Part shown: positions 1 through 64,000 of the stretch, in pieces | Layout of the letters: each line of letters starts with the position of its first letter | Position numbering within the stretch: the first letter of the stretch is position 1 | Assembly: GCA_003116975.1 (NCBI GenBank) | Contig: BGKB01000065.1 | Coordinates: 124,001-188,000 of the forward strand | Source of the DNA: Aurantiochytrium sp. KH105 | Lineage: Eukaryota; Sar; Bigyra; Thraustochytrida; Thraustochytriidae | DNA: 64,000 nucleotides | Direction of reading: 5' to 3' | Position numbers and translations under genes: made by a program | The notes under the pieces: model-generated | What the model was told of the DNA's origin: nothing | The model's database searches: none | What the model saw: the letters and a program-made list of their open reading frames with translations, nothing else

Positions 1-1769
1 CTGGCCTCGCCGGCATGGACAGCGAGCGTGCACGGGCGGGCTCCCCAAGCTCGATCCTGGGTTGTTGTGGAAACCTGGGACGTAACACAGCTGTGGGGCG
101 ACACGTGCGGAGCCACGGCCACTGCGAAGAAGTGCCTTGGCCCGAGGTCTGCCTTGGCCAAAGAACTTTAGAGCAAAGCAAAGCCAAAGCCAAAGCAAAG
201 CGAAAAGCAAAGCAAAGCAAAGCAAAAGAAAAGCAAAGCGAAAAGCAAAGCAAAGCAAAGCAAACCAAGGCGTCACGTGGGCTGCACGAAGATCGCGGAC
301 GGACGGACGGACGGACGGACGAACGGAGGGGCTGTCGGCAGCGGCAGCAGCCCCTGGCAGCAGTGCAGGCTGCGGCGGTCGGAAGCGACTTCCTGGTTGT
401 CCTGGAGAACGTTCACTTGGAAAGAGCAAACATGATCTTGCGCTCCGAGTCAAACATCCGATCAGCCAACCAACCAACCAACCAGCGGATCGACCAACAA
501 TGCCACCGACCAACCAACTGCAACTGATCGACCAATCGACCAAGCTTTCCCAAGTAGCAGCCAGCACCAGCAGTGACTCGACTGCCACTGCCAGCTGCTG
601 CTGCCGCCAAACAAACTTCTTGTGCAACGTCGGCCGCATCGTTACACGGCTGCGGGCTGCTCTGACTCGCAAGAATCACGAGGACAGCCGCAGCCGTGAT
701 GTACTTACCCACTCTTCCAGTTGTTGAGTGGCTGGCCGTCGTGGCAGTGGGGGCTGGCTGCATGTCACAGCCATGCCATGCCATGTGCTGCTGCTGATGC
801 TTTTATCAGCACGTCGGTCAGCCAGACGCCTGCGCTCTCCAATTTCTCAGAAAAGTCATGGAAACCTGTGCCGATCGATGCTGGTGCTGGTGCTGGCAGC
901 GCCCGAGGCGAGGCGCGTCGTCCATGGAGCGAAGTCTACGCTGTTGCAAGTCGCAAAAAACGCCTCGTTGCGGCTGAGGATCCCAACAATGTGAAAATAT
1001 CCTGCGGCGGCCAACGTGCTCTTTCAAGATGGCTTTTGGCCTCCGCACCGCGCCGTCGCCCGAAAGCGGAGCGATGAACGCCGCGGCGAGACGCGGCGCT
1101 GTCGCCCGTGCGCGCAGCCCCCTCCGCTGCCGCGCGCGCGGGCTCGGTGCTCGAGGGCGACGCTCATGGCGAGCGCGGCGCGCCAGGACGCCAGGACTGA
1201 CGTCATGACTGACGCTAGCGACCCCGCGCGCGGCGCAGCGACGGCCGGGGAGACGTGGCCGGCGGCCGGCAGCCGCGCAGCGCCACGCGAGCAGCCTGCT
1301 GCGGCGAGCTCGCGCGCGAACGGCCGCTCCGTCGTCTGCTCTTGGTGCGCAGCGCCGCCGTCGTTAGTGGCCTCCGCGCACATAATCCTACTACTATCCT
1401 ACTACCTGGCCGCACACACCCTCAGAAAGTGAGTAAGAGCTGGTTTAGGGGCGGCTTTTCGCCAAGCCCTGCTCGGAGGGAGGCTCTTGGAGGCTGGTGC
1501 TGCACGTCTGCGTAGGATGCGATGCGACGCGGCGGGAGACGGAGGTTCGGGCTGCTGCTGCCTGCTGCAGCTGCTCCCGCATCGATCTTGTGGCCTTGGA
1601 AGAAAGGGGAAAAGTGGGCTGGGTCGAGGAATTTACACTTTCTGGGCCGAGCACGATTGTGTGGGAATCGAGGGCCGCCGATGGCGTGGGCTCGGTGGGG
1701 TGGGCGGCACGGAGATAGATAGATCGATCAACGGCGAGGTTCCTGCAGCATCACGATGTGCAAACCGCA
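1..1769. other. Upstream region of paralog A, repeat-rich, no supported gene
   Basis: No convincing coding sequence is seen; the short open frames are low-complexity and are not shared with the related DNA upstream of paralog C. The stretch holds an AAAGC-type tract (about 173-268), a GGAC tetranucleotide run (about 297-320), a CCAA run (about 465-485), and a GC-rich block (1060-1380) followed by a CT/TG-rich leader. From about position 280 onward it aligns in patches with 17,090-18,431, including a conserved block ending in a splice-donor-like GTGAGTAAG at 1429. It is therefore the promoter/leader half of the segmental duplication that produced paralogs A and C. Confidence 0.7.
173..268. repeat. 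CAAAG/AAAGC short tandem tract
   Basis: The tract is an imperfect pentanucleotide repeat of AAAGC with occasional AAAGCC or AAAAGC variants. Similar CAAA(G/C)-rich tracts lie upstream of paralog C (about 17,050-17,105), upstream of paralog B on the other strand (about 16,215-16,255), and at 61,285-61,325. Confidence 0.8.
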
Positions 1770-4700
1770 ATGCCAGCCATGAGGAGAGCGGGATTCGGGA
1801 GGGTCGCTGCGGCGGCGACGACGAGATTGCCCGCAAATCATGCTTCGGAGTCGTCAGAGTCCGATGCCCAGCGGAAGGGGCAGTCAAGGGTCATTCACAT
1901 TCTGCGGCTTGTCTTTGGGGTTCCACGCGCACTCGTTGTGGTGTTCCTCCGAGGCTTCCTCGTGCCTCTCTTCTGGATCGTGTCCATTTACTTTTCTGTG
2001 AAACTTGGTATAGATGGGGTATGCGCTCAAGATACCTTGCTGGGCGCCAACCTTACGTGTGCTTCGATCGGTGAAGAAGCGCAGAACCAAGGGGTGACCG
2101 ATGTGCTTTGGATGGGCTCATGCACAGCCCTCGTAGACATCCGTGATCTCCTCGAGGAAAGCGGCTACCTGGAGCGCACCAGCTTTCTGGACTTGATTGT
2201 ACGCAACAATATTCGGGACATGAGTACCCCCGAGGCCCTCGCGCGAACCACCAAGTGCTACGATTGGGGTTCGAAGACCATCTTCTATTGTTGGAACGCT
2301 ATCATTCTATTCACAGCCCTCTTATTCCCTCGTTTGCTCGGCGAGTATCTCCACGCAACCAAGGAAGCTAAATTCCGTCGCCCCATCCAGGAACTCGCCA
2401 CGCGTTTGGTCTGGGACAAGTATTCTGGCAATGGCGGAAGGAGAAAGGGCCAGATGGCGCAGCCAGAGTCCAAAACTTTCAAGGACATCCAACAGAATCT
2501 TCAGCTTTTTCAGAAACAAAAAGGCCAAGAAGTACCGCTGTCGCACAGGGGGAAATGGTACATTCTCCGTGACATCCTGCAGCCTTCGAGGCCATATGCT
2601 GTCGGGATCCAAAAGCTAGCTTCTCGTAGCCTCGCGAAGCTTGTCGACCTCGTTGAATCCAGCGAAGATAATGTTGAAGACGAGGACGACGTCGACGCCG
2701 AAGTCGACGATGCTGCCAGAGAAACAGATTTCGAGTTGAAAATTTCTGAGGCACGCGATCGGGTCAACGAAGCCGAGCAAGACACCGAAGACTTATATAA
2801 AAAGCTACATTCTGCTTTTGACGAGTATCAACACGCCCGAAAAGGTCCTCAACCCGCTCATGCAAGCACCATTGCTCAGGCGAAGGAAGCATTGGACTTT
2901 GCGCGCAGTCAATTTGACGATGCCACAACGGAACTTCAAAAGGCCGAAGATTCTCTTGAAGATCTGTACGAGAAACGCCGGCAGTACGGCGTCAAGCTGA
3001 AAAGTGGGAGAGATAAGGGGAAGCGACCGAGCGTAATCATGCAGGCCATTATACAGGTTGTTGAGAACGAAGAGCGGGCCTGGACGTTTAATCAGTGGCT
3101 GCGAGACGTCTGGAGTGTCCTCTGGAACGAGCATGGCTTCTCGAGCAAGAGTCATACTCCGTCGGCGGTCGCTTCTCTCTCGGAAAAGGAGTATGGCAAA
3201 ACTTTATCTGCCCAGGACGGAGAGGATGGTCCTTCCAAGCAAATGACTTCATGGGAAGAGCAGGCCACAGAATATGCAACCCAGGTGGTTGCGCGGTGGG
3301 AAAAACTAGCCTTTATTGGCTGGATCCTTTCGTGGATTGCACTCGTGGTCTACATTGCCATGCTCATTGCATGGCCCGGTGCCAACGACATCATGGCGAC
3401 ACTTGAAGAAAGTGTTTTCGATACGATCGTGGCGAGCCCTGGCTGCCCTCGCCTCTCCGACATCGTCGCAAATCGTATCGTCGCATTTGGAGGCGAATGC
3501 GTCGAGACGGAGACAATCAGAAGTTTTCTTGAGGTGTTGGAGACTGCAGCGAGCATTGAAGAGCAGATCGCAGACCTGGACTCAGCGCTCCACTCTTTTG
3601 TAGAGGACGGGGGTAAGCAGAACTTCATGCTGCGCTTTATGGTCCAGACAAAGTACTGTGCCCCGCCCTCTCGATCTGACCAGCTCTTTGCCAACATTAA
3701 CGTCATGCGCGCGATCCTGCTGCCTTCCATTGTACTTCCTACGTTGATCTTCTTTATCTACGTGCCGACGAAACATCGTAACTTTTTTCCCAAGGCGTTC
3801 AAAGTTGCCATTTACAAAACGTACCGTACGATCAAGCGAGCAATGATTATCACGATTGAGGGAACGTTACATATTGTCAGGAGCCATTTTGGCGCTGCGA
3901 TACATTGTTTCATCGAGACGGTGACAAGAATAGGGCTTGGAGTTCTTTACCTTTGGAACCGCCTTTTCGCGCTTTGTGCAAGGTGCAAGGCAACAAAGTC
4001 CCCGGACGTAATCCGACTCCCTCTCGAGCCAGGGCCGATGCCGCCACGAGGATCCGAAGACGATCTTGATCATATTGGAGGAACTCACTCTTCATTTGCG
4101 CCTGAAGCGTCTCCTGGAGTCTCAGAGCGGGTTGATCAATCAGAGTCTTCGGGTGCCCGTGCCAGTTCAGGCCAACATGGGCCTGATGGGCTTGCGGGTT
4201 CACGGCCAGCCGCCGAGCAAGCGGGGTCACGCTCAGTTGCCAAGCAAGCGGAGTCGCGCCCTAAAGATTTTCAAAGCTCCCTGGTACCTTCAAAGTCGCG
4301 CCCAGCCGCCGAGCCTGCGGGGTCACGCCTTGCCGCCGCCGAGCAAGCGGAGTCGCGTCCAACCGTTCAGCGCCAAGATAAGCACCACCAGGAATGCCGC
4401 GAAAGACGTCAAGCCGGGCATAGCAGTGGCGGAAGTCTTCAAGCCCTACCTGCAGCGAACACTCAAGAATGGTGCAGATCCAGCCCAGAGGAAAGGCGGA
4501 TTCCTAAAAGTTACAAATGGCCTGCCTTCGTCGCACTCGTAGTGGCTTGCGTGGGCTCTGCGATTGGCGTCTTGGTGTGGAAATTTGCGTTCTCTGAGAC
4601 AGCACCTTCCGTGCCGACGACACCTGCTCCGACGGAAGCAGGCCTAGATGACTACCAGATCGCCACCATTACGGCTGCCGTTGTCGTTTTCCTCGTTCTC

Positions 4701-6878
4701 CTTGGCGCGCGTAGGCATATCTTACGATTTCTTATCAGATTCGCCCAAAGTACCCGCTCGGCTGCTGCCGCTGGAGCGTATCATATCGTTTCGTTCCTGA
4801 GCCGATTTGGAAATTGTACTTGCGCTCTGGGAGTTGCTCGAACGTGGACACGAATCAAGAAGCTCGCAAGCTGGACCCGGAAACACTTCGTGGAGGGCGC
4901 CTTATGGCTGTGGAAAATTGCCAAGACTGTGGGTACGCTTTTGGCCAAAGCTCTCATTTATATTGTCATCGGCATCCCGCTCGCCATACTCGGTTGCGCT
5001 CTCGCAGTTGGTTTTGTTGCTTTGGGCGTGGCGGTTCTTCTGGTTGCGGGCGCAAGCGCTATTGCGATTGGAATTCCTCTCGGTGTCATCTTCTTCATTG
5101 CAAAGGGTGTTCAGCGGCTCGTGCAAAAGTTGGCGCAAGGGCTTCGCGCATTGCACAATATTGTTGTATCTCACCTTCCATCTCGGTGCGAGCTCTGCGC
5201 TCTGGAGTTTCACCGTTACCGACGCTGGTATAGGTGCCCTGATCACTACTGCAGAGCACATCGTTTCCGTGCTGATACCAAGATTTCCGAATGCCCAGAA
5301 TGCAACGGCCAGCGTCTCTGCAATTGTAAGTCCCTAACCCGGCCGTTGCTCGAGGAGTGCGATATATGCTACTGTACGAAGCACAAGCTGGAAAGGGACG
5401 TACCCGTTTGCAGTGAATTTGGTGGAGAGAGTCGCATGGAGTGCCGAATTTGCGATGACCCGTGCCCAAATCACGACGATCTCCATCGAACGGAGTGCAC
5501 TGAGTGCTTTTGTGTCAGACACAATCTGCCGAGGACCGAGATCCGGGATGGCGAAACGGGGTGTACTCAGTGCTTTTGTGAAAACCACCCAGACATCAAG
5601 CTGAACAACAAGGACCAATGCCCAGTATGCCATTGCCGCCACGAGCTGTCACGCGCTGATTGCAGCATTTGCTGGTGCCCAATTCACCATGCCAGGAAGC
5701 AAGGCTGGTGTTCGACGTGCGGGGATCTACACGCCGATGACGAGGCAAGCTGGAATACCCGCTGCGTAAGAACCGAACGCACAGAGTGCCTCTGCTGCTC
5801 TAACGGGTGCGAGAGATGTCGAGAGGACACAGAGGTTGCTGAGGAAGACGTTCCGTGGCGCGAGGAGTGCTCGCGCCATTGGTGCGCACTCCATCGGCGA
5901 AGTGAACACGAAAGTGAGGAACCGAACGCCAGTGGAAAATGCAGTGTTTGCAGGGATCCTTGCCAGATCTGCCAGGCCAACAAGGTTTCAAGTCACGAGC
6001 TTCAAGCTCGCGAAGAGTGCGATGAGCATTGGTGCAAAATGCATAGACGTCAAGAGTGTGTCATTTGTAGTGGCATCGAGCAAGCCTGTCCTTATCCCCA
6101 TGAACCAAACATGGGCAAGGTTCTGACGCGGAGCGAGTGTGCCGAAGAGGGTATACATTGGTGCCGGAACAAATCGCATCGTGACACCTTCGAACCGGGT
6201 CGAGATACCGACGATCTGGAGGGACAGGATCTGAACTTTGTGGACCGCGAAGGCTTTGTGGATCTTACAGAGAAACGCACTTGGTGTCCGGTGTGTAAGG
6301 ATCCCTGCGGCGAATGCGCGGATGGCTGCAAGCGGGCTCTCACCACTTGCGAGAAACATTTTTGCGTCGGCAAGCACTGCATTCCAAAGACGCGTCGTGG
6401 GGACGTTGACGACTGGGTGTGTGAGTCCTGCGAGGATCCGTGCTTGACGTGCGAGGATGAGGGATTGACTCCCCCATTGCGCACGGCTTGCAAACGCCAC
6501 TACTGCAAAACGCATAAGCGCGACGTCAATGACAGACGACTCGAGTCTGAGCGGAGAGACGATGGGAAGTGCCTTGTTTGCACGGATCCGTGCAGCTGTC
6601 ACGAAGGCAAAATCCTCCCGGAGTGTAGAAGGTGTTTCTGCACAAAGCACGAGAGAAGCCTTTGCACGAACCGTGGCACTTGTGCAGAGGGGTTTTGCTC
6701 CGAGTGCACTTGCATCTTTTGCAAGAACGACATCAGTATTCGAAATCCCAAAATCTCAGCAGAACGATGCCAGACATGCGAGTTCTATTGCAAGCACCTC
6801 CAAGATCGCACTTCATGCGACAGTTGCTGGTGCTCTGAGCATCGACTGCCACGGATTGAGTGCGAGTGCGAACGTTGA
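1770..6878 (+). CDS. Paralog A: giant membrane protein with twin ectodomains and a Cys/His-rich array
   Basis: I do not recognise a described family. From the first in-frame ATG (1770) the product is 1702 residues; the frame opens earlier, but only from a GTG. Order seen: hydrophobic segment (about 50-80), a Cys-bearing domain with an NLT glycosylation sequon (83-168), a second hydrophobic segment, an acidic coiled coil (315-447), a membrane segment near 512, a second Cys domain (554-641), and another near 644-664. A low-complexity SRPAAEQAG-type linker follows, then membrane segments near 917 and 962 and a hydrophobic Gly/Ala/Val hairpin. From residue 1138 comes a Cys/His-rich region built on CxxCxCxxH and CxxHxCxxH motifs. 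It is a near relative of paralog C but lacks that protein's Trp array and stops early, inside the Cys/His region. Expression and function are unknown; it may be a truncated but working copy or a decaying gene. Confidence 0.8.
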   Translation: MPAMRRAGFGRVAAAATTRLPANHASESSESDAQRKGQSRVIHILRLVFGVPRALVVVFLRGFLVPLFWIVSIYFSVKLGIDGVCAQDTLLGANLTCASIGEEAQNQGVTDVLWMGSCTALVDIRDLLEESGYLERTSFLDLIVRNNIRDMSTPEALARTTKCYDWGSKTIFYCWNAIILFTALLFPRLLGEYLHATKEAKFRRPIQELATRLVWDKYSGNGGRRKGQMAQPESKTFKDIQQNLQLFQKQKGQEVPLSHRGKWYILRDILQPSRPYAVGIQKLASRSLAKLVDLVESSEDNVEDEDDVDAEVDDAARETDFELKISEARDRVNEAEQDTEDLYKKLHSAFDEYQHARKGPQPAHASTIAQAKEALDFARSQFDDATTELQKAEDSLEDLYEKRRQYGVKLKSGRDKGKRPSVIMQAIIQVVENEERAWTFNQWLRDVWSVLWNEHGFSSKSHTPSAVASLSEKEYGKTLSAQDGEDGPSKQMTSWEEQATEYATQVVARWEKLAFIGWILSWIALVVYIAMLIAWPGANDIMATLEESVFDTIVASPGCPRLSDIVANRIVAFGGECVETETIRSFLEVLETAASIEEQIADLDSALHSFVEDGGKQNFMLRFMVQTKYCAPPSRSDQLFANINVMRAILLPSIVLPTLIFFIYVPTKHRNFFPKAFKVAIYKTYRTIKRAMIITIEGTLHIVRSHFGAAIHCFIETVTRIGLGVLYLWNRLFALCARCKATKSPDVIRLPLEPGPMPPRGSEDDLDHIGGTHSSFAPEASPGVSERVDQSESSGARASSGQHGPDGLAGSRPAAEQAGSRSVAKQAESRPKDFQSSLVPSKSRPAAEPAGSRLAAAEQAESRPTVQRQDKHHQECRERRQAGHSSGGSLQALPAANTQEWCRSSPEERRIPKSYKWPAFVALVVACVGSAIGVLVWKFAFSETAPSVPTTPAPTEAGLDDYQIATITAAVVVFLVLLGARRHILRFLIRFAQSTRSAAAAGAYHIVSFLSRFGNCTCALGVARTWTRIKKLASWTRKHFVEGALWLWKIAKTVGTLLAKALIYIVIGIPLAILGCALAVGFVALGVAVLLVAGASAIAIGIPLGVIFFIAKGVQRLVQKLAQGLRALHNIVVSHLPSRCELCALEFHRYRRWYRCPDHYCRAHRFRADTKISECPECNGQRLCNCKSLTRPLLEECDICYCTKHKLERDVPVCSEFGGESRMECRICDDPCPNHDDLHRTECTECFCVRHNLPRTEIRDGETGCTQCFCENHPDIKLNNKDQCPVCHCRHELSRADCSICWCPIHHARKQGWCSTCGDLHADDEASWNTRCVRTERTECLCCSNGCERCREDTEVAEEDVPWREECSRHWCALHRRSEHESEEPNASGKCSVCRDPCQICQANKVSSHELQAREECDEHWCKMHRRQECVICSGIEQACPYPHEPNMGKVLTRSECAEEGIHWCRNKSHRDTFEPGRDTDDLEGQDLNFVDREGFVDLTEKRTWCPVCKDPCGECADGCKRALTTCEKHFCVGKHCIPKTRRGDVDDWVCESCEDPCLTCEDEGLTPPLRTACKRHYCKTHKRDVNDRRLESERRDDGKCLVCTDPCSCHEGKILPECRRCFCTKHERSLCTNRGTCAEGFCSECTCIFCKNDISIRNPKISAERCQTCEFYCKHLQDRTSCDSCWCSEHRLPRIECECER
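4190..4400 (+). repeat. Degenerate Ala/Ser/Glu repeats in the linker of paralog A
   Basis: Imperfect repeats encode the pattern SRPAAEQAGSR/AKQAESRP several times. The linker they sit in (about 4065-4510) has no counterpart in paralog C, whose equivalent segment is short. The composition suggests a disordered spacer between membrane segments four and five. Confidence 0.65.
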
Positions 6879-8037
6879 CGACAATCCTTGGCCCTGTGCT
6901 GAATGTTGACGGCATGTGAAGAAGCCCAGCGACTGCCTTGTCTGTTGGTGCTCTCTGCATGGCAGACCTAGCGACAATGAGGTTCACATTGATGGCCACC
7001 TTTGGCCTTGCGCTGAATGCTGCAAGCATGCGAAGGAGCCCACGAAATGTCACATTTGCTGGTGCTCTGAGCGCAATCAATCACGAAATGTGGAAAACGA
7101 GGATCTTGAGACCATTGACGGTCATCCGTGGTCATGCCCAAAATGCAAACCATGTGAGCATAGGGTGTGGACTCGCCAAGAGTATGCAACTTTCGATTGC
7201 AGAACTCACGAAGAGTACAAGATTGTAATGTATCCAACAGCAGCTTTACCAGATCCAGGAGAAGGTGGTGACGGCGATGACGGTGCCTCTTTGCGGCGTT
7301 AAGCGCATCACAGGAACGATCTTGTTCCAAGTGTGGAACTATACCCGGTCCGCTGACGAAGAAGCGCTTCTGCAAGTTTGCTGCCAAGCTGCACAACTGG
7401 ATCCATCTTGACGACCAAAACGAGTTCAGTTCGTGGAAGGAAGTCGGGAACCATTTGACGGCTGATCTATGGAACGAGGCAACGAGTCATTCTACAGAGG
7501 GCGGCAAAACGGAGAGGAGGCCAAGGTTTTTTGCCGCGTTCAGGACTGGGCAAAATGCAATTGAGCACTTTGTCGAGAACGCAGCTTCGAACCTGCAAAT
7601 TCATCGAATATGGCTTTTTTCTTTTACCGATGACGACCCAATAGTGCAGGGCGTGACGAGCCGAGTCCGGGCACAGGAAATCAATATGACAAAGATTACG
7701 TAATCGAATTGTTCGAGAGAGCAAAGGACAGTTGGACGAAGGATAGCGAGGATGTAGTTTTGAAAAATCACGACCCAGCTGCCGACATTCTCTGCAGATC
7801 GGATCTGGACGAGATGGCGTCCCTTGGAAAGAAAACGCCAAAGCCCCCCAAATTTAATTACCGGAAGGTTTTTTCTGGCGAAAAGTTCGAGGAGCAGCTT
7901 GAGAGGGAAGGCGTGTTAGAAGAATTCAGAGGTCTTAATCCGATAGGATATTCGAGGAGAACTGAGGACAAGGTTAAAGATGAGAAAGAAAATGAGCAGC
8001 TTTACCAGAGGCTGATGGAACGACGGGATGCCGACGA
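6879..8037 (+). pseudogene. Decayed C-terminal part of paralog A
   Basis: DNA downstream of the stop of paralog A remains clearly alignable to the last 500 or so codons of paralog C. It still encodes pieces such as IDGHLWPCAECC, CKFAAKLHN and the final acidic segment ending in LMERRDA. The reading frame is broken by the TGA at 6876, a second in-frame TGA near 6908, a one-base loss near 7282 (GGTGCCTC against GGTGGCCTC in paralog C), and at least one more shift near 7610-7625. The 42-residue zinc-knuckle-like repeats are fewer here than in paralog C. The region is thus a recent remnant; the upstream 1702 codons stay open. Read-through or splicing could in principle rescue part of it, but I see no evidence for that. 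Confidence 0.8.
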
Positions 8038-8981
8038 GACTTCTTTGTCTCTTCCTAATTGCACTAACATTTTGATGGCGTTTTCTCTATTTGATATCCG
8101 TCCTTTGGTGAGGGATGCTGCAGCTTGCTGCTTTCTGCGCGCGAGAGCACGCGCAAGCCAGCGACCTCAGGTAAGCAGCTAGCCAGTATCCGATGGCTGC
8201 AATGCGTTTCTGATTCTAAAGTGCGTTTCACAAATCTGCTTCATGAATCAAGGTCAAATTTACACACTCGCCACTCACTGCAAACTTTGGCGAACTGCGG
8301 CATCGTGCGCCCGCCTGAATTTATACGAACCTGCTATTCACTCGTCCTTTATTCAGAAAAGGGTTTGTTTCTGTCCTCTAGTTGAAGTCCCAGTTTCCAC
8401 CTTCCTATCGGCTAGTCAGCAAGTTGTGCACCGTGCATGTGCAGAGATCGTTTTGCCAGCTTTTCAAAAATTATATCAAAGCAGCGACACCAGCCAGCCG
8501 CCACTGCGGCAAGCAACCATTTAGCAGAGGATTTGGCCATGGTGTCATGGTCTACAGTCTCAGCAGCCAGCCTAAGCGTAGCTAGCAAGTGGGGCTCGGC
8601 ACATATCCAGGTGCAGAAATATCTATCGCAAGCGCAGAATCAATGCTTTCGAAAACTTAAGATTGATTCTCAATTTGAGCTGGCCGAGATTGAGGTAATG
8701 CCATACGTTATCGGCAAGGAAATCTGCGATGCTTCATTTGCCGCTCATTGAGCGCAGGAACGAGGAAATCCGAGAACCACACGACTGAGGACAATGCAAC
8801 GCGGCCTGCAAAGAAGACGAGGCAACTTGCGCCACCTTTACGATCATTGCAGAAACCGGCAGCCGATTGCGCGTTGAGGCCCAGTACGACGAGGTGGACG
8901 GGCGGGGAAGTCACACCGAGAGATTTAAATCCAAACAAACACATTTTTCATCATCTTATTCGAACCAGGTCCGCAAATACG
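8038..8981. other. Convergent intergenic region between paralogs A and B
   Basis: Up to about 8165 this DNA still matches the 3' flank of paralog C (26,010-26,100, around GCTGCAGCTTGCTGC and GCGCGCGAGAGCACGCG). The remaining 0.8 kb is unique. I see no gene, RNA or clear repeat in it; it presumably holds the 3' ends of two converging transcripts. Confidence 0.6.
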
Positions 8982-11900
8982 TCAATTCTCGCCGCTCCGG
9001 TACTCGCGGTCATCGTCGTCCTCCTCATCGTCCCAATTTTCACCATCACCTCGAAGCGTTCTGCCAGAAATACTTCGCAATACTGCCGCCCATGTTCGCC
9101 GTCGACGCCCCTCAGAAGGCCTGCCAATGCTGCCAGAAGTTGAGCGCGTTGTACGCAGCCGCTCGCTCTTCCATAGACTGTGTCTGCTTCCTAGAAGTGC
9201 CCTCGCGTTAAGCTGGCTTTGTCCTGAAGCAAAAGTTCCTCTTGGAGACAGCTGTGTATCGCGACGCAGAGGCCTCAACGCAGGAAGAACGTAGGGTGTC
9301 AGGCCCATTCCCCAGAAACGCTCCGCATCGGCATGTGCTTTTGCGTCTTTTTCATTTACCTTCCGAATGAACTTGTACGATTCCGAGTCTGCATTTTGGC
9401 CCTCCCGGTTTCTGCTAATTTCCACTAGGTAGTTTTTCAGGTCTTGTTCTGCCTTTCGTACTTCGTCCGTAAACAGCTTTGCTGTAGTACTTTGCGGTGC
9501 ACCCATTGCCTGCTGCGCTGGATCTTGTACAAGAAAGCCCAACTGGTTCTCTTCAGAGAAATATGTTGCGCATCGAGGATAGCGCATGGCCTCCACTGAG
9601 TCTTTGAGGTCCACCGCCACGGCTGCAAGTCGTTCGATGTCGCCATCCGATAGGACGTCCGTCATTGGATCGTGGCCGTACCACGAATCGCTTGATTTCC
9701 ATCTGGCGTCGCCATTTGAGCCATCTGGCCACCATCTTCGGTCACTGGACGCATCCCACAACGAGCCTGCACGGAAAATGTCGTCAAGCTTTCTTCCCTC
9801 AAGGAAGTGACTGCCTGCCTCGACAGCACCATACCTGTAGGTCGAAAGTGAGGGCGAATCGTCGCTCCCTGCCGAGAACCATGGGTGCCAACGATTTGTG
9901 TCACGACCTAGCCCATTCGAGCCGCCTTGGTCTTCACTTCTTCGCGCATTCTCGCTGCTTGTATCATCCTCCTCCTCAAATTGTATCAGCTTTGCTCGCT
10001 CTCCGGTCGCAAGGTTAACGACTTCGAACTGCTCCTCAAGGGCGTGAATTGCCACCCTCACCGCGAACGCGCATTGGTCTCCCCGCTTCGAAGGTTTGAC
10101 TTTGCGCGCACCACTCCAAATGGAGACGGCAGCCTTTTCGCGCGTCGCATGTCGGAAAGACACGTGCTCCTCGAGATCACGCCAAGATAGCCGTCCTAAA
10201 TCTCTCTCTGGTGAATAAGGTCCCCACTTTCTCCGAGCAGGCCAATATTCACGCATGAGATTTTCTGGGAGCTTGTTCGTGAGAGCGAGGCAATTGTGGA
10301 GCTTGGCTGCGAACTTGCAAAATCGAGTCTTGGTCAACGGTAGTGGAACCACACTGCACCGCGTGCACACACGCACCCACGCAGAGCCCTTGCTTTGGCA
10401 TGCTCGGGTGAGAAGATGATCGCAATATGCTGGTGAGTGATCATCGCGCTGGTACCGACAGTAGCATTGCGAACATTTACTGATATTTCCCTCACTAGAA
10501 GGCTCTCCGCGCATTCCCTCTCCTTCGCCCGCACTCCAAAAATCCTCTCCCTCGTGCTCGCACGAAATACACCTGAGACACGGAAGAACTTCGGGCTTGG
10601 CACCGTCAAGGACAGGCTGCTTCCTCATCAAGCGAGGCTGGCCATGTTTCGAGCAAAAGCATTCATCACAGGTCTCGAGATCCACATCGTGGTCGCACCA
10701 GCCTTTGCAGCGAATGCACCGTCCATGAATGGGTTTCTCATCCTTGCCCCGTCTACGTTTGCAGTAAGAACAGATGCAGAGGTCGCAATATCCATCCGCA
10801 CATCGGTCGCTCGCACAGAGAAATCGTTTGTGTTCGATGCAGTAGCATTTCTCGCACTCCTGGGCTGGAACGGGATGGCCGCACTTGCACGGATCAGTGC
10901 ACAAGAGGCACTGACCATCATCCCGTTCCGATGTCTCGGCTCGTCCAAGGTTCACTCGCCGCTTGTGCTTCGAGCAATAGTGGTCCTCGCACTCGTCCGC
11001 CTTTGGGGCTTTCGTATCGCCAGAACCACGATCCTCGATGTCTTGCTGCGACAGCTTCTGCTTGCACTCCGGACAGGGATCCTCGCATGCAGCGCAACGC
11101 CAAAAGCCGAAATTGCCCTTCACCCTGTATCGCGCGTGCGCAGCGCAGTAGTGCGATGCACACATCGTCTTGGCTCGCTTTCTGTCCGACGGGCACTTCT
11201 CACAGGGGTCGGCGCAAATTGGGCATTGCCCATTCGCCTCCACAAGATCGACACTGCCGTCAGTTTCAACGAGACCTTCATTCGTCTTCTTGTGCATTTC
11301 TCCAAAGCACCAGTGAGCGTCGTCATGTCGCGCACACTCTCGGCGAGTTAAGATGCGGTCTTCGCCCTCGTGATCGTGGTGACACGTCGGCTCACCATTG
11401 CAAACGATGCAGCGGCCGTCGTTCTTCGGGGCCTCGCGCTGGTGCTCCACGCAATAATGACCTCGACGAGGCCCTTCGGGCGGACCGTGGCACTCTGTGC
11501 GCGCGTGCATCATCTCGTCGTCAGGTACGCCGAGGTTGATGCAAAATGGACATGGGTCGACGCAGACTTCGCATTCGCACTTGCCATTGCTATCGGGGCG
11601 GCCAAAGCGCACATGTTTCGAGCACCAATGCAACGTGCACTCCTCTTCCCAGCACACATCTTCTTTACGGACTCCGTCCGCGCGACAAGCATTGCAGCCA
11701 AACGAGCAATTCATGCAGATTCGGTCAGCCTCGGGATCAGCCGTATCGAGCTCCTTCGTCTCGCACTCTGGCTTGTGACTTCCAAGATGCGTCGAGTTGC
11801 AGTCCCAACACACGACGGAAGTGGCGCGGTCATGTATCTCACACCAGCACACTTCGCACTCGGAGCGATTGACATGGTGAGCGCAAGTGCACTCTGGACA

Positions 11901-14900
11901 AAGGCCCGTCAAGACATCGAGCTTGACGTCACGGTGATCAGGATTGCTCTGGCAAAAGCACTTGGCACAGCCGCGTTTGTCGCTACGCAGAGGTTCCCCT
12001 TTATGATTCTCTCGCTGACAATAACAGTCCCCGCAATCTAGTCGGTAGACGAGCTCGTGCTGCGGGCACGGATCAGTGCAGATGAGGCAGAGCTTCTCCC
12101 GAGCAGGATCTCTTTCTTGGCCGGGTACAACTCTTGTCTTGATAAGTTGGTGCTTGACGCAGAAACAGACGTCACAGTCTTGGCGAAGCTTCTTGTTGCG
12201 GCCACTGCAATCGCACAGCGGCTCGTTGCTCTCACAGGCTGGACACGCGTTTTCATCACTCTTGAAGAACTTGTGCGTCTTGCAATAGTGAGTTTGACAC
12301 GACTTCCAGAACCTATAGCGGTGATGCTTTTCAGCGCAAGCCCGGCACCGGCCCGGAGATATGGAGAGCGCACATCTCCAATTGGCTCGAAGGAAGAGCA
12401 CGAGCGGGATCACAACGGCCAGCACGACTAGAATCACGAACAGCAGTCCGAATTCACCCGATATGATCGAGGTTGCCAAACTAACCATGGTCGGGGTAGA
12501 AATGCTTGATAAAAGCAAGATCGGTGTTACAGAGACCGCGAAGACGGTACAAAGAACCACGCAAAAGCACACGAGCATCACACTGAGGATGACCAATTCG
12601 ATACCTTGACTCGGTAATCGCTTCGCAAGGACTATTCCTCGCATGTAGTCAATTGCTGCCTTGCTCTTTTCCTTTCTCTCTGTATTTTTCTCTCCGCTTT
12701 TCGCTGTTCTGGAATGATCCTCGGAATGCGCCTTCTTCTTGACGGGAGAAGAGGGCCATCTCGGCAAACGCTTTCTGAAGTTACCAATGCTGCTGGTGTT
12801 GCCGCTGCTGCCAGCAGGAGGTAATGGTGGATGAAGCATGGAAGCAGAGCTGAAGCTTGCGTTTTCTCCTTGCTGCGACCCATCATCGTCATCCTCATTG
12901 GCATAGTCAGCGCCGTTGTCATCAGTATCGACGTCGTCGTCATCGTCGTCGTCGTCGTCGTCATCGTCATCATCGGTATCGTCGTCATTGGCAACATCAT
13001 CATCGATATCGTCACCATCATCACCATCATCATCGATATCGAGTTCGCCATCACCTTCATCATCAGGAAAGGTCCTCTTGAAGGAGCAAAGGGAACGCTG
13101 ATCTCGACAGACAGCGTTGCCATGACGAACAACAATGCAGATCCCGCTCCACAGTCCAGAAATACATGTCCAAAACGTTCTCCCCAGCCAGCACAACCCT
13201 TTCCACAGACGATGCGTAGTATACCATGCGTATTTAACGCCCACGTCGTAGCCCTCTCTTATAAAAGGCAGAAAGAACCATCTCACGGCTCTGCGTGAGA
13301 AGATAAAGTAGCCAAACCAAGACACCATTGCGACTGCGATAGCAATTGTTTTGGCAACAGCCCAGAACTTCCGGTACGGATGCGCTGCGCAAAGGTGCAT
13401 CTGGGCGTACGCTCTTGTCAAGAAATCGACTGGTTTTTCGTCAATCAGCAGAATGGACTCAGGCATTGAGTAGAAAGGCCCGTGCGCAAAGTCTGCCTCT
13501 TCGACCTCGACGAGCAAATCGTAAAGGGTGTCGTAGTCGATGCAACGGCCCGCAAATGGAACTTGGCTGGGAAGTAAATCCGACAGACGAGTACAATTTT
13601 CGTTTCGTGTCGTCCCTGGCCATTCGGACATGATCACCTGCCCCCACACACACAGGCACACAAGCCCGATGCAGATCGCGAGAGTTGGAAGCGCAGAAAA
13701 CCAAAATATGTACGCAGAGACGGCCCACTTTGTGAGAACTTCCTGCACATAATTTGACAGCATCTCCTTCGTATTATATTTTTCGAGTAGCGGATACGCC
13801 TCCCCTTTCATATCTTCCGTCTTTTTTTCAGCGCCATCCGCGCCCAGTATGCTCAGAATGCCGTTCACGCAACCCTTGAAGCTACACCACTTGGGTCGCG
13901 AACAAGCGCATAAGGCGTGACAACAAGGACTGCTAGATCCTGGTCTGCACTTAGAGCGGGCCCATTCACATCGTACGAGACGCCAAAACCAGTCCGTAAC
14001 GCCCCAGCAGCTGAATCGCGGAAACCAAATGCGTCGTCTGAGCCGTGAGAGGGGGCCTGAGCCTGTGTCTGACGCGTCCAACTGACCAGGTGGTCGTCGC
14101 CAATACAACTCCCGCCTGTTCACCATAGTAAAAGCAAAGAACATCATCTCGACCGCATAGTATGCGGCTATCTTGCCTTCGTCTTGCCCTGTGACTTCTT
14201 GCAACTTTTGTTCGATCCCTCTTCGACGTTCCATGAGGGTCTTTCGCTCCTCTTTGAGTTCATTCATTTTTTCAAAGAGATTGTCCATCGGCACTTGCGC
14301 ATCATGCAAAGTATCCTCGTCCACATCACCATTTCGGTCCAGTCCCTCCGTCACTTTATCGAGCGCAGAGAGCAGGATCTCGCTCCGATCTGCAAATTGC
14401 TTCGCTGCCTCCTGAAGGTTCCGATCAAGACTCTGTAGTCTTTCTTCGATATTCTCCAGCTCCCGCTTCTGGGCAACAAATGTTACCGGTGCGAAGCGGA
14501 ACACTTTTGCCGTGCCTGCATTTCTAGAGTCGCGACTTGCGTCATCATCACCAAAGTGCGCGTTTCGTAGATCTCTGAAAGCATTGGTTGTATATGTAAA
14601 ACCAAATGCCGTATCTTTGAGAAAAGCGTACGGCTTTGTTGCGAACTTCATGATCCAGTGACTTTCTCCGCGATATCGCTCGACAGCGTCGATCTCGCGA
14701 AAGCTAAATACGTACTTTGCGAAGGCATCGGCACTTAGATCAGCAAAGTCGTGCATGGTGAGATAAACCATGGCAACATTCAGAATGGGGCGGTAAAGCT
14801 GTGCTTCCTTCTCTTCGTGCAAAGTTTCGCCGAGCCATGATAGCGCAATGAAGACGACAAGACCAAGACCAATGCCAAAGAACATCAAGATGCGCACTTC

Positions 14901-15944
14901 ATCGTCATAGCAGCTTGCCACCTCGTAGAGACTCCCGTCGCGCCAGCTGTCCCAGGACAAGAGGGTATCGGGTGTTCTCGGGTCGAAGATTTGCGAGGCA
15001 AAGGTCCGAGCAGTAATTTTGTCTGCGTTTTGAAGCAGATTTTCCAGTCGTGAGAGATCGGTGCACTCCCCGAGCCAAAGAAACCTGTTTTGGCCACTGG
15101 CCGCGGCGATCTGTCCAAGACCTTGCGTGCACTCAGTCGGTGGCGCGACCGCTCCATCGCAGTCAAAAGCTGGCCAGACCCAGACAAATGCCCACCAGAA
15201 CAAATAGGCGAGGCAGGTGATGAGCACAAGCCCAAAGAGCGCCCAACAGCACCATGACTCAAAGCGTGAGCCTGCGAACTTGGGCAGGTCCTTGAAGCCA
15301 GTCGACTTCTTTTCTCTTTCGTATTTCATACGATCCTGCTCCTCATTGACAATCTCGTCGTCTTCGTCGTCTTCGTCTCCATTTGTGGGAGCGCTGCCAA
15401 GACCATCTCCATTCGCGGCGACTCCGTCGTGCTCGTCCTTACCTTTTCCCGCGTCGTTTTGCTTGTTCTTGCCGCGATTCCAATGAAAAACCTTGCTCAA
15501 CGATGAAAATCTGCTGGACGTACTGCCAGCAGCACTCTTGCTCTTTGCGTACACACTGATTGCTTCGGGCGCATTAGCGTCTCCAGCTTTTCCTCCTCGT
15601 TGTTCTCCAGACTGACCGCCGTCTGGGTCGTCGTCGTGATGCTGACGATCATCCCCACCATCACCGTCATCGCTGAGATCACCGCCCACGTTCGTTTCTT
15701 TGGACGGAACAACTGCGCCGACCTGCTGTGCCACATGTCCATCGCGGTCGTGAACCGAAAGACCATCCTTAGCCCCCTCGACCTCGGCGCCATTGCGCTC
15801 GTCATCTCCAATCTTCTGTACGGTAAAGTTGCCATTAATCTCGCTGTTTCCGCAATCGTCATCTTGCCCCTCGAATCCGGCAGTGAGCGCCTCGTTTTCG
15901 GTGCCCTTGGCAAGCGCCTTACCCTTGCGGGTTGGCCACCGCAT
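8982..15944 (-). CDS. Paralog B: divergent giant membrane protein with twin ectodomains and a Cys/His-rich array
   Basis: The first ATG of this frame (15,944; the frame extends upstream only through a TTG) gives 2320 residues. Layout: acidic hydrophilic N-terminus (1-228), membrane segment 229-262, Cys domain one (about 261-347), membrane segment 351-371, cytosolic part with a coiled coil (about 489-590) and a Trp/Cys-rich patch (634-692). Then come a membrane segment (741-772), Cys domain two, a membrane segment (861-885), a poly-Asp tract (about 962-1012), two strongly hydrophobic segments (1112-1187), a Cys/His-rich array (1190-1870) and a unique hydrophilic tail ending in a Glu/Asp-rich stretch. 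The plan matches paralogs A and C, but sequence identity is low outside the Cys/His motifs and the CKFAAKLHNC block. It has no Trp repeat array and lies inverted between A and C. Function unknown; no known catalytic motif seen. Confidence 0.85.
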   Translation of the reverse strand: MRWPTRKGKALAKGTENEALTAGFEGQDDDCGNSEINGNFTVQKIGDDERNGAEVEGAKDGLSVHDRDGHVAQQVGAVVPSKETNVGGDLSDDGDGGDDRQHHDDDPDGGQSGEQRGGKAGDANAPEAISVYAKSKSAAGSTSSRFSSLSKVFHWNRGKNKQNDAGKGKDEHDGVAANGDGLGSAPTNGDEDDEDDEIVNEEQDRMKYEREKKSTGFKDLPKFAGSRFESWCCWALFGLVLITCLAYLFWWAFVWVWPAFDCDGAVAPPTECTQGLGQIAAASGQNRFLWLGECTDLSRLENLLQNADKITARTFASQIFDPRTPDTLLSWDSWRDGSLYEVASCYDDEVRILMFFGIGLGLVVFIALSWLGETLHEEKEAQLYRPILNVAMVYLTMHDFADLSADAFAKYVFSFREIDAVERYRGESHWIMKFATKPYAFLKDTAFGFTYTTNAFRDLRNAHFGDDDASRDSRNAGTAKVFRFAPVTFVAQKRELENIEERLQSLDRNLQEAAKQFADRSEILLSALDKVTEGLDRNGDVDEDTLHDAQVPMDNLFEKMNELKEERKTLMERRRGIEQKLQEVTGQDEGKIAAYYAVEMMFFAFTMVNRRELYWRRPPGQLDASDTGSGPLSRLRRRIWFPRFSCWGVTDWFWRLVRCEWARSKCRPGSSSPCCHALCACSRPKWCSFKGCVNGILSILGADGAEKKTEDMKGEAYPLLEKYNTKEMLSNYVQEVLTKWAVSAYIFWFSALPTLAICIGLVCLCVWGQVIMSEWPGTTRNENCTRLSDLLPSQVPFAGRCIDYDTLYDLLVEVEEADFAHGPFYSMPESILLIDEKPVDFLTRAYAQMHLCAAHPYRKFWAVAKTIAIAVAMVSWFGYFIFSRRAVRWFFLPFIREGYDVGVKYAWYTTHRLWKGLCWLGRTFWTCISGLWSGICIVVRHGNAVCRDQRSLCSFKRTFPDDEGDGELDIDDDGDDGDDIDDDVANDDDTDDDDDDDDDDDDDDVDTDDNGADYANEDDDDGSQQGENASFSSASMLHPPLPPAGSSGNTSSIGNFRKRLPRWPSSPVKKKAHSEDHSRTAKSGEKNTERKEKSKAAIDYMRGIVLAKRLPSQGIELVILSVMLVCFCVVLCTVFAVSVTPILLLSSISTPTMVSLATSIISGEFGLLFVILVVLAVVIPLVLFLRANWRCALSISPGRCRACAEKHHRYRFWKSCQTHYCKTHKFFKSDENACPACESNEPLCDCSGRNKKLRQDCDVCFCVKHQLIKTRVVPGQERDPAREKLCLICTDPCPQHELVYRLDCGDCYCQRENHKGEPLRSDKRGCAKCFCQSNPDHRDVKLDVLTGLCPECTCAHHVNRSECEVCWCEIHDRATSVVCWDCNSTHLGSHKPECETKELDTADPEADRICMNCSFGCNACRADGVRKEDVCWEEECTLHWCSKHVRFGRPDSNGKCECEVCVDPCPFCINLGVPDDEMMHARTECHGPPEGPRRGHYCVEHQREAPKNDGRCIVCNGEPTCHHDHEGEDRILTRRECARHDDAHWCFGEMHKKTNEGLVETDGSVDLVEANGQCPICADPCEKCPSDRKRAKTMCASHYCAAHARYRVKGNFGFWRCAACEDPCPECKQKLSQQDIEDRGSGDTKAPKADECEDHYCSKHKRRVNLGRAETSERDDGQCLLCTDPCKCGHPVPAQECEKCYCIEHKRFLCASDRCADGYCDLCICSYCKRRRGKDEKPIHGRCIRCKGWCDHDVDLETCDECFCSKHGQPRLMRKQPVLDGAKPEVLPCLRCISCEHEGEDFWSAGEGEGMRGEPSSEGNISKCSQCYCRYQRDDHSPAYCDHLLTRACQSKGSAWVRVCTRCSVVPLPLTKTRFCKFAAKLHNCLALTNKLPENLMREYWPARRKWGPYSPERDLGRLSWRDLEEHVSFRHATREKAAVSIWSGARKVKPSKRGDQCAFAVRVAIHALEEQFEVVNLATGERAKLIQFEEEDDTSSENARRSEDQGGSNGLGRDTNRWHPWFSAGSDDSPSLSTYRYGAVEAGSHFLEGRKLDDIFRAGSLWDASSDRRWWPDGSNGDARWKSSDSWYGHDPMTDVLSDGDIERLAAVAVDLKDSVEAMRYPRCATYFSEENQLGFLVQDPAQQAMGAPQSTTAKLFTDEVRKAEQDLKNYLVEISRNREGQNADSESYKFIRKVNEKDAKAHADAERFWGMGLTPYVLPALRPLRRDTQLSPRGTFASGQSQLNARALLGSRHSLWKSERLRTTRSTSGSIGRPSEGRRRRTWAAVLRSISGRTLRGDGENWDDEEDDDDREYRSGEN
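12910..13060 (-). repeat. Poly-aspartate trinucleotide tract in paralog B
   Basis: GTC/ATC/ATT triplets on the + strand encode a run of Asp broken by Val, Ile and Gly on the minus strand (residues about 962-1012). Length is likely variable between strains. Confidence 0.85.
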
Positions 15945-16445
15945 CTTCACGTTTTTGCTGCCGCTCCGCGACCCTATCTCCGTCGCGTCAGGGTCACGCA
16001 GAGTCGGAGTCCGCAGCCGCTGCCGAGTCCGAGTCCTGCGCAGGAGTCGAAAGTCGATTGCTGCAGCTGCTGCTGGCAGCAGCAGCAATCAACCAAGTGT
16101 CAACGCCAGTGAAAGTTTGGCCTCGTGCGTGCACAAGCAGCACGCGCTGCAGCTGCGCGTGCAGCCTGGAAGCAAGACCGCAATCCTCAGCCACCAGCCA
16201 CGTCCTCGATTTGCATGTTTTCCTTTGCTTTCCTCCTTTGCTTTGCTCTGGTTTGTCTGCACGTTGCCTCGCCTGCCGCCCACCATGGCCAGTGGAGAAG
16301 CTCCTGGCCAAACAGAACACCAGCAGCCCGTCTCGGAGCGGCAGACTCTACGTCAGCGTCTCGCAGAAGCTAGCGTGCTTGCCGCGCTTGACCAAACCTA
16401 GCCCGAAACTCGTCGTCGAGGTCTCGCGAGACGAATCCACTTGTT

Positions 16446-16500
16446 GACGCGACGCGACGCGACGCGACGCGACGCGACGCGACGCGACGCGACGCGACGC
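16446..16500. repeat. (GACGC)11 pentanucleotide array
   Basis: Eleven perfect copies of GACGC. Each unit carries CpG dinucleotides. It faces the TCGAG array 54 bases downstream, to which it is nearly complementary. Confidence 0.97.
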
Positions 16501-16554
16501 GTGCACCCGGTCTCGCAGGCGCCCTAGCCTGGCCTCGCGCCGAGCCAAGCCTGG

Positions 16555-16619
16555 TCGAGTCGAGTCGAGTCGAGTCGAGTCGAGTCGAGTCGAGTCGAGT
16601 CGAGTCGAGTCGAGTCGAG
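16555..16619. repeat. (TCGAG)13 pentanucleotide array
   Basis: Thirteen perfect copies of TCGAG. On the opposite strand the phase can be written GACTC, one base different from the GACGC unit at 16,446-16,500, so the pair forms a long imperfect inverted repeat. Confidence 0.97.
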
Positions 16620-18431
16620 CGTGCCGAGTTGCTGAGCGTGCCGAGTTGTCGAGCTCGGTGCACGGCACCTGGCTGCACCTCCGGCTGGTGCACAGAAAGG
16701 AAGAGGAAAAGGGAGGAAGGAAGACTTCCCGTAAAAGTGTGACTCTTCCTTTTTATTTTCCGTCCGGACCCGGTGCGGCCCCGCGCCAGTGGTGTGGGGC
16801 CGAGCCGCACTGGGTGCAGCGCGCGAGGACTGGTCATAAGACCAGCTCCAGCGCAGCGCCAGCGTTGGTGGCTGGCGTGTGCATGCGAGACAGGCCCGAG
16901 CGGCGTGGTGTGGACAAGCGCTGCGGCTGGCAAGGACAGCGCGCGCGATCGAGCTTGGGGGGCGTCGCGCTTGATTCTTTTCACCTCCAGTGATGGTCAG
17001 CCGGGCTAGCGCAATCCGTACATGGCCGCATGCCACATGCTGATGCTGCAAAAGAACTGCGAAGGAAACAAACAAACCACTCCAAAGCAAACCAAAGCAA
17101 ACCAAGGCGAACGAATGCAAACCAACGTGCACCGCGCAAAGATCGCAGACGTGCGGACGAACGGACGGAGGAGCTGTCGGAGGCGGCAAGCTGCAGCTGC
17201 AGGCTGCAGGCTGCGGCCGCGACGGTCGGCCCGGCCAGCGATCTCCGTGGCGTTCTTGAGAACTTTGGACGAGCAAGACATGCCGACCGACCAACCAATC
17301 GATCAAGCCCCCACTGTCCGTCAAGCAACAGCCACACCACAAGCGGCCGCGGTGCGGGCAAAGGTTGGCACTGCACGCGGCAGCGGCAGCAGGCTGCAGT
17401 GCAGCTGCTGGCTCGATGGAAGCCACACTAGCTCGCGAACAAGCGATCCTGGCTGCGAGGCACGCTGCAGCTGGAGATGAAATGCTGGCTCGATCATCCG
17501 CAGCCGCCAAGTTTTTGATTGATTGGTGGTCATTGGGGCTTACTGGCTGGCTGACTTCAGCCGCGAATGGTTGGTCGGTCGGTCGGTCATCTGCCCCAAA
17601 ATCTCCAGGAAGGCACAGAGCTCTGTGCCGATTGGTTAGCCACTGCCAGTGACGCGTGGTGTCCACGGAGCGGAATCAAGGCGGCTTGCGGAAGCTCCAA
17701 AGGCCGCCGAAAGTGCTTTTTCTAGTCGCGCTCGGAGCCATCCAAGCGGTGCCGAAACCTGAGGGAGCAACAAACGCCACGGCGAGGCGCGACGCTGCGC
17801 TCGCTGCCTGCAGCGCGCCTTGCACACGCACACGCACGCGCCGCTACGCGACCCTAATCCTCCCCCCCCCTTCTGCGGCCGCTGCCGCGCGCGGGCTCAA
17901 GGCTTGTGACGGCGCTCATGGCGAGCGCGCTGCGCCATGGCGCCATGGCGCCATGACGCCAGCGACCCCGCGCGCGCGGCGCAGCGACGGCCGCAGCGAC
18001 GTGGCCGGCGGTACGCGAGCAGCCTGCTGCGGCGAGCTTGTGCGCGAATGGTCGCTTCGTTGTCTGCTGCTGCTCGCGTGGGTGCGTAGGGCCGCCGTCG
18101 TTAGTGGCCGTGCACATAATTTGTTTTTATTACACCCCGCACACACCCCTCAGGAAGTGAGCAAGAGCTTAGGGACGGCTTTTGGCACAAGCTCGCGTCC
18201 GCCTGCGCATGCACTTCGGATCGGCGCGAGACGGAGTTCGGGGGCGAGCACGCCGTGATGAGCTCCTCCCACCGCATCGATTTTGTGGCTTTGGAAGAAG
18301 GGGGGGGGAAGTAGGCTGGCCCGGGGTCGAGAGAAGTTACGAGAGCAACACTCTGTTGGCTGAGCACGATTGCGTGGAAATTGAGGGCCATCGATGGCGT
18401 GGGCTCGGGGCGTTGACAAAGAGATAGATCG

Positions 18432-21400
18432 ATGACGAAGCTCCTGCCGCATCACGATGTGCAAACCGCAATGCCAGCCATGAGGAGAGCGGGCTTCGGG
18501 AGGGTCGCTGCGGCGGAGGCAGCGCCGGCGGCGACGACGAGATCGCCCGCGAATCATGCTTCGGAGTCGTCAGAGTCCGATACCCAGCGGAAGGGGCAGT
18601 CAAGGGTCATCCACATTCTGCGGCTTGTCGTTGAGGTTCCACGCGCACTCGTTGTGGTGCTCCTCCGAGGCTTCTTCGTGCCTCTTTTCTGGCTCGTGTC
18701 CATTTACTTTTCGGTGAAATTTGGTATAGATGGCGTATGCGCCCAAGATACCTTGCTGGGCGCTAACCTCACGTGTGCTTCGATCGGTGAAGAAGCGCAG
18801 AACCAAGGGGTGACCGATGTGCTTTGGATGGGCTCATGCACGGCCCTCGAAGACATCCGTGATCTCCTCGAGGAAAGCGGTTACCTGGAGCGCACCAGCT
18901 TTCTGGACTTGATTGTACGCAACAACATTCGGGATATGAGTATCCCTGAGGCCCTCGCGCGAACCACCAAGTGCTACGATTGGGGTTCGAAGATCATCTT
19001 CTATTGTTGGAACGCTATCATTCTTCTCACAGCCTTCTTGTTCCCTCGCTTGCTCGGTGTGTATCTCCACGCAACCAAGGAAGCTAAATTCCGTCGGCCC
19101 ATCCAGGATCTCGCCACGCGTTTGGTCTGGGACAAGTATTTTGGCAATGGCGGAAGGAAAAGAGGCCAGATAGCGAAGCCAGAGCCTAAAACTTGGAAGT
19201 CTCTTCGAAAAAGTCTTCAAATCTTTCAAAATGAGACGGGCCAAGAAGCGCCACTTTCGCACAGGGGAAAATGGTACATTCTCCGTGACATCCTGCAGCC
19301 TTCGAGGCCATATGCTGTCGGGACCCAAAAGCTAGCTCCCCAAAGCCTCGCGAAGCTTGTCAACCTCGTTGAACCCGAGGAACCGGAGAATGAAAATGAG
19401 ATTGAAGACGAGGATGGCGCCAACGACGAGGTCGCCGACGCTGCCAGAGAAAGAGACTTTGAGTCAGAAATTCTCTTGGCGCGCAATCGGGTCGACGAAG
19501 TCGAGCAAGACACCAAGGCTTTATATGAAGAGCTAAATTCTGCTTTCGACGAGTATCGACACGCCCGAGAAGGTCCTCATCCCGCTCATGCAAGCACCAT
19601 TGCTCAGGCGAAGGAAGCATTGGACGTTGCGCGCAGTCAATTTCACGATGCCACAACGGAACTTCGAAAGGCCCAAAAGTCTCTTGAAGATCTGTACGAG
19701 AAACGCCGGCAGTACGGCGTCAAGCTAAAAAGTGAGCGAGATAAGGGGAAGCGACCGAGCGTAATCATGCAAGCCGTCATACAGGCTGTCGAGAGCGAAG
19801 AGCGGACCTGGACGTTCAAACAGTGGCTGCGAGGCGTCTGGAGTATCCTGTGGAATGGGCATGGCTTCTCGAGCAAGAATCACACCCCGTCCGCGGTCGC
19901 CCCTCAACCGGAAGAGGAATCTGGCAATATTTTGTCTGCCGAGGTCCGGCACAAGGACGAAGAGGATAGCCCTTCCAAGCAAAATACATGGGAAGAGCAG
20001 GCTACAGAATATGCAAAACAGGTGGTTGCGCGATGGGAGAAACTAGCATTCATCGGCTTGGTCTTCTCGTGGATCGCGCTCTTCGTCTATATTGTTACAC
20101 TCATTGCGTGGCCCGGCGCCAACGACATCATGGCGACACTTGGAAAAAGTGTTTCCGATTCGATCGCGGCGAGTCCTGGCTGCGCTCGCCTCTCCGACAT
20201 CGTCGCAAATCGTATCGTCGCATTTGGAGGCGAATGCGTCGAGACGGAGACAATCAGAAGTTTCCTTGAGGTACTAGAAACCACAGCGAGCATCGAAAAA
20301 CAGATCGCAAACTTGGACTCGGTGCTCTACTCTTTTGTGAAAGACGGGGAAAAGCAGAACTTCTTATTACGCTTTATGGAGCAGACAAAGTATTGCGCGC
20401 CACCCTCTCGATCTGGCCAGTTCTTTGCTAACACCAACATCATGCGCGCGGTACTGCTTCCCTCCATTGTGCTTCCTACATTCACCTTTTTCGTCTATGT
20501 GCCGACGAAACACCGCCATTTCATACCCAAGTGGTTCAAAGACTTCGTCTACAAAACGTATCGTATCATCAGGCAAGCCATAATCGTCACGACTAAGTGG
20601 ACATTAGCTATGATCGAGAGCCTTCTCGGCGCTACGATACATTGTCTCATCGCGACGATGGCTGGAATAGGACGTGCCATCATAAGCCTTTGGAAACGCC
20701 TTCGCGCGATTGATGCAAAGCGCAATTCTCTGGACAGAATCCCACGCCCTCCCGAGCAAGAGCTAATGCTGCAACGAGGTCCTGAAGATTACAAATGGCC
20801 TGCCTTTGTGGCACTCCTAGTGGCTTGCATGGGCTCTGTGATTGGCATCCTGGTGTGGAAATTTGCATCTCCTGAGGTAGGATCTTCCGTGCCATCGGCA
20901 CCCCCGACAATGGCGACGCTGACGCCCGCACCGACGCAATTCCCCACGCGTGCGCCTACGCCAAATCCGACCTTTTCCCCAACGAATGCGCCAACTGCGC
21001 CGACGACACCTGCTCCGACGGAAGCAGGCCTTGATGACTATCAGATTGCCACCATTGCGGCGGGCGTCGTCGTCTTTCTCATCCTCCTTGGCGCGCGAAG
21101 GCACATCTCACGATTTCTTGTCGGCTTCGCCAAGGGCGCCACCTCGGCTGCTGCTACTGGAGCGCATCATATGGCTTTGTTCTTGAGTGGCCTCGGAAAT
21201 GGAATCATGTTGGTGCTGAGCATCCTCTTTGATATCACTTCCCACGCGTTGGAGAGCTTATGGCGAAGAGTCATCTGGGCAGGGGGGAAAATTGTCGGAG
21301 TGGTTTCCAAAATGTGGCAGCGCATTGTCAGCACAGTCGCTATGACGTGGAATGCCTTTGTTGGTGTTGTGAAAGGGCTATGGTTCGGCATTGTGCGCCT

Positions 21401-24400
21401 GACTACGTGGGCATGGAATACTCTCACGAGCGTCGTGTCACGGACCTGGAAGTTTATCATTCGCATCGTTGAGCGGATTTGGACGACATTCACGTACGTT
21501 GTTGCACGCGTGTGGTTTTCCTTTGTGAGTGGTGTTGCATTCGTCTGGAAGGGCTTCGTGCACGTGGTCACCAGAGTTTGGGAAACTGTTGTCGGGGCAG
21601 TTGCTTGCGTCTGGCTCACCATTGTTCGGGTGGTTTCGGGTACCTGGAAGGCTTTCATTGGGGGGGTCGAAATGTTATGGAACGCTCTATGTTTTGTCGT
21701 CGAAGCAATCTGGAAAGGTATCGTAGCGGTGATTGCTGGGATTTGGAAAGTCTTTACCGGAAGCATCGTCTTGCTCTGTACTGCGTTCGGCAAAGGTGTC
21801 GTCATGGTCTGGACCCCCATTGACCGTTTCTTTGGTATCACCGCCTGGATCCCAGCTTCTATCCTCTCCTTCTTGACTGGTGTCGCTCGGGGTACTCAGA
21901 GAGCTTGGAAAGCTCTCGTCAAGACTATCACCTTCGTTTGGAAAACCTTTACCCAGAGCGTCGCCACGGTCAGGGATACCGTTGTGCGTATCGTTTCAAA
22001 GTCTTGGAAGGGCATCGTCTCTTTTGTTTCTTCAGCCTGGAACACGCTGGTGGATGGAGTAAAAATGGTCTGGAGGAACATCTACAACTTTGTCTCATTC
22101 AGCTGGTTGGGGCTGGTCTTCATAATTAGCTCCGCGTGGGGACATCTCGTTTCTGGGGTCGTTTTCGTCTGGAACGGCCTCGTCAAACTCGTCAAGGCGA
22201 CCTGGAATACCCTAGTCTGGGCAATCAAGTCTACATGGTTTTTCTTGGTCAACATTGTGACCACGGCCTGGAGCTTGCTCGTCTCTATTGTCACGAAAAC
22301 CTGGTTTTCTATTGTTTTCGTCGTCACTAAAACTTGGCAAGCTCTCGTCAAGACGGTCGCTTTTGTGTGGAAGACGTTCGTGCAAGTCGTGACAGGCACG
22401 GCACAAGCAATCAAGTGGATCTGGACTACGTGCGTCGCGGCGATCGTCAGAGCGTGGAAGACCCTTGTTCGGGTGGTATCGCTGACTCGGACCGTCATCA
22501 CATCAGCGGCTACTCTGATCGCAAAGAACACACTTTGGGCCGGAACCACTTGCGCTCTGGGAGTTGTTCGGACGTGGACACGAATCAAGAAGCTCGCAAG
22601 CTGGACCCGGAAACGTCTTGTGCAGGGCGCCTTGCGGCTGTGGAAACTTGCAAAGACTGTTGGTACGCTTGTGGCCAAAGCTCTCATTTACATTGTCATC
22701 GGCATCCCGCTCGCCATACTCGTTTGCGCTCTCGCAGTCGGTTCTGTTGCCTTGGGCGTGGCGGTTCTTCTGGTCGCGGGCGCAAGCGCTATTGCGATTG
22801 GAATTCCTCTCGGTGTCATCTTCTTCATTGCAAAGGGTGTTCAGCGGCTCGTGCAAAAGTTGGCGCAAGGGCTTCGCGCATTGCACAATATTGTTGTATC
22901 TCACCTTCCATTTCGGTGCGAGCTCTGCGCTCTGGAGTTTCACCGTTACCGACGCTGGTATAGGTGCCCTGATCACTACTGCAGAACACATCGTTTCCGT
23001 GTTGATACCAAGATTTCCAAATGCCCAGAATGCAACGGCCAGCGTCTTTGCAATTGTAAGTCCCCAACCCGGCCGTTGCTCGAGGAGTGCGATATATGCT
23101 TCTGTACGAAGCACAATAAGGAAAAGAAGTTGCCCGTTCGCGGTGGCTATTGCGGAAGGAGTCGCATGGAGTGTTACATCTGCAATGACCCGTGCCCAAA
23201 TCACGACGATCTCCATCGAACGGAGTGCACTGAGTGCTTTTGTGTCAGACACAATCTGCCGAGGACCGAGATCCGGGATGGCAAAAAGGGGTGTACTCAG
23301 TGCTTTTGTGAAAATCATCCAGACATCAAGCTGAACAACAAGGACCAATGCCCAATATGCCATTGCCGCCACGAGCGGTCACGCGCTAGTTGCAGTACTT
23401 GCTGGTGCCCAATTCACCATGCCAGGAAGCACATTAGGTGTTCGACGTGCGGGGATCTACACGCAGATGACGAGGCAAGCTGGAACTCTCGCTGCGTAAG
23501 AACCGAACGCACAGAGTGCCTCTGCTGCACTGACGGGTGCGAGAAATGTCGAGAGGACACAAAGGTTGCTGAGGAAGACATTCCGTGGCGCGAGGAGTGC
23601 TCGCGCCATTGGTGCGCACTCCATCGGCGAAGTGAAGACGAAAGTAAGGAACCGAACGCCAGTGGAAAATGCAGTGTTTGCAGGGATCCTTGCCAGATCT
23701 GCCAGGCCAACAAGGTTTCAAGTCATGAGCTTCCAGCTCGTAAAGAGTGCGAAGAGCATTGGTGCGAAATGCATAAACGTCAAGAGTGTGTCATTTGTAG
23801 TGGCATCGAGCAAGCTTGTCCTTATCCCCATGAACCAAGCGTGGACAAGGTTCTGACGCGGAGCGAGTGTGCCGAAGAGGGTCGACATTGGTGCCGGAAC
23901 GTTTCGCATCGTCACACCTTCGAACCGGGCCGGGATACCGACGATCTGGAGGGACAGGATCTGAACTTTGTGGACCGCGAAGGCTTTGTGGATCTTACAG
24001 AGAACTCCACGTGGTGTCCGGTGTGTAACGACCCCTGCGGCGAATGCGCAGATGGCTGCAAGCAGGCTCGCACCACTTGCGAGAAACACTTTTGCGTCGG
24101 CAAGCACTGCATTCCAAAGACGCGTCGTGGGGACGTTGACGCCTGGGTGTGTGAGCCCTGCGAGGATCCGTGCTTGACGTGCAAAAACGAGGGATTGACT
24201 CCCCCATTGCGCACGGCTTGCAAACGCCACTACTGCAAAACGCATAAGCGCGACGTCAATGAAGGACGACTCGAGTCTGAGCGGAGAGACGATGGGGAGT
24301 GCCTTGTTTGCACGGATCCGTGCAGCTGTCACGAAGGCAAAGCTCTCCCGGAGTGCAAAAAGTGTTTCTGTACAAAGCACGAGAGAAGCCTTTGCACGAA

Positions 24401-25934
24401 CCGTGGCGCTTGTGCAGAGGAGTTTTGCTCCGAGTGCACTTGCATCTTTTGCAAGAACGACATCAGTCTTCGAAATCCCAAAATTTCAGCAGAAAGATGC
24501 CAGACATGCGAGTACTTTTGCAAGCACGTCCAAGATCGCACTTCATGCGACATTTGCTGGTGCTCTGTGCATCATCAGCTACGAGTTATCGAAAACGAGG
24601 GCGAAAATACCATTGACGGCCATCCTTGGCCCTGTGCTGAATGTTGTCGGCATGCGAAGGAGCCCACAAAATGCTCCATCTGCTGGTGCTCTAAACATGA
24701 TACGCTTCGTAACTTTAAAGGCTCACGGGAGGACTACATTGATGGCCATCGTTGGCCATGTGATAAATGCTGCAAGCATGCGAAGGAGCCCACAGAGTGC
24801 GACATTTGCTGGTGCTCTAAGCACGGCAGGCCTCGAGACATTGGAGACCCACTGGAGGACCGCATTAATGGCCATCTTTGGCCTTGCGCTGCATGCTGCA
24901 AACATGCAAAAGAACCTTCAAAATGTAGCGTTTGCTGGTGCTCCGTGCATGATGAACCACGAAATGTGGAAAACGAGGATCTTGAGACCATTGATGGTCA
25001 TCCGTGGCCATGTCCGAAGTGCAAACCATGTGAGCATAGGGTATGGACTCGCGAAAAGTGTGAAATCTGCTATTGCAGAACTCACAAAGAGTACAAGATT
25101 GCAATCTACCCAACAGAAGCTTTACCAGATCCAGGAGAAGATGGTGACGGTGCTGACGGTGGCCTCTTTGCGGCGTTGAGCACATCACAGGAACGATATT
25201 GTTCCAAGTGTGGAAAAATACCCGGTCCGCTGACGAAGAAGCGCTTCTGCAAGTTTGCTGCAAAGTTGCATAACTGCCACAACCTCGACGACCAAAACGA
25301 GTTTATTTCGTGGAAGGAAGTATGGAACCATGTGACGGCTGATCTGTGGAACGAGGCAACGAGTCATTTTACAGAGGGCGGCAGAACGGAGAGGAGGCCA
25401 GACGAGAGGTTTTTGAACGTAATCAGGACTGGGCAATATGCAATTAAGCCCTTTGTCGAGAACGCAGCTTCGGACCTGCAAATTCATCGAATGTGGCTCT
25501 TTTTTGACCGACGACGACCCAATAGTGCACGGAGTGACGAGCCGAGTCCGAGCACAGGAAATCAATATGACAAAGATTACGTAATCGAATTGTTCGAGAG
25601 AGCAAAGGACAGTTGGACGAAGGATAGCGAGGATGTAGTTTTTCACGACCCAGCTGCCGACATTCTCTGTAGATCGGATCTGGACGAGATGGCGTCCCTT
25701 GGAAAGGAAACGCCAAAGGTCTCCAGATTTGAATACCGGAAGGTTTTTTCTGGCGAAAAGTTCGAGGAGCAGCTTAAGAGGGAAGGCGTTTTTGAAGAAT
25801 TCAGAGGTCTTGATCCGACAGGATATTCGAGGAGAACTGGGGACAAGATTGAAGATGAGAAAGAAAATGAGCAGCTTTACCAGATGCTGATGGAACGACG
25901 AGATGCCGAAGCAGACGTATTTGCTTCTTCCTGA
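18432..25934 (+). CDS. Paralog C: giant membrane protein with twin ectodomains, a Trp 11-mer array and a Cys/His-rich array
   Basis: The product is 2500 residues and starts at an ATG that paralog A lacks. Order seen: membrane segment (about 64-97), Cys domain one with sequon N112 (98-188), membrane segment (188-214), coiled coil (336-450), membrane segment (538-562), Cys domain two (575-668), membrane segments near 672-694 and 791-812. Then come a Pro-Thr linker of SPTNAPT type (815-862), a membrane segment (872-892), about 30 tandem 11-residue units usually beginning with Trp (962-1352), a long hydrophobic hairpin (1411-1470), a Cys/His-rich region with about 105 Cys (1495-2225) and a hydrophilic C-terminal domain. 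No enzyme motif is seen. It is the only intact full-length member of the A/C pair. The Cys/His motifs (CxxCxCxxH, CxxHxCxxH, CxxCxDPC) suggest many bound zinc ions, but this is inference. Role unknown. Confidence 0.88.
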   Translation: MTKLLPHHDVQTAMPAMRRAGFGRVAAAEAAPAATTRSPANHASESSESDTQRKGQSRVIHILRLVVEVPRALVVVLLRGFFVPLFWLVSIYFSVKFGIDGVCAQDTLLGANLTCASIGEEAQNQGVTDVLWMGSCTALEDIRDLLEESGYLERTSFLDLIVRNNIRDMSIPEALARTTKCYDWGSKIIFYCWNAIILLTAFLFPRLLGVYLHATKEAKFRRPIQDLATRLVWDKYFGNGGRKRGQIAKPEPKTWKSLRKSLQIFQNETGQEAPLSHRGKWYILRDILQPSRPYAVGTQKLAPQSLAKLVNLVEPEEPENENEIEDEDGANDEVADAARERDFESEILLARNRVDEVEQDTKALYEELNSAFDEYRHAREGPHPAHASTIAQAKEALDVARSQFHDATTELRKAQKSLEDLYEKRRQYGVKLKSERDKGKRPSVIMQAVIQAVESEERTWTFKQWLRGVWSILWNGHGFSSKNHTPSAVAPQPEEESGNILSAEVRHKDEEDSPSKQNTWEEQATEYAKQVVARWEKLAFIGLVFSWIALFVYIVTLIAWPGANDIMATLGKSVSDSIAASPGCARLSDIVANRIVAFGGECVETETIRSFLEVLETTASIEKQIANLDSVLYSFVKDGEKQNFLLRFMEQTKYCAPPSRSGQFFANTNIMRAVLLPSIVLPTFTFFVYVPTKHRHFIPKWFKDFVYKTYRIIRQAIIVTTKWTLAMIESLLGATIHCLIATMAGIGRAIISLWKRLRAIDAKRNSLDRIPRPPEQELMLQRGPEDYKWPAFVALLVACMGSVIGILVWKFASPEVGSSVPSAPPTMATLTPAPTQFPTRAPTPNPTFSPTNAPTAPTTPAPTEAGLDDYQIATIAAGVVVFLILLGARRHISRFLVGFAKGATSAAATGAHHMALFLSGLGNGIMLVLSILFDITSHALESLWRRVIWAGGKIVGVVSKMWQRIVSTVAMTWNAFVGVVKGLWFGIVRLTTWAWNTLTSVVSRTWKFIIRIVERIWTTFTYVVARVWFSFVSGVAFVWKGFVHVVTRVWETVVGAVACVWLTIVRVVSGTWKAFIGGVEMLWNALCFVVEAIWKGIVAVIAGIWKVFTGSIVLLCTAFGKGVVMVWTPIDRFFGITAWIPASILSFLTGVARGTQRAWKALVKTITFVWKTFTQSVATVRDTVVRIVSKSWKGIVSFVSSAWNTLVDGVKMVWRNIYNFVSFSWLGLVFIISSAWGHLVSGVVFVWNGLVKLVKATWNTLVWAIKSTWFFLVNIVTTAWSLLVSIVTKTWFSIVFVVTKTWQALVKTVAFVWKTFVQVVTGTAQAIKWIWTTCVAAIVRAWKTLVRVVSLTRTVITSAATLIAKNTLWAGTTCALGVVRTWTRIKKLASWTRKRLVQGALRLWKLAKTVGTLVAKALIYIVIGIPLAILVCALAVGSVALGVAVLLVAGASAIAIGIPLGVIFFIAKGVQRLVQKLAQGLRALHNIVVSHLPFRCELCALEFHRYRRWYRCPDHYCRTHRFRVDTKISKCPECNGQRLCNCKSPTRPLLEECDICFCTKHNKEKKLPVRGGYCGRSRMECYICNDPCPNHDDLHRTECTECFCVRHNLPRTEIRDGKKGCTQCFCENHPDIKLNNKDQCPICHCRHERSRASCSTCWCPIHHARKHIRCSTCGDLHADDEASWNSRCVRTERTECLCCTDGCEKCREDTKVAEEDIPWREECSRHWCALHRRSEDESKEPNASGKCSVCRDPCQICQANKVSSHELPARKECEEHWCEMHKRQECVICSGIEQACPYPHEPSVDKVLTRSECAEEGRHWCRNVSHRHTFEPGRDTDDLEGQDLNFVDREGFVDLTENSTWCPVCNDPCGECADGCKQARTTCEKHFCVGKHCIPKTRRGDVDAWVCEPCEDPCLTCKNEGLTPPLRTACKRHYCKTHKRDVNEGRLESERRDDGECLVCTDPCSCHEGKALPECKKCFCTKHERSLCTNRGACAEEFCSECTCIFCKNDISLRNPKISAERCQTCEYFCKHVQDRTSCDICWCSVHHQLRVIENEGENTIDGHPWPCAECCRHAKEPTKCSICWCSKHDTLRNFKGSREDYIDGHRWPCDKCCKHAKEPTECDICWCSKHGRPRDIGDPLEDRINGHLWPCAACCKHAKEPSKCSVCWCSVHDEPRNVENEDLETIDGHPWPCPKCKPCEHRVWTREKCEICYCRTHKEYKIAIYPTEALPDPGEDGDGADGGLFAALSTSQERYCSKCGKIPGPLTKKRFCKFAAKLHNCHNLDDQNEFISWKEVWNHVTADLWNEATSHFTEGGRTERRPDERFLNVIRTGQYAIKPFVENAASDLQIHRMWLFFDRRRPNSARSDEPSPSTGNQYDKDYVIELFERAKDSWTKDSEDVVFHDPAADILCRSDLDEMASLGKETPKVSRFEYRKVFSGEKFEEQLKREGVFEEFRGLDPTGYSRRTGDKIEDEKENEQLYQMLMERRDAEADVFASS
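20881..21020 (+). repeat. Pro-Thr-rich linker in paralog C
   Basis: The segment encodes short PT/APT/SPT repeats (PTPNPTFSPTNAPT and similar). This type of linker is common in stramenopile extracellular and membrane proteins. It sits between membrane segments five and six, so it should be non-cytosolic if the predicted topology is right. Paralog A keeps only the final PTTPAPTEAG part. Confidence 0.75.
21315..22487 (+). repeat. 33-bp coding repeats: Trp-anchored 11-residue units
   Basis: Trp recurs at exact 11-residue spacing over about 390 residues. Example units: WKAFIGGVEML, WNALCFVVEAI, WKGIVAVIAGI, WNTLVDGVKMV, WKTLVRVVSLT. I count about 14 units, an interruption of roughly 30 residues around 21,800-21,900, then about 17 more. 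In a few units Trp is replaced (CTAF, RDTV). The consensus is roughly Trp, polar, any, aromatic/aliphatic, Val/Thr, any, any, Val, three variable. At DNA level the units are well diverged, so the pattern is held by selection rather than by recent copying. Paralogs A and B lack it. Confidence 0.9.
24612..24989 (+). repeat. 126-bp coding tandem repeats (3 units) in paralog C
   Basis: Three 42-residue units start at 24,612, 24,738 and 24,864, each with the core IDGHxWPCxxCCxHAKEP, then CxxCWCSxHD/G. A fourth, degenerate unit starts at 24,990 (IDGHPWPCPKCKPC). The decayed tail of paralog A keeps fewer units, so copy number has changed since the duplication. Confidence 0.9.
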
Positions 25935-26425
25935 TTGCACTAACACTAGTAAGTACAGGCCTATGTGTCACCTTGATGGCGTTTTCTCTTTTGGAAATCC
26001 GACTTTAGGTGAGGGGTGCTGCAGCTTGCTGCTACTTTCTGCGCGCGAGAGCACGCGAGAGCCAACTTTCCCAGCCACTTAAGGTAGGCAACTAGTAAAA
26101 CTTTAGATGTCTTCAAAATTGCGCAAGCAAATGAACGTATACACTTCCTAAACAAGAGGGAAAAAAGACGAACCAAGGTGTGTACCTTGAGGATATTTCC
26201 GAGGATGTCCCCGGGGACCCCTCCGCGGCGAAGTCCAGCCGGGCTGCGGCTCGGATGGACTCCAATGACACCATCAGCCAGCTACGCGTGCAGACGCGCA
26301 GCTGGGCGCAAAGGAGCAGCGGGGCTTGGCCCCTCTTCGCCGTCCTGCGCCGGCGCACAGAGACTTCCGAAGCAGAAGGAGAGGAGACGCTTTGCCAGTC
26401 AAAAGGCGATTGATCGGTTGCGACC
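25935..26425. other. Intergenic region downstream of paralog C
   Basis: The first 170 bases match the flank of paralog A (8040-8165) and mark the right end of the segmental duplication near 26,100. The rest is unique and leads into the next + strand gene. No gene is seen. Confidence 0.6.
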
Positions 26426-27403
26426 ATGGAGGCTGAACAGGAGCGCCTCCTTCGCGAGGAGAGACAAAGGTTCGCGCGCATCAAGCGCGAGTCGAACCGA
26501 ATGCGTAAGGCTCGCGCCAAACCTCGGGTTGCTCATGTTGACGTCGAGGCGCATCCGTTTTGTGAGGCACGTCAGCGCAACGACCTGAAGGAGATGCGGC
26601 GCGAAGGACGTAGACGAGCTATTGAGAAGGCTGGACCTGCGGCACGGGACTACCGTCCAAAGATCCCCAACCACCCCGCACAACGCCTTCGTAAAGCTCT
26701 TCACGAGACTTTGCAGCTTGCTGCAGACGAAAGTGGAATTGAAGACTCCTCAAAATCTCGACAAAAAGTTAGACACCCACCATTAGACGTCGATGCTTTA
26801 CACGTCCGTCTCAAGTCGCCGAGCTTTGGTCATCGCCCCGCTTCTGCTTCACGAATGGCTGACCCTTTGGGCGTGGTAGCACGTGGAGATAGCGAGAAGG
26901 AGAAAAATTGGAATGGACCTACTCTTGGAAAGGCTTCAGGCTCGGTTGGCCTCGTGAGCGCGGACGATCTGCATCGCCTTGTTCATGCGGCCCCCAGGAA
27001 AGAGAAACAGACGGAATATAAACACGCAGGCGCCTGCATGCCTAGGAAGCGTCCTATGCGGAAAGAATCGGTCGCGCTTCCACCTCGAGAGGGGAATGAC
27101 GCCTCTGCCGCACCGGTCCCTTGGTTTGATCGTGTCATTTTGCCCGAGATGGAACGCTTACAGACGGGCAAACGCCCGCACAAGCCAGAGGTGAACGCTG
27201 TTTTGGGCGCTGATACAATGAAGTTTCATCGCGATGATCGCTTCAGGCTTCACCGACAGGCAACGAGTCGCCGTGCAGCTGGTCATAGTGAGCACCCATT
27301 TTGTCTTCTCCGCCAGCGTCAGGACCATATCCAATGCTCCGTGGATAACTCCACACACAATTTTCGTACAGGCGCTGCGCTGGAGAGGCCAGCGCCCGTT
27401 TAG
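26426..27403 (+). CDS. Hypothetical basic protein, 325 residues
   Basis: I do not recognise this gene. The product is Arg/Lys-rich, begins with a predicted helical segment of EEQ/RLLREERQR type, and has no hydrophobic segment or signal peptide. One motif occurs twice: HPFCEARQRND near residue 45 and HPFCLLRQRQD near residue 290, so the two ends may be related modules. The start ATG follows GACC, a reasonable context. It is flanked by intergenic DNA on both sides and shares no sequence with the giant paralogs. A cytoskeletal, flagellar or nucleic-acid-binding role would all fit such a composition, but none is supported. Confidence 0.6.
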   Translation: MEAEQERLLREERQRFARIKRESNRMRKARAKPRVAHVDVEAHPFCEARQRNDLKEMRREGRRRAIEKAGPAARDYRPKIPNHPAQRLRKALHETLQLAADESGIEDSSKSRQKVRHPPLDVDALHVRLKSPSFGHRPASASRMADPLGVVARGDSEKEKNWNGPTLGKASGSVGLVSADDLHRLVHAAPRKEKQTEYKHAGACMPRKRPMRKESVALPPREGNDASAAPVPWFDRVILPEMERLQTGKRPHKPEVNAVLGADTMKFHRDDRFRLHRQATSRRAAGHSEHPFCLLRQRQDHIQCSVDNSTHNFRTGAALERPAPV

Positions 27404-28724
27404 CTGTGAATCGCAATTGTCTTTTTGGTTTTATCTCTTGCGCTTGTTGTCTTGCTGGCCCCCGATGAGGGAAAATGAGCGTACGGGCTTTCGCTTTTTA
27501 GAGCATCACAAAGACGCGCATTTGATCCTTCATTCTTCTCTCTCCTTCGACGCCCTTAATCTAGATGCAATGCACAGCGACCATTCTGACAGTTAGCCCC
27601 GTTCCCCTCGCCGGCCACGTAGGACGGCGCTTATGTCATTGAGGTCATTCAATTTTCGGACATCCATTCCATTCCCAAGTACCATTCTCTATCCCCCTCC
27701 ACGCAAGCATTCCGGATGTGGACAGAATCGAGGGAGGAGGGCCTAGGCCGTGCCCCCGAGGCCGTTCTTGTTTATGTCGTGACCCGTCCAACACGATCAT
27801 CCCCCAGCTGGCGGCCCGGATGGTGTCCTCGTTCCTCGGCATCAAGCTCGTCAAAGAGATGCAGAGCAAGCACGACATCTTGCCACGCCATCCATGACGT
27901 GCAGTGCCACGTACGTAGAAGCGGAGGCCGTTCCCGCTCGCATCCGCGTTTGTCGTTGGTGGCATCGATCGATCTGTGTCCCTCTCCTCGTTCATGCCCG
28001 AGGCCTTCCTTCCGCCGCGAAGACGCTCTCGCTTTCCGGCGAGACGCGCGAACGAAGAAAGAAAGAAAGAAAGAAAGAAAGCAAGCAGCAGCAGAGCGCG
28101 AACTCGCGACCGCGGCTGCCGGCGGCGAGAGACGCAGGGCGCGCGGCGCGCGCGGCGAGGAGGCGGCGGAGGCCGGCCGCGGCGGGCCGCGGCGGGCCGC
28201 GCGGAGCCGCCGGCCGCTGGACGGAGCGGGCCCCGGCCGCGCGGAGGCGAGCGCCGGCGTCGATCGGCCGGCATCGCGAGATTTGAACGCGCTCCGAGGA
28301 GCCCGTGCGCGACGAGCCCGCGCTCGCGAGCGCGCGGAGCGCTCCGAGGAAGAGCAGCTGCGGCGGCGGCGGCGGGAGGAGGCGAGGCCGGGCGAGGCAC
28401 CGCGGACCTGCGCGACGCCAAGCGGGCTGCGACGTCTCCGCTGGCGCTGCGAGGCCGCGAGTGGGAACGGCGTCGGGCTGGGCTCGAGACGCGTTCCTTG
28501 AGCGCTCTCCGGCCACGTACGAGAGCGGATCCGGTCTCCTGTCGGGCTCTGACGTGGTCGTTGGGTGATCTTCGAGGAGCACTTTCCGACGACGCGCTGT
28601 TCACCTGGTTCGCGAGAAAACAACGTAGCTGAGCGTGCGAAAGAGCAGCGGCTGAAGGAACCGTCTCGTTTGGTTTTATTCGCGCTGTACTTTTTTCATA
28701 TCCCAGGTTGGGCTTGGGGGAGAG
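27404..28724. other. GC-rich promoter region of the HECT ligase gene
   Basis: No convincing gene is present. The stretch contains a GAAA tetranucleotide run (28,055-28,081) followed by an extremely GC-rich block (about 28,130-28,420) of GCGGCC-type sequence. Long open frames on both strands here are a by-product of GC richness and are not called. Confidence 0.6.
28055..28081. repeat. (GAAA)n microsatellite
   Basis: About seven tandem GAAA units sit in the upstream region of the HECT ligase gene. Confidence 0.9.
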
Positions 28725-31700
28725 ATGGATCTCATCGGCAGTCTCGAGGACCTCGAGGATGAAGGCACCCTCGTCGAGGTCCTCAGGGAGGTGAGCAGCG
28801 TCCTGACCATGGGTCAAACGGACATGCGGACGCAGCCGCTGGTACCTTGCCTGTTGCGCATCGTTCAACAGTGTCAACGTACGCCCGAGGCAGTCTTGCT
28901 CGCTGCACGATCGCTGAACATGATCCTTGACATGGAGCCACGTATGACGCGCATCGTCGTGAATGAGCAAGGCCTCCCCATTCTCTGCGACAAACTGCTG
29001 TCCTTTCAAGATTTCGAGGTCGCCGAACAATGCTTGAACTGTCTGCACTTTATCGCACAAAACGATCATCGGGACACGTCTGCGCAGCTACTTTCCCTCC
29101 TTCGCGCCGGAGGCATGCACGCCTGTACAGCTTTTTTCGACTTCTTTCCCAAACACATGCAGATCAAGGCGCTCACGATAGTGTGTAAAATCTGCAAGCA
29201 CGTCTGCGATGATACGAAAGATCGCGCACACGTTTCCGACGCCTCTTACGTACTACAGGTTCTGCCAGCTTTGCACAAGTGTCTCTCTAGCGCCGACGAT
29301 GACCAAGTTTTGCGCCTCGTATGCACGGCCCTCTGGACGCTCGTAGAGAGATATGAGAAAGACTATTCACGCGAGGACTTGCGCAAGTCGCGCGCTGGCT
29401 ACGATGACAAACCCCGCAGCAACGGCAAGGCTCCGAAGAGAGGCAATCGGAAACGCCGCGGAAAACGCAAAGATAAGCTGCACGGCTGGCAGCATGTTAT
29501 GATTCGCGAGATTGTTCCAGACGCAGTCTCCAGCAAGCTTGTTGGCTTTGCCCATGGACAAGCCGACGGCGGCGGCGGCAGTGTTGGTGGCTCCGAGGGC
29601 GCCGATGCCAAACTGGACTCGGATCTACTATCGCTCGTCATGCGCACGCTGGCATGCACGGCACGCGCAGACGCAACCCGCGTGCTCACTCTCGTGCAGA
29701 AAGGCATTCTCGAGTTCATCTCGGGGCGTCTCGAGCTCGTGAGTAGCCGGGATATGCCCCCGACACCTGAAGGTGCTGTCTCCAACACTGCCGCGCCGGA
29801 TGCAAACAGGACGTTAGGAAAGCTACGCAGAATGGAGCACGACCTCGCGGATACGCTCGAGCTCGCATCAGCTCTTTTCCTTGAAATGCCCGGCCGCGAG
29901 GTCCTCTGCGACGAAGATGCCATGACCGCTCTCTTCACAGCAACAAACGAGGTCTCGAGCTCCACACAGCAGGGCGACAGGGCGGACTTTCGCTCCACAA
30001 ATGGAATCGATGGACTTTGGGGCTCCGTCTCCGTGAGTCTGCCGTCTCTCCCCGAGCAAAGTCGAGCGATCCGCGCGGCGCAGCTTTGTGACGCTCGCGA
30101 GAGCCGCGAGGACTCTCTCGATGGTGGCGAGGCCCAGGATTCCTTCTCTTCTCGGTATGGCGCCTCCGAGACGAACGACGGAGCTGAGGCTGGCGCTGCT
30201 GCGGCCGCCGCTGCCGCTGCAGAGGCAGGCATTTGGGCCTGCCCAACTTGTACATACCACAATCCAGTGAGCCAAACATCATGCGAAATGTGTGGTCAAG
30301 TTTGTCCGGAGATCTCGCAACGCGCTGCGGCTGCCAAACCAGACTCGCGTCCTACAGTGGAGTCCCTCATGAGTCAAGATGATGCTTCCAACGCTGCATC
30401 ATCTTCTCTATGGGATGTGTACATGGACCAACCCGCGTTGGCAGAGCACTGCTACTCGACGCTCGCAGGCCGTCTTCTCAAGGTCGCAACAGAGTCGAGC
30501 ATGCCCGGGTCCCGCGCACACGCTCTTGAAGTGTATGGTGGACTTGTGCTGGGATTGCCCTCGGATTCGGTCCAAGACCTTCGACGGGCGACGCTAAACC
30601 GCAGCACGGGAGCTTTCGCGTCCGCATTGACGTCAAATGACGTGGACCTTGTGCGTACCTCTCTGCGATGTCTGGCCATCGATCTTTGGCGAGTTCCGAT
30701 TCAGGCCTTTCGTCGAATCGTTGGTCGCGAGGGTCTCGTACCGCGACTCCGTCTGCTCACCAAAGCGCATGGCTCCGAAGCGATTCCAGCGCTCGCGACC
30801 ACAGTCTTGCGCAGATTGCACACGTTACAAGGTGAACCTTGCGAACACCCCAAGACGGCTCCGTGCGAGGTCTGCTCGCCCACCGCAGAGAGCGAAGTTC
30901 TCCTTGCGCTTGGCGAGCTCGTGAGCCAGCTTTCCGAACTTGCCGAGTGCTCAACCAAGTTCCTGGAAAACACCGCAACAGAAGAAGAGAGCATTCCTCG
31001 TGACACGATGCAAGAGTCCTGCTTTTCTTCGGAAGAGGAAGACGACGACAACGACTATGGGGATGAGTCTGGCGTCTTTCTCGGAGGAGAGGCCGCGGCA
31101 ACTTCTGCCACCTCCTCGTCCTCCTCGTCCTCGTCCTCCTCTGCATTTTCACGCCGCGCAGAGGCCAACGCGGGAGGCGCGGACGCGAGTGGACAAGGCG
31201 ATGGGCTTTCCAAGAGCCGAGGCAAGGTTCGAGGTAAGGGGCGACGGAAGCGTCGAAGCATGAGCCAGCCCGCAACAGCAAAAGGAAGGAGCTCGAAACG
31301 CACCAAGAGCCGTACGCATCCTGCAGTCGGGGAAGCAGCCAGTCCTCCAAAAAACCCGGAAGACGTGGGGACCCTGCAAGAGCAAGACATGCACCAGCAC
31401 GAGCTGACGCGAGGCTCAGATCAGCGGGAAAACCGGCAAATGCAGGCGCAACAGCAGCCGGCGACAAAGCGCCGTCGTTTGTTTTCGCCCGTGAACCACA
31501 TGGATGCCTGTGGAATCATCTTCAACGGTGCACAGGACGAACGAATGCAGGACAAGATTGCAAGCGCCATGGTGAAAGCGCTCGAGTCTCTCAAGAGGAT
31601 CTTTGCCTCCGAGGATGGCGTGACCTCGTTTGAAATGCGAAGTGCTGGCGTGGCGACTGTTCTTGCTCGCGTGCTGTCAACGACTCCTGGTCGCAAGGCT

Positions 31701-34700
31701 TTTTCCCGCGTCTTTGCTGCAAGTGATACAGCGGGACCGATGCAATATCTCACTGAAAAACTCTTTGACGTTCTGAATGATGAGGACGACTTTGACGTCC
31801 GTCTTCTCGGTAGCTCAGTCGAGAGACTCTGCAGACCTGAGTACGTTGTGGTGCGACCCAGCGACGCCATTCGCAAGAGCGCAGAGCTGGCTTGCGAAGA
31901 TGCCGCTCGTGCGATTCTGTCTCGCTTCCATGTTCCTCCCGAGGAGACCAAGGGCGTGCTGACTGAGGCTAAATCCGAGGTGGACGAGCTGGACAGCCAT
32001 TTTCTTCTCGAGCCTCTTGTCTGCGTTCACGACGTGCTCTCTGCATGCTCCAAGGGCTTTTCTACCAAGTACCGGCACATTGTGCATCGGGCGCAGCTTG
32101 CAGCACTTTATTTCGTGGCTACATTTTACACGACTACCTTGTGTGTCGGCGATTTAGTTGCAAGATCTGGCGAGACTCCTCTGCTCGGCTGCGAAAAGAA
32201 TGCTTCACACGACAACACCTGCGTGGGTATTGTCATTGCGATACTGCCTGGAGGAGCCTCGAAAGCTTGCGAAGCATCATCTCCGCGCTCGCAGAAAAAT
32301 CTTTGCGCGGAACCACGTCGTGAACAACAAGTTTGCGTGTTGTGGCCAATGTCCCCAAGCGTGGAGGTCTTTGTTCTCGAGTCCTCGGACAAGCCGCAGC
32401 CTCTTCGTCGTGTGCAAAAGACCCGTGCCACCGGCATGAAGCTCGACCCTGGCGAGGTGAGCATGTGGAGGGTCTCCCTTGCACCGGGAACTTCTGCGGA
32501 GCTTCTTATCCAAAAGAGACGTTGGGTCCGCGCCGAGGTGCGCGAGGAGTTCTTCGTGCAAGCACTTGGGTGCAGGGCTCTCAAGCTTGTGTCATCAGAG
32601 GCTAGGCCGAGGCGATTCCGTGGTGGTGGTCTGAATGAATCTTCTGAGGGACCCGAGGAGGAATATAGTGAATGGGTTCTCGAGACTTCGGAACGCCTCG
32701 CCCCGCGTGGCAGCAAAGCTCGCTACTCCAAGGTCATGCCAAGCACGTGCACAAACATATTCGAGCGAGATGCGCTCATGATTGCCTCGCAAAAGCTACC
32801 TTCCTGGGAGAGTCTTGCGATTGGCGATGCTATCGATATGCTGGATGTTGTGCAGGGCTGGTTTTCTGCCGTCGTGCTTGCCTTTGGCGAGTCCAACGTC
32901 ATTGTGAGTGCTCCCGAAGCAAGGCAAGATTCCTCTCTCGTACTTGTGCGCAACCTCGAAATGGATGCTTTGGAAGGTTTGCGCTGGGTCTCGCGTTCTC
33001 AAGTTCAGGCTTTGGACAGATTATTTGCTCGAACGGTTTGTGCAGCTGATCCAGCAGAAAACATGAACGGCGACACTCCTATTTTGCCTTTTGCTGGAGG
33101 AAATAGCAGTGGGACTTCTCGGAACACCGCCAGGGGTACGAGTACGGGGAGTAGCAGCAGAAGCAAGAACAGTCTAGACGATGGCGACGACGATGATGAT
33201 GACGACGACGACGAGGACGACGATGATGATGATGACAACGGCGATGATGACGACAACGTCGGTAACGACAAGGATAACGATGATGATGATGATGATGATG
33301 ACAAGGACGAGGACGAGGATAACAATCGCGGTCTCAGACGAAGCAATAGGAGCAACTCCAGGAGTAGCTCGAGTCGCACAACACGGTCCATGGCTCGCGA
33401 CGTACAAACCTCCGAGCCATTCTCTTCCCGCAAGGGACGAGCAGGAAGATCGAAAAAGAACAAGGCGAAGCAAGTGCTGCTGCAGCAGCAAACGAAGAAA
33501 ACGAAGAAGAACAAAAAGAAGGGCTCCCAGGAAGCGAGTGTGGGCGTGAAGGAGCGGCCTCTGTCGCGTCAAGACCAGGCGATGCAAGACACGATGGCCT
33601 TTGTGCATGCCGTCTCCTCGACACGAGCTATACGCACACTTGACCCTATCAAGGAGGATATGCGAACCTTTGGAGTGCAGGTTGTTTTTGGCATTCATGT
33701 TGGAAAGCGGTCTGACTTCTTTGTTTCAGCACGTGTCATCTGCCCTGCAATCGAGGGAGACGCGGCGATGTGTGTGCTTCTCTGCGACAACTCTTGCGTG
33801 GTACGTCACGTACCGGCAAAGGCTGTGTATCCAGTGTCCGCCGCGGCGCGCGTCAAAATCATTTCCTTGGACATTTTGAAACGAATTGCGCAGCGCGACA
33901 AGACGTTTTGGTCAAGGCTCGAGCTTGAAGTGTCTTCAAGCTTTCGCGATGACGCTCCTCTGGAGAGAGTCCGGCGCCTGAAGGGCCTTTGGCGGTCCAA
34001 GAATGGCAAAGGCGCAGCGAAGTCGGCGCGTGCGAGCAACGATGAGCCATCCGCGTCCATGCTCGATGCAGAACGTGCAAAGAACAAGGTGCCCGTTGGA
34101 GATGCCAAAAGTGCGAGTGAGCTGCTCGCGCTTGTTGATTCACTAGTCCCCCTACCATTTTCGCCGGGGCGACGGCAAGCGCGTCGTGGCGGTGGTGGTG
34201 GGGACGAAGGCGATAATGGAGGAGCTCCTGCTTCTTCGGCTGCTGCTTCTGCTGCTGTGGGGTCTCTTCTTCGCAGCCCAGTCCCTCTCGCGGTTCAAGC
34301 AAACCTGCTTTGCTCAGGTGCGATCGACGCTTCTCACTTGCCCTCGACAAGCGCTACGACGCAGCACTCGAGCACTCAGCATGAGAGCAGACGTTCGCAT
34401 GGCACGCTGCAGAGAATGTATGGCTCTGAATCGGGGCGCCGATACGAGCGTCTCGATGGGTCTGCCACGACATCATCGCACTCCCGAATGTACTCGCGAG
34501 CTGATCGCCATACACGTCGACACTATTTGGGGGAAAGGCACGCGCATCATCACCACCGGTATGCCCGACTTCACGCAGTGCGTGTGATGGGGACGCCGCA
34601 CGAGCCCGTTCTTCTAGGAGACCTCATCCCCCAGCATTCTCCACAGGGCCCGGAGTCTGAGGAGGACGCTGGTGCGACCATGATGGAGACGGACCACACG

Positions 34701-37700
34701 GGAAGTGGTCAGGATTCAAGCGACGAGTCAGCGCCGTTGGAACTCATGAGCGCGCGCGATCCCGCTTGGGCCTTGAACGAGAATCAAATGCTTTTGGAGG
34801 CTCTCGAAGCGCTTCGCCGCCGGCGCAAGAAGCGAGAGCAAGAGGAGGCACTGGCCCATGGGCCTCGGCGAATTGTGCTCACTCGAGACGTGGGCCACGC
34901 GAAGCGATGGGCCGGGGATGAGGATATCCGATATGACTGGGTCTCGAGCCCCGCGAGTAGGCGGCGGGAGAATGCACTCAGAATGATTTCCTCCAAAGGA
35001 GGAATTGTATCCATCAGCGGTCATGCTCACGCCAGGGCAGACGGCGTCATCAGCATCGAGTCTCATTTCCCCTCGATTACGGTTCAAGGAGCATGGATCA
35101 CGAGCGGCAAATGGTACTACGAAGTGGAGGTGCTTCAGGGTGGATTAGCTCAGATTGGCTGGGCGTCGGTCTTCTTCGGCCCTGAAGATGCCAAGGGCAT
35201 CGGTTGTGGTGATGACCAACACAGTTGGGCATTTGATGGCAGTCGGCTCAAGCGGTGGAACGTCGATCCCCACGATTGGGGCAAGGCGTGGTCGCGCAAT
35301 GATGTGATCGGGTGCGAGATTGACGTGGACGCCTTGCGCAAGGTTGCAACAATGCGTTTCTCGTTCAACGGGTCCTTTGAGCGTCCAATGGGTACCGCTT
35401 TTGAGAATGTTCCATTCACTGGGCCTGCACTTTACCCTGTTGTCACATTCAACAGCTCTTTTCGTTGCCGTTTGCGCTGGCGACGCGAGGAGCTAAAATG
35501 TCTTCCTGAAGGATCGCTTCCAATCGCTGAGGCTGTGGTCCGGCCTCTGAGCAATGCGCAAGGGCCATCTGCGGCTAACAGTCTTGGCGGCGGCGACAAC
35601 TCCCCTGTCGTTGTGACGCGCCCTCGCAGGGTGTCTAGTTCCCGTAGCATGCAGGACGCCTTTGACGATGTGGCTGAGGCGGATGGCGCTGATGCAGTGC
35701 TCAAGCTCTTGGCAGAGCTATCTCGCGTGCAGACGCGAAGCGCATTTGGTGTTTTCAAGCATCGTGGGGACGCGCTTCACAGTCAAAAACTCACGCAAAA
35801 ACTGGTTCTGCAAATTCAGGATATGGTGTCTGTGTGCACCAACTCGCTTCCGGATTGGGTCTGGGAGCTCGCCACGCAGTACAAGTTCCTCGTACCTCTC
35901 GAGGCACGTATGTTGCTCTTCGAAAGTGCTTCTTTTGGCGTCACGCGGTCAGTTGAACGTCTTCAGGAGGGACGTCGTGAGCAACCATCCGCAGGACGAC
36001 CCATGCCTGCTCGACGTTTGTCAAATGCGCATGCAAGCATGGACAGGCGGCCTTCGCTTTCCAACAGCGGCGCAAGAGGGCGTTCTGGATCTTCTGCTCG
36101 AAATATCCGTGCTCGTGATCAGGAGCGGGATGAGGATCAAGACGAAGAAGATGGCAACGGCCAGCTTTCTGAGACTCGTCGAGAGGTTGATGGCAATGAA
36201 CACGTTAGTGATGATGGTGGCGACGACGACGATGATGACGACGACGACGACGACGACGATGATGATAACGATGATGGTGATGACAACGACGATGACGACG
36301 ATGATGATGATGATGATGAAGGTGATGACGATGATGAAGGTGATGATGGCGATGATCTTATCGAGAATAGCGAGGGCAAAAAATGCCCTGGCGACAACGA
36401 GAACGAGCTGCAGGAGGCCAACGAGAAGACCTCCACGTCGGAGGTTCACGGAAACAAGCCTCCTCACAGTGACAATCAAGAGGAAAGCGAGTCCATGCGC
36501 TCAGCAAACGATGGAATCAGGTCTGAACAAATAGCGTGGCGGCGTGCGCAGGGCCGATCAACGCAAAAGAGTGGATGGCGCATCGTGCCAAACATTCCGA
36601 GCAGTCATGGGCAGCTTGGCGCTTTGAAGCGCCAAAAAGCTGTTGTCCCGCGCGATCGTGTGCTCGAGGCTGCAATGTACCTTATCGGGCACGAGTCAGC
36701 CTCTAGCTACATGCTTGCTGTGGAGTTCACGGGTGAGATTGGCCATGGTCTCGGTCCGACACTCGAATTTTACTCCCTCGTCTGTCGCGAATTGCATCGT
36801 GCGGATCTGAAAATTTGGAGACAGCCGGAGACCTTGGAGCACGAAGGCGACACAGATAGCTCAAGCGGCTTTGTCTTCAATCCTCTTGGACTGTGGCCCT
36901 CTACATTACCTCCAGCAGGGTCCAGCTCGTCCGGGAGCCTTGACGCGCAAACGAAGGGGCAACCTAGGTCCAGGGATGGACCGTCCTCATCTTCATCATC
37001 ATCATCTTCTTCTTCTTCTTCTTCGTCGTCGTCGTCGTCGTTGACTGCTGCCTCAACGCCGGCTTTGTCGTCAATGGAGACGCCTCCGGCTGGTCTTGGG
37101 AGCAGCATACCCATGGCAGCCGCGATTGCGGCCGCAACTCCGGGCGCGGCGGTCTTCTCGTCGCCAGCGGTATTTGCAGCTATGCTCGACGCGGCAGGAG
37201 GGGGTGGCCACGAGCGAGCGACTCGTCTGGGCCTCGGCGTTCCGGCGCAAGGTCTGGACTCATCTGGAGCTTCTGAAGGCTTTGTGCCCGCGGCCATGCG
37301 AGCCGGACTGCGTCGGGAATTCCGCTCTGCCTCGCGGCGACAGGCAGCACTGCCCTCTGAAGTGCGTCTCGATGAGCCGAGCATCCTCGAGGCTGAGCAT
37401 TCGCGAGAGCGTGTTCTGACGATCTTCACCTTTGTGGGTCGTTTCATCGGCAAAGCGTTGCAGGACAAGCGTCTTTTAGACCTACCTCTTTCGATTCCCC
37501 TATGCAAGCTCCTCATTGGCGAGTCCCTGAAACTGAGTGATGCAGGGCTTGTTGACGAAACATTGGGGAAATCATTCCAGTATCTGCAGGATCTCGCCGA
37601 CGCTCACGCGCAACTGTCGGCTCGCGCGGGAGAAGAAGACGCTGACGCCGAGCTTTGCGAGTTGGAAGACACCATTTGCGGTATGTGTATTGACTTTACT

Positions 37701-38291
37701 GTACCCGGTACAAATGGAGAGGAGTTGGTCGTCGGCGGTGCGTCAAAATCGGTCACTGGCGCAAATTTGCAAGAGTATCTCGATTTGGTGTGCAAACGGA
37801 TCTTACATGATGATGTAGCAGAACAGGTTCGATGCCTGCGTGAAGGCATCAGTGCGTTCTTCCCTGTTGAGGCGCTTCAAGTCTTTTCCCCTCACGAGCT
37901 GCAGTCCCTTCTCTCGGATGGCGACGATGGGGCCAACTGGGACGCCGAGGTGATTATGGCTAACATTGTATGCAAGCACGGCTACGATGCACGAGCGCGT
38001 CAAATCCGAGACCTCGTTCACGTGCTCTCCGAGCTAGATGGCTCTGATCGTCGTCTTTTCATGCAGTTCCTTACGGGGTCACCGCGACTTCCCGTGGGTG
38101 GCTTTGGGGAGCTTCGCCCGCGTCTCACGGTCGTGCGCAAGAATGTGGCTGATGATCCTGATGGCATTTTGCCGTCTTGCAGCACGTGCCAAGTCTATCT
38201 CAAGTTGCCTCCTTATTCCTCGCGCGAGGTCCTCAAGCGACGTTTGCTCCAGGCTGTGCGCGAGGGCCAAGGCCACTTCGCACTCGACTAG
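28725..38291 (+). CDS. HECT-type E3 ubiquitin ligase, TRIP12/UPL3-like, with RanBP2 zinc finger and SPRY
   Basis: A 3188-residue ubiquitin ligase that should pass ubiquitin from an E2 through a thioester on its HECT Cys to substrates. The N-terminal armadillo region (about 1-240) resembles that of UPL3/TRIP12. A RanBP2-type zinc finger (CxxC...CxxC, about 504-530) could bind ubiquitin or RNA. A SPRY domain lies near 2120-2260 (WYYEVEVLQGG... IGWAS). The HECT N-lobe starts near 2639; the C-lobe ends in STCQVYLKLPPYSS with the likely catalytic Cys at 3155 and the typical REGQGHFALD tail. Poly-Asp tracts (33,178-33,335 and 36,226-36,350) and a poly-Ser run inside the HECT domain (about 37,000-37,040) are low-complexity inserts. 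Family assignment is firm for HECT; the SPRY/zinc-finger combination is unusual for TRIP12 relatives. Confidence 0.93.
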   Translation: MDLIGSLEDLEDEGTLVEVLREVSSVLTMGQTDMRTQPLVPCLLRIVQQCQRTPEAVLLAARSLNMILDMEPRMTRIVVNEQGLPILCDKLLSFQDFEVAEQCLNCLHFIAQNDHRDTSAQLLSLLRAGGMHACTAFFDFFPKHMQIKALTIVCKICKHVCDDTKDRAHVSDASYVLQVLPALHKCLSSADDDQVLRLVCTALWTLVERYEKDYSREDLRKSRAGYDDKPRSNGKAPKRGNRKRRGKRKDKLHGWQHVMIREIVPDAVSSKLVGFAHGQADGGGGSVGGSEGADAKLDSDLLSLVMRTLACTARADATRVLTLVQKGILEFISGRLELVSSRDMPPTPEGAVSNTAAPDANRTLGKLRRMEHDLADTLELASALFLEMPGREVLCDEDAMTALFTATNEVSSSTQQGDRADFRSTNGIDGLWGSVSVSLPSLPEQSRAIRAAQLCDARESREDSLDGGEAQDSFSSRYGASETNDGAEAGAAAAAAAAAEAGIWACPTCTYHNPVSQTSCEMCGQVCPEISQRAAAAKPDSRPTVESLMSQDDASNAASSSLWDVYMDQPALAEHCYSTLAGRLLKVATESSMPGSRAHALEVYGGLVLGLPSDSVQDLRRATLNRSTGAFASALTSNDVDLVRTSLRCLAIDLWRVPIQAFRRIVGREGLVPRLRLLTKAHGSEAIPALATTVLRRLHTLQGEPCEHPKTAPCEVCSPTAESEVLLALGELVSQLSELAECSTKFLENTATEEESIPRDTMQESCFSSEEEDDDNDYGDESGVFLGGEAAATSATSSSSSSSSSSAFSRRAEANAGGADASGQGDGLSKSRGKVRGKGRRKRRSMSQPATAKGRSSKRTKSRTHPAVGEAASPPKNPEDVGTLQEQDMHQHELTRGSDQRENRQMQAQQQPATKRRRLFSPVNHMDACGIIFNGAQDERMQDKIASAMVKALESLKRIFASEDGVTSFEMRSAGVATVLARVLSTTPGRKAFSRVFAASDTAGPMQYLTEKLFDVLNDEDDFDVRLLGSSVERLCRPEYVVVRPSDAIRKSAELACEDAARAILSRFHVPPEETKGVLTEAKSEVDELDSHFLLEPLVCVHDVLSACSKGFSTKYRHIVHRAQLAALYFVATFYTTTLCVGDLVARSGETPLLGCEKNASHDNTCVGIVIAILPGGASKACEASSPRSQKNLCAEPRREQQVCVLWPMSPSVEVFVLESSDKPQPLRRVQKTRATGMKLDPGEVSMWRVSLAPGTSAELLIQKRRWVRAEVREEFFVQALGCRALKLVSSEARPRRFRGGGLNESSEGPEEEYSEWVLETSERLAPRGSKARYSKVMPSTCTNIFERDALMIASQKLPSWESLAIGDAIDMLDVVQGWFSAVVLAFGESNVIVSAPEARQDSSLVLVRNLEMDALEGLRWVSRSQVQALDRLFARTVCAADPAENMNGDTPILPFAGGNSSGTSRNTARGTSTGSSSRSKNSLDDGDDDDDDDDDEDDDDDDDNGDDDDNVGNDKDNDDDDDDDDKDEDEDNNRGLRRSNRSNSRSSSSRTTRSMARDVQTSEPFSSRKGRAGRSKKNKAKQVLLQQQTKKTKKNKKKGSQEASVGVKERPLSRQDQAMQDTMAFVHAVSSTRAIRTLDPIKEDMRTFGVQVVFGIHVGKRSDFFVSARVICPAIEGDAAMCVLLCDNSCVVRHVPAKAVYPVSAAARVKIISLDILKRIAQRDKTFWSRLELEVSSSFRDDAPLERVRRLKGLWRSKNGKGAAKSARASNDEPSASMLDAERAKNKVPVGDAKSASELLALVDSLVPLPFSPGRRQARRGGGGGDEGDNGGAPASSAAASAAVGSLLRSPVPLAVQANLLCSGAIDASHLPSTSATTQHSSTQHESRRSHGTLQRMYGSESGRRYERLDGSATTSSHSRMYSRADRHTRRHYLGERHAHHHHRYARLHAVRVMGTPHEPVLLGDLIPQHSPQGPESEEDAGATMMETDHTGSGQDSSDESAPLELMSARDPAWALNENQMLLEALEALRRRRKKREQEEALAHGPRRIVLTRDVGHAKRWAGDEDIRYDWVSSPASRRRENALRMISSKGGIVSISGHAHARADGVISIESHFPSITVQGAWITSGKWYYEVEVLQGGLAQIGWASVFFGPEDAKGIGCGDDQHSWAFDGSRLKRWNVDPHDWGKAWSRNDVIGCEIDVDALRKVATMRFSFNGSFERPMGTAFENVPFTGPALYPVVTFNSSFRCRLRWRREELKCLPEGSLPIAEAVVRPLSNAQGPSAANSLGGGDNSPVVVTRPRRVSSSRSMQDAFDDVAEADGADAVLKLLAELSRVQTRSAFGVFKHRGDALHSQKLTQKLVLQIQDMVSVCTNSLPDWVWELATQYKFLVPLEARMLLFESASFGVTRSVERLQEGRREQPSAGRPMPARRLSNAHASMDRRPSLSNSGARGRSGSSARNIRARDQERDEDQDEEDGNGQLSETRREVDGNEHVSDDGGDDDDDDDDDDDDDDDNDDGDDNDDDDDDDDDDEGDDDDEGDDGDDLIENSEGKKCPGDNENELQEANEKTSTSEVHGNKPPHSDNQEESESMRSANDGIRSEQIAWRRAQGRSTQKSGWRIVPNIPSSHGQLGALKRQKAVVPRDRVLEAAMYLIGHESASSYMLAVEFTGEIGHGLGPTLEFYSLVCRELHRADLKIWRQPETLEHEGDTDSSSGFVFNPLGLWPSTLPPAGSSSSGSLDAQTKGQPRSRDGPSSSSSSSSSSSSSSSSSSSLTAASTPALSSMETPPAGLGSSIPMAAAIAAATPGAAVFSSPAVFAAMLDAAGGGGHERATRLGLGVPAQGLDSSGASEGFVPAAMRAGLRREFRSASRRQAALPSEVRLDEPSILEAEHSRERVLTIFTFVGRFIGKALQDKRLLDLPLSIPLCKLLIGESLKLSDAGLVDETLGKSFQYLQDLADAHAQLSARAGEEDADAELCELEDTICGMCIDFTVPGTNGEELVVGGASKSVTGANLQEYLDLVCKRILHDDVAEQVRCLREGISAFFPVEALQVFSPHELQSLLSDGDDGANWDAEVIMANIVCKHGYDARARQIRDLVHVLSELDGSDRRLFMQFLTGSPRLPVGGFGELRPRLTVVRKNVADDPDGILPSCSTCQVYLKLPPYSSREVLKRRLLQAVREGQGHFALD
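33178..33335 (+). repeat. Poly-aspartate tract in the HECT ligase
   Basis: GAC/GAT triplets encode a long acidic run with Asn, Glu and Lys interruptions. A basic Lys/Arg-rich stretch follows it. Confidence 0.9.
36226..36355 (+). repeat. Second poly-aspartate tract in the HECT ligase
   Basis: GAC/GAT triplets encode an Asp run with Asn and Gly interruptions, between the SPRY and HECT parts of the protein. Confidence 0.9.
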
Positions 38292-38738
38292 CTCTTTCAT
38301 ACCTATCATACCTAACAAGTTGAAGGTTTTTTCACTGTAAAATCAAATCCTCAGACGAGGAGGGAGCATACGAGCTCTCGAGGCCAACAGGGGGCAAGCC
38401 CAGCTTTTGCACGTATTGCGACTGCGAACCACGTGGTTGGCTGGCCACTCCTGTATCCATCCCGTCGAACGCACCGTATACTACTACAAGAATCGAAACG
38501 AAAATGGGTTCCGATGAGAACACCACTCACTATACTCGCCCTGAGAAAGCAAACCAGAAGATACGAGGGGCTCGCTCGGCGCTGGCGTTGCCTGCGTGTT
38601 GGTTGTTGAGGTTGTGGTGCGGCGGAAGCGCAGCGATTTCTGGGCGCAGACCGCCCCACGCTGTCGAGATCCTCAAGCACCTCGCGCAGCGCGAGATTCT
38701 CTCGAGCGAGCACGTGTGTATACATACCATCGTAGGAA
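38292..38738. other. Intergenic region between HECT ligase and ankyrin-TIR gene
   Basis: A 447-base spacer between two + strand genes. It starts with an AT-richer stretch after the HECT stop. I see no gene, RNA or notable repeat. Confidence 0.55.
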
Positions 38739-41699
38739 ATGACAACTCGAGAAATGCAGACCTTGGAGGACTCTATCAACCACGACGACCTTGTCGGCGC
38801 CAAAGAGCTCGTGGAGGAGGACAGAAGCATTCTCACGAGGCGAATTGGCAGGCAAGACTTCACGCCTCTCATAACAGCGCTGTACTGGACTGACGGCAGA
38901 GGCCTGAGGATCGCTAACTGGCTCCTGGACCAGGATGAGTACGCCGAAGCAGCAGTACTTGATGCCAAGACCAGGGCTGGCTGGACCGCACTCATGCAGG
39001 CTGTTAAAAATCGACAAATCGGGATAATTAAACGCCTCATCATGCGAGGTGCCGATCTCAACGTGCAGAAAACAGACGGGTACACGGCATTTTTGCTCGC
39101 GTGTGCGCGAGGGTATTACCCCGAGGCGAAGCTACTCATTAAAAGTGGCGCAATGCTCACCCAAGGGCTTTCCCAACAGCAGAAACTTGGCTGGACCGAG
39201 CTTTTATTTGCTTGCGCTCAGGGCTCAAAGGTCATGGTGACTCTTTTGCTTCAAAAAGGAGCTGACGTCAACATGGCAAACAAGGATGATTGGACAGCCC
39301 TCAAGTATGCATGCAGCAATGGGCATTCTGAGATTACAAAGCTACTCATCAAAGAAGGCGCAAAGACGGATCCCCCAGATTTGCAAGGCCTCACAGCTCT
39401 CATGCTAGCAAGCCAACAGGGCCATGTGGAGACGGCGAAGATTCTCCTTGAGCATGGCGCCTCGATTAATGCAAAAGATGGGCAAGGTCGCACGGCTCTT
39501 ATGATCGCTTCCGTGTCGAAGACTAGTTCCGAGGTGGTTTCTCTGCTTATCTCAGGTCAGGCAGACGTGAATCTTCTCGACAATGAAGGAGAGACTGCTC
39601 TAACGTATGCAAGCAAAATTGGCAACGTGCTGGTTGTTGATCAGCTCGTCCAAGCTGGCGCAAACATCGATCACCAGCCTCAAGATGGTGGCTGGAGCGC
39701 TCTCATGCACGCATGCTTTTACATTCGCTCCAAATCGCAGTGCTTAAACGTCATAGAAACTTTGCTCAATGCTGGCGCAAACCCGAATCTACAAGGCCAG
39801 TCGGGAGTGTCCGCCCTCATTATTGCTTGTCAGTTCAAGCAGAAAAAGGCAGCGGATCTGCTGATTCAAAAGGGCGCGAATCTCGACCTGACGACAAAAA
39901 AGAAATTCACAGCGCTCATGTATTGCTGTTCGGAAAAGCCGCAGCCCGAGGCAAAGTCGCAGACTTCTACTGAGAAGTTGGAGACAATGCGGACCATTGC
40001 GCGAAGCCTTATCGAACATGGCGCCGACGTCGACATTGAGGAGCGCCGTGGTCGCACTGCGCTCATGTTCGCTTGCGAGCATGGGCACGACGACATTGCA
40101 AAGCTTCTCATTGAGCGTGGTGCCAAGCTTGATGTGCAGGAAGCCAAGGGTTGGACGGCACTCATGTTTGCTTCCCACTGCGGTCGAATTCAGGAGTTGG
40201 AGACAATGCAGACCATTGCGCAAAGCCTTATCGAGCATGGCGCCGACGTCGACATTGAGGAGTGCCGTGGTCGCACTGCGCTCATGTTCGCTTGCGAGCA
40301 TGGGCACGACGACATTGCAAAGCTCCTCATTGAGCGTGGTGCCAAGCTTGATGTGCAGGAAGCCGAGGGTTGGACGGCACTCATGTTTGCTTCCCACTGC
40401 GGTCGAATTCAGAGGTTGGAGACAATGCGGACCATTGCGCGAAGCCTTATTGAGCATGGCGCCGACGTTGACATCGAGGAGTGCCGTGGTCGCACTGCGC
40501 TCATGTTCGCTTGCGAGCATGGGCACGACGACATTGCAAAGCTTCTCATTGAGCGTGGTGCCAAGCTTGACGTGCAGGAAGCCGAGGGTTGGACGGCACT
40601 CATGTTTGCTTCCTACTACGGTCGTATTGAGCTTGTAAGGGCCCTCTTTTTGCAGGGTGCAAACCCAAATCTCGGTTCGCCTGAAGACAAAGGGTCCCAT
40701 ACGGCGCTTCTTTTGGCGTGTCAAAGACGACCCGCAAGCATGCTAAAAGGAGACGCGGGGCTTGTGCAATGTTTCATGACGTGTTGGGAAAAGGGCGGTG
40801 TGCTAGATAAGGAACGGGCAAGGAAGCTCGCACGCCGCAATGGTCTCTTGAAGGTTCTCAAGTTCATCGATATCGTGGAGCTCTTAGAGGGCCCGTACAC
40901 AGAAATCGCGAACCGACCAGCAGTTGTGACGTTTACCTCGAGTCACTTTTTTTCTGTGCGGGAGCATCAGGACACAGACGCAGAGCTCGACAGATTGGAA
41001 ATTTTCGACATCGATCTTCGTCGGAGACTGGCGAGCATATTGCAAGATGGAGTGAATCCCTCTGCACCATCTCGGTCATCAGGGGCAAGATCTGACTCAG
41101 CTTCGGATGCGGCGACGCAGCAAGGGAGCGATCGAACCCTGTCGTCACGACAGAGCTCGTCTCAAGACGGGTCTGATGCCCATTCGAGCGCCTCGACTCT
41201 CTCGCATAGCGCGGCGGCTCCAACATTGCCGGTCGTGGGCCCGGCGCCTCAATTCGATGCCTTTCTTGCACATGACTGGGGGGAGGGTGGCATGAACCAC
41301 GAGACAGTGGCTCTCATCAACGATGAACTCGGTCAGAAAGGCATCGAGACATGGTTTGACCGAGATCGACTGGAGAGAGAGATCGACTCTGAGATTGCAA
41401 GAGGCGTACGCAATTCTCGCAAGTTCGTCATCTTCCTCACGCAGAACTACATGGATAAAGTTGAGTCTTTTGGCTACGACTTTTGTCGTTATGAGTTCTC
41501 GATTGCCATGCAAGTCCACAAAAGGGATCTGCGGACCGTACTCGTTGTTGTCATGGAGGAGCCTCTTCGTGACATCGGAATGTGGACAGATCGTTTTCTC
41601 ATCTTCCAACGGTTTCTTTTTGTGGATTTCTCCACCGAAGAAAAACGGGCTGCAAACCTTGACTATCTCGTCAAGCGTATCAGAGACGAGGTCGCCTAA
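38739..41699 (+). CDS. Ankyrin-repeat protein with a C-terminal TIR domain
   Basis: The product is 986 residues. Residues about 75-650 are ankyrin repeats (GxTALMxACxxGHxDIAKLLIERGAxLD type). A Ser-rich linker follows, then a TIR-like domain at about 836-985 (FDAFLAHDWG, ETWFDRDRLE, FVIFLTQNYMDKV, CRYEF). In NAD-cleaving TIRs such as SARM1 the catalytic Glu follows the segment that here reads WFDRDRLEREI, and a Glu is present there, so NADase activity is possible but unproven. HDWG-type TIR domains joined to other modules occur in several stramenopiles. No membrane segment or signal peptide is seen, so a cytosolic sensor or scaffold is the simplest reading. Residues 414-632 are three almost identical 73-residue units, a recent internal amplification. 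Confidence 0.92.
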   Translation: MTTREMQTLEDSINHDDLVGAKELVEEDRSILTRRIGRQDFTPLITALYWTDGRGLRIANWLLDQDEYAEAAVLDAKTRAGWTALMQAVKNRQIGIIKRLIMRGADLNVQKTDGYTAFLLACARGYYPEAKLLIKSGAMLTQGLSQQQKLGWTELLFACAQGSKVMVTLLLQKGADVNMANKDDWTALKYACSNGHSEITKLLIKEGAKTDPPDLQGLTALMLASQQGHVETAKILLEHGASINAKDGQGRTALMIASVSKTSSEVVSLLISGQADVNLLDNEGETALTYASKIGNVLVVDQLVQAGANIDHQPQDGGWSALMHACFYIRSKSQCLNVIETLLNAGANPNLQGQSGVSALIIACQFKQKKAADLLIQKGANLDLTTKKKFTALMYCCSEKPQPEAKSQTSTEKLETMRTIARSLIEHGADVDIEERRGRTALMFACEHGHDDIAKLLIERGAKLDVQEAKGWTALMFASHCGRIQELETMQTIAQSLIEHGADVDIEECRGRTALMFACEHGHDDIAKLLIERGAKLDVQEAEGWTALMFASHCGRIQRLETMRTIARSLIEHGADVDIEECRGRTALMFACEHGHDDIAKLLIERGAKLDVQEAEGWTALMFASYYGRIELVRALFLQGANPNLGSPEDKGSHTALLLACQRRPASMLKGDAGLVQCFMTCWEKGGVLDKERARKLARRNGLLKVLKFIDIVELLEGPYTEIANRPAVVTFTSSHFFSVREHQDTDAELDRLEIFDIDLRRRLASILQDGVNPSAPSRSSGARSDSASDAATQQGSDRTLSSRQSSSQDGSDAHSSASTLSHSAAAPTLPVVGPAPQFDAFLAHDWGEGGMNHETVALINDELGQKGIETWFDRDRLEREIDSEIARGVRNSRKFVIFLTQNYMDKVESFGYDFCRYEFSIAMQVHKRDLRTVLVVVMEEPLRDIGMWTDRFLIFQRFLFVDFSTEEKRAANLDYLVKRIRDEVA
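39978..40634 (+). repeat. Three 219-bp tandem units in the ankyrin region
   Basis: Units start at 39,978, 40,197 and 40,416, each beginning LETM(R/Q)TIA and covering two ankyrin repeats. They differ at only a few bases, in contrast to the other ankyrin repeats of the gene, so they arose recently or are kept alike by gene conversion. Confidence 0.95.
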
Positions 41700-42088
41700 G
41701 TCAGAGATCCTGCCCCGGCAGCAGCTCTCACACAAGGTTTCGCGTTATGATCATTGTTGCCCATTTCTTTCCCCGCGGAAAACCTGGATTATGCTCCGAT
41801 TGGTCTTCTTCATGCTTGCGTCACAATAGCCCAGGGCTGCACCGATGCATCGATACATGCATCGATGCACCGCACGAGGGGAATGCGATAGACCCAGTGT
41901 CTTTTCAAGTTGTTGGGTACAGTAACGTGCATAATGATGTAGGCTCGTAATAAGTAAGCTCCGAGTCCAAAGCGCAGCGCAGCGTGAACTTTGGCGAGAA
42001 GCGTATCTGCGGAACCCGTTTTGCGTACGTCCACATTTCTGGGCCCGGGGTGCGTGCGAGAGATCGCAATCGATCGCGGCGGGACGCG
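41700..42088. other. Intergenic region with an ATCGATGCAT-rich inverted repeat
   Basis: A 389-base spacer. At about 41,840-41,873 it holds interleaved GATGCATCGAT/ATGCATCGATGC copies that form an imperfect palindrome. The hairpin could sit in the 3' part of the ankyrin-TIR transcript. No gene is seen. Confidence 0.55.
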
Positions 42089-45000
42089 ATGGCCGCGGCA
42101 AACGCGCGGAGGTCGCTCGTGGAGGTGCTCCGCGGACTGCAGCGCGGAGGGGCCGGTGACCGTGCCTCTGGGGCCGAAAGTGGTTTCGGGGGAAGGAGCG
42201 GGCTGGGCAACGATGACATGCTGCTGACCGAGGACGAGGGCGAAGGCAGGCTCGGCCACGGCGGCGACGACGACGACGATGACGACGACGACGACGACGA
42301 CGACGACTTCGACCTCAACATCAGGGAAGAGGAAAATGATGAGTATGATGGCGAAGGCGGTGACTTTCGCCGCGATGTCTACGCCCATGACGCCTTCGTC
42401 AGTGATGGCGACTTTGACGACGGCTTTGATGACGACGAAGGGGAAGATGTAGAGGACGAGGGTGCCGCTGCTGCAGCTGCTGCTGCTGAAGATGACGATG
42501 ACGTCCAAGAACTGAGCGACCTCGACAATGATGGTTCTGAGTCTGACTCGGGCTCGCGTGAAGGCTCAGCAAGCAGAACAGCCTCTTTCCCGGGACGCAG
42601 TGCTTTGTCGTCCATGTCCAGAGGAGCAAATGGTCCAAAGTCTGGAACAAAAATACGAAATCATAAGGCCAGAAATCTGAAGACAGCGCAACAAATGGCC
42701 AGGAAACGAAGAACGGGAAAGAGGAGGAAGGGACCCAAAAAGGAGAATATGCGGGATCCCACCGTAAGAGCGGAGCCCCCAATCTCTCAGCTCGACCAAA
42801 TGCTGCAGACTACGCTTCGAGACAAAGGCTCTTCCGTAACGGACCGTATGTTGGCGTATACCGTGGTGATGACCATAGGTTGTGGAAAGCCCAAAGAGGC
42901 ACATTCGCTCTGGGAGGAGCTGCTGACGATTATGCTCGAGGATTTCGCGCACCAGTCAGCTGATGTCCGCGAGAGCGCTTTATTAGCCTTTCGCACGGTA
43001 CCGGTCGCGGAGCGGTTGGGTGTTTTTGCTTCACATCAAGGGATCGAATTCGTACTAAAGAACTGTCTTCGCGACACGCAGTCAGCTGTCCGCCAGGTAG
43101 CTGTTGATGTGTTGGGAAACTCGCTTGTGCAAGTCTGGGCAGAACTCCACGTTGCACCGTGGCGTCTCAAGCATTTGCCTCACATGCGTCATCTCGAAGG
43201 ACCAGAATTCACCACACTTCTGGACACGTGCAAAGATAGAATAGTAGACGTGTGGCGCGTCATTGCCGTCACCACAACAGACGATTGCGACCTTGTCGCC
43301 GGATCGGCCTTTCAAGCTTTGGCTGATCTTGTCGAGCCAGATGCGGCACGTCTCGCGTCCCCAGGAACGAGCCCTGGCATTTCTCGGCCACCCGCTTACT
43401 GGGTAATAGATGGTCAAGCAAATTATAGCGCAAGCATCGAAGACTTTTCCAAGTCTCTTCGCGTGTTGCAACGTCGTGTCTTGGATCATCTCTCGGCAAG
43501 GATTGAGCTTGTGCTTCATCGCGCCGAGAGTTTGTGGCCTCGATCGCCGATTCTCACAGCTGCAGGAGCGAATGCACCATCGGCATCTCAGGTCTTCCTT
43601 CCGCTATCGACAGCACTCTCAGACCCAATCTTTGTCTCTCACCGATCCTTGGGCGAACCCTCACACACATTGAGCGCTGAGCATGCTTCTATTGGAACAA
43701 GCAGCAGCAACAACAACAAGAACATCAATACTAGTAATAGCAGCAGCAGCGGCGGTGGCGGTGGTACTGGCGGTGGCAGTGGCGGCGGTTATGGCGGCGG
43801 GGGGGCTTTTGCTACAGCGAATGTTCCCGGATTCACCCGCATCACCCGCAGCGGATCTTCACATGATGAGCAGATCAATCATTCTTCAAGCAGTACAAAT
43901 CTGGATGTTGACGGGGCCATGGGAGTGCATACGGGCCTGATGGGTGGCGCGAGCGAACTTGCCGCTTCAGCACTCGATCTTGCCCATGGCCAAGCTAGCT
44001 TCATCTGCGCAACGACGATCTTCAGACATCTCGCTCACCCGGTCAAACCCCCCAATTTCAAAGCCGTCTCCGAAGACCGCCTCTCTCGCATGGTTCATGG
44101 CCCGGCTGTGGCCGTCGAGGTTGACCCGGGCGTCGAGCTCACAAGCTTCGTCGAAATTCCTGTGGCTCAAGTTTACCACGCATGGATTGAAAATGTCCTC
44201 CGTGCATGGGTTATCTCGCCACGCCATCCATTTGCAACTGTATGTGCCGCGGAGCATATACTCGGTTTGTCACATTCGTGCGAGGCTCTATTGCTCGGTC
44301 ACTCAAGTTCTTTCCAAACACGAGCCTTGCACGAGGTGTGCCGTGGCCTTTGTCGTGGGCTCAAGGGCCTCCGATCGGGATCTGGCGGGTCTTTACTTCA
44401 AGACAGGGAGCGCGCGCACTTTCATCTTAGGACGCTTGAAGCGCTGGAGCATTGCTGTACGTCGCTTCCGTATGGTCTTGGCAAAGACCTTCGTGCCAAA
44501 TACCTGTGCTTTGCGATTCGAGAGTTTGCGCTCGCCATGCCGCGCACTTGTGCAGCATTTGCTGATGAAAGCCCCGCAAGTCTATCGAGTGAGGGTGCTA
44601 CTGCTGGCGGACGCGCGCCCCCCTCAAATATTGTCAAGGGCCAAGGCATGCCAGTACCACGAGAAGCGCAGCTCGAGAAGCTGCGAGGCCTCTGGCACGC
44701 GCTTTTGACCCTCTGTGCGGATGCAGACGGCTTTTGGGCAGTCGTATCGGCTGAAGAGCCGGGTGTGATTCACGAAATGCTGCGCGAAGATGCCAAAGAC
44801 GACTTTGTGCGTCATGCGCTCTGCTCCAGCTTACTTGATGCCCTCTTGCGCGTTGGCGCACGGAAGAGGCGGTCGTTTGGGCCTGGGGCCTGGGTCTTGC
44901 ATGCTTCACTACGCGCGCTGGAGCTTTTGAATCTTTGTCTCACGTGGCGGACCCCTTCCATTGCTTTGGACGCAGGGGCAGTATATCTGGACTTGCTGGA

Positions 45001-47176
45001 CGCGCTCATTATACGTGCGGGGAAGCTTCCCTTGAGTTCCCCATACCGGTCAGGGGCCTTTGGGCGGCTTTGGGCTCTCTTGCAGCGCATGGTGGACTTC
45101 AACATTGACTTTGGCGGATTCGACGGACCTGGGCGCAAGGTGCATATGCTCTTGGTACTTTGCCGTGGCGTTTCGCTTTTAGCAAGTCGCGACGACCTTG
45201 CGGATTCCCCCACGGAAAATCTTACGGACCCCGTAAGAGCTGTCGGTGAGTCCCTAGTGAATGCTCTTCATTTGGAGCTTTCAGACCGCCTCGGAGGCTC
45301 TGCTTGTACGCAAGAGCACCTCGCTTCCGCGCGATCGCTCATTGATGCTTCCGTTGCCATGATTACACGCGCTACTGTTCTTGCCTCGAGCGTGGATGCT
45401 CTTTTGGCGTCATTTGAGGAGAGCGTGCTTGTCAGTGAGATCGTTGTTGCTCGCCGCAGACTTGATCTCGTGCGTCAGGTCCCTGCGGAGGTTCTTGCCC
45501 AATTGCAAGCACCTCTGGATGGTTCTTTTGCGCTTCTCGCCCGCGAGGGTTTTGCGAAACAAAGGCGTGACGAATTCGGTACATTGGCAGCAACATCGAT
45601 AGAAGAGGGAGGCTATGGCGATGACGATGACGGAGGCGAAGAAGGAGAAGAAGAAGAAGCGCAGCAAGAAACGGAAGAAGTCAAGGGCAAGCACCGCGAG
45701 CGCTGGTGTGTGGGTCCAGACGCGCAAGCGCCAGTCGTCTACCGGACGAGTGTGGGCGGAGTATGGGACCCATTAACGACTGAGCTCACTTGCACGCCGC
45801 TCCCGTTGCGCCATGAAGCAGCCATTCGCGTTGACTTGTGCAATGCGACCTCAAATGTACTGACGAGTGATGTGACAATCGAGCTGGGATGCGACGGGCC
45901 ATGCTGGATCGAGGCGATCGAGGCGCAAAAGAACGTATTTGGCCCCCTTTCTCCCGGGCATGGGTGCGGAGCCGCCTACTTTGTGATAAAAATTGATTCG
46001 TCCCGTGATTTGTCCGAGGAGTTGCGGCGGGCGCCAGCACGCTCGACCGCCTTCGGCAGTCCCGCAAACGACGCTGATCTTTTGGCAGAAGTCGTCGCCT
46101 CGCGCATTGCCTCGGCGCAAAAACGTGCCAGTGGAAAATCATTCAAGGCAGTCTTGGACAGCCCAGAGGGCGATCTTTCGAAATCATCGGCGGGCTCATC
46201 CGCTCATGAAAAGGTGTCCCGCCGTGGCAGTCTGACGTTGCCGTCGAGGCGTCTCAAGCGTCCTAGCATTCCCGTTTCTGGGAAGCGCTCTCTCTTTGGA
46301 GCTTCGAGTGCAAGCTCCAATGGTGGTGCCGAGGAAGGAAACAGTAGCGCATCTAATGGCGGGGGCGCCGCGGGACTTGCTGGAGGTTTGAACGGCGCAA
46401 GCTTTCGCGCGCGTTTCAAAGGAGGGCGTAGCTTGAGCGAAATGAGTGCCCTGTCAGAGGAAGGGTTTCGTGGATCGATTGATCTATCGCAAGGTAAAAG
46501 GGACGGGTCATCCGGCGCTAGCACCATAGACCAAAATCGCAGACCTGTACGACGCGCAAAGCGTAGCATAGACGTGCAACCTCGTTTTTTGCACCTTTGC
46601 ATTTCGCTGGGTGACACAGCTTTGACCTTTCCTCCGGTTCAGCTGCCGGTATCATTGTTTTGTTTGCCTATTGACGCATCTCCATCAGGAATGCGCGCCT
46701 CGTCTTGGCACACGGCTGGACTGCCCCGTCGCTACGGAGGATGGGTCGATCTTCGACGATTCCGTGCGTTTTGGAAAAAACTCAAGCATTCGCATTCAAC
46801 GCTGACCGAACATGTCTTGGCGGGCAACACGCTAGGAACCGCATCTTCCGCGCTATGCGGGACCATGGAAGAGATCGATTGTGCGTGCGGCAATTTGTCC
46901 CGAGTGATCATGGAACCCGAACTCATTCCAGATTATGTGGGGCACTGCGCCTTTGCCGGATCGACATGGGAAGGCGCGTCTTTTGCGCTCATGGTGACGC
47001 TTACGTTGAGTCGCGCCCGCCCGCCTTCAAATGGCATGAACCTGTCGATCACTTGGGATCTGCGCTGCGCATCGGAGGAGCTGCACAACGCGTGGGCTGA
47101 GGCGAGCGTACTCGACTACTTTATCAGGTCCTTTTGCCCCAAAGATACCCACGAAGGAGGAGGAGTACACACCTAG
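42089..47176 (+). CDS. Large HEAT/appendage protein resembling the TSET subunit TPLATE
   Basis: The first ATG (42,089; the frame opens upstream only through a GTG) gives 1695 residues. After an Asp/Glu-rich N-terminal extension (about 55-170) come a Lys/Arg-rich stretch and a HEAT/adaptin-like solenoid. An acidic/Glu-rich insert, an appendage-like beta region (DLCNATSNVLTSDVTIEL) and a C-terminal domain containing FRAFWKKL, GTMEEI and CAFAGSTWEGASFALMVTLTL follow. In order and local similarity this tracks plant TPLATE, whose C-terminus has the VEFFRLWPSL and TWHGGFVGMMLF segments. TPLATE is the beta-like large subunit of the TSET/TPLATE clathrin-associated complex acting in endocytosis at the plasma membrane. 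The comparison is from memory, not from alignment; a divergent adaptin beta subunit is the alternative. Low-complexity Ser/Gly inserts lie near 43,690-43,800. Confidence 0.6.
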   Translation: MAAANARRSLVEVLRGLQRGGAGDRASGAESGFGGRSGLGNDDMLLTEDEGEGRLGHGGDDDDDDDDDDDDDDFDLNIREEENDEYDGEGGDFRRDVYAHDAFVSDGDFDDGFDDDEGEDVEDEGAAAAAAAAEDDDDVQELSDLDNDGSESDSGSREGSASRTASFPGRSALSSMSRGANGPKSGTKIRNHKARNLKTAQQMARKRRTGKRRKGPKKENMRDPTVRAEPPISQLDQMLQTTLRDKGSSVTDRMLAYTVVMTIGCGKPKEAHSLWEELLTIMLEDFAHQSADVRESALLAFRTVPVAERLGVFASHQGIEFVLKNCLRDTQSAVRQVAVDVLGNSLVQVWAELHVAPWRLKHLPHMRHLEGPEFTTLLDTCKDRIVDVWRVIAVTTTDDCDLVAGSAFQALADLVEPDAARLASPGTSPGISRPPAYWVIDGQANYSASIEDFSKSLRVLQRRVLDHLSARIELVLHRAESLWPRSPILTAAGANAPSASQVFLPLSTALSDPIFVSHRSLGEPSHTLSAEHASIGTSSSNNNKNINTSNSSSSGGGGGTGGGSGGGYGGGGAFATANVPGFTRITRSGSSHDEQINHSSSSTNLDVDGAMGVHTGLMGGASELAASALDLAHGQASFICATTIFRHLAHPVKPPNFKAVSEDRLSRMVHGPAVAVEVDPGVELTSFVEIPVAQVYHAWIENVLRAWVISPRHPFATVCAAEHILGLSHSCEALLLGHSSSFQTRALHEVCRGLCRGLKGLRSGSGGSLLQDRERAHFHLRTLEALEHCCTSLPYGLGKDLRAKYLCFAIREFALAMPRTCAAFADESPASLSSEGATAGGRAPPSNIVKGQGMPVPREAQLEKLRGLWHALLTLCADADGFWAVVSAEEPGVIHEMLREDAKDDFVRHALCSSLLDALLRVGARKRRSFGPGAWVLHASLRALELLNLCLTWRTPSIALDAGAVYLDLLDALIIRAGKLPLSSPYRSGAFGRLWALLQRMVDFNIDFGGFDGPGRKVHMLLVLCRGVSLLASRDDLADSPTENLTDPVRAVGESLVNALHLELSDRLGGSACTQEHLASARSLIDASVAMITRATVLASSVDALLASFEESVLVSEIVVARRRLDLVRQVPAEVLAQLQAPLDGSFALLAREGFAKQRRDEFGTLAATSIEEGGYGDDDDGGEEGEEEEAQQETEEVKGKHRERWCVGPDAQAPVVYRTSVGGVWDPLTTELTCTPLPLRHEAAIRVDLCNATSNVLTSDVTIELGCDGPCWIEAIEAQKNVFGPLSPGHGCGAAYFVIKIDSSRDLSEELRRAPARSTAFGSPANDADLLAEVVASRIASAQKRASGKSFKAVLDSPEGDLSKSSAGSSAHEKVSRRGSLTLPSRRLKRPSIPVSGKRSLFGASSASSNGGAEEGNSSASNGGGAAGLAGGLNGASFRARFKGGRSLSEMSALSEEGFRGSIDLSQGKRDGSSGASTIDQNRRPVRRAKRSIDVQPRFLHLCISLGDTALTFPPVQLPVSLFCLPIDASPSGMRASSWHTAGLPRRYGGWVDLRRFRAFWKKLKHSHSTLTEHVLAGNTLGTASSALCGTMEEIDCACGNLSRVIMEPELIPDYVGHCAFAGSTWEGASFALMVTLTLSRARPPSNGMNLSITWDLRCASEELHNAWAEASVLDYFIRSFCPKDTHEGGGVHT
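42262..42308 (+). repeat. Poly-aspartate tract in the TPLATE-like protein
   Basis: GAC/GAT triplets encode about 15 consecutive Asp near the N-terminus, within a longer acidic region. Confidence 0.9.
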
Positions 47177-47202
47177 TTCACACCTATCCGTTACGCAGTT
47201 TG

Positions 47203-47277
47203 TGGCACTGGCAGTCACTGGCAGTCACTGGCAGTCATTGGCACCGTGGCACTGGCACTGGCACTGGCACTGGCACT
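47203..47277. repeat. CACTGGCAGT/GGCACT minisatellite
   Basis: Three or four copies of CACTGGCAGT pass into a run of GGCACT hexamers. It lies between the stop of the TPLATE-like gene and the start of the CNB gene. Confidence 0.9.
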
Positions 47278-47486
47278 CAACTTGAACTTGAAGGTCGAAC
47301 CCGCACAGCAACGAACCCACCTAAGCTCATCTTAGCTTATCGTCGGCTTATAATCGAGCGCCGTCGGCGCCGAATTGATGATCGCCTTCGTGCGTGTGTG
47401 GGTCTAGCATTTGACGTCTGCAGATTCAGCCTTTTATGATTTTTCCTTTCAGCCGCTGTGTCGGCGTATGATTTATCAGCCATTGC

Positions 47487-47521
47487 TGGGTGGGGGTGGG
47501 TGGGTAGGTGGGTGGGTGGGT
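47487..47521 (+). other. Putative G-quadruplex run
   Basis: The + strand carries at least six runs of three or more G separated by single T (or TAGGT), which fits a G-quadruplex pattern. It lies about 240 bases upstream of the CNB gene start and could be in its promoter or leader. Confidence 0.55.
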
Positions 47522-47756
47522 CCCCAGCCAGCAGGAATATTGATTGGCCTCATGGCCTCGTAGTACCAAGGCGGGCCGACGACAGGAACGAGAAAAGATG
47601 GGGTGGAGTGAAATTTGACAAAGAGCGATCAGATGCCTCGCGCACGTGCAGGTGCATGTGGCGATTTGTCACTGAGCAAGCCTCGTGCAGTCGCTCTAGG
47701 CAAGCAGGGAGGCAGGCAGGCAGACAGACAGACTGGCAGGCGAGCTTGGTTGAGCC

Positions 47757-50700
47757 ATGCTGCCGTCTGCGCAGTCACGTCGGCGAAGCAGACTGGCAAC
47801 GCGCAGGCAGACGATTAGTTTTTCACACGAGCTCGCCAAGCAGCTCGCCAAAGAAGTTGCTGAGCATGAGAGCAAAAGCACGAACCCGTCGTGGCGGAAA
47901 CAACGACGGCTGAGCCTCTGCAGCGAGGACCCAGGCGACGAGAGTCAGGGACCGCGGGCGCCAGCGAGGCCAGAGGTTGATGAAGTCTACAAACGCAAAT
48001 GCGCCGACACAATCCAGGCGCTCGCAAAGCATACCAAGCATGGCTTCACGCCGGTAGAACCGGCACAAATCGCAAAAGAGCTTGGAGCGATTGCCAAACC
48101 AAAGAACAGTGGGCAGAACGCTGCTCTTGGTGCCACCGAGGATGCTATTCTTGAGCAGAAACGCTTTCTTCGAGAAGAACGGATCCGCGAGTGTACTATT
48201 AGCCATGAGATCGCGACAAGACTTCGCAAGGGGCTCGTCAAAGAACCGTGGCTCCGGACAGAACTTGATGTTGGACTGCTCGAGGCATGGCTGCGTCCTT
48301 TTGCCTTGTTCCAAGACCTGAGCACGAACGCTCGAATGCACGTGGCCAGAGCTCTCCAAGTTGTGGTTGTTGATCAGGGAGAAGATATCTATCGAATCCG
48401 AGATCGGAATCTCCCTGGCATGTTTATTCTCTTGCAAGGCGCAGTACATCTCGTTGAGGAAGCTCTCAGCGAAAGCGGCGAGCCCAATGTATTTACGACG
48501 CTCTACGCGGGAGACGCTGTTGGCCAGCGATCTTTACTACAGCCCGGAGCCGAACGCGAGTTCACCGCGCAAGCTGCCTCGCGTTGCGTCCTCTTGCAGC
48601 TGAGCGTGAGCGCTTTTCAGCAACTCAAGGCTGCCGAGCAGGAAACGCACGAAAGTCTCCGGGCTGCACTCGAAGCGACGCGAATAGCGACTTCTTCCAT
48701 CATTGGTGCAGCGGACAAAATGGATGAACGCGCAGCGGAGGAGTGCAAGCGCTCGGCAACAAGTGCTTTCATTCTCCAGGCGCCACTGCTTCAGCTGTTG
48801 CCTGAGAAGCTTGCCGCCACGGTGTGTTCCAAAGCGGAGTTGCACAACTTCTCTCCAGGCGAGGAAGTCAAAGCAGATGGCATCTTGCTCGTCCTTCGAG
48901 GCTCAATACAAGTGACGACAAAGGCACCCATGGACTGGCGTCCAAGCACGGACGCAAACGCAAATTTGCTCAAGCTAAAAGGCTTCTTCAAGACTGAGGA
49001 TCTTTGGTGGTGCGGCCTGCGTTGCCAGAAAAAGTTTCGCTTGAAGACGAGCACACTTGGTCTGACCAGCATTTTCAAGCGCATCGGCGCGAACAGAGAC
49101 TCCGGCACGGACAATACAAAACCTCCAAAGAGTTGGAAGAACATGATTAGCAACGCGCTCGCCACTTCGACACAGGGAAACACAGATGTCGCCCCCCCTG
49201 GTGTCATCGTCCGCACAGAAGGTGCCGATGCGGAAGGGTTTGATTCTTTCGCGAACACGTTTGAACATGAGTTCAATGACAATGGCGACGGAACTGAGGG
49301 AAACGGCAACGATGACGACGACGATGATGACGATAGTAACGATGATGATGACAGTGATGATGATGGAAGGCTTGTTTCGACGGTGTCTCATCACGGCGAG
49401 TTGCCTAAGATTGAACCGTCGCCTCAAAGGAAGGGGAACAAGTTCGCTAGCATGCGGATCTCCAAGTTTGATGCGTCGAAACCACCGGGATCTGTTCATG
49501 GCGCGCAAAAAATTCGCCCAGGTTTCGTGAAACATGTGAAAGCACAACGACGGCGACGCTCAAGTGCTTCGCAGCAGGTTTTGGACGCGGAAAACTTTGT
49601 GGATCGCTTCCGCAAAAGTACCGTGGCTGCGGTGACGAGTCGACTGAGTTCCGAATGGCGTGAGAACGCCAGAGGCGAGCTTTGTCTGACGCGCTTGGAG
49701 TTCGGAAATGTGTTGTGCGAAGGCAACCTTTTGCGAGCATCGCAGAGCCACAGCTGCGGGCGAACAGTCTTTGACCAGGCAGATCATGCTGACGACGAAG
49801 ACGCGCAGCTTGTTGCCGACAAAGTCACGGGTTGTCTTGCGCTGGTTATTCCATCGTCGCTTTTGCGCGAAACGCTGGGAGCACGCAAGCTTGAGCCGGA
49901 AACAAGACGACGGACCAAGTCAGGAACGCTGATGGGCCACTTTTTCTCGCTAGCGCGCCAGCATCGAACGGATGCAGACCTCAGTGCAATCGCGCATCGA
50001 CTCCGAAACATGGCTTCCTTCTCTCAGCTCCCTCCAGCAACGCGCAAAGAGATTTGCCGCAATGCCAAGCTGGAAATGTACAGTGCCGGCGAGCTGATTG
50101 TGAGACAAGGCGATGTTCGCGCAGACAAATACTACCTCGTGCTGTGCGGATCGGCATCAGTCCTGAAACTCCCGTTCGAGCAGCCTGCGCGACGGATCGG
50201 GGACTACAGAGCCTCTTTTGGCTCATGCGTTCTTCTTTTGCAGCCCGGAGACGCGTTTGGCGAGGCAGCAATGGTCCGAAAGGCCGGACGCTCAGCGAGC
50301 GTCATTGCGCGCGAGGCGTGCTGCCTTCTTGCCATCGGATACGGCGAGTATGCACGAATTTTTCAGCTGAACATGTGTTGGGAGGAGCGCAAGCTGAAGC
50401 ATCACAGCGAGCTGACGCCAGACTTGCTCGAGGCCCTGAGACGCCCTCCTGCGCTGCGTAGCTCCGAGGACGTTGGAGCCCTTGTGGAGTGGTCAGCGAA
50501 CGTCGAGTTTTTCCAGCATCTCAACACTCGCGCTCGGCGACTACTTTGTTCAGAACTGCGGTACGAACGCTTGGAAGCAGGAACTCTTATCTTTCGCGAA
50601 GAGGATGAGGCAACCACTGCCTTTGTGGTCCTCTCCGGGGCTGTTTCGGTGCATCAGCGCGATTCGCAGAGTGTACAAGACAAGAATCTTTTGGTTGGGT

Positions 50701-52808
50701 CACGTGTGAACGAGGCGCAGTCCCAGCTCGGGTCGTGTGTGGATGTCGTGGTCGTTGGTCAGATGCTCCGGCGAGCGAATCCTCACGAGGTCGGCCGCCT
50801 TCGTTCCGGCATTGCTCAAGAATGGCAGCGCAGCGCCAGTGGAGTCACGCGAGGACTCACAGAACTTTGTGTTTTGGACACAGCAGTGATTCACAGGATG
50901 GTGGAAGACAACCAGAGCGTAATTTTGCCTGATCTCGTGAAAGAGATTGTCCAAAAACCCCTGGCGCAGCGCAGTGTGGGCGAGTCGCAGGCGCTCGAGA
51001 ATCTACTTATGCGCATTGGCTTCCTCAAGCAGTTATCGCACGAGCCTGCGGTGATGCAGCGTCTCTCGCAGCTTGTGCGATGCAAGGCGTGTCCAGCGGC
51101 CGATCTTCTCTTTCAGCAAGGTGACGAGGGGGACATGCTATACATTATTCTTCGAGGCTCGGTACAGATCCGCAAAGCAGCCACGCCTGAAGATGACGAT
51201 GCTCTCCCGGGAGCTGCGTCCGCTGTGCGCGTGTTGAGGCGTCAAAGGACTAAGCCAAAACTGAACTTGCGGCAGTGCATTACAGGTCTCAAGACAGGCA
51301 CCTTTCGTTTGGGCAGCGCGGAAGACTTCCATGTGCTCAATTTTCATTTTGGGGACCTCGCTGCCGAGCTCTCGATGGGCGACTCTTTTGGGGAGATGGC
51401 TTTGCTGCCGGATGCTACGACCCGAACCGGGACGGCTATCACGGTGGAGCCTTGTCTCTTCCTAACCCTCTTGCGGGACGATTTCGAAGAAACCTTGCGC
51501 TTGCATCTCAAGTCGTTGGTCTTTCAACCAAATTTGGCCAAAACAAAGCTTGCAAATCGGAGCGCTCTGAACCTTGTGGACCACATTCGAGGAATTCGCG
51601 CAATCCTGGATACTTTGGAGATTGGAAAGGCGCTCCGCACACTTGGGAATGGTCCTCTCAACGCAATATGCGAGCGCCTCGACTATACAGTGCTCACGCC
51701 TGGCCAAGTTATCGCGCACAAAGGAGACACAGCGCGCAGAATGTACATTATCGTCAAGGGTAGCGTGCAGGAGATCGCTTCCAGCGGTGAAGAGGGTGAA
51801 GGCGGGACCACCATATTCAAGTCAGGTGAAACGGTGCTGGAGGCGGCTTTGGCGCTGTCCGTGGCGCAGCACGCAACAGTGCGAAGCGTCGGCCGCACCG
51901 TAGTGCTCTCGCTTCCAGGGTTTTGGTACCGCAAGCTGTGGCCACCCGAGCTGCGATTGCAAGGCAAATTGATCATGCTTGAGCGCTCGACAGTCTTTGA
52001 GAGCGCGTACCCGCGTGAACTCGCGAGCTTGACGACTTTAATGCAGCTGCGCAAAGTTCCACGCAATGCGGAAATTGATTGCACGGGCCTGCTCGTGGTC
52101 CTGCGCGATGGCGCGTGTGAAGTCCACTCGCGCGAGCAAACTGGCATCGTGCTTGCAGAGCTTGGCCCTGGCGAGACATTTGGCGAAGGATATTGCTGCG
52201 GGCACGAAAAATTTCTCAAGCAGTTATCGCGTGAGCGACTCGTCAGTAAGTGCCAATCTGAAGTGTACGTCTTGGCAGCTGATCAAGTCGCGAATGTGCT
52301 AACGGCATCGACCATGTCGTATTTTACCAAAGTCGCGAGCGTCAAGCATGGCTGGCATTTGGCCTATCTCTCTCGTCAGGCCAAGGTTGCCCGCAGAAGC
52401 GACCACACCAGGGCCCAGCTTTTACTACGGGAGGCAATTCTTGAGCAAGGTCGGCAACGCAAGACGTTGGCACGCATCGGTCCAGATGCGACGCAACAAG
52501 CTCAGGGCGCAAGCAAAGAACTCGCTGCTGCTGCGGATGCGTTGGAGGGCCCTCAGCCGCGGTACCGTGGGAACCCTTTTCGAGGTGGCGACTGGACGCA
52601 GGTTCATTATATTTCGAAAGCGGAGTCTGCCGCCGCTGCGGAGGCAGCTGCTCGTAAGGCAACTGAGGAAGTGCGCGCTCCTGTGCGTGCTTCCGTTGCT
52701 GACACTGCGGTCCCCATGCTCTCGTGTCTTGGTCAAAAGATGGCCAAATCTACACGATCAACAACCTTGCAAAAGACGAAGAAAAACAACAAAAGCAAGA
52801 AGCTGTAA
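47757..52808 (+). CDS. Multi-domain cyclic-nucleotide-binding (CNB) protein without kinase
   Basis: The product is 1683 residues with about seven CNB-like folds, at about residues 178-298, 341-705 (split by a long acidic insert with poly-Asp), 752-870, 910-1051, 1086-1248, 1285-1398 and 1407-1518. Fold three has a near-canonical phosphate-binding cassette (GDAFGEAAMVRKAGRSAS) and fold five another (GDSFGEMALLPDATTRTGT). Both keep the Glu and Arg that bind ribose and cyclic phosphate in PKA/PKG, so these two probably bind cAMP or cGMP. The other folds have degenerate cassettes and may be structural. There is no kinase, channel or GEF domain. The C-terminus is Lys-rich. It could act as a cyclic-nucleotide-sensing scaffold or as a regulatory partner of a separate kinase; neither is shown. 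Confidence 0.88.
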   Translation: MLPSAQSRRRSRLATRRQTISFSHELAKQLAKEVAEHESKSTNPSWRKQRRLSLCSEDPGDESQGPRAPARPEVDEVYKRKCADTIQALAKHTKHGFTPVEPAQIAKELGAIAKPKNSGQNAALGATEDAILEQKRFLREERIRECTISHEIATRLRKGLVKEPWLRTELDVGLLEAWLRPFALFQDLSTNARMHVARALQVVVVDQGEDIYRIRDRNLPGMFILLQGAVHLVEEALSESGEPNVFTTLYAGDAVGQRSLLQPGAEREFTAQAASRCVLLQLSVSAFQQLKAAEQETHESLRAALEATRIATSSIIGAADKMDERAAEECKRSATSAFILQAPLLQLLPEKLAATVCSKAELHNFSPGEEVKADGILLVLRGSIQVTTKAPMDWRPSTDANANLLKLKGFFKTEDLWWCGLRCQKKFRLKTSTLGLTSIFKRIGANRDSGTDNTKPPKSWKNMISNALATSTQGNTDVAPPGVIVRTEGADAEGFDSFANTFEHEFNDNGDGTEGNGNDDDDDDDDSNDDDDSDDDGRLVSTVSHHGELPKIEPSPQRKGNKFASMRISKFDASKPPGSVHGAQKIRPGFVKHVKAQRRRRSSASQQVLDAENFVDRFRKSTVAAVTSRLSSEWRENARGELCLTRLEFGNVLCEGNLLRASQSHSCGRTVFDQADHADDEDAQLVADKVTGCLALVIPSSLLRETLGARKLEPETRRRTKSGTLMGHFFSLARQHRTDADLSAIAHRLRNMASFSQLPPATRKEICRNAKLEMYSAGELIVRQGDVRADKYYLVLCGSASVLKLPFEQPARRIGDYRASFGSCVLLLQPGDAFGEAAMVRKAGRSASVIAREACCLLAIGYGEYARIFQLNMCWEERKLKHHSELTPDLLEALRRPPALRSSEDVGALVEWSANVEFFQHLNTRARRLLCSELRYERLEAGTLIFREEDEATTAFVVLSGAVSVHQRDSQSVQDKNLLVGSRVNEAQSQLGSCVDVVVVGQMLRRANPHEVGRLRSGIAQEWQRSASGVTRGLTELCVLDTAVIHRMVEDNQSVILPDLVKEIVQKPLAQRSVGESQALENLLMRIGFLKQLSHEPAVMQRLSQLVRCKACPAADLLFQQGDEGDMLYIILRGSVQIRKAATPEDDDALPGAASAVRVLRRQRTKPKLNLRQCITGLKTGTFRLGSAEDFHVLNFHFGDLAAELSMGDSFGEMALLPDATTRTGTAITVEPCLFLTLLRDDFEETLRLHLKSLVFQPNLAKTKLANRSALNLVDHIRGIRAILDTLEIGKALRTLGNGPLNAICERLDYTVLTPGQVIAHKGDTARRMYIIVKGSVQEIASSGEEGEGGTTIFKSGETVLEAALALSVAQHATVRSVGRTVVLSLPGFWYRKLWPPELRLQGKLIMLERSTVFESAYPRELASLTTLMQLRKVPRNAEIDCTGLLVVLRDGACEVHSREQTGIVLAELGPGETFGEGYCCGHEKFLKQLSRERLVSKCQSEVYVLAADQVANVLTASTMSYFTKVASVKHGWHLAYLSRQAKVARRSDHTRAQLLLREAILEQGRQRKTLARIGPDATQQAQGASKELAAAADALEGPQPRYRGNPFRGGDWTQVHYISKAESAAAAEAAARKATEEVRAPVRASVADTAVPMLSCLGQKMAKSTRSTTLQKTKKNNKSKKL

Positions 52809-53244
52809 CCGTGCCCACGATGAGGTGAGCTCACGCGAGGGGTGACGTAGACGCGAGGGACCTTTCGCCAGCCAAGAAAGGCGGAAATGAGTATTTTTTC
52901 AAACAAAAAAATCACATGGTGGAGTTTTTCACACAAGCATCCGCCAGCCCACAAGGACGGGTAGTTACACCCCAACTGTTTTTCCTCCAAGAGGAGGGCC
53001 AGTGTTGCCTTTCGGAAACATGATGGGCTCAGATGTTGTTCACACATTTGACACCTAGGCCTATTTCTCTCGATTTCTTGAAGATAAAAATGATGTTGTC
53101 GTAGAAGGGAAACAAACGTATACAAGAGAAGGAAAGCAAAAGCAAAAAGCAAAGTCAAAGAAGAGTGAAGAAAACAATGAAACGGCAATGTCAGGCCAAA
53201 GCTGGGTTTGAGAAAAAGTCACTTGCTTGTTTTGGCGATAGGCT
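52809..53244. other. Convergent 3' region between the CNB gene and S-formylglutathione hydrolase
   Basis: A 436-base spacer where transcripts from both sides converge. It contains A-rich stretches near 52,890-52,910 and an AAAGC-like run at about 53,130-53,160. No gene is seen. Confidence 0.6.
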
Positions 53245-54126
53245 TTAGATGTGCTTGGCGATGAAGTCGAGGTGGTCATCGATAAAGGTGGCCATCGTGT
53301 AGTAGGAGTGGTCGTAGCCTTCCTGGAAGCGGAACTCGACATCGACCTTGTCGTTAGTCTTGGCGGCCTCAATGAAGTTCTCGGAAAGGAGCTGGTCAGG
53401 GTAAAAGTTGTCGGCAAGACCCTGGTCCGCAAAAATGGGGAGCTGGGGGCCCTCGTAGGACTTGACGAGCTCGGAAGCATCGTACTTGGCCCAGGCGGAC
53501 TTGTCTTCGCCGAGGTAGCCGGTGAAGGCCTTCTGGCCCCACTGGCAGTTCATCGGGTTGGCGATGGGCGCAAAGGCGGTGGCGCACTTGAACATGCCCG
53601 GGTTCTTGAGCGCGGTGATGAGGGAACCGTGGCCGCCCATGGAGTGGCCAGAGACAGCCTTGCGAGAGTCGTCGACGGGAAGCTCGGAGGCGATGAGCGA
53701 GGGCAGTTCGTCAGTCACGTACGAGTACATGTTGTAGTTCTTCTTCCACTTGTCGGTGGTGGCATCGACGTAGAAGCCGGCGCCGGAGCCAAAGTCGTAG
53801 CTCTCGTCCTCGCCCTCGATGTTGGCGCCGCGAGGGCTGGTGTCGGGAGCGACGAGGGCAAAGCCGAGCTCGGCGGCCCTGCGCTGCGCGCCGGCCTTGG
53901 TGGTGAAGTTCTCATCCGTGCAGGTGAGGCCGCTCAGGTAGTAGACGACGGGGACCTTGCTGTTCTCGCTTTGGGCGGGGAGGAAGACGGAGAACTTCAT
54001 CTCCAGGTCGCCGAGCACCTTGGAGGTGTGCGAGAACTGCTTGACCCATCCTCCGAAGGCCTTGTTCTGCTTGACGAGGTTGAGCGCCATCTTCTCGCTT
54101 CTCTTGCTATCTGCCTGTGTCGCCAT
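53245..54126 (-). CDS. S-formylglutathione hydrolase (esterase D family)
   Basis: The product is 293 residues, matching the usual 280-300 of the family. It hydrolyses S-formylglutathione to formate and glutathione, the second step of glutathione-dependent formaldehyde detoxification in the cytosol. The alpha/beta-hydrolase core is complete: [11 protein letters not shown] near 64-74, nucleophile Ser162 in GHSMGGHG, an acid residue in the [10 protein letters not shown] segment (233-241) and His273 in GYDHSYYT. There is no targeting peptide; the first 12 residues are extra compared with many homologues, and Met13 is an alternative start. Codons are strongly GC-ending, more so than in the giant genes, as expected for a well-expressed gene. 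It shares its upstream region with GOT1, which reads the other way. Confidence 0.96.
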
Positions 54127-54988
54127 TTGCGCGCAGCCAGCCCGTCACGCCAGCGGACGTCCACGCCACGTCCCCCAGTTTGCGTTTTGCATCGGGCGCG
54201 AGCGTGCGTGCGAGCGTGCGAGGCCCAGCCCATCCAAGACGTCGACCGTACCCATATCTTTCCTCGTCAGTCGTCGCCCTCCTCCTCCTGCCATGCCTTT
54301 CCGTCCTCCCTCCGCCTCCTCCCCTCTCCCTCTCAGGCCTTCTTCTCCTTCTCCCTCCCGGAGCGCCTCTCCTCGCCGTCACCCTCTGCCTCGCTCCTCG
54401 CTCGCCGCGCAATCTCTCTCTCCCCGTCCTCCCCGGGCTGCACGTGCGCGAGCTCCTGCGCCTTGTGCGCGTCCCCGACGTACCGTGCGCGTCTCCCGCC
54501 TCGGATGCCGATGCAGTTCTGCCTCGAGGCGCGCCGCCGCCGCAGAATCCTTTGGCCGCGGCGCCTCCGCGCTCCCGGCCCGCCGCCGCCGCGTGAAGTC
54601 GCCGCCGACGACGCCGGCAGGAAGGAAGCAAGCAAGGGAGGGCGGCCGGGAGCGAGGATCGATAGATATCGCTCCCGAGCGATCGCGGCGTCTCGTCCAG
54701 TCTCGCCTGGCCACTTCAGGGGGCACCCGATTGGCGCCCGGGCCCCCGATCCGGGGCCCCCGATCCGGGGCACCCGATCGCGCTGTGAGCGCCTGCCTGC
54801 CTGCCCACGTGGCGGTTTCCGGAGGAGCGGAGCGGGCGGCAGAGCGCGAGCGGACGGGAGGGCCCGCGCAGGAGTGGCCTCTGGGCAGGGGTCGCGGCGC
54901 GGCGCGCGCTGTTCCTTCGGCCTGCTGGTCCCGCGCCTTGCGTCCCTTTGCTCGTCCCTCTGGGCGCCGGCGGGTCCGGCTCGGGAGG
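54127..54988. other. Bidirectional promoter region of the S-formylglutathione hydrolase and GOT1 genes
   Basis: The stretch is first CT-rich (54,280-54,440), then very GC-rich. Near 54,736-54,780 it holds tandem GATCCGGGGC(C/A)CCC units that are self-complementary and could fold. An open frame on the + strand runs through the whole region into GOT1, but its predicted product is Pro/Arg/Ser low complexity and is not called. Confidence 0.6.
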
Positions 54989-55432
54989 ATGATGAGTGAC
55001 GTGCGCAAGATCGGCCTCGGCCTGCTGGGGCTCGGCGTGTTCTTCCTGCTGCTGGGCATGCTGCTGCTGTTTGACCGGAAGCTGCTGGCGATGGGGAACG
55101 TGCTCTTCCTGGTCGGCTTCACGCTGCTGAGCACGCCCAGGCGCACCGCGGAGTTCTTCGGCCTCTACGGCGACAGGATCAAGGAACGCTGGCAAAAGCG
55201 TTGGCGCGGCCTCATCACGTTCTTTGGCGGCATCTACATTGTCATGTCGGGCTACCCCATGATTGGCATGTTCATCGAGCTCTTTGGCTTCATCAACTTG
55301 TTTGGCTCCTTCTTCCCACTCGTGCTCGCGTTTTTGCGCAGCCTCCCGGTGGTCGGCCCGCTGCTCAATATGCCCGTTATTTCTACAATGGCGGACAAGA
55401 TCTCGGGCAAACCGAGCCAGTCGATGGTCTAG
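54989..55432 (+). CDS. GOT1-family vesicle transport protein
   Basis: A 147-residue four-helix membrane protein of the Got1/Sft2-like family, which works in ER-Golgi and Golgi vesicle traffic. The chosen start is the ATG at 54,989, giving MMSDVRKIGLGLLGLG, which matches the short cytosolic N-terminus of the family; a second ATG follows at once. Hydrophobic segments: about 9-28 (GLGVFFLLLGMLLLF), 33-50 (MGNVLFLVGFTLL), 73-92 (FFGGIYIVMSGYPMIGM) and 94-116. The conserved region around RPRRT/R-GLITFF and the SG-P-IGM motif is present. Length agrees with yeast Got1 (about 138). Confidence 0.93.
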   Translation: MMSDVRKIGLGLLGLGVFFLLLGMLLLFDRKLLAMGNVLFLVGFTLLSTPRRTAEFFGLYGDRIKERWQKRWRGLITFFGGIYIVMSGYPMIGMFIELFGFINLFGSFFPLVLAFLRSLPVVGPLLNMPVISTMADKISGKPSQSMV

Positions 55433-56256
55433 GCTTGTTTGCGGAGCTAGGCCGAGACGGGCTAGGCCGCCTCGTCAAGCAAGTAAAGCCAGCCAGCTGC
55501 CATCTGGAGAGCCTTCGCGCGCACGATGAGCGGAACCTGCTGAAGCAATTGATCGTTGGCTCATCAAGAAGGCTACATTACGTGGACCGAGCCGATGTGT
55601 GCATGGAATGGAAAAGCATCTACAAACTCTTTCTCTCTCGTCGGCGTGGTGTAATTACCTCCACATGTCACGACATCACATGTCATGACGTGCATTAGTT
55701 CGTTTCCTGTTGCTGAGAGGTTTTCAACCTCGACGTCGGAGGCTGGGTGCTGGGCTCTTTTCTCTCCTCCTCCTCCTCCTCCTCCTCCTCCTCCTCCTCT
55801 CGTCACCCTTTCCCTCTTCTTTTCCGTCGTCAGACGCTCGTATTTGTATCTCGTTAAGAAATGGGCCGCATCGGGAGTTGTGTCTCATACGGCAGCTCTC
55901 ATGCCTCTGTATCCATGCGCCCTTTTTTTATTTTCCAAAATTGAAGCGTCTTTGCCAAGATACCATGACGACCCTCTTACGTGAGGGTGAACACCTGCTT
56001 TGCGAAGAACGGACGGTCTTACAATTGTTTGCGCTTTAATCCTCTCTCTCTCCCCCCGAGCGTCGAGCGACGCAACTCTCTCCTTTCTCCCCTTCCCTAA
56101 AGAGAAAGAGGACAAAAGGAAAGTCTGACATAAAGGTAGAGTAGGTTCTCTTTGGTGTGTCATCTTTTTTCCTGCATACTGAGCAAGCCTCCTTCCTTCA
56201 GTCTGCCTTCAGGATGCCTTCAGGTTTAGAAATTCTAAAACTTAACTTCTTCTTTA
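55433..56256. other. Convergent intergenic region between GOT1 and LOG
   Basis: It holds a TCC trinucleotide run (55,763-55,800), two 12-base direct repeats ACATGTCA(C/T)GAC at 55,663 and 55,678 that also form an imperfect palindrome, and AT-richer DNA near the LOG stop. No gene is seen. Confidence 0.6.
55763..55800. repeat. (CTC)n microsatellite
   Basis: About 12 tandem CTC/TCC units follow the GOT1 gene. Confidence 0.93.
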
Positions 56257-57006
56257 CTACACGTCAACTTTATCCCACGTGGTTGCCAGACCGGGAGGAG
56301 GGCGATGAGACATGACCCGGTCGAGCATCACGGCAGGATCGGCCTCCATTACAACAATGTCGAGACTAGCATCATTGATAAAACCCTCGGAGGTGGCGTG
56401 CTTGAACATTTGGTGCATGGGCTCCCAAAACCCGCACGTATTGAGCAGGCCCACCGGCTTGTCGTGAATGCCAAGCTGCGTCCACGTAATGGCCTCGACG
56501 ACCTCTTCCATGGTCCCAAAGCCGCCAGGAAGCGCGATGAAGGCGTCTGCAAAACTCGCCATGAGTTGCTTGCGCTCGTGCATCGTCGAGGTGACCACGG
56601 TGTTGTCAATCTGCACGCCGACGCCCGACAGTTCGCGACCCGCCAGAGCGCGCGGAATGACGCCCACCACTGTGCCGCCGCTCTCGTGGACGGATCGCGC
56701 AAGCTCGCCCATGAGACCGACATCGCCGCCGCCATAGATAAGGCTGAAGCCCTGCCGCGCGATCTCCTTGCCGAGCGCTCGCGCCGCCTCGATGTAGGCT
56801 TGCTGGGCGCCGGACCTGGACCCGAGGAAGACGCAGACGCCCCTCCTGTCGCGGAGCGTCCTTCGCGCCGCCGCCACCATGCGCGCCTTCTCGTCGTCGC
56901 GCTCGCGCGCGCGCCGCACCTGCTTCTGGCCCGCGAGCCGCCGCCCGGCCCAGATGCCCACCATCATCGCCGCCGCCGCCGCCGCCGCCACGTGCTGCGG
57001 GCCCAT
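56257..57006 (-). CDS. LOG-type cytokinin riboside 5'-monophosphate phosphoribohydrolase
   Basis: The product is 249 residues from the ATG at 57,006. It carries the LOG-family Rossmann core: FLGSRSGAQ (about 60-68), LIYGGGDVGLMG (89-100), TMHERKQ (141-147) and the signature PGGFGTMEEV (160-169) followed by TWTQLGIHDKPVGLLN. LOG enzymes remove ribose 5-phosphate from cytokinin nucleotides; many microbial relatives act more broadly on nucleoside monophosphates, so the exact substrate is open. The first 30 residues (AAAAAAAMMVGIWAGRR) are hydrophobic and Ala-rich, absent from most LOGs, and could be a membrane anchor or targeting signal. The open frame extends further upstream across an ambiguous base at 57,086, but that part has no family similarity. 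The gene lies about 90 bases from the divergent HEAT gene. Confidence 0.9.
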   Translation of the reverse strand: MGPQHVAAAAAAAMMVGIWAGRRLAGQKQVRRARERDDEKARMVAAARRTLRDRRGVCVFLGSRSGAQQAYIEAARALGKEIARQGFSLIYGGGDVGLMGELARSVHESGGTVVGVIPRALAGRELSGVGVQIDNTVVTSTMHERKQLMASFADAFIALPGGFGTMEEVVEAITWTQLGIHDKPVGLLNTCGFWEPMHQMFKHATSEGFINDASLDIVVMEADPAVMLDRVMSHRPPPGLATTWDKVDV

Positions 57007-57097
57007 GGCGCGCCGCAGCCGCCGCAGGCAGCCGCGTCCGGCAGGGCCTTCTCCGCGCGCGCAAGGCCGGCCTGCGCGGGCTCGCNCGTCACGGGAG

Positions 57098-59739
57098 ATG
57101 ATCATAGAGCCAGCCACAGCAGCGACCGCGATGGCAGCAGCAGTGACGGCGGTGTCAGCAGCAGCAGCAGCAGCAGCAGCGGCGGCGGCGGCGGCGAAGT
57201 AACGAAAGAACCTCAGTCTGTTGAGGACGTAGTCTTTGACGCTGGAAGTGTGGACGCCGAACTCGGCCCCGAGGGAGAGGCAAACAAGGTCCGCGAGGGC
57301 CAGCACGATGAGAAGGAAATCGAGTCTCTTGCCCTGCCTGAAGACTTATCATCACTGGAACGAATCTACATTTTGGTGAAGAGTGACAACGAAGTTCAAC
57401 ATATTGCTCTGCTCACGCTGCTTCCTCAGTATATGGAAGAGGTCTGGGCAGCTACCGATGCTGTGACTGACTCAGATGCTTTAGCAGCTCAAGCTCAAGC
57501 CCAAGCTCAAGCCCAAGCAGAGATCGTTAGTGTGCTTCAAAATGTGTTGTGTCAACTACAAAGTCTCTTGCCCAGCATCCTGCAAAAGGAGGAATGGATG
57601 CGAAACGTAATATTGGACAACGTTCGCCGCATCATCGAGGCGGCACGGTCGTCTGAGAGCCGTGATATCTTATTGGCATGCTCGCTGGACTTGAGCTCCC
57701 AGCTCGCGACACGAACGTCGTACGGGCACGCATCAGCTGAAGACGTAAAAGTCATGCAGGCAATGATCAGCATCCTCGGACTCATTCTATCGAGTCGAAG
57801 TATTGACACTGACGAACGAAGAGCCCGAGCGCTTGCACTCGGCACGCTGTGCTGCGAAAAACTCTCAAATCTGAACTCCTGCGGGGCGCGTTCGCTCGGC
57901 GCACGAGTGCTCGGACTCCTCGCACGTAGCAAGTACCTGGAAGAAGTCCCAGCGGCGCAACAAAAACAGCTCCGAGAATTGGCCAAGGCCGTCTGCCAGG
58001 ATATTGACACAGAGGTGCGCGCAGCCATGGCGCTTGAACTCGGGCATCTGGCAACAGCCGACAGTGACTGGTTCGAGCAACACATGCTTGGCGAATTCGT
58101 CGAGCTACTCCGCGACGAGGAAATCGACGTCAAGACCGCAGCCGTAGAAGGGCTTGGGAAGGTGGCTAGCTCAGTGTCTGCATCGCGGTTCTGGGAAGAG
58201 GTCATGCCAGTGTTTCTGTCGCAGCACGAATGTCTTGTATGCCACGCGGGCGATCAGGGGTGGCTGACGACCTATTCCAAGGAAGCCCAGCTTTTGCGGG
58301 AATCGGCGTTGGCTTTGGGGCCGGCGTTGCATGCCTGCGAGTCGTTTCTCAAGGAAAGCATGCAAGAGCACGACTCTGTGCTGAGTCGAGCGCTTGACGC
58401 TTTTAGCCCGTGTGTTGTCTCTGTGGATATTACGACGAGGTGTTTGTGTGCCTACATTATGCCTGGCTTGGTAAAGACGCTAGGACCAGGAAACTATGCC
58501 AAATATCTCGACGCGCACTACCAAGAGCTTGCAGCGGACTCTGCTGTGGAAGTGCGAAAAACCGTGGTGGATTCGCTCGAGCCCGTGTGTGTCTTGCTAG
58601 GGAAGCAGCGAGTGGCGCGCTATTTGGCAAACATGATCCAGACGCTCTGTCGAGATGGCGACCGGGAAGTGCGGCGGGTTCTCGTGAATGCATGGCCCAC
58701 GATCCAGGACAAGTTTGTGGTCGCGGATCCGCAGCACCGCGCCTCTCTTCTGGAGTCCCTTTTCAGTCCTTGCATGGATCTTTTGCTGCCGCCGTGGATC
58801 GACAATGTTGTACGTACCGATTGGCGGTATCGCGTGGCGGGTCTCGAGGCGTTCGATAAGCTTCCCTCAGACTTGTACGATAGCTCCCGAGTACGACAGC
58901 GCTGCGTGCCAACCTTCTTTGATCTTATGCGCAACGGTGCCGAGCCTCTTCGTCGCGCAGCAGCACGATCATTGGCGCGCATTGTGGCTACGAACCCAAG
59001 TGCACAAAAGGACGCAGGTCTTTTGCACGAAATCAGGAGTGAGTTTGGTCGCGGATCACGTTGGACAGCTCGGATGCTATTTTTGTTATGGTGCAGCGAG
59101 CTAGGTCAGCAATGCAAAGGGCAGCTCGAATTCTTTGAAAGACTCAGACTTGACGACGCGATCGGCGCCTTGGCCGCAGACCGCGTTGCAAGCGTTCAAA
59201 TTGCTCTCGCAAAGGCACTTCTTTCGCTTGTCCAAACAGGGGTACTGACCCGAGCCTTTGCGGGTAGCATTTTGAAGACTCTTGGACAGAGTGAGATGGA
59301 AGGTGTACGCGCCGAGGTGAACGCAGCGAAAGAAGCTCTTGAGGCGTCGGGAATTCGTGACTCCCCAGAGGTCATTAAGCGTCGCAGCGATGCGCGTGCA
59401 AAGGAGCAAGCATTTCAACAGCGTCCGCACCACCACCAGCAACATCATCGACAATACCAAGGACACCCGAGCCACCAACAATATGCCGGTGCTGGAGGTC
59501 AACGTCAATTTGGCTTGTATGGAAGTATGCGTGGGTCTTCCGATGGACCGACCTCTGCGCCGAGGCAGCGCCGAAGTTCGTCAGACTCGGTGCGTCTCTC
59601 TTCGGAAAAGTTCGCTGCCCAAGATCGACCTGCCATGGTTGCATCGCGGAGACCCTCTCCCGATGGCATCGCTCCATGTAGGCCCGCAGGCACATCAAGC
59701 AAGATTTCCGTGCGGCACGGGCGCATCAAGAACTCATGA
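57098..59739 (+). CDS. HEAT-repeat protein, PP4R1/PP2A-A-like phosphatase regulatory subunit (5' end uncertain)
   Basis: The coding frame from about 57,187 to 59,739 gives about 850 residues of HEAT repeats (for example VEVRKTVVDSLEPVCVLLG, DREVRRVLVNAWPTIQ) resembling PP4R1 and the PP2A scaffold A subunit. Such proteins hold a PP2A/PP4 catalytic subunit and steer its substrates. The last 150 residues are His/Gln/Ser-rich and probably disordered. The start is not clear: the only nearby ATG between this gene and LOG (57,098, MIIEPATAATAM) is in another frame and reaches a stop at 57,202. A GT-AG intron from 57,152 or 57,143 to the CCTCAG ending at 57,213 (62 or 71 bases) would restore the frame, but it lies in a CAG/CGG repeat and lacks a pyrimidine tract. 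The first in-frame ATG is 57,433. Confidence 0.75.
57157..57194. repeat. (CAG)n(CGG)n triplet tract
   Basis: About seven CAG units are followed by about five CGG units, beside the proposed first exon of the HEAT gene and just upstream of the LOG start on the other strand. Confidence 0.9.
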
Positions 59740-59926
59740 GTATTAAAACTTGAAATTATCGAGGCAGCCTGTTAACTGTTGAGGTTTTTTTGTTTTTATT
59801 TTTTTAGGGACAACGTGCTTTCGTTGATCTGTTGACGGACTGCGTTAGCACCGGCAGGCAAAAGGTAGGTCAGAATAAAGGAGAATATGTGCAGGTGGAT
59901 GACTGATAATCAGTCTGATGGCCCGC

Positions 59927-60949
59927 CTACACGTTGGTAATGTCAAGCTTTTGGCGAAGGTATTCGCCAGCGTTGACGGCCTCTCCCGATCCATCGATAG
60001 GTACAATATTCGCCTCCGCATTGGGCCCTGTAAAGTAAGGCAGCGAAAATCGATAACGTTTTGCGGCCTCGGAGTCTGCGGGCGGATTCATGACGCGATG
60101 CAACGTTGACTTCCAGCGACCGGCAGTCCAGACTTGCCAGAGGTCGCCAATGTTGGTGACAAGGGGGTTACCGGACGTTGGCAGGACGACGTCTTTCCAT
60201 TCGCCGTCTCTATTGACTTGGAGACCCGTGGGTCCAGTGGGTCCTCCGTCAAGAGAAGCTTCAAGAGCGAGGATGGTAAAGCCTTGGTAGTCAGTGTGCG
60301 CAGAATAGCGAATCGAGCCCCCTTCAACTTTGGATTTGTCGAGGGGCGGATAGCATGCGCAACGCATGACTGAGTCTGGGTTGGTATGGAACTCGTCGAA
60401 AAAATTTCCCGGCAGGTCGAGGGCAAAGGCTGAGATGCAGTGCAGAACGTGCATGAGCCAAGTTGCTTTGGTCGAATAGCCCACGGCGTTCTTGAAAAGT
60501 ACGGGTTCATGGTTGTCAGGATTGGCGCGGGCGGCGGCGTTGAAAACATAGCTTTCCACGAGATCAGCAGGGGCATCAGCTGCATCGAGGGACCTGCCCA
60601 CGCCCTCAATGCCTTGCGGTGTGTATCCGCCTTGAGGCGTCCCGTAAGGACCGTAGTTGTACTTGAGTTTTTCCTCGGACGGAAGCTCGAGAAAGAAGCG
60701 CTTGCTTGCGTCGAAGGCAGCGCGCAGATCATCGTCCGCAATGCCGTGCTCGACCACCACGGCAAAGCCCGTCCGCGTCAGCGCATCGCCCCATGCCTGC
60801 ACCGTTGCGCGCTGGTCCTCGCTCAGGTCTTCGGGCTTGACGGGCAGGCTTTCCTGCGTCGCGAAGCTGCTCACGTCGACGACGGGGACGCCGTGCGCGT
60901 CGGCTTCCCCGGTCTCGCCCGCCCGCGCGTCGCTGCTCGTCTGCGCCAT
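59927..60949 (-). CDS. 2-oxoglutarate/Fe(II)-dependent oxygenase, isopenicillin-N-synthase-like
   Basis: The product is 340 residues from the first ATG (MAQTSSD, 60,949; the frame opens earlier only from a GTG at 61,006). The N-terminal DIOX_N region (VPVVDVSSF, GFAVVVEHGI) and the C-terminal double-stranded beta helix are both present. Iron ligands are the His and Asp of SAHTDYQG and the His of STLHRV; the 2-oxoglutarate-binding RYRFS motif follows at the expected distance. Family members hydroxylate, desaturate or close rings on small molecules; the substrate cannot be read from the sequence. There is no targeting signal. The gene ends about 190 bases from the HEAT gene in convergent orientation. 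Confidence 0.92.
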   Translation of the reverse strand: MAQTSSDARAGETGEADAHGVPVVDVSSFATQESLPVKPEDLSEDQRATVQAWGDALTRTGFAVVVEHGIADDDLRAAFDASKRFFLELPSEEKLKYNYGPYGTPQGGYTPQGIEGVGRSLDAADAPADLVESYVFNAAARANPDNHEPVLFKNAVGYSTKATWLMHVLHCISAFALDLPGNFFDEFHTNPDSVMRCACYPPLDKSKVEGGSIRYSAHTDYQGFTILALEASLDGGPTGPTGLQVNRDGEWKDVVLPTSGNPLVTNIGDLWQVWTAGRWKSTLHRVMNPPADSEAAKRYRFSLPYFTGPNAEANIVPIDGSGEAVNAGEYLRQKLDITNV

Positions 60950-61404
60950 CTTCTTGATGGCGATCTGGGATTGATTGAGTGCACTGTGCTTGGATACCTC
61001 GAACACATGTAGTCATCATCGCCATCATCAAACATCCACGAGGGTGGAGGCGTGCACGGACGATCTTTTGCTGTCAATCTGGTGCGTGACACAGCGCGAG
61101 ATTGCGAAAACTTGCAAGTGGGAGAGAACTTAATGGGTCACATCTGTTCCTTGCGCTCGCAGACGCTCGCAGATTCGGAGAAAATCCGTCACCGCCGAGG
61201 GGCCTTTGACGTCCTAGGCAACTTGTTGAACTCATCGCAGCCACAAGAGCAAAAGATTTTGCGAATCAAAGCAAAGGTTGGCAAAGCAAAGATTTTGCAA
61301 AACAAAGCAAAGCAAAGCAAAGCAACGCCAAGTCAAGTAAAGAAGTGAGATGACTACAAGTTAGGTATCATCTCCGGACAAATCTGTGCTCAATTACATC
61401 ATGC
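60950..61404. other. Intergenic region with a CAAAG tract
   Basis: It separates the oxygenase from the CoA-transferase gene on the same strand. At about 61,255-61,327 it carries GCAAA/AAAGC tandem units like those upstream of the giant paralogs. No gene is seen. Confidence 0.6.
61285..61325. repeat. (GCAAA)n short tandem tract
   Basis: GCAAA units, partly perfect (GCAAAGCAAAGCAAAGC), with AAAAC interruptions. Confidence 0.85.
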
Positions 61405-63963
61405 TTAGGCTGCGAAGACCCGAATCGGAGAATTGATGAGGACCTCATCGGAATCGGCGTCGCCCTTAGAGAAGACATCGTTGTCCCATTGCTGCTGGTA
61501 CGAAATGAGCTGTGATGGCATGCGAACTGGGCCATACCAAGTGTCATTGGCGTCAAAGGTGGCAACGAGCTCTTCTCGCGTGAACTTGGCAAAGTTGCTC
61601 TCGATGGACTGATTGATGGTGATAAAGAGCGGCTGCAGCTTGCGAAGAAGGTGCTTGTCGTTGTGGTCGACCTCAAAGAGGTAAGAGTAGGCCGCACGAG
61701 CGTAGGTGGTCCACTTGCAGCCGAGCGAGCTAAGAATGTTGGGAAGATGGCGCTTTGTGTCAAGTCCGAGGAGCTGGATCCAGGCGCCATCCTTGGTCTT
61801 GTGCGACATGAAGCCAAAGACGGGGTAGTCCTTTTGTGTGATCTTGCGATCAAAGGCAACCATTTGATAAGAGGATTTATCGCGGAGCACGGAGACTGCG
61901 CCAAGCTGGCCGAGCCAGAGACCAATGCGTTCGTAGCTGACGGTGACGACCTCTGGTGTGCCTTTGCGAGCTTGGTGCAAGAGGCCTCCCGTGCATGCGC
62001 TCGTAATGAAAGCGCTGGCCATGTTCTCAAACACGTGTTCGGGGAAACGGGGCATGGCCGTGGTCGGGCGACCGCCGAGGACGTTGCCGAGGCCGCGATT
62101 CATGTACGCGGAGCAAAGCGCGGAAAAGTCCTGGTTGTCCGCGTCTGCCATGCTGCCGACGAGACGAACAACGACGATGCTGGGACTGTCCTTTTTCAGG
62201 CTCTCAAAGTCGAGCCCGAGGGCCTTGAGACGTTCATCACTGAGATCCGTGAGGAGAATGTTGGCATTCGCCTTGGCGCGTTGGATTTCCTTTTTGGATG
62301 ATATTTCAGTCTTGACCGAGTGATAATGATCGTAGACTGCAGAGGACTCGCGGAGGAGAGGATCGTCAACGCTCGGGTTCGAGTTGATCTTGTAGACGTG
62401 AGCTCCGGCTTCAGCGAGCAGCTTGCCGGTAGCGGCCACGGCAACGTCGTGGCGATTAGCGACATCTCCGACTTCGAGAACGACAATGTCGTGCAGAAGA
62501 TGGTGCGCGGGAACGGGCGCGCCCGTGCCGTCATCTGTTTGGGACTCAAGAAGGGTTTCGTCGTCATCGATGTCGTCGCCGTCAAGGACGCTCTGCGGTG
62601 GAGGCAAGCCAAAGGACTTGCTGAGCCACTTATTTTTGCGCACGCATGTAGAGTCCTCGCCAAGGTGCGGTGCACCGAAGATGGAACCGTGATGCGGGTA
62701 AGCAGAGAACTCCATTGGAATGCGAGGTACAAATGTGACGTCGTCGTAGCGAGGCGGCGAGCGCTCAGCCATGCCGATGGAAGGATGGTAGTCCGGATCC
62801 TTGGCCTTGACACCAAACTCGTCCCACATTTCAAAGAGGTTTTGGTAATGTCGAACTCGCAAGCACTCGGCACCCTTGAGCTTTGCTTCGACCTCGTCGG
62901 CGGTCAAGGTGGAGATGCGCTCCGCGACGACGTCGTGGGCGGCATCGTGCGGAAGCTCGAGGATCTCGCGAAGCTCTTCCTCCGCAGCGCGCTCGTCGTG
63001 GAAAGAGCCTTTGTAAAGAATGGCAATGATGGCATCTGCGCCTTCAGCCTTGGGCTTGGTGCTGTAGATTTGGTCGACAATCTTGGCCGCTGGCTTAGCG
63101 TTGTAGTCTGGGACGGTGCCATCTGGAATGCGCTCCGACGTGAGAATCTGAGGGGCAAGAACCCAGGTACCAACATGAATGAGCGAGACCTCAATCTTGC
63201 GGCCGCGGCCGCCACGAATGCGTTCGAGAAGCGCCATTTGAATGGAGGAGAGTAAGATCTGGCTCGCAGTCTGGTCGCCAACGGCGCCTGGATAGGTGCT
63301 GAATTTTTCTGGCGGGTTGACGAGCGCGGCCAGTCCGGTGCCGGCCCAGAAGGCACCAATGTCGTAGCCTGGAAGACCAGCATCGGCGCCACGCACGCCC
63401 CAGGCGCTCACGTGAGCGTAAATGAGGTGGGGAAATTCCTGGGCGAGATCCTCGTACGTGAGGCCGAGCTTGACGAGGGATCGCCTCCGGGTGTTGGAAA
63501 TGAGAACGTCGGCGTCGCGGAGGAGGTCCTTGAGCGTTTCCTTGTCCTTTTCGTTCTTGAGGTCGAGGACGAGGGAGAATTTGCCCAAGTTTTGCGTCTC
63601 GAAGATGCTTCCAAAGGTGCGCGGCTGCTCGAAATCGATGAGCAGCCTGCGCATGAGGTCTCCGCCAGGACTTTCGACCTTGATGACCTCTGCGCCGAGG
63701 TCTGCAAGACACCTGCCCACATTGGGCGCCGCGATGTGTGTGGACATATCCACGACGCGCAGGCCCGTGAGGAGCTTCTCCTCTTTTGGGTTCACAAGGG
63801 CCGGATCGCGTGTTCGTTGTTCGACCTTTTTGCGCTTTTTGTCCTTTAGCGCCTTTTCCGCAGCTCGTCTCTTTTTACGCTGGTTCACGAGCCCTGCTGC
63901 CAGCACGAGCGCGAGGCCTGCAAGCGCGGCCTTGCGCCATCGCGGGCTCTGCCACCACGCCAT
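61405..63963 (-). CDS. Tandem CaiB/BaiF (class III) CoA-transferase with N-terminal membrane anchor
   Basis: The product is 852 residues, about twice a single CaiB/BaiF subunit. A hydrophobic anchor (about 12-27) is followed by a very basic stretch. Module one (about 62-400) has LTGLRVVDMSTHIAAP, ADLGAEVIKVESPGGD, the GYDIGAFWAGTG segment and GAVGDQTAS with the likely catalytic Asp230. Module two (about 490-850) keeps the fold (KLLAEAGAHVYKI, LVGSMADADNQ, YERIGLWLGQLG), but the aligned catalytic position reads FENMAS, so Asp is replaced by Glu. Family enzymes move CoA between carboxylic acids, or act as acyl-CoA racemases. The fused layout resembles a covalent version of the interlocked family dimer, with one active and one altered site. 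The substrate is unknown. The start ATG is 38 bases from the window edge, so its promoter is outside. Confidence 0.9.
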   Translation of the reverse strand: MAWWQSPRWRKAALAGLALVLAAGLVNQRKKRRAAEKALKDKKRKKVEQRTRDPALVNPKEEKLLTGLRVVDMSTHIAAPNVGRCLADLGAEVIKVESPGGDLMRRLLIDFEQPRTFGSIFETQNLGKFSLVLDLKNEKDKETLKDLLRDADVLISNTRRRSLVKLGLTYEDLAQEFPHLIYAHVSAWGVRGADAGLPGYDIGAFWAGTGLAALVNPPEKFSTYPGAVGDQTASQILLSSIQMALLERIRGGRGRKIEVSLIHVGTWVLAPQILTSERIPDGTVPDYNAKPAAKIVDQIYSTKPKAEGADAIIAILYKGSFHDERAAEEELREILELPHDAAHDVVAERISTLTADEVEAKLKGAECLRVRHYQNLFEMWDEFGVKAKDPDYHPSIGMAERSPPRYDDVTFVPRIPMEFSAYPHHGSIFGAPHLGEDSTCVRKNKWLSKSFGLPPPQSVLDGDDIDDDETLLESQTDDGTGAPVPAHHLLHDIVVLEVGDVANRHDVAVAATGKLLAEAGAHVYKINSNPSVDDPLLRESSAVYDHYHSVKTEISSKKEIQRAKANANILLTDLSDERLKALGLDFESLKKDSPSIVVVRLVGSMADADNQDFSALCSAYMNRGLGNVLGGRPTTAMPRFPEHVFENMASAFITSACTGGLLHQARKGTPEVVTVSYERIGLWLGQLGAVSVLRDKSSYQMVAFDRKITQKDYPVFGFMSHKTKDGAWIQLLGLDTKRHLPNILSSLGCKWTTYARAAYSYLFEVDHNDKHLLRKLQPLFITINQSIESNFAKFTREELVATFDANDTWYGPVRMPSQLISYQQQWDNDVFSKGDADSDEVLINSPIRVFAA

Positions 63964-64000
63964 GGTTTTTTCCTTGGCTCCTCTCGGTGCTTTGCCTTTT

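Follow-up and report, generated by a model that had tools for sequence, protein, structure and literature searches.

What is a long run of evenly spaced tryptophans doing in the middle of a predicted membrane protein of Aurantiochytrium sp. KH105? The window analysed here, the whole stretch of 64,000 nucleotides, has a GC content of 56% and contains long single ORFs with eukaryote-type domains. The neighbouring genes with a Pfam match are of the HECT/SPRY, ankyrin-TIR, HEAT, cNMP-binding and CoA-transferase types, and no hit was obtained with Rfam at gathering threshold or in a tRNA search. The region 21315-22487 lies in frame within the long ORF C, and divides into two arms, an elbow and an irregular end:

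18432-25934, + strand: ORF C, a 2500-aa predicted multi-pass membrane protein with the array
21315-21776, + strand: arm 1, 14 consecutive Trp-anchored 11-mers, residues 962-1115, from Trp spacing
21777-21905, + strand: elbow, residues 1116-1158, with Pro1129, Pro1141 and a register slip of -1, from sequence and AF2
21906-22400, + strand: arm 2, 15 units, 14 of the 15 with Trp, residues 1159-1323, from Trp spacing
22401-22484, + strand: irregular end of the array, residues 1324-1351, from Trp spacing

Residues 962-1351 contain 35 Trp, of which 30 belong to at least one spacing-11 pair, and there are 26 such pairs, whereas 10,000 shuffles average 2.95 and never exceed 10. Uninterrupted 11-step runs number 14 and then 12 Trp, the longer exceeding a null maximum of 6 (20,000 shuffles). 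At the DNA level, ten TGG codons at exact 33-nt steps give eight overlapping matches in the window, all inside the array, and none in dinucleotide shuffles (n=100). A chance origin of the spacing is ruled out by these three shuffle controls, and a six-frame scan of the window found no Trp run of three or more outside the ORF C array. The repeat array described in the first-pass annotation is thus real, but the exact 11-residue stepping that it extended over about 390 residues applies only within two Trp blocks (Trp 962-1105 and 1159-1313): the register slips by one residue at the elbow (1105 to 1159 is 54, not 55), position 1181 in block 2 is Arg in place of Trp, and spacing is irregular past residue 1313. 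The hydrophobic phase is already present near residue 928. The only prolines of residues 890-1418 sit within the 43-residue elbow (2 observed, 29.8 expected from the rest of ORF C), and Asp/Glu are similarly scarce (9 observed, 74.8 expected).

Periodicity analysis, proposed at the outset as a check, bore out the 11-residue logic: hydrophobicity peaks at a period of 3.65, that of an 11/3 helix, with a power of 62; the shoulder at 3.70 reaches 11.6, and none of the remaining top periods exceeds 3.2. Each 11-mer presents an apolar face of Trp (position 1), Ile/Leu/Phe (4), Val (5) and Val/Ile (8), and an opposite face of Lys/Arg/Ser/Thr/Asn. The direction of the hydrophobic face is steady within each arm, including over residues 928-1125, and turns by ~95 degrees at the elbow. 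The array is rich in Val/Thr/Phe/Trp, with ~17.5% aromatic, 58-62% hydrophobic and 11-12% charged residues, and its hydrophobic moment is 0.41-0.46. Residues 962-1351 hold 38 Lys+Arg against 7 Asp+Glu, and net charge is 0.83 per unit. Mean hydrophobicity is 0.76-0.82, compared with 0.11 in the Glu-rich segment 342-460 of ORF C. An Eisenberg-type plot, judged unusable, gave no surface-seeking window in any segment, the array included.

The units have diverged considerably at the DNA level. Their mean identity is 45%, adjacent units are no closer than distant ones, and the closest pair (those starting at 1159 and 1302) reaches 79%. Recent tandem duplication was rejected, with no Tandem Repeats Finder entry within the array and an identical-codon rate between units (0.321) that is not above that of synonymous shuffles (mean 0.337; 445 of 500 at or above the observed value). 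The second codon base never varies in columns 1 and 4 and hardly varies in column 8, the third is nearly free at columns 4 and 8, and silent sites between units are saturated, past the divergence of ORF C from its paralog A. Because these silent sites are randomised, the Trp 11-mer pattern is, judged from the sequence, maintained by selection. The earlier claims of diverged units and of selected spacing are both upheld, the latter by silent-site saturation, codon-position constraint and a run length beyond the null.

Two paralogs in the window lack the array:

1758-6878, + strand: paralog A, without the array
8982-16088, - strand: paralog B, without the array, 30% identity to C
21201-22547, + strand: 1347-nt stretch of C, replaced by 3 nt (4815-4817) in A

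A and B contain two isolated W-x10-W pairs each, and within the window the array is unique to C, as had been proposed. Since paralog A does without it, the array is not essential to the family fold. The ORF of A ends early, and DNA similarity to C extends to 7800. A CGGAA string lies close to both edges of the stretch (21194 and 22541), an interval of 1347 nt compared with a net A/C length difference of 1344 nt. The array was also considered as an intron and rejected: the frame is open throughout, codon constraint is position-specific, and inspection by eye found no GT/AG exactly at the A/C boundaries. Outside the array, 72-95% of the codons at same-residue sites are common to A and C; because the units are saturated, an array younger than the A-C split is unlikely, and it fits better that A lost the array or that C gained, by insertion, one that was old by then.

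Trp/Phe 11-mer repeats are described for siphophage tape-measure proteins in excerpts of two papers (PMC3271669, PMC5099701). A PHROG search with the array returned tape-measure proteins as all six best families (E 5e-26 to 3e-5) and as 11 of the 16 families listed at E <=1, the remainder being four families of unknown function and one phage membrane protein. Phage tblastn matches reached 5e-15 over 99% of the query. Moreover, the unit profile correlates with tape-measure units at r 0.92, against 0.72 for the next best shift and -0.58 reversed. Such matches could reflect horizontal transfer from a phage tape-measure gene, as could the score of 92 bits for the native array against phrog_4200, above the 68, 73 and 70 bits of three column shuffles. 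However, all three column-shuffled arrays still match tape-measure families strongly, at best E values of 2e-19, 8e-22 and 6e-21, and for nine of nine tape-measure proteins the scores of 300 column shuffles bracket the native one (between 63 and 277 shuffles score at least as high). Neither the N-terminal (18432-20999) nor the C-terminal (22548-25931) part of ORF C matches a tape-measure PHROG, and array GC3 (0.638; whole ORF C 0.585) lies within the neighbouring-gene range of 0.560-0.692. Transfer is regarded as very improbable indeed. ORF C has no phage tail gene neighbours, going by their Pfam matches. Because column-shuffled arrays match, whereas reversed and fully shuffled arrays gave no strong tape-measure match, the array is built like a tape-measure repeat while descent lacks good support; on sequence grounds, a position- and direction-specific unit pattern accounts for most or all of the match. 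The resemblance noticed in the first-pass annotation is therefore confirmed, as a shared repeat grammar rather than demonstrable homology.

Trp-array scans of samples of viral contigs and prokaryote genomes gave at least 120 stretches each. Among the matches listed, 114 of the 120 stretches from viral contigs and 81 of the 120 from genomes are in frame and open, and at least 64 viral and at least 21 genome ORFs are array-like, defined as profile r >=0.7 without the Trp column and unit identity <0.7. Families were sought in the non-array parts of 58 of the 64 viral and 20 of the 21 genome ORFs listed; six viral ORFs with <150 residues before the array were left out, as was one genome ORF (L209) with too short a non-array part and a hydrophilic unit, WDKTKEGTEKA. 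Among those listed, 49 of 58 viral non-array parts match phrog_58 and 18 of 20 genome parts match phrog_1272, matches to which stray repeat units possibly contribute. A search for family relatives gave one match in viral contigs, a phage tape-measure-like ORF (query residues 915-1409); in the prokaryote genome collection, a scan with two patterns put forward 114 candidate stretches, none of which was confirmed. No eukaryotic protein with such a pattern was among the matches listed when a set of open-access papers was searched, for the terms used. The array shares with siphophage tape-measure repeats a Trp-anchored 11-residue unit of the same hydrophobicity register and direction and a long straight helix, here predicted. 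Unlike them, it is Val-rich at positions 5 and 8 and Lys-rich at 2, is carried by a predicted multi-pass membrane protein whose genome is apparently eukaryotic and which lacks a tape-measure match outside the repeats, and is more basic than most: just two of the 64 listed viral array-like ORFs (L021 and L082) exceed 0.83 per unit, and 11 of 64 are net positive.

Structure was predicted with AF2 without an alignment (mean pLDDT 57.9, pTM 0.27), and the regions flanking the array were scanned for membrane segments:

21039-21095, + strand: predicted TM segment before the array, residues 870-888, Kyte-Doolittle scan
21147-21833, + strand: predicted continuous helix 1, residues 906-1134, 229 residues, ~34 nm, AF2
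21174-21230, + strand: second hydrophobic stretch preceding the array, residues 915-933, Kyte-Doolittle 2.05
21855-22523, + strand: predicted continuous helix 2, residues 1142-1364, 223 residues, ~33 nm, AF2
22683-22805, + strand: predicted TM hairpin after the array, residues 1418-1458
22917-25046, + strand: Cys/His-rich repeats of ORF C, from alignment and sequence inspection

The predicted arms have no internal breaks. Helix 1 has a pLDDT of 66-76 over residues ~1010-1119 and 43-59 upstream, helix 2 has 66-76 over ~1150-1259 and 51-59 downstream, and the outer array ends stand at 50-59. The single straight Trp stripe first envisaged on one long helix survives in its 11/3 periodicity but gives way to two predicted helices of ~34 nm with a proline elbow. 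A chain of short transmembrane or re-entrant helices might be read from seven non-overlapping 19-residue stretches above 1.6 on the Kyte-Doolittle scale in residues 962-1351 (highest 2.19, one in the elbow), but such windows make up only 9% of the array, Lys/Arg recur through both arms and the AF2 arms are unbroken. This chain is highly unlikely, and separate short TM helices, the prediction named at the outset as counting against a repeat, did not appear. Foldseek against the PDB gave three matches, none reaching E 0.001, with a model of pTM 0.27; no solved-structure relative was found by sequence at E <0.2, and two superoxide dismutases considered as structure relatives (E 0.24 and 0.37 only) were rejected.

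ORF C matches no Pfam family at E <=0.1, and neither the array alone against Pfam nor an ncbifam search gave anything above cut-off. On the side towards the array, the 15 residues adjoining predicted TM segments 870-888 and 1418-1436 have net charges of +4 and +3, respectively. Residues 915-933 fall inside predicted helix 1; should they cross the bilayer, this would place the array in the lumen and give the tail a topology unlike that in paralog A. The Cys/His-rich repeats, common in good part to paralogs A and B by alignment, have no Pfam match and are probably zinc-binding; the repeated Cys domain was also modelled with AF2, at a mean pLDDT of 51.2, and this model was left out of interpretation.

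The reading preferred here, with a probability of about 0.42, is that the array forms two basic amphipathic rods of ~34 nm, tethered to the membrane and lying in plane along its cytosolic leaflet. Two proline-free 11/3 helices of ~34 and 33 nm would be joined at the proline elbow, probably on the cytosolic side of the multi-pass protein, with predicted TM segments anchoring the array at both ends. A wide, apolar, basic helix could then lie along the leaflet, its Trp side chains close to the interface and its Lys/Arg pointing at the lipid head groups, and its composition would be better suited to a lipid interface than to an aqueous setting. In this likeliest mode of action the array would lie on the membrane and serve as a rod, which may stiffen or space a membrane patch, or position the Cys/His-rich tail. 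The apolar face does not prove membrane contact, because tape-measure runs with the same face sit inside a protein tube. Against this reading stand the alignment-free model (pLDDT 57.9, pTM 0.27), the possible TM segment at 915-933 and the absence of the array from paralog A. Basic charge is likewise not peculiar to the ORF C array, being higher in two of the 64 listed viral ORFs.

In hendecad coiled coils the core is formed by positions a/d/e/h. The array has an 11/3 periodic core of this kind (period 3.65), with apolar columns 1, 4, 5 and 8 of 11, and AF2 predicts arms of nearly equal length (229 and 223 residues). These features, and the correlation of 0.92 with tape-measure units, whose trimers offer a model, are consistent with an antiparallel arm hairpin or an intermolecular association projecting from the membrane as a stiff 34-nm spacer or ruler. 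The array differs from hendecad coiled coils, however, in that Trp occupies one core position in almost every unit, charges are few and Val/Thr/Phe content is very high. Its outer face is poor in charges (11-12% charged), its hydrophobicity is far above the 0.11 of the Glu-rich segment, and a pTM of 0.27 yields no support for packing. Such a coiled coil is a rather doubtful, if possible, alternative to the in-plane rods.

Membrane-lying 11-mer helices also recall perilipin 4, described in excerpts of two papers (PMC5889406, PMC8064757) as a giant 3-11 amphipathic helix. Like it, the array would be an 11-mer amphipathic helix of hundreds of residues, and this, with the length and positive charge of the array, would favour perilipin-like targeting to lipid droplets. 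Nevertheless, the perilipin likeness suggested at first does not hold: the values given in the first of these excerpts for the Plin4 helix are a moment of 0.257, 35% hydrophobic and 0.2% aromatic residues (0.35 and 0.002), against 0.41-0.46, 0.58-0.62 and 0.175 in the array, whose face is bulky and aromatic rather than weakly hydrophobic without bulky residues, as described there. Unlike perilipin 4, as far as those excerpts describe it, the array is flanked on both sides by predicted membrane anchors, and Pfam gives no perilipin match. Lipid-droplet targeting of this type is accordingly considered very unlikely. It is also conceivable, at rather long odds, that this membrane protein evolved the tape-measure grammar independently and uses it as a real ruler, in which two tethered 34-nm arms would fix a distance on or between membranes and array loss in paralog A would give a short version.

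Trp-anchored 11-mers are a known hallmark of one class of phage tail rulers. That a membrane protein with no other likeness to them, and without good support for descent, follows this grammar position by position suggests that the pattern may be a widely usable way of building very long, straight helices with an apolar face, a reading that holds only if no long-known eukaryotic family has such arrays. The ORF C array provides a second system for probing what Trp does, and the natural paralogs with and without it offer a ready comparison.

The window holds three paralogs, of which ORF C is predicted to encode a multi-pass membrane protein carrying a tryptophan (Trp) array, in which units of 11 residues, most with Trp in column 1, extend over residues 962-1351.

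18432-25934, + strand: ORF C, 2500 aa
1758-6878, + strand: paralog A, 82% identical to C in alignment
8982-16088, - strand: paralog B, 30% identical to C in alignment

In Pfam, neither C nor A matched any family at E values of 0.1 or below, and B gave a single sub-threshold trace of DUF2207_C. A Kyte-Doolittle scan of C placed hydrophobic stretches at residues 73, 195, 540, 670, 725 (weak), 791, 870 and 915 upstream of the array and at 1418 and 1440 downstream, with a Pro/Thr-rich linker visible between 791 and 870. The 15 residues C-terminal to stretches 195, 670 and 870 carry net charges of +2, +4 and +4; by the positive-inside rule the array and the Cys/His-rich tail are predicted to be cytosolic, provided that 725 and 915 are non-spanning. 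The weak point of this topology is stretch 915-933 (hydropathy 2.05), since the array would be luminal if it spans, although the stretch runs on into the first helix predicted by AF2, and the array is basic. Within the C-terminal tail of the protein, a 126-bp tandem repeat (24611-24943, 2.6 copies) encodes 42-residue Cys/His modules. A Cys-containing domain, predicted to be luminal, seems to occur twice per paralog; three Cys columns are invariant across all six copies, and the AF2 model of the domain is too weak for use.

18705-19019 and 20109-20435: Cys-containing domain copies in C
1989-2303 and 3372-3698: copies in A
14898-15182 and 13359-13628: copies in B

Near residue 962, B has a short Trp-rich stretch (13080-13220, - strand). 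It includes a single W-x10-W pair, lies about 33 residues past a predicted transmembrane segment and is possibly a seed of such repeats. Neighbouring genes encode an ankyrin-repeat protein with a C-terminal TIR domain (38739-41699) and a HECT ligase with SPRY and a TRIP12-like N-terminus (28725-38291), whose 3188-aa single ORF points to an intron-poor eukaryote.

Within the array, 26 pairs of Trp lie 11 residues apart (mean 2.95 and maximum 10 in 10,000 shuffles), and the unbroken Trp runs of 14 and 12 compare with a null maximum of 6 (20,000 shuffles). Hydrophobicity power is 62 at period 3.65, 11.6 at 3.70 and no more than 3.2 at the remaining leading periods, which corresponds to an 11/3 helix; in each block the moment is greatest at 98 degrees per residue. 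The apolar face keeps a steady direction along residues 928-1125 (-31 to -54 degrees), swings round across 1126-1147 and then holds between -124 and -154 degrees as far as about residue 1323, starting at 1148. Only two prolines occur in residues 890-1418, both inside this turn, against 29.8 expected from the remaining protein. AF2 without an alignment predicts helices at 906-1134 and 1142-1364, the break coinciding with the face turn, with pLDDT of 66-76 over about 1010-1119 and 1150-1259 and 50-59 at the outer array ends; confidence in this single-sequence model is modest (overall pLDDT 57.9, pTM 0.27). The two arms, separated by a proline elbow, would measure 34.4 and 33.5 nm at 0.15 nm per residue. 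Long open frames on the - strand opposite the array (21167-21841 and 22082-22687) are probably a mechanical effect of repeated codons and not genes.

The arms are predicted to be strongly apolar and basic helices, with predicted membrane anchors on either side of the array. The Plin4 helix (PMC5889406, Table 1) has a moment of 0.257 and hydrophobic, aromatic and charged fractions of 0.35, 0.002 and 0.15, whereas the arms have 0.41-0.46, 0.58-0.62, 0.175 and 0.11-0.12. Net charge is high, at 0.83 per unit, and is exceeded by 2 of 64 array-like viral ORFs among the matches listed. The preferred reading is that the arms may act as a rod lying in the membrane plane, with membrane contact and purpose both conjectural; its probability is put at about 0.42, lowered from 0.45 because of a charge recount and stretch 915-933. 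The somewhat doubtful alternative, in which the arms pair with each other or between molecules as a hendecad coiled coil, draws on their near-equal lengths and on the DT57C tape measure, reported as a trimeric coiled coil (PMC10713586). The tape measure of TP901-1 is described as a straight helix rising 0.145 nm per residue, and alanine replacement of one whole 11-mer was harmless (PMC5099701), so a single Trp need not matter individually.

The likeness to phage tape-measure proteins raised in the first-pass annotation was borne out in database searches. At E up to 1, 11 of the 16 families matched in the phage collection PHROG were tape-measure families, including the top six (E 5e-26 to 2.7e-5); the remaining five were a phage membrane protein and four families of unknown function. 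By tblastn the array matched 150 phage records (best E 5e-15, covering 99% of the query). Of 60 rows sampled evenly down the list, 49 carry a tape-measure annotation and 11 are labelled hypothetical, tail, membrane or PblA proteins; five of seven matching plasmid records are likewise annotated as tape measure. Mean unit hydrophobicity correlated with that of nine phage proteins (179 units) at r 0.92, or 0.87 without the Trp column, against 0.72 for the best other shift and -0.58 on reversal. Strong PHROG matches were kept by all three arrays shuffled within columns (best E 2e-19, 8e-22 and 6e-21), whereas at E 0.01 none was found for two full shuffles, the reversed array or a Trp-fixed control. 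For nine tape-measure proteins compared one at a time, the native array was equalled or outscored by 63 to 277 of 300 column shuffles. The likeness therefore lies mostly or wholly in the unit and its direction, not in the order of units. With phrog_4200 the native array scored 92 bits against 68, 73 and 70 for three column shuffles, which leans towards unit order but weighs little, three being too few.

Across the units the second codon base never varies at columns 1 and 4 and hardly varies at column 8, whereas the third base is almost unconstrained at columns 4 and 8 (entropy about 1.6 of 2 bits). Among unit pairs sharing a residue, 0.321 of codons are identical (shuffle mean 0.337; 445 of 500 shuffles reach or exceed 0.321), so silent sites retain no general trace of the duplications. 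Comparison of A with C gives 72-95% identity of same-residue codons by region and a dS of 0.10-0.52, which forms a mosaic along the gene (0.29, 0.52, 0.11, 0.10), a pattern that more recent exchange of the 3' part would produce. If the array arose by growth in place, it is thus older than the divergence of A and C. In frame, 1347 nt of C (21201-22547) stand against 3 nt in A (4815-4817), with a CGGAA string close to both edges, which reads as loss of the array in A or insertion of an old array into C. A closes at 6878, and its DNA similarity to C extends to 7800 (1124-7800). Two unit pairs, beginning at residues 1159 and 1302 (21906-21971 and 22335-22400), resemble each other unusually closely (79% DNA identity for the first unit), which may reflect an older block duplication.

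Ladders of Trp codons at exact 33-nt steps were sought in viral contigs (ten Trp) and a prokaryote genome collection (twelve Trp), each yielding at least 120 stretches. Among the matches listed, 114 viral and 81 genome frames were open, and 64 and 21 of these, respectively, had array-like units. An 11-step ladder alone does not yield this grammar, since 15 open frames among the matches listed, including L042, L066, L073, L111, L113, L130 and L153, have an opposite profile (r -0.5 to -0.8). In L209 (Acetobacter), L167, L157 and L234 the W-x10-W arrays are hydrophilic, with units such as WDKTKEGTEKA, reminiscent of LEA-type 11-mers. A Firmicutes ORF, L198, carries 46 Trp in succession, each exactly 11 residues from the next, and has an array-like profile (r 0.78). 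Among the matches listed, the non-array parts scanned matched the tape-measure families phrog_58 (49 of 58 viral) and phrog_1272 (18 of 20 genome members). In this sample the unit grammar is therefore mostly a property of tape measures, and the ORF C protein is an exception.
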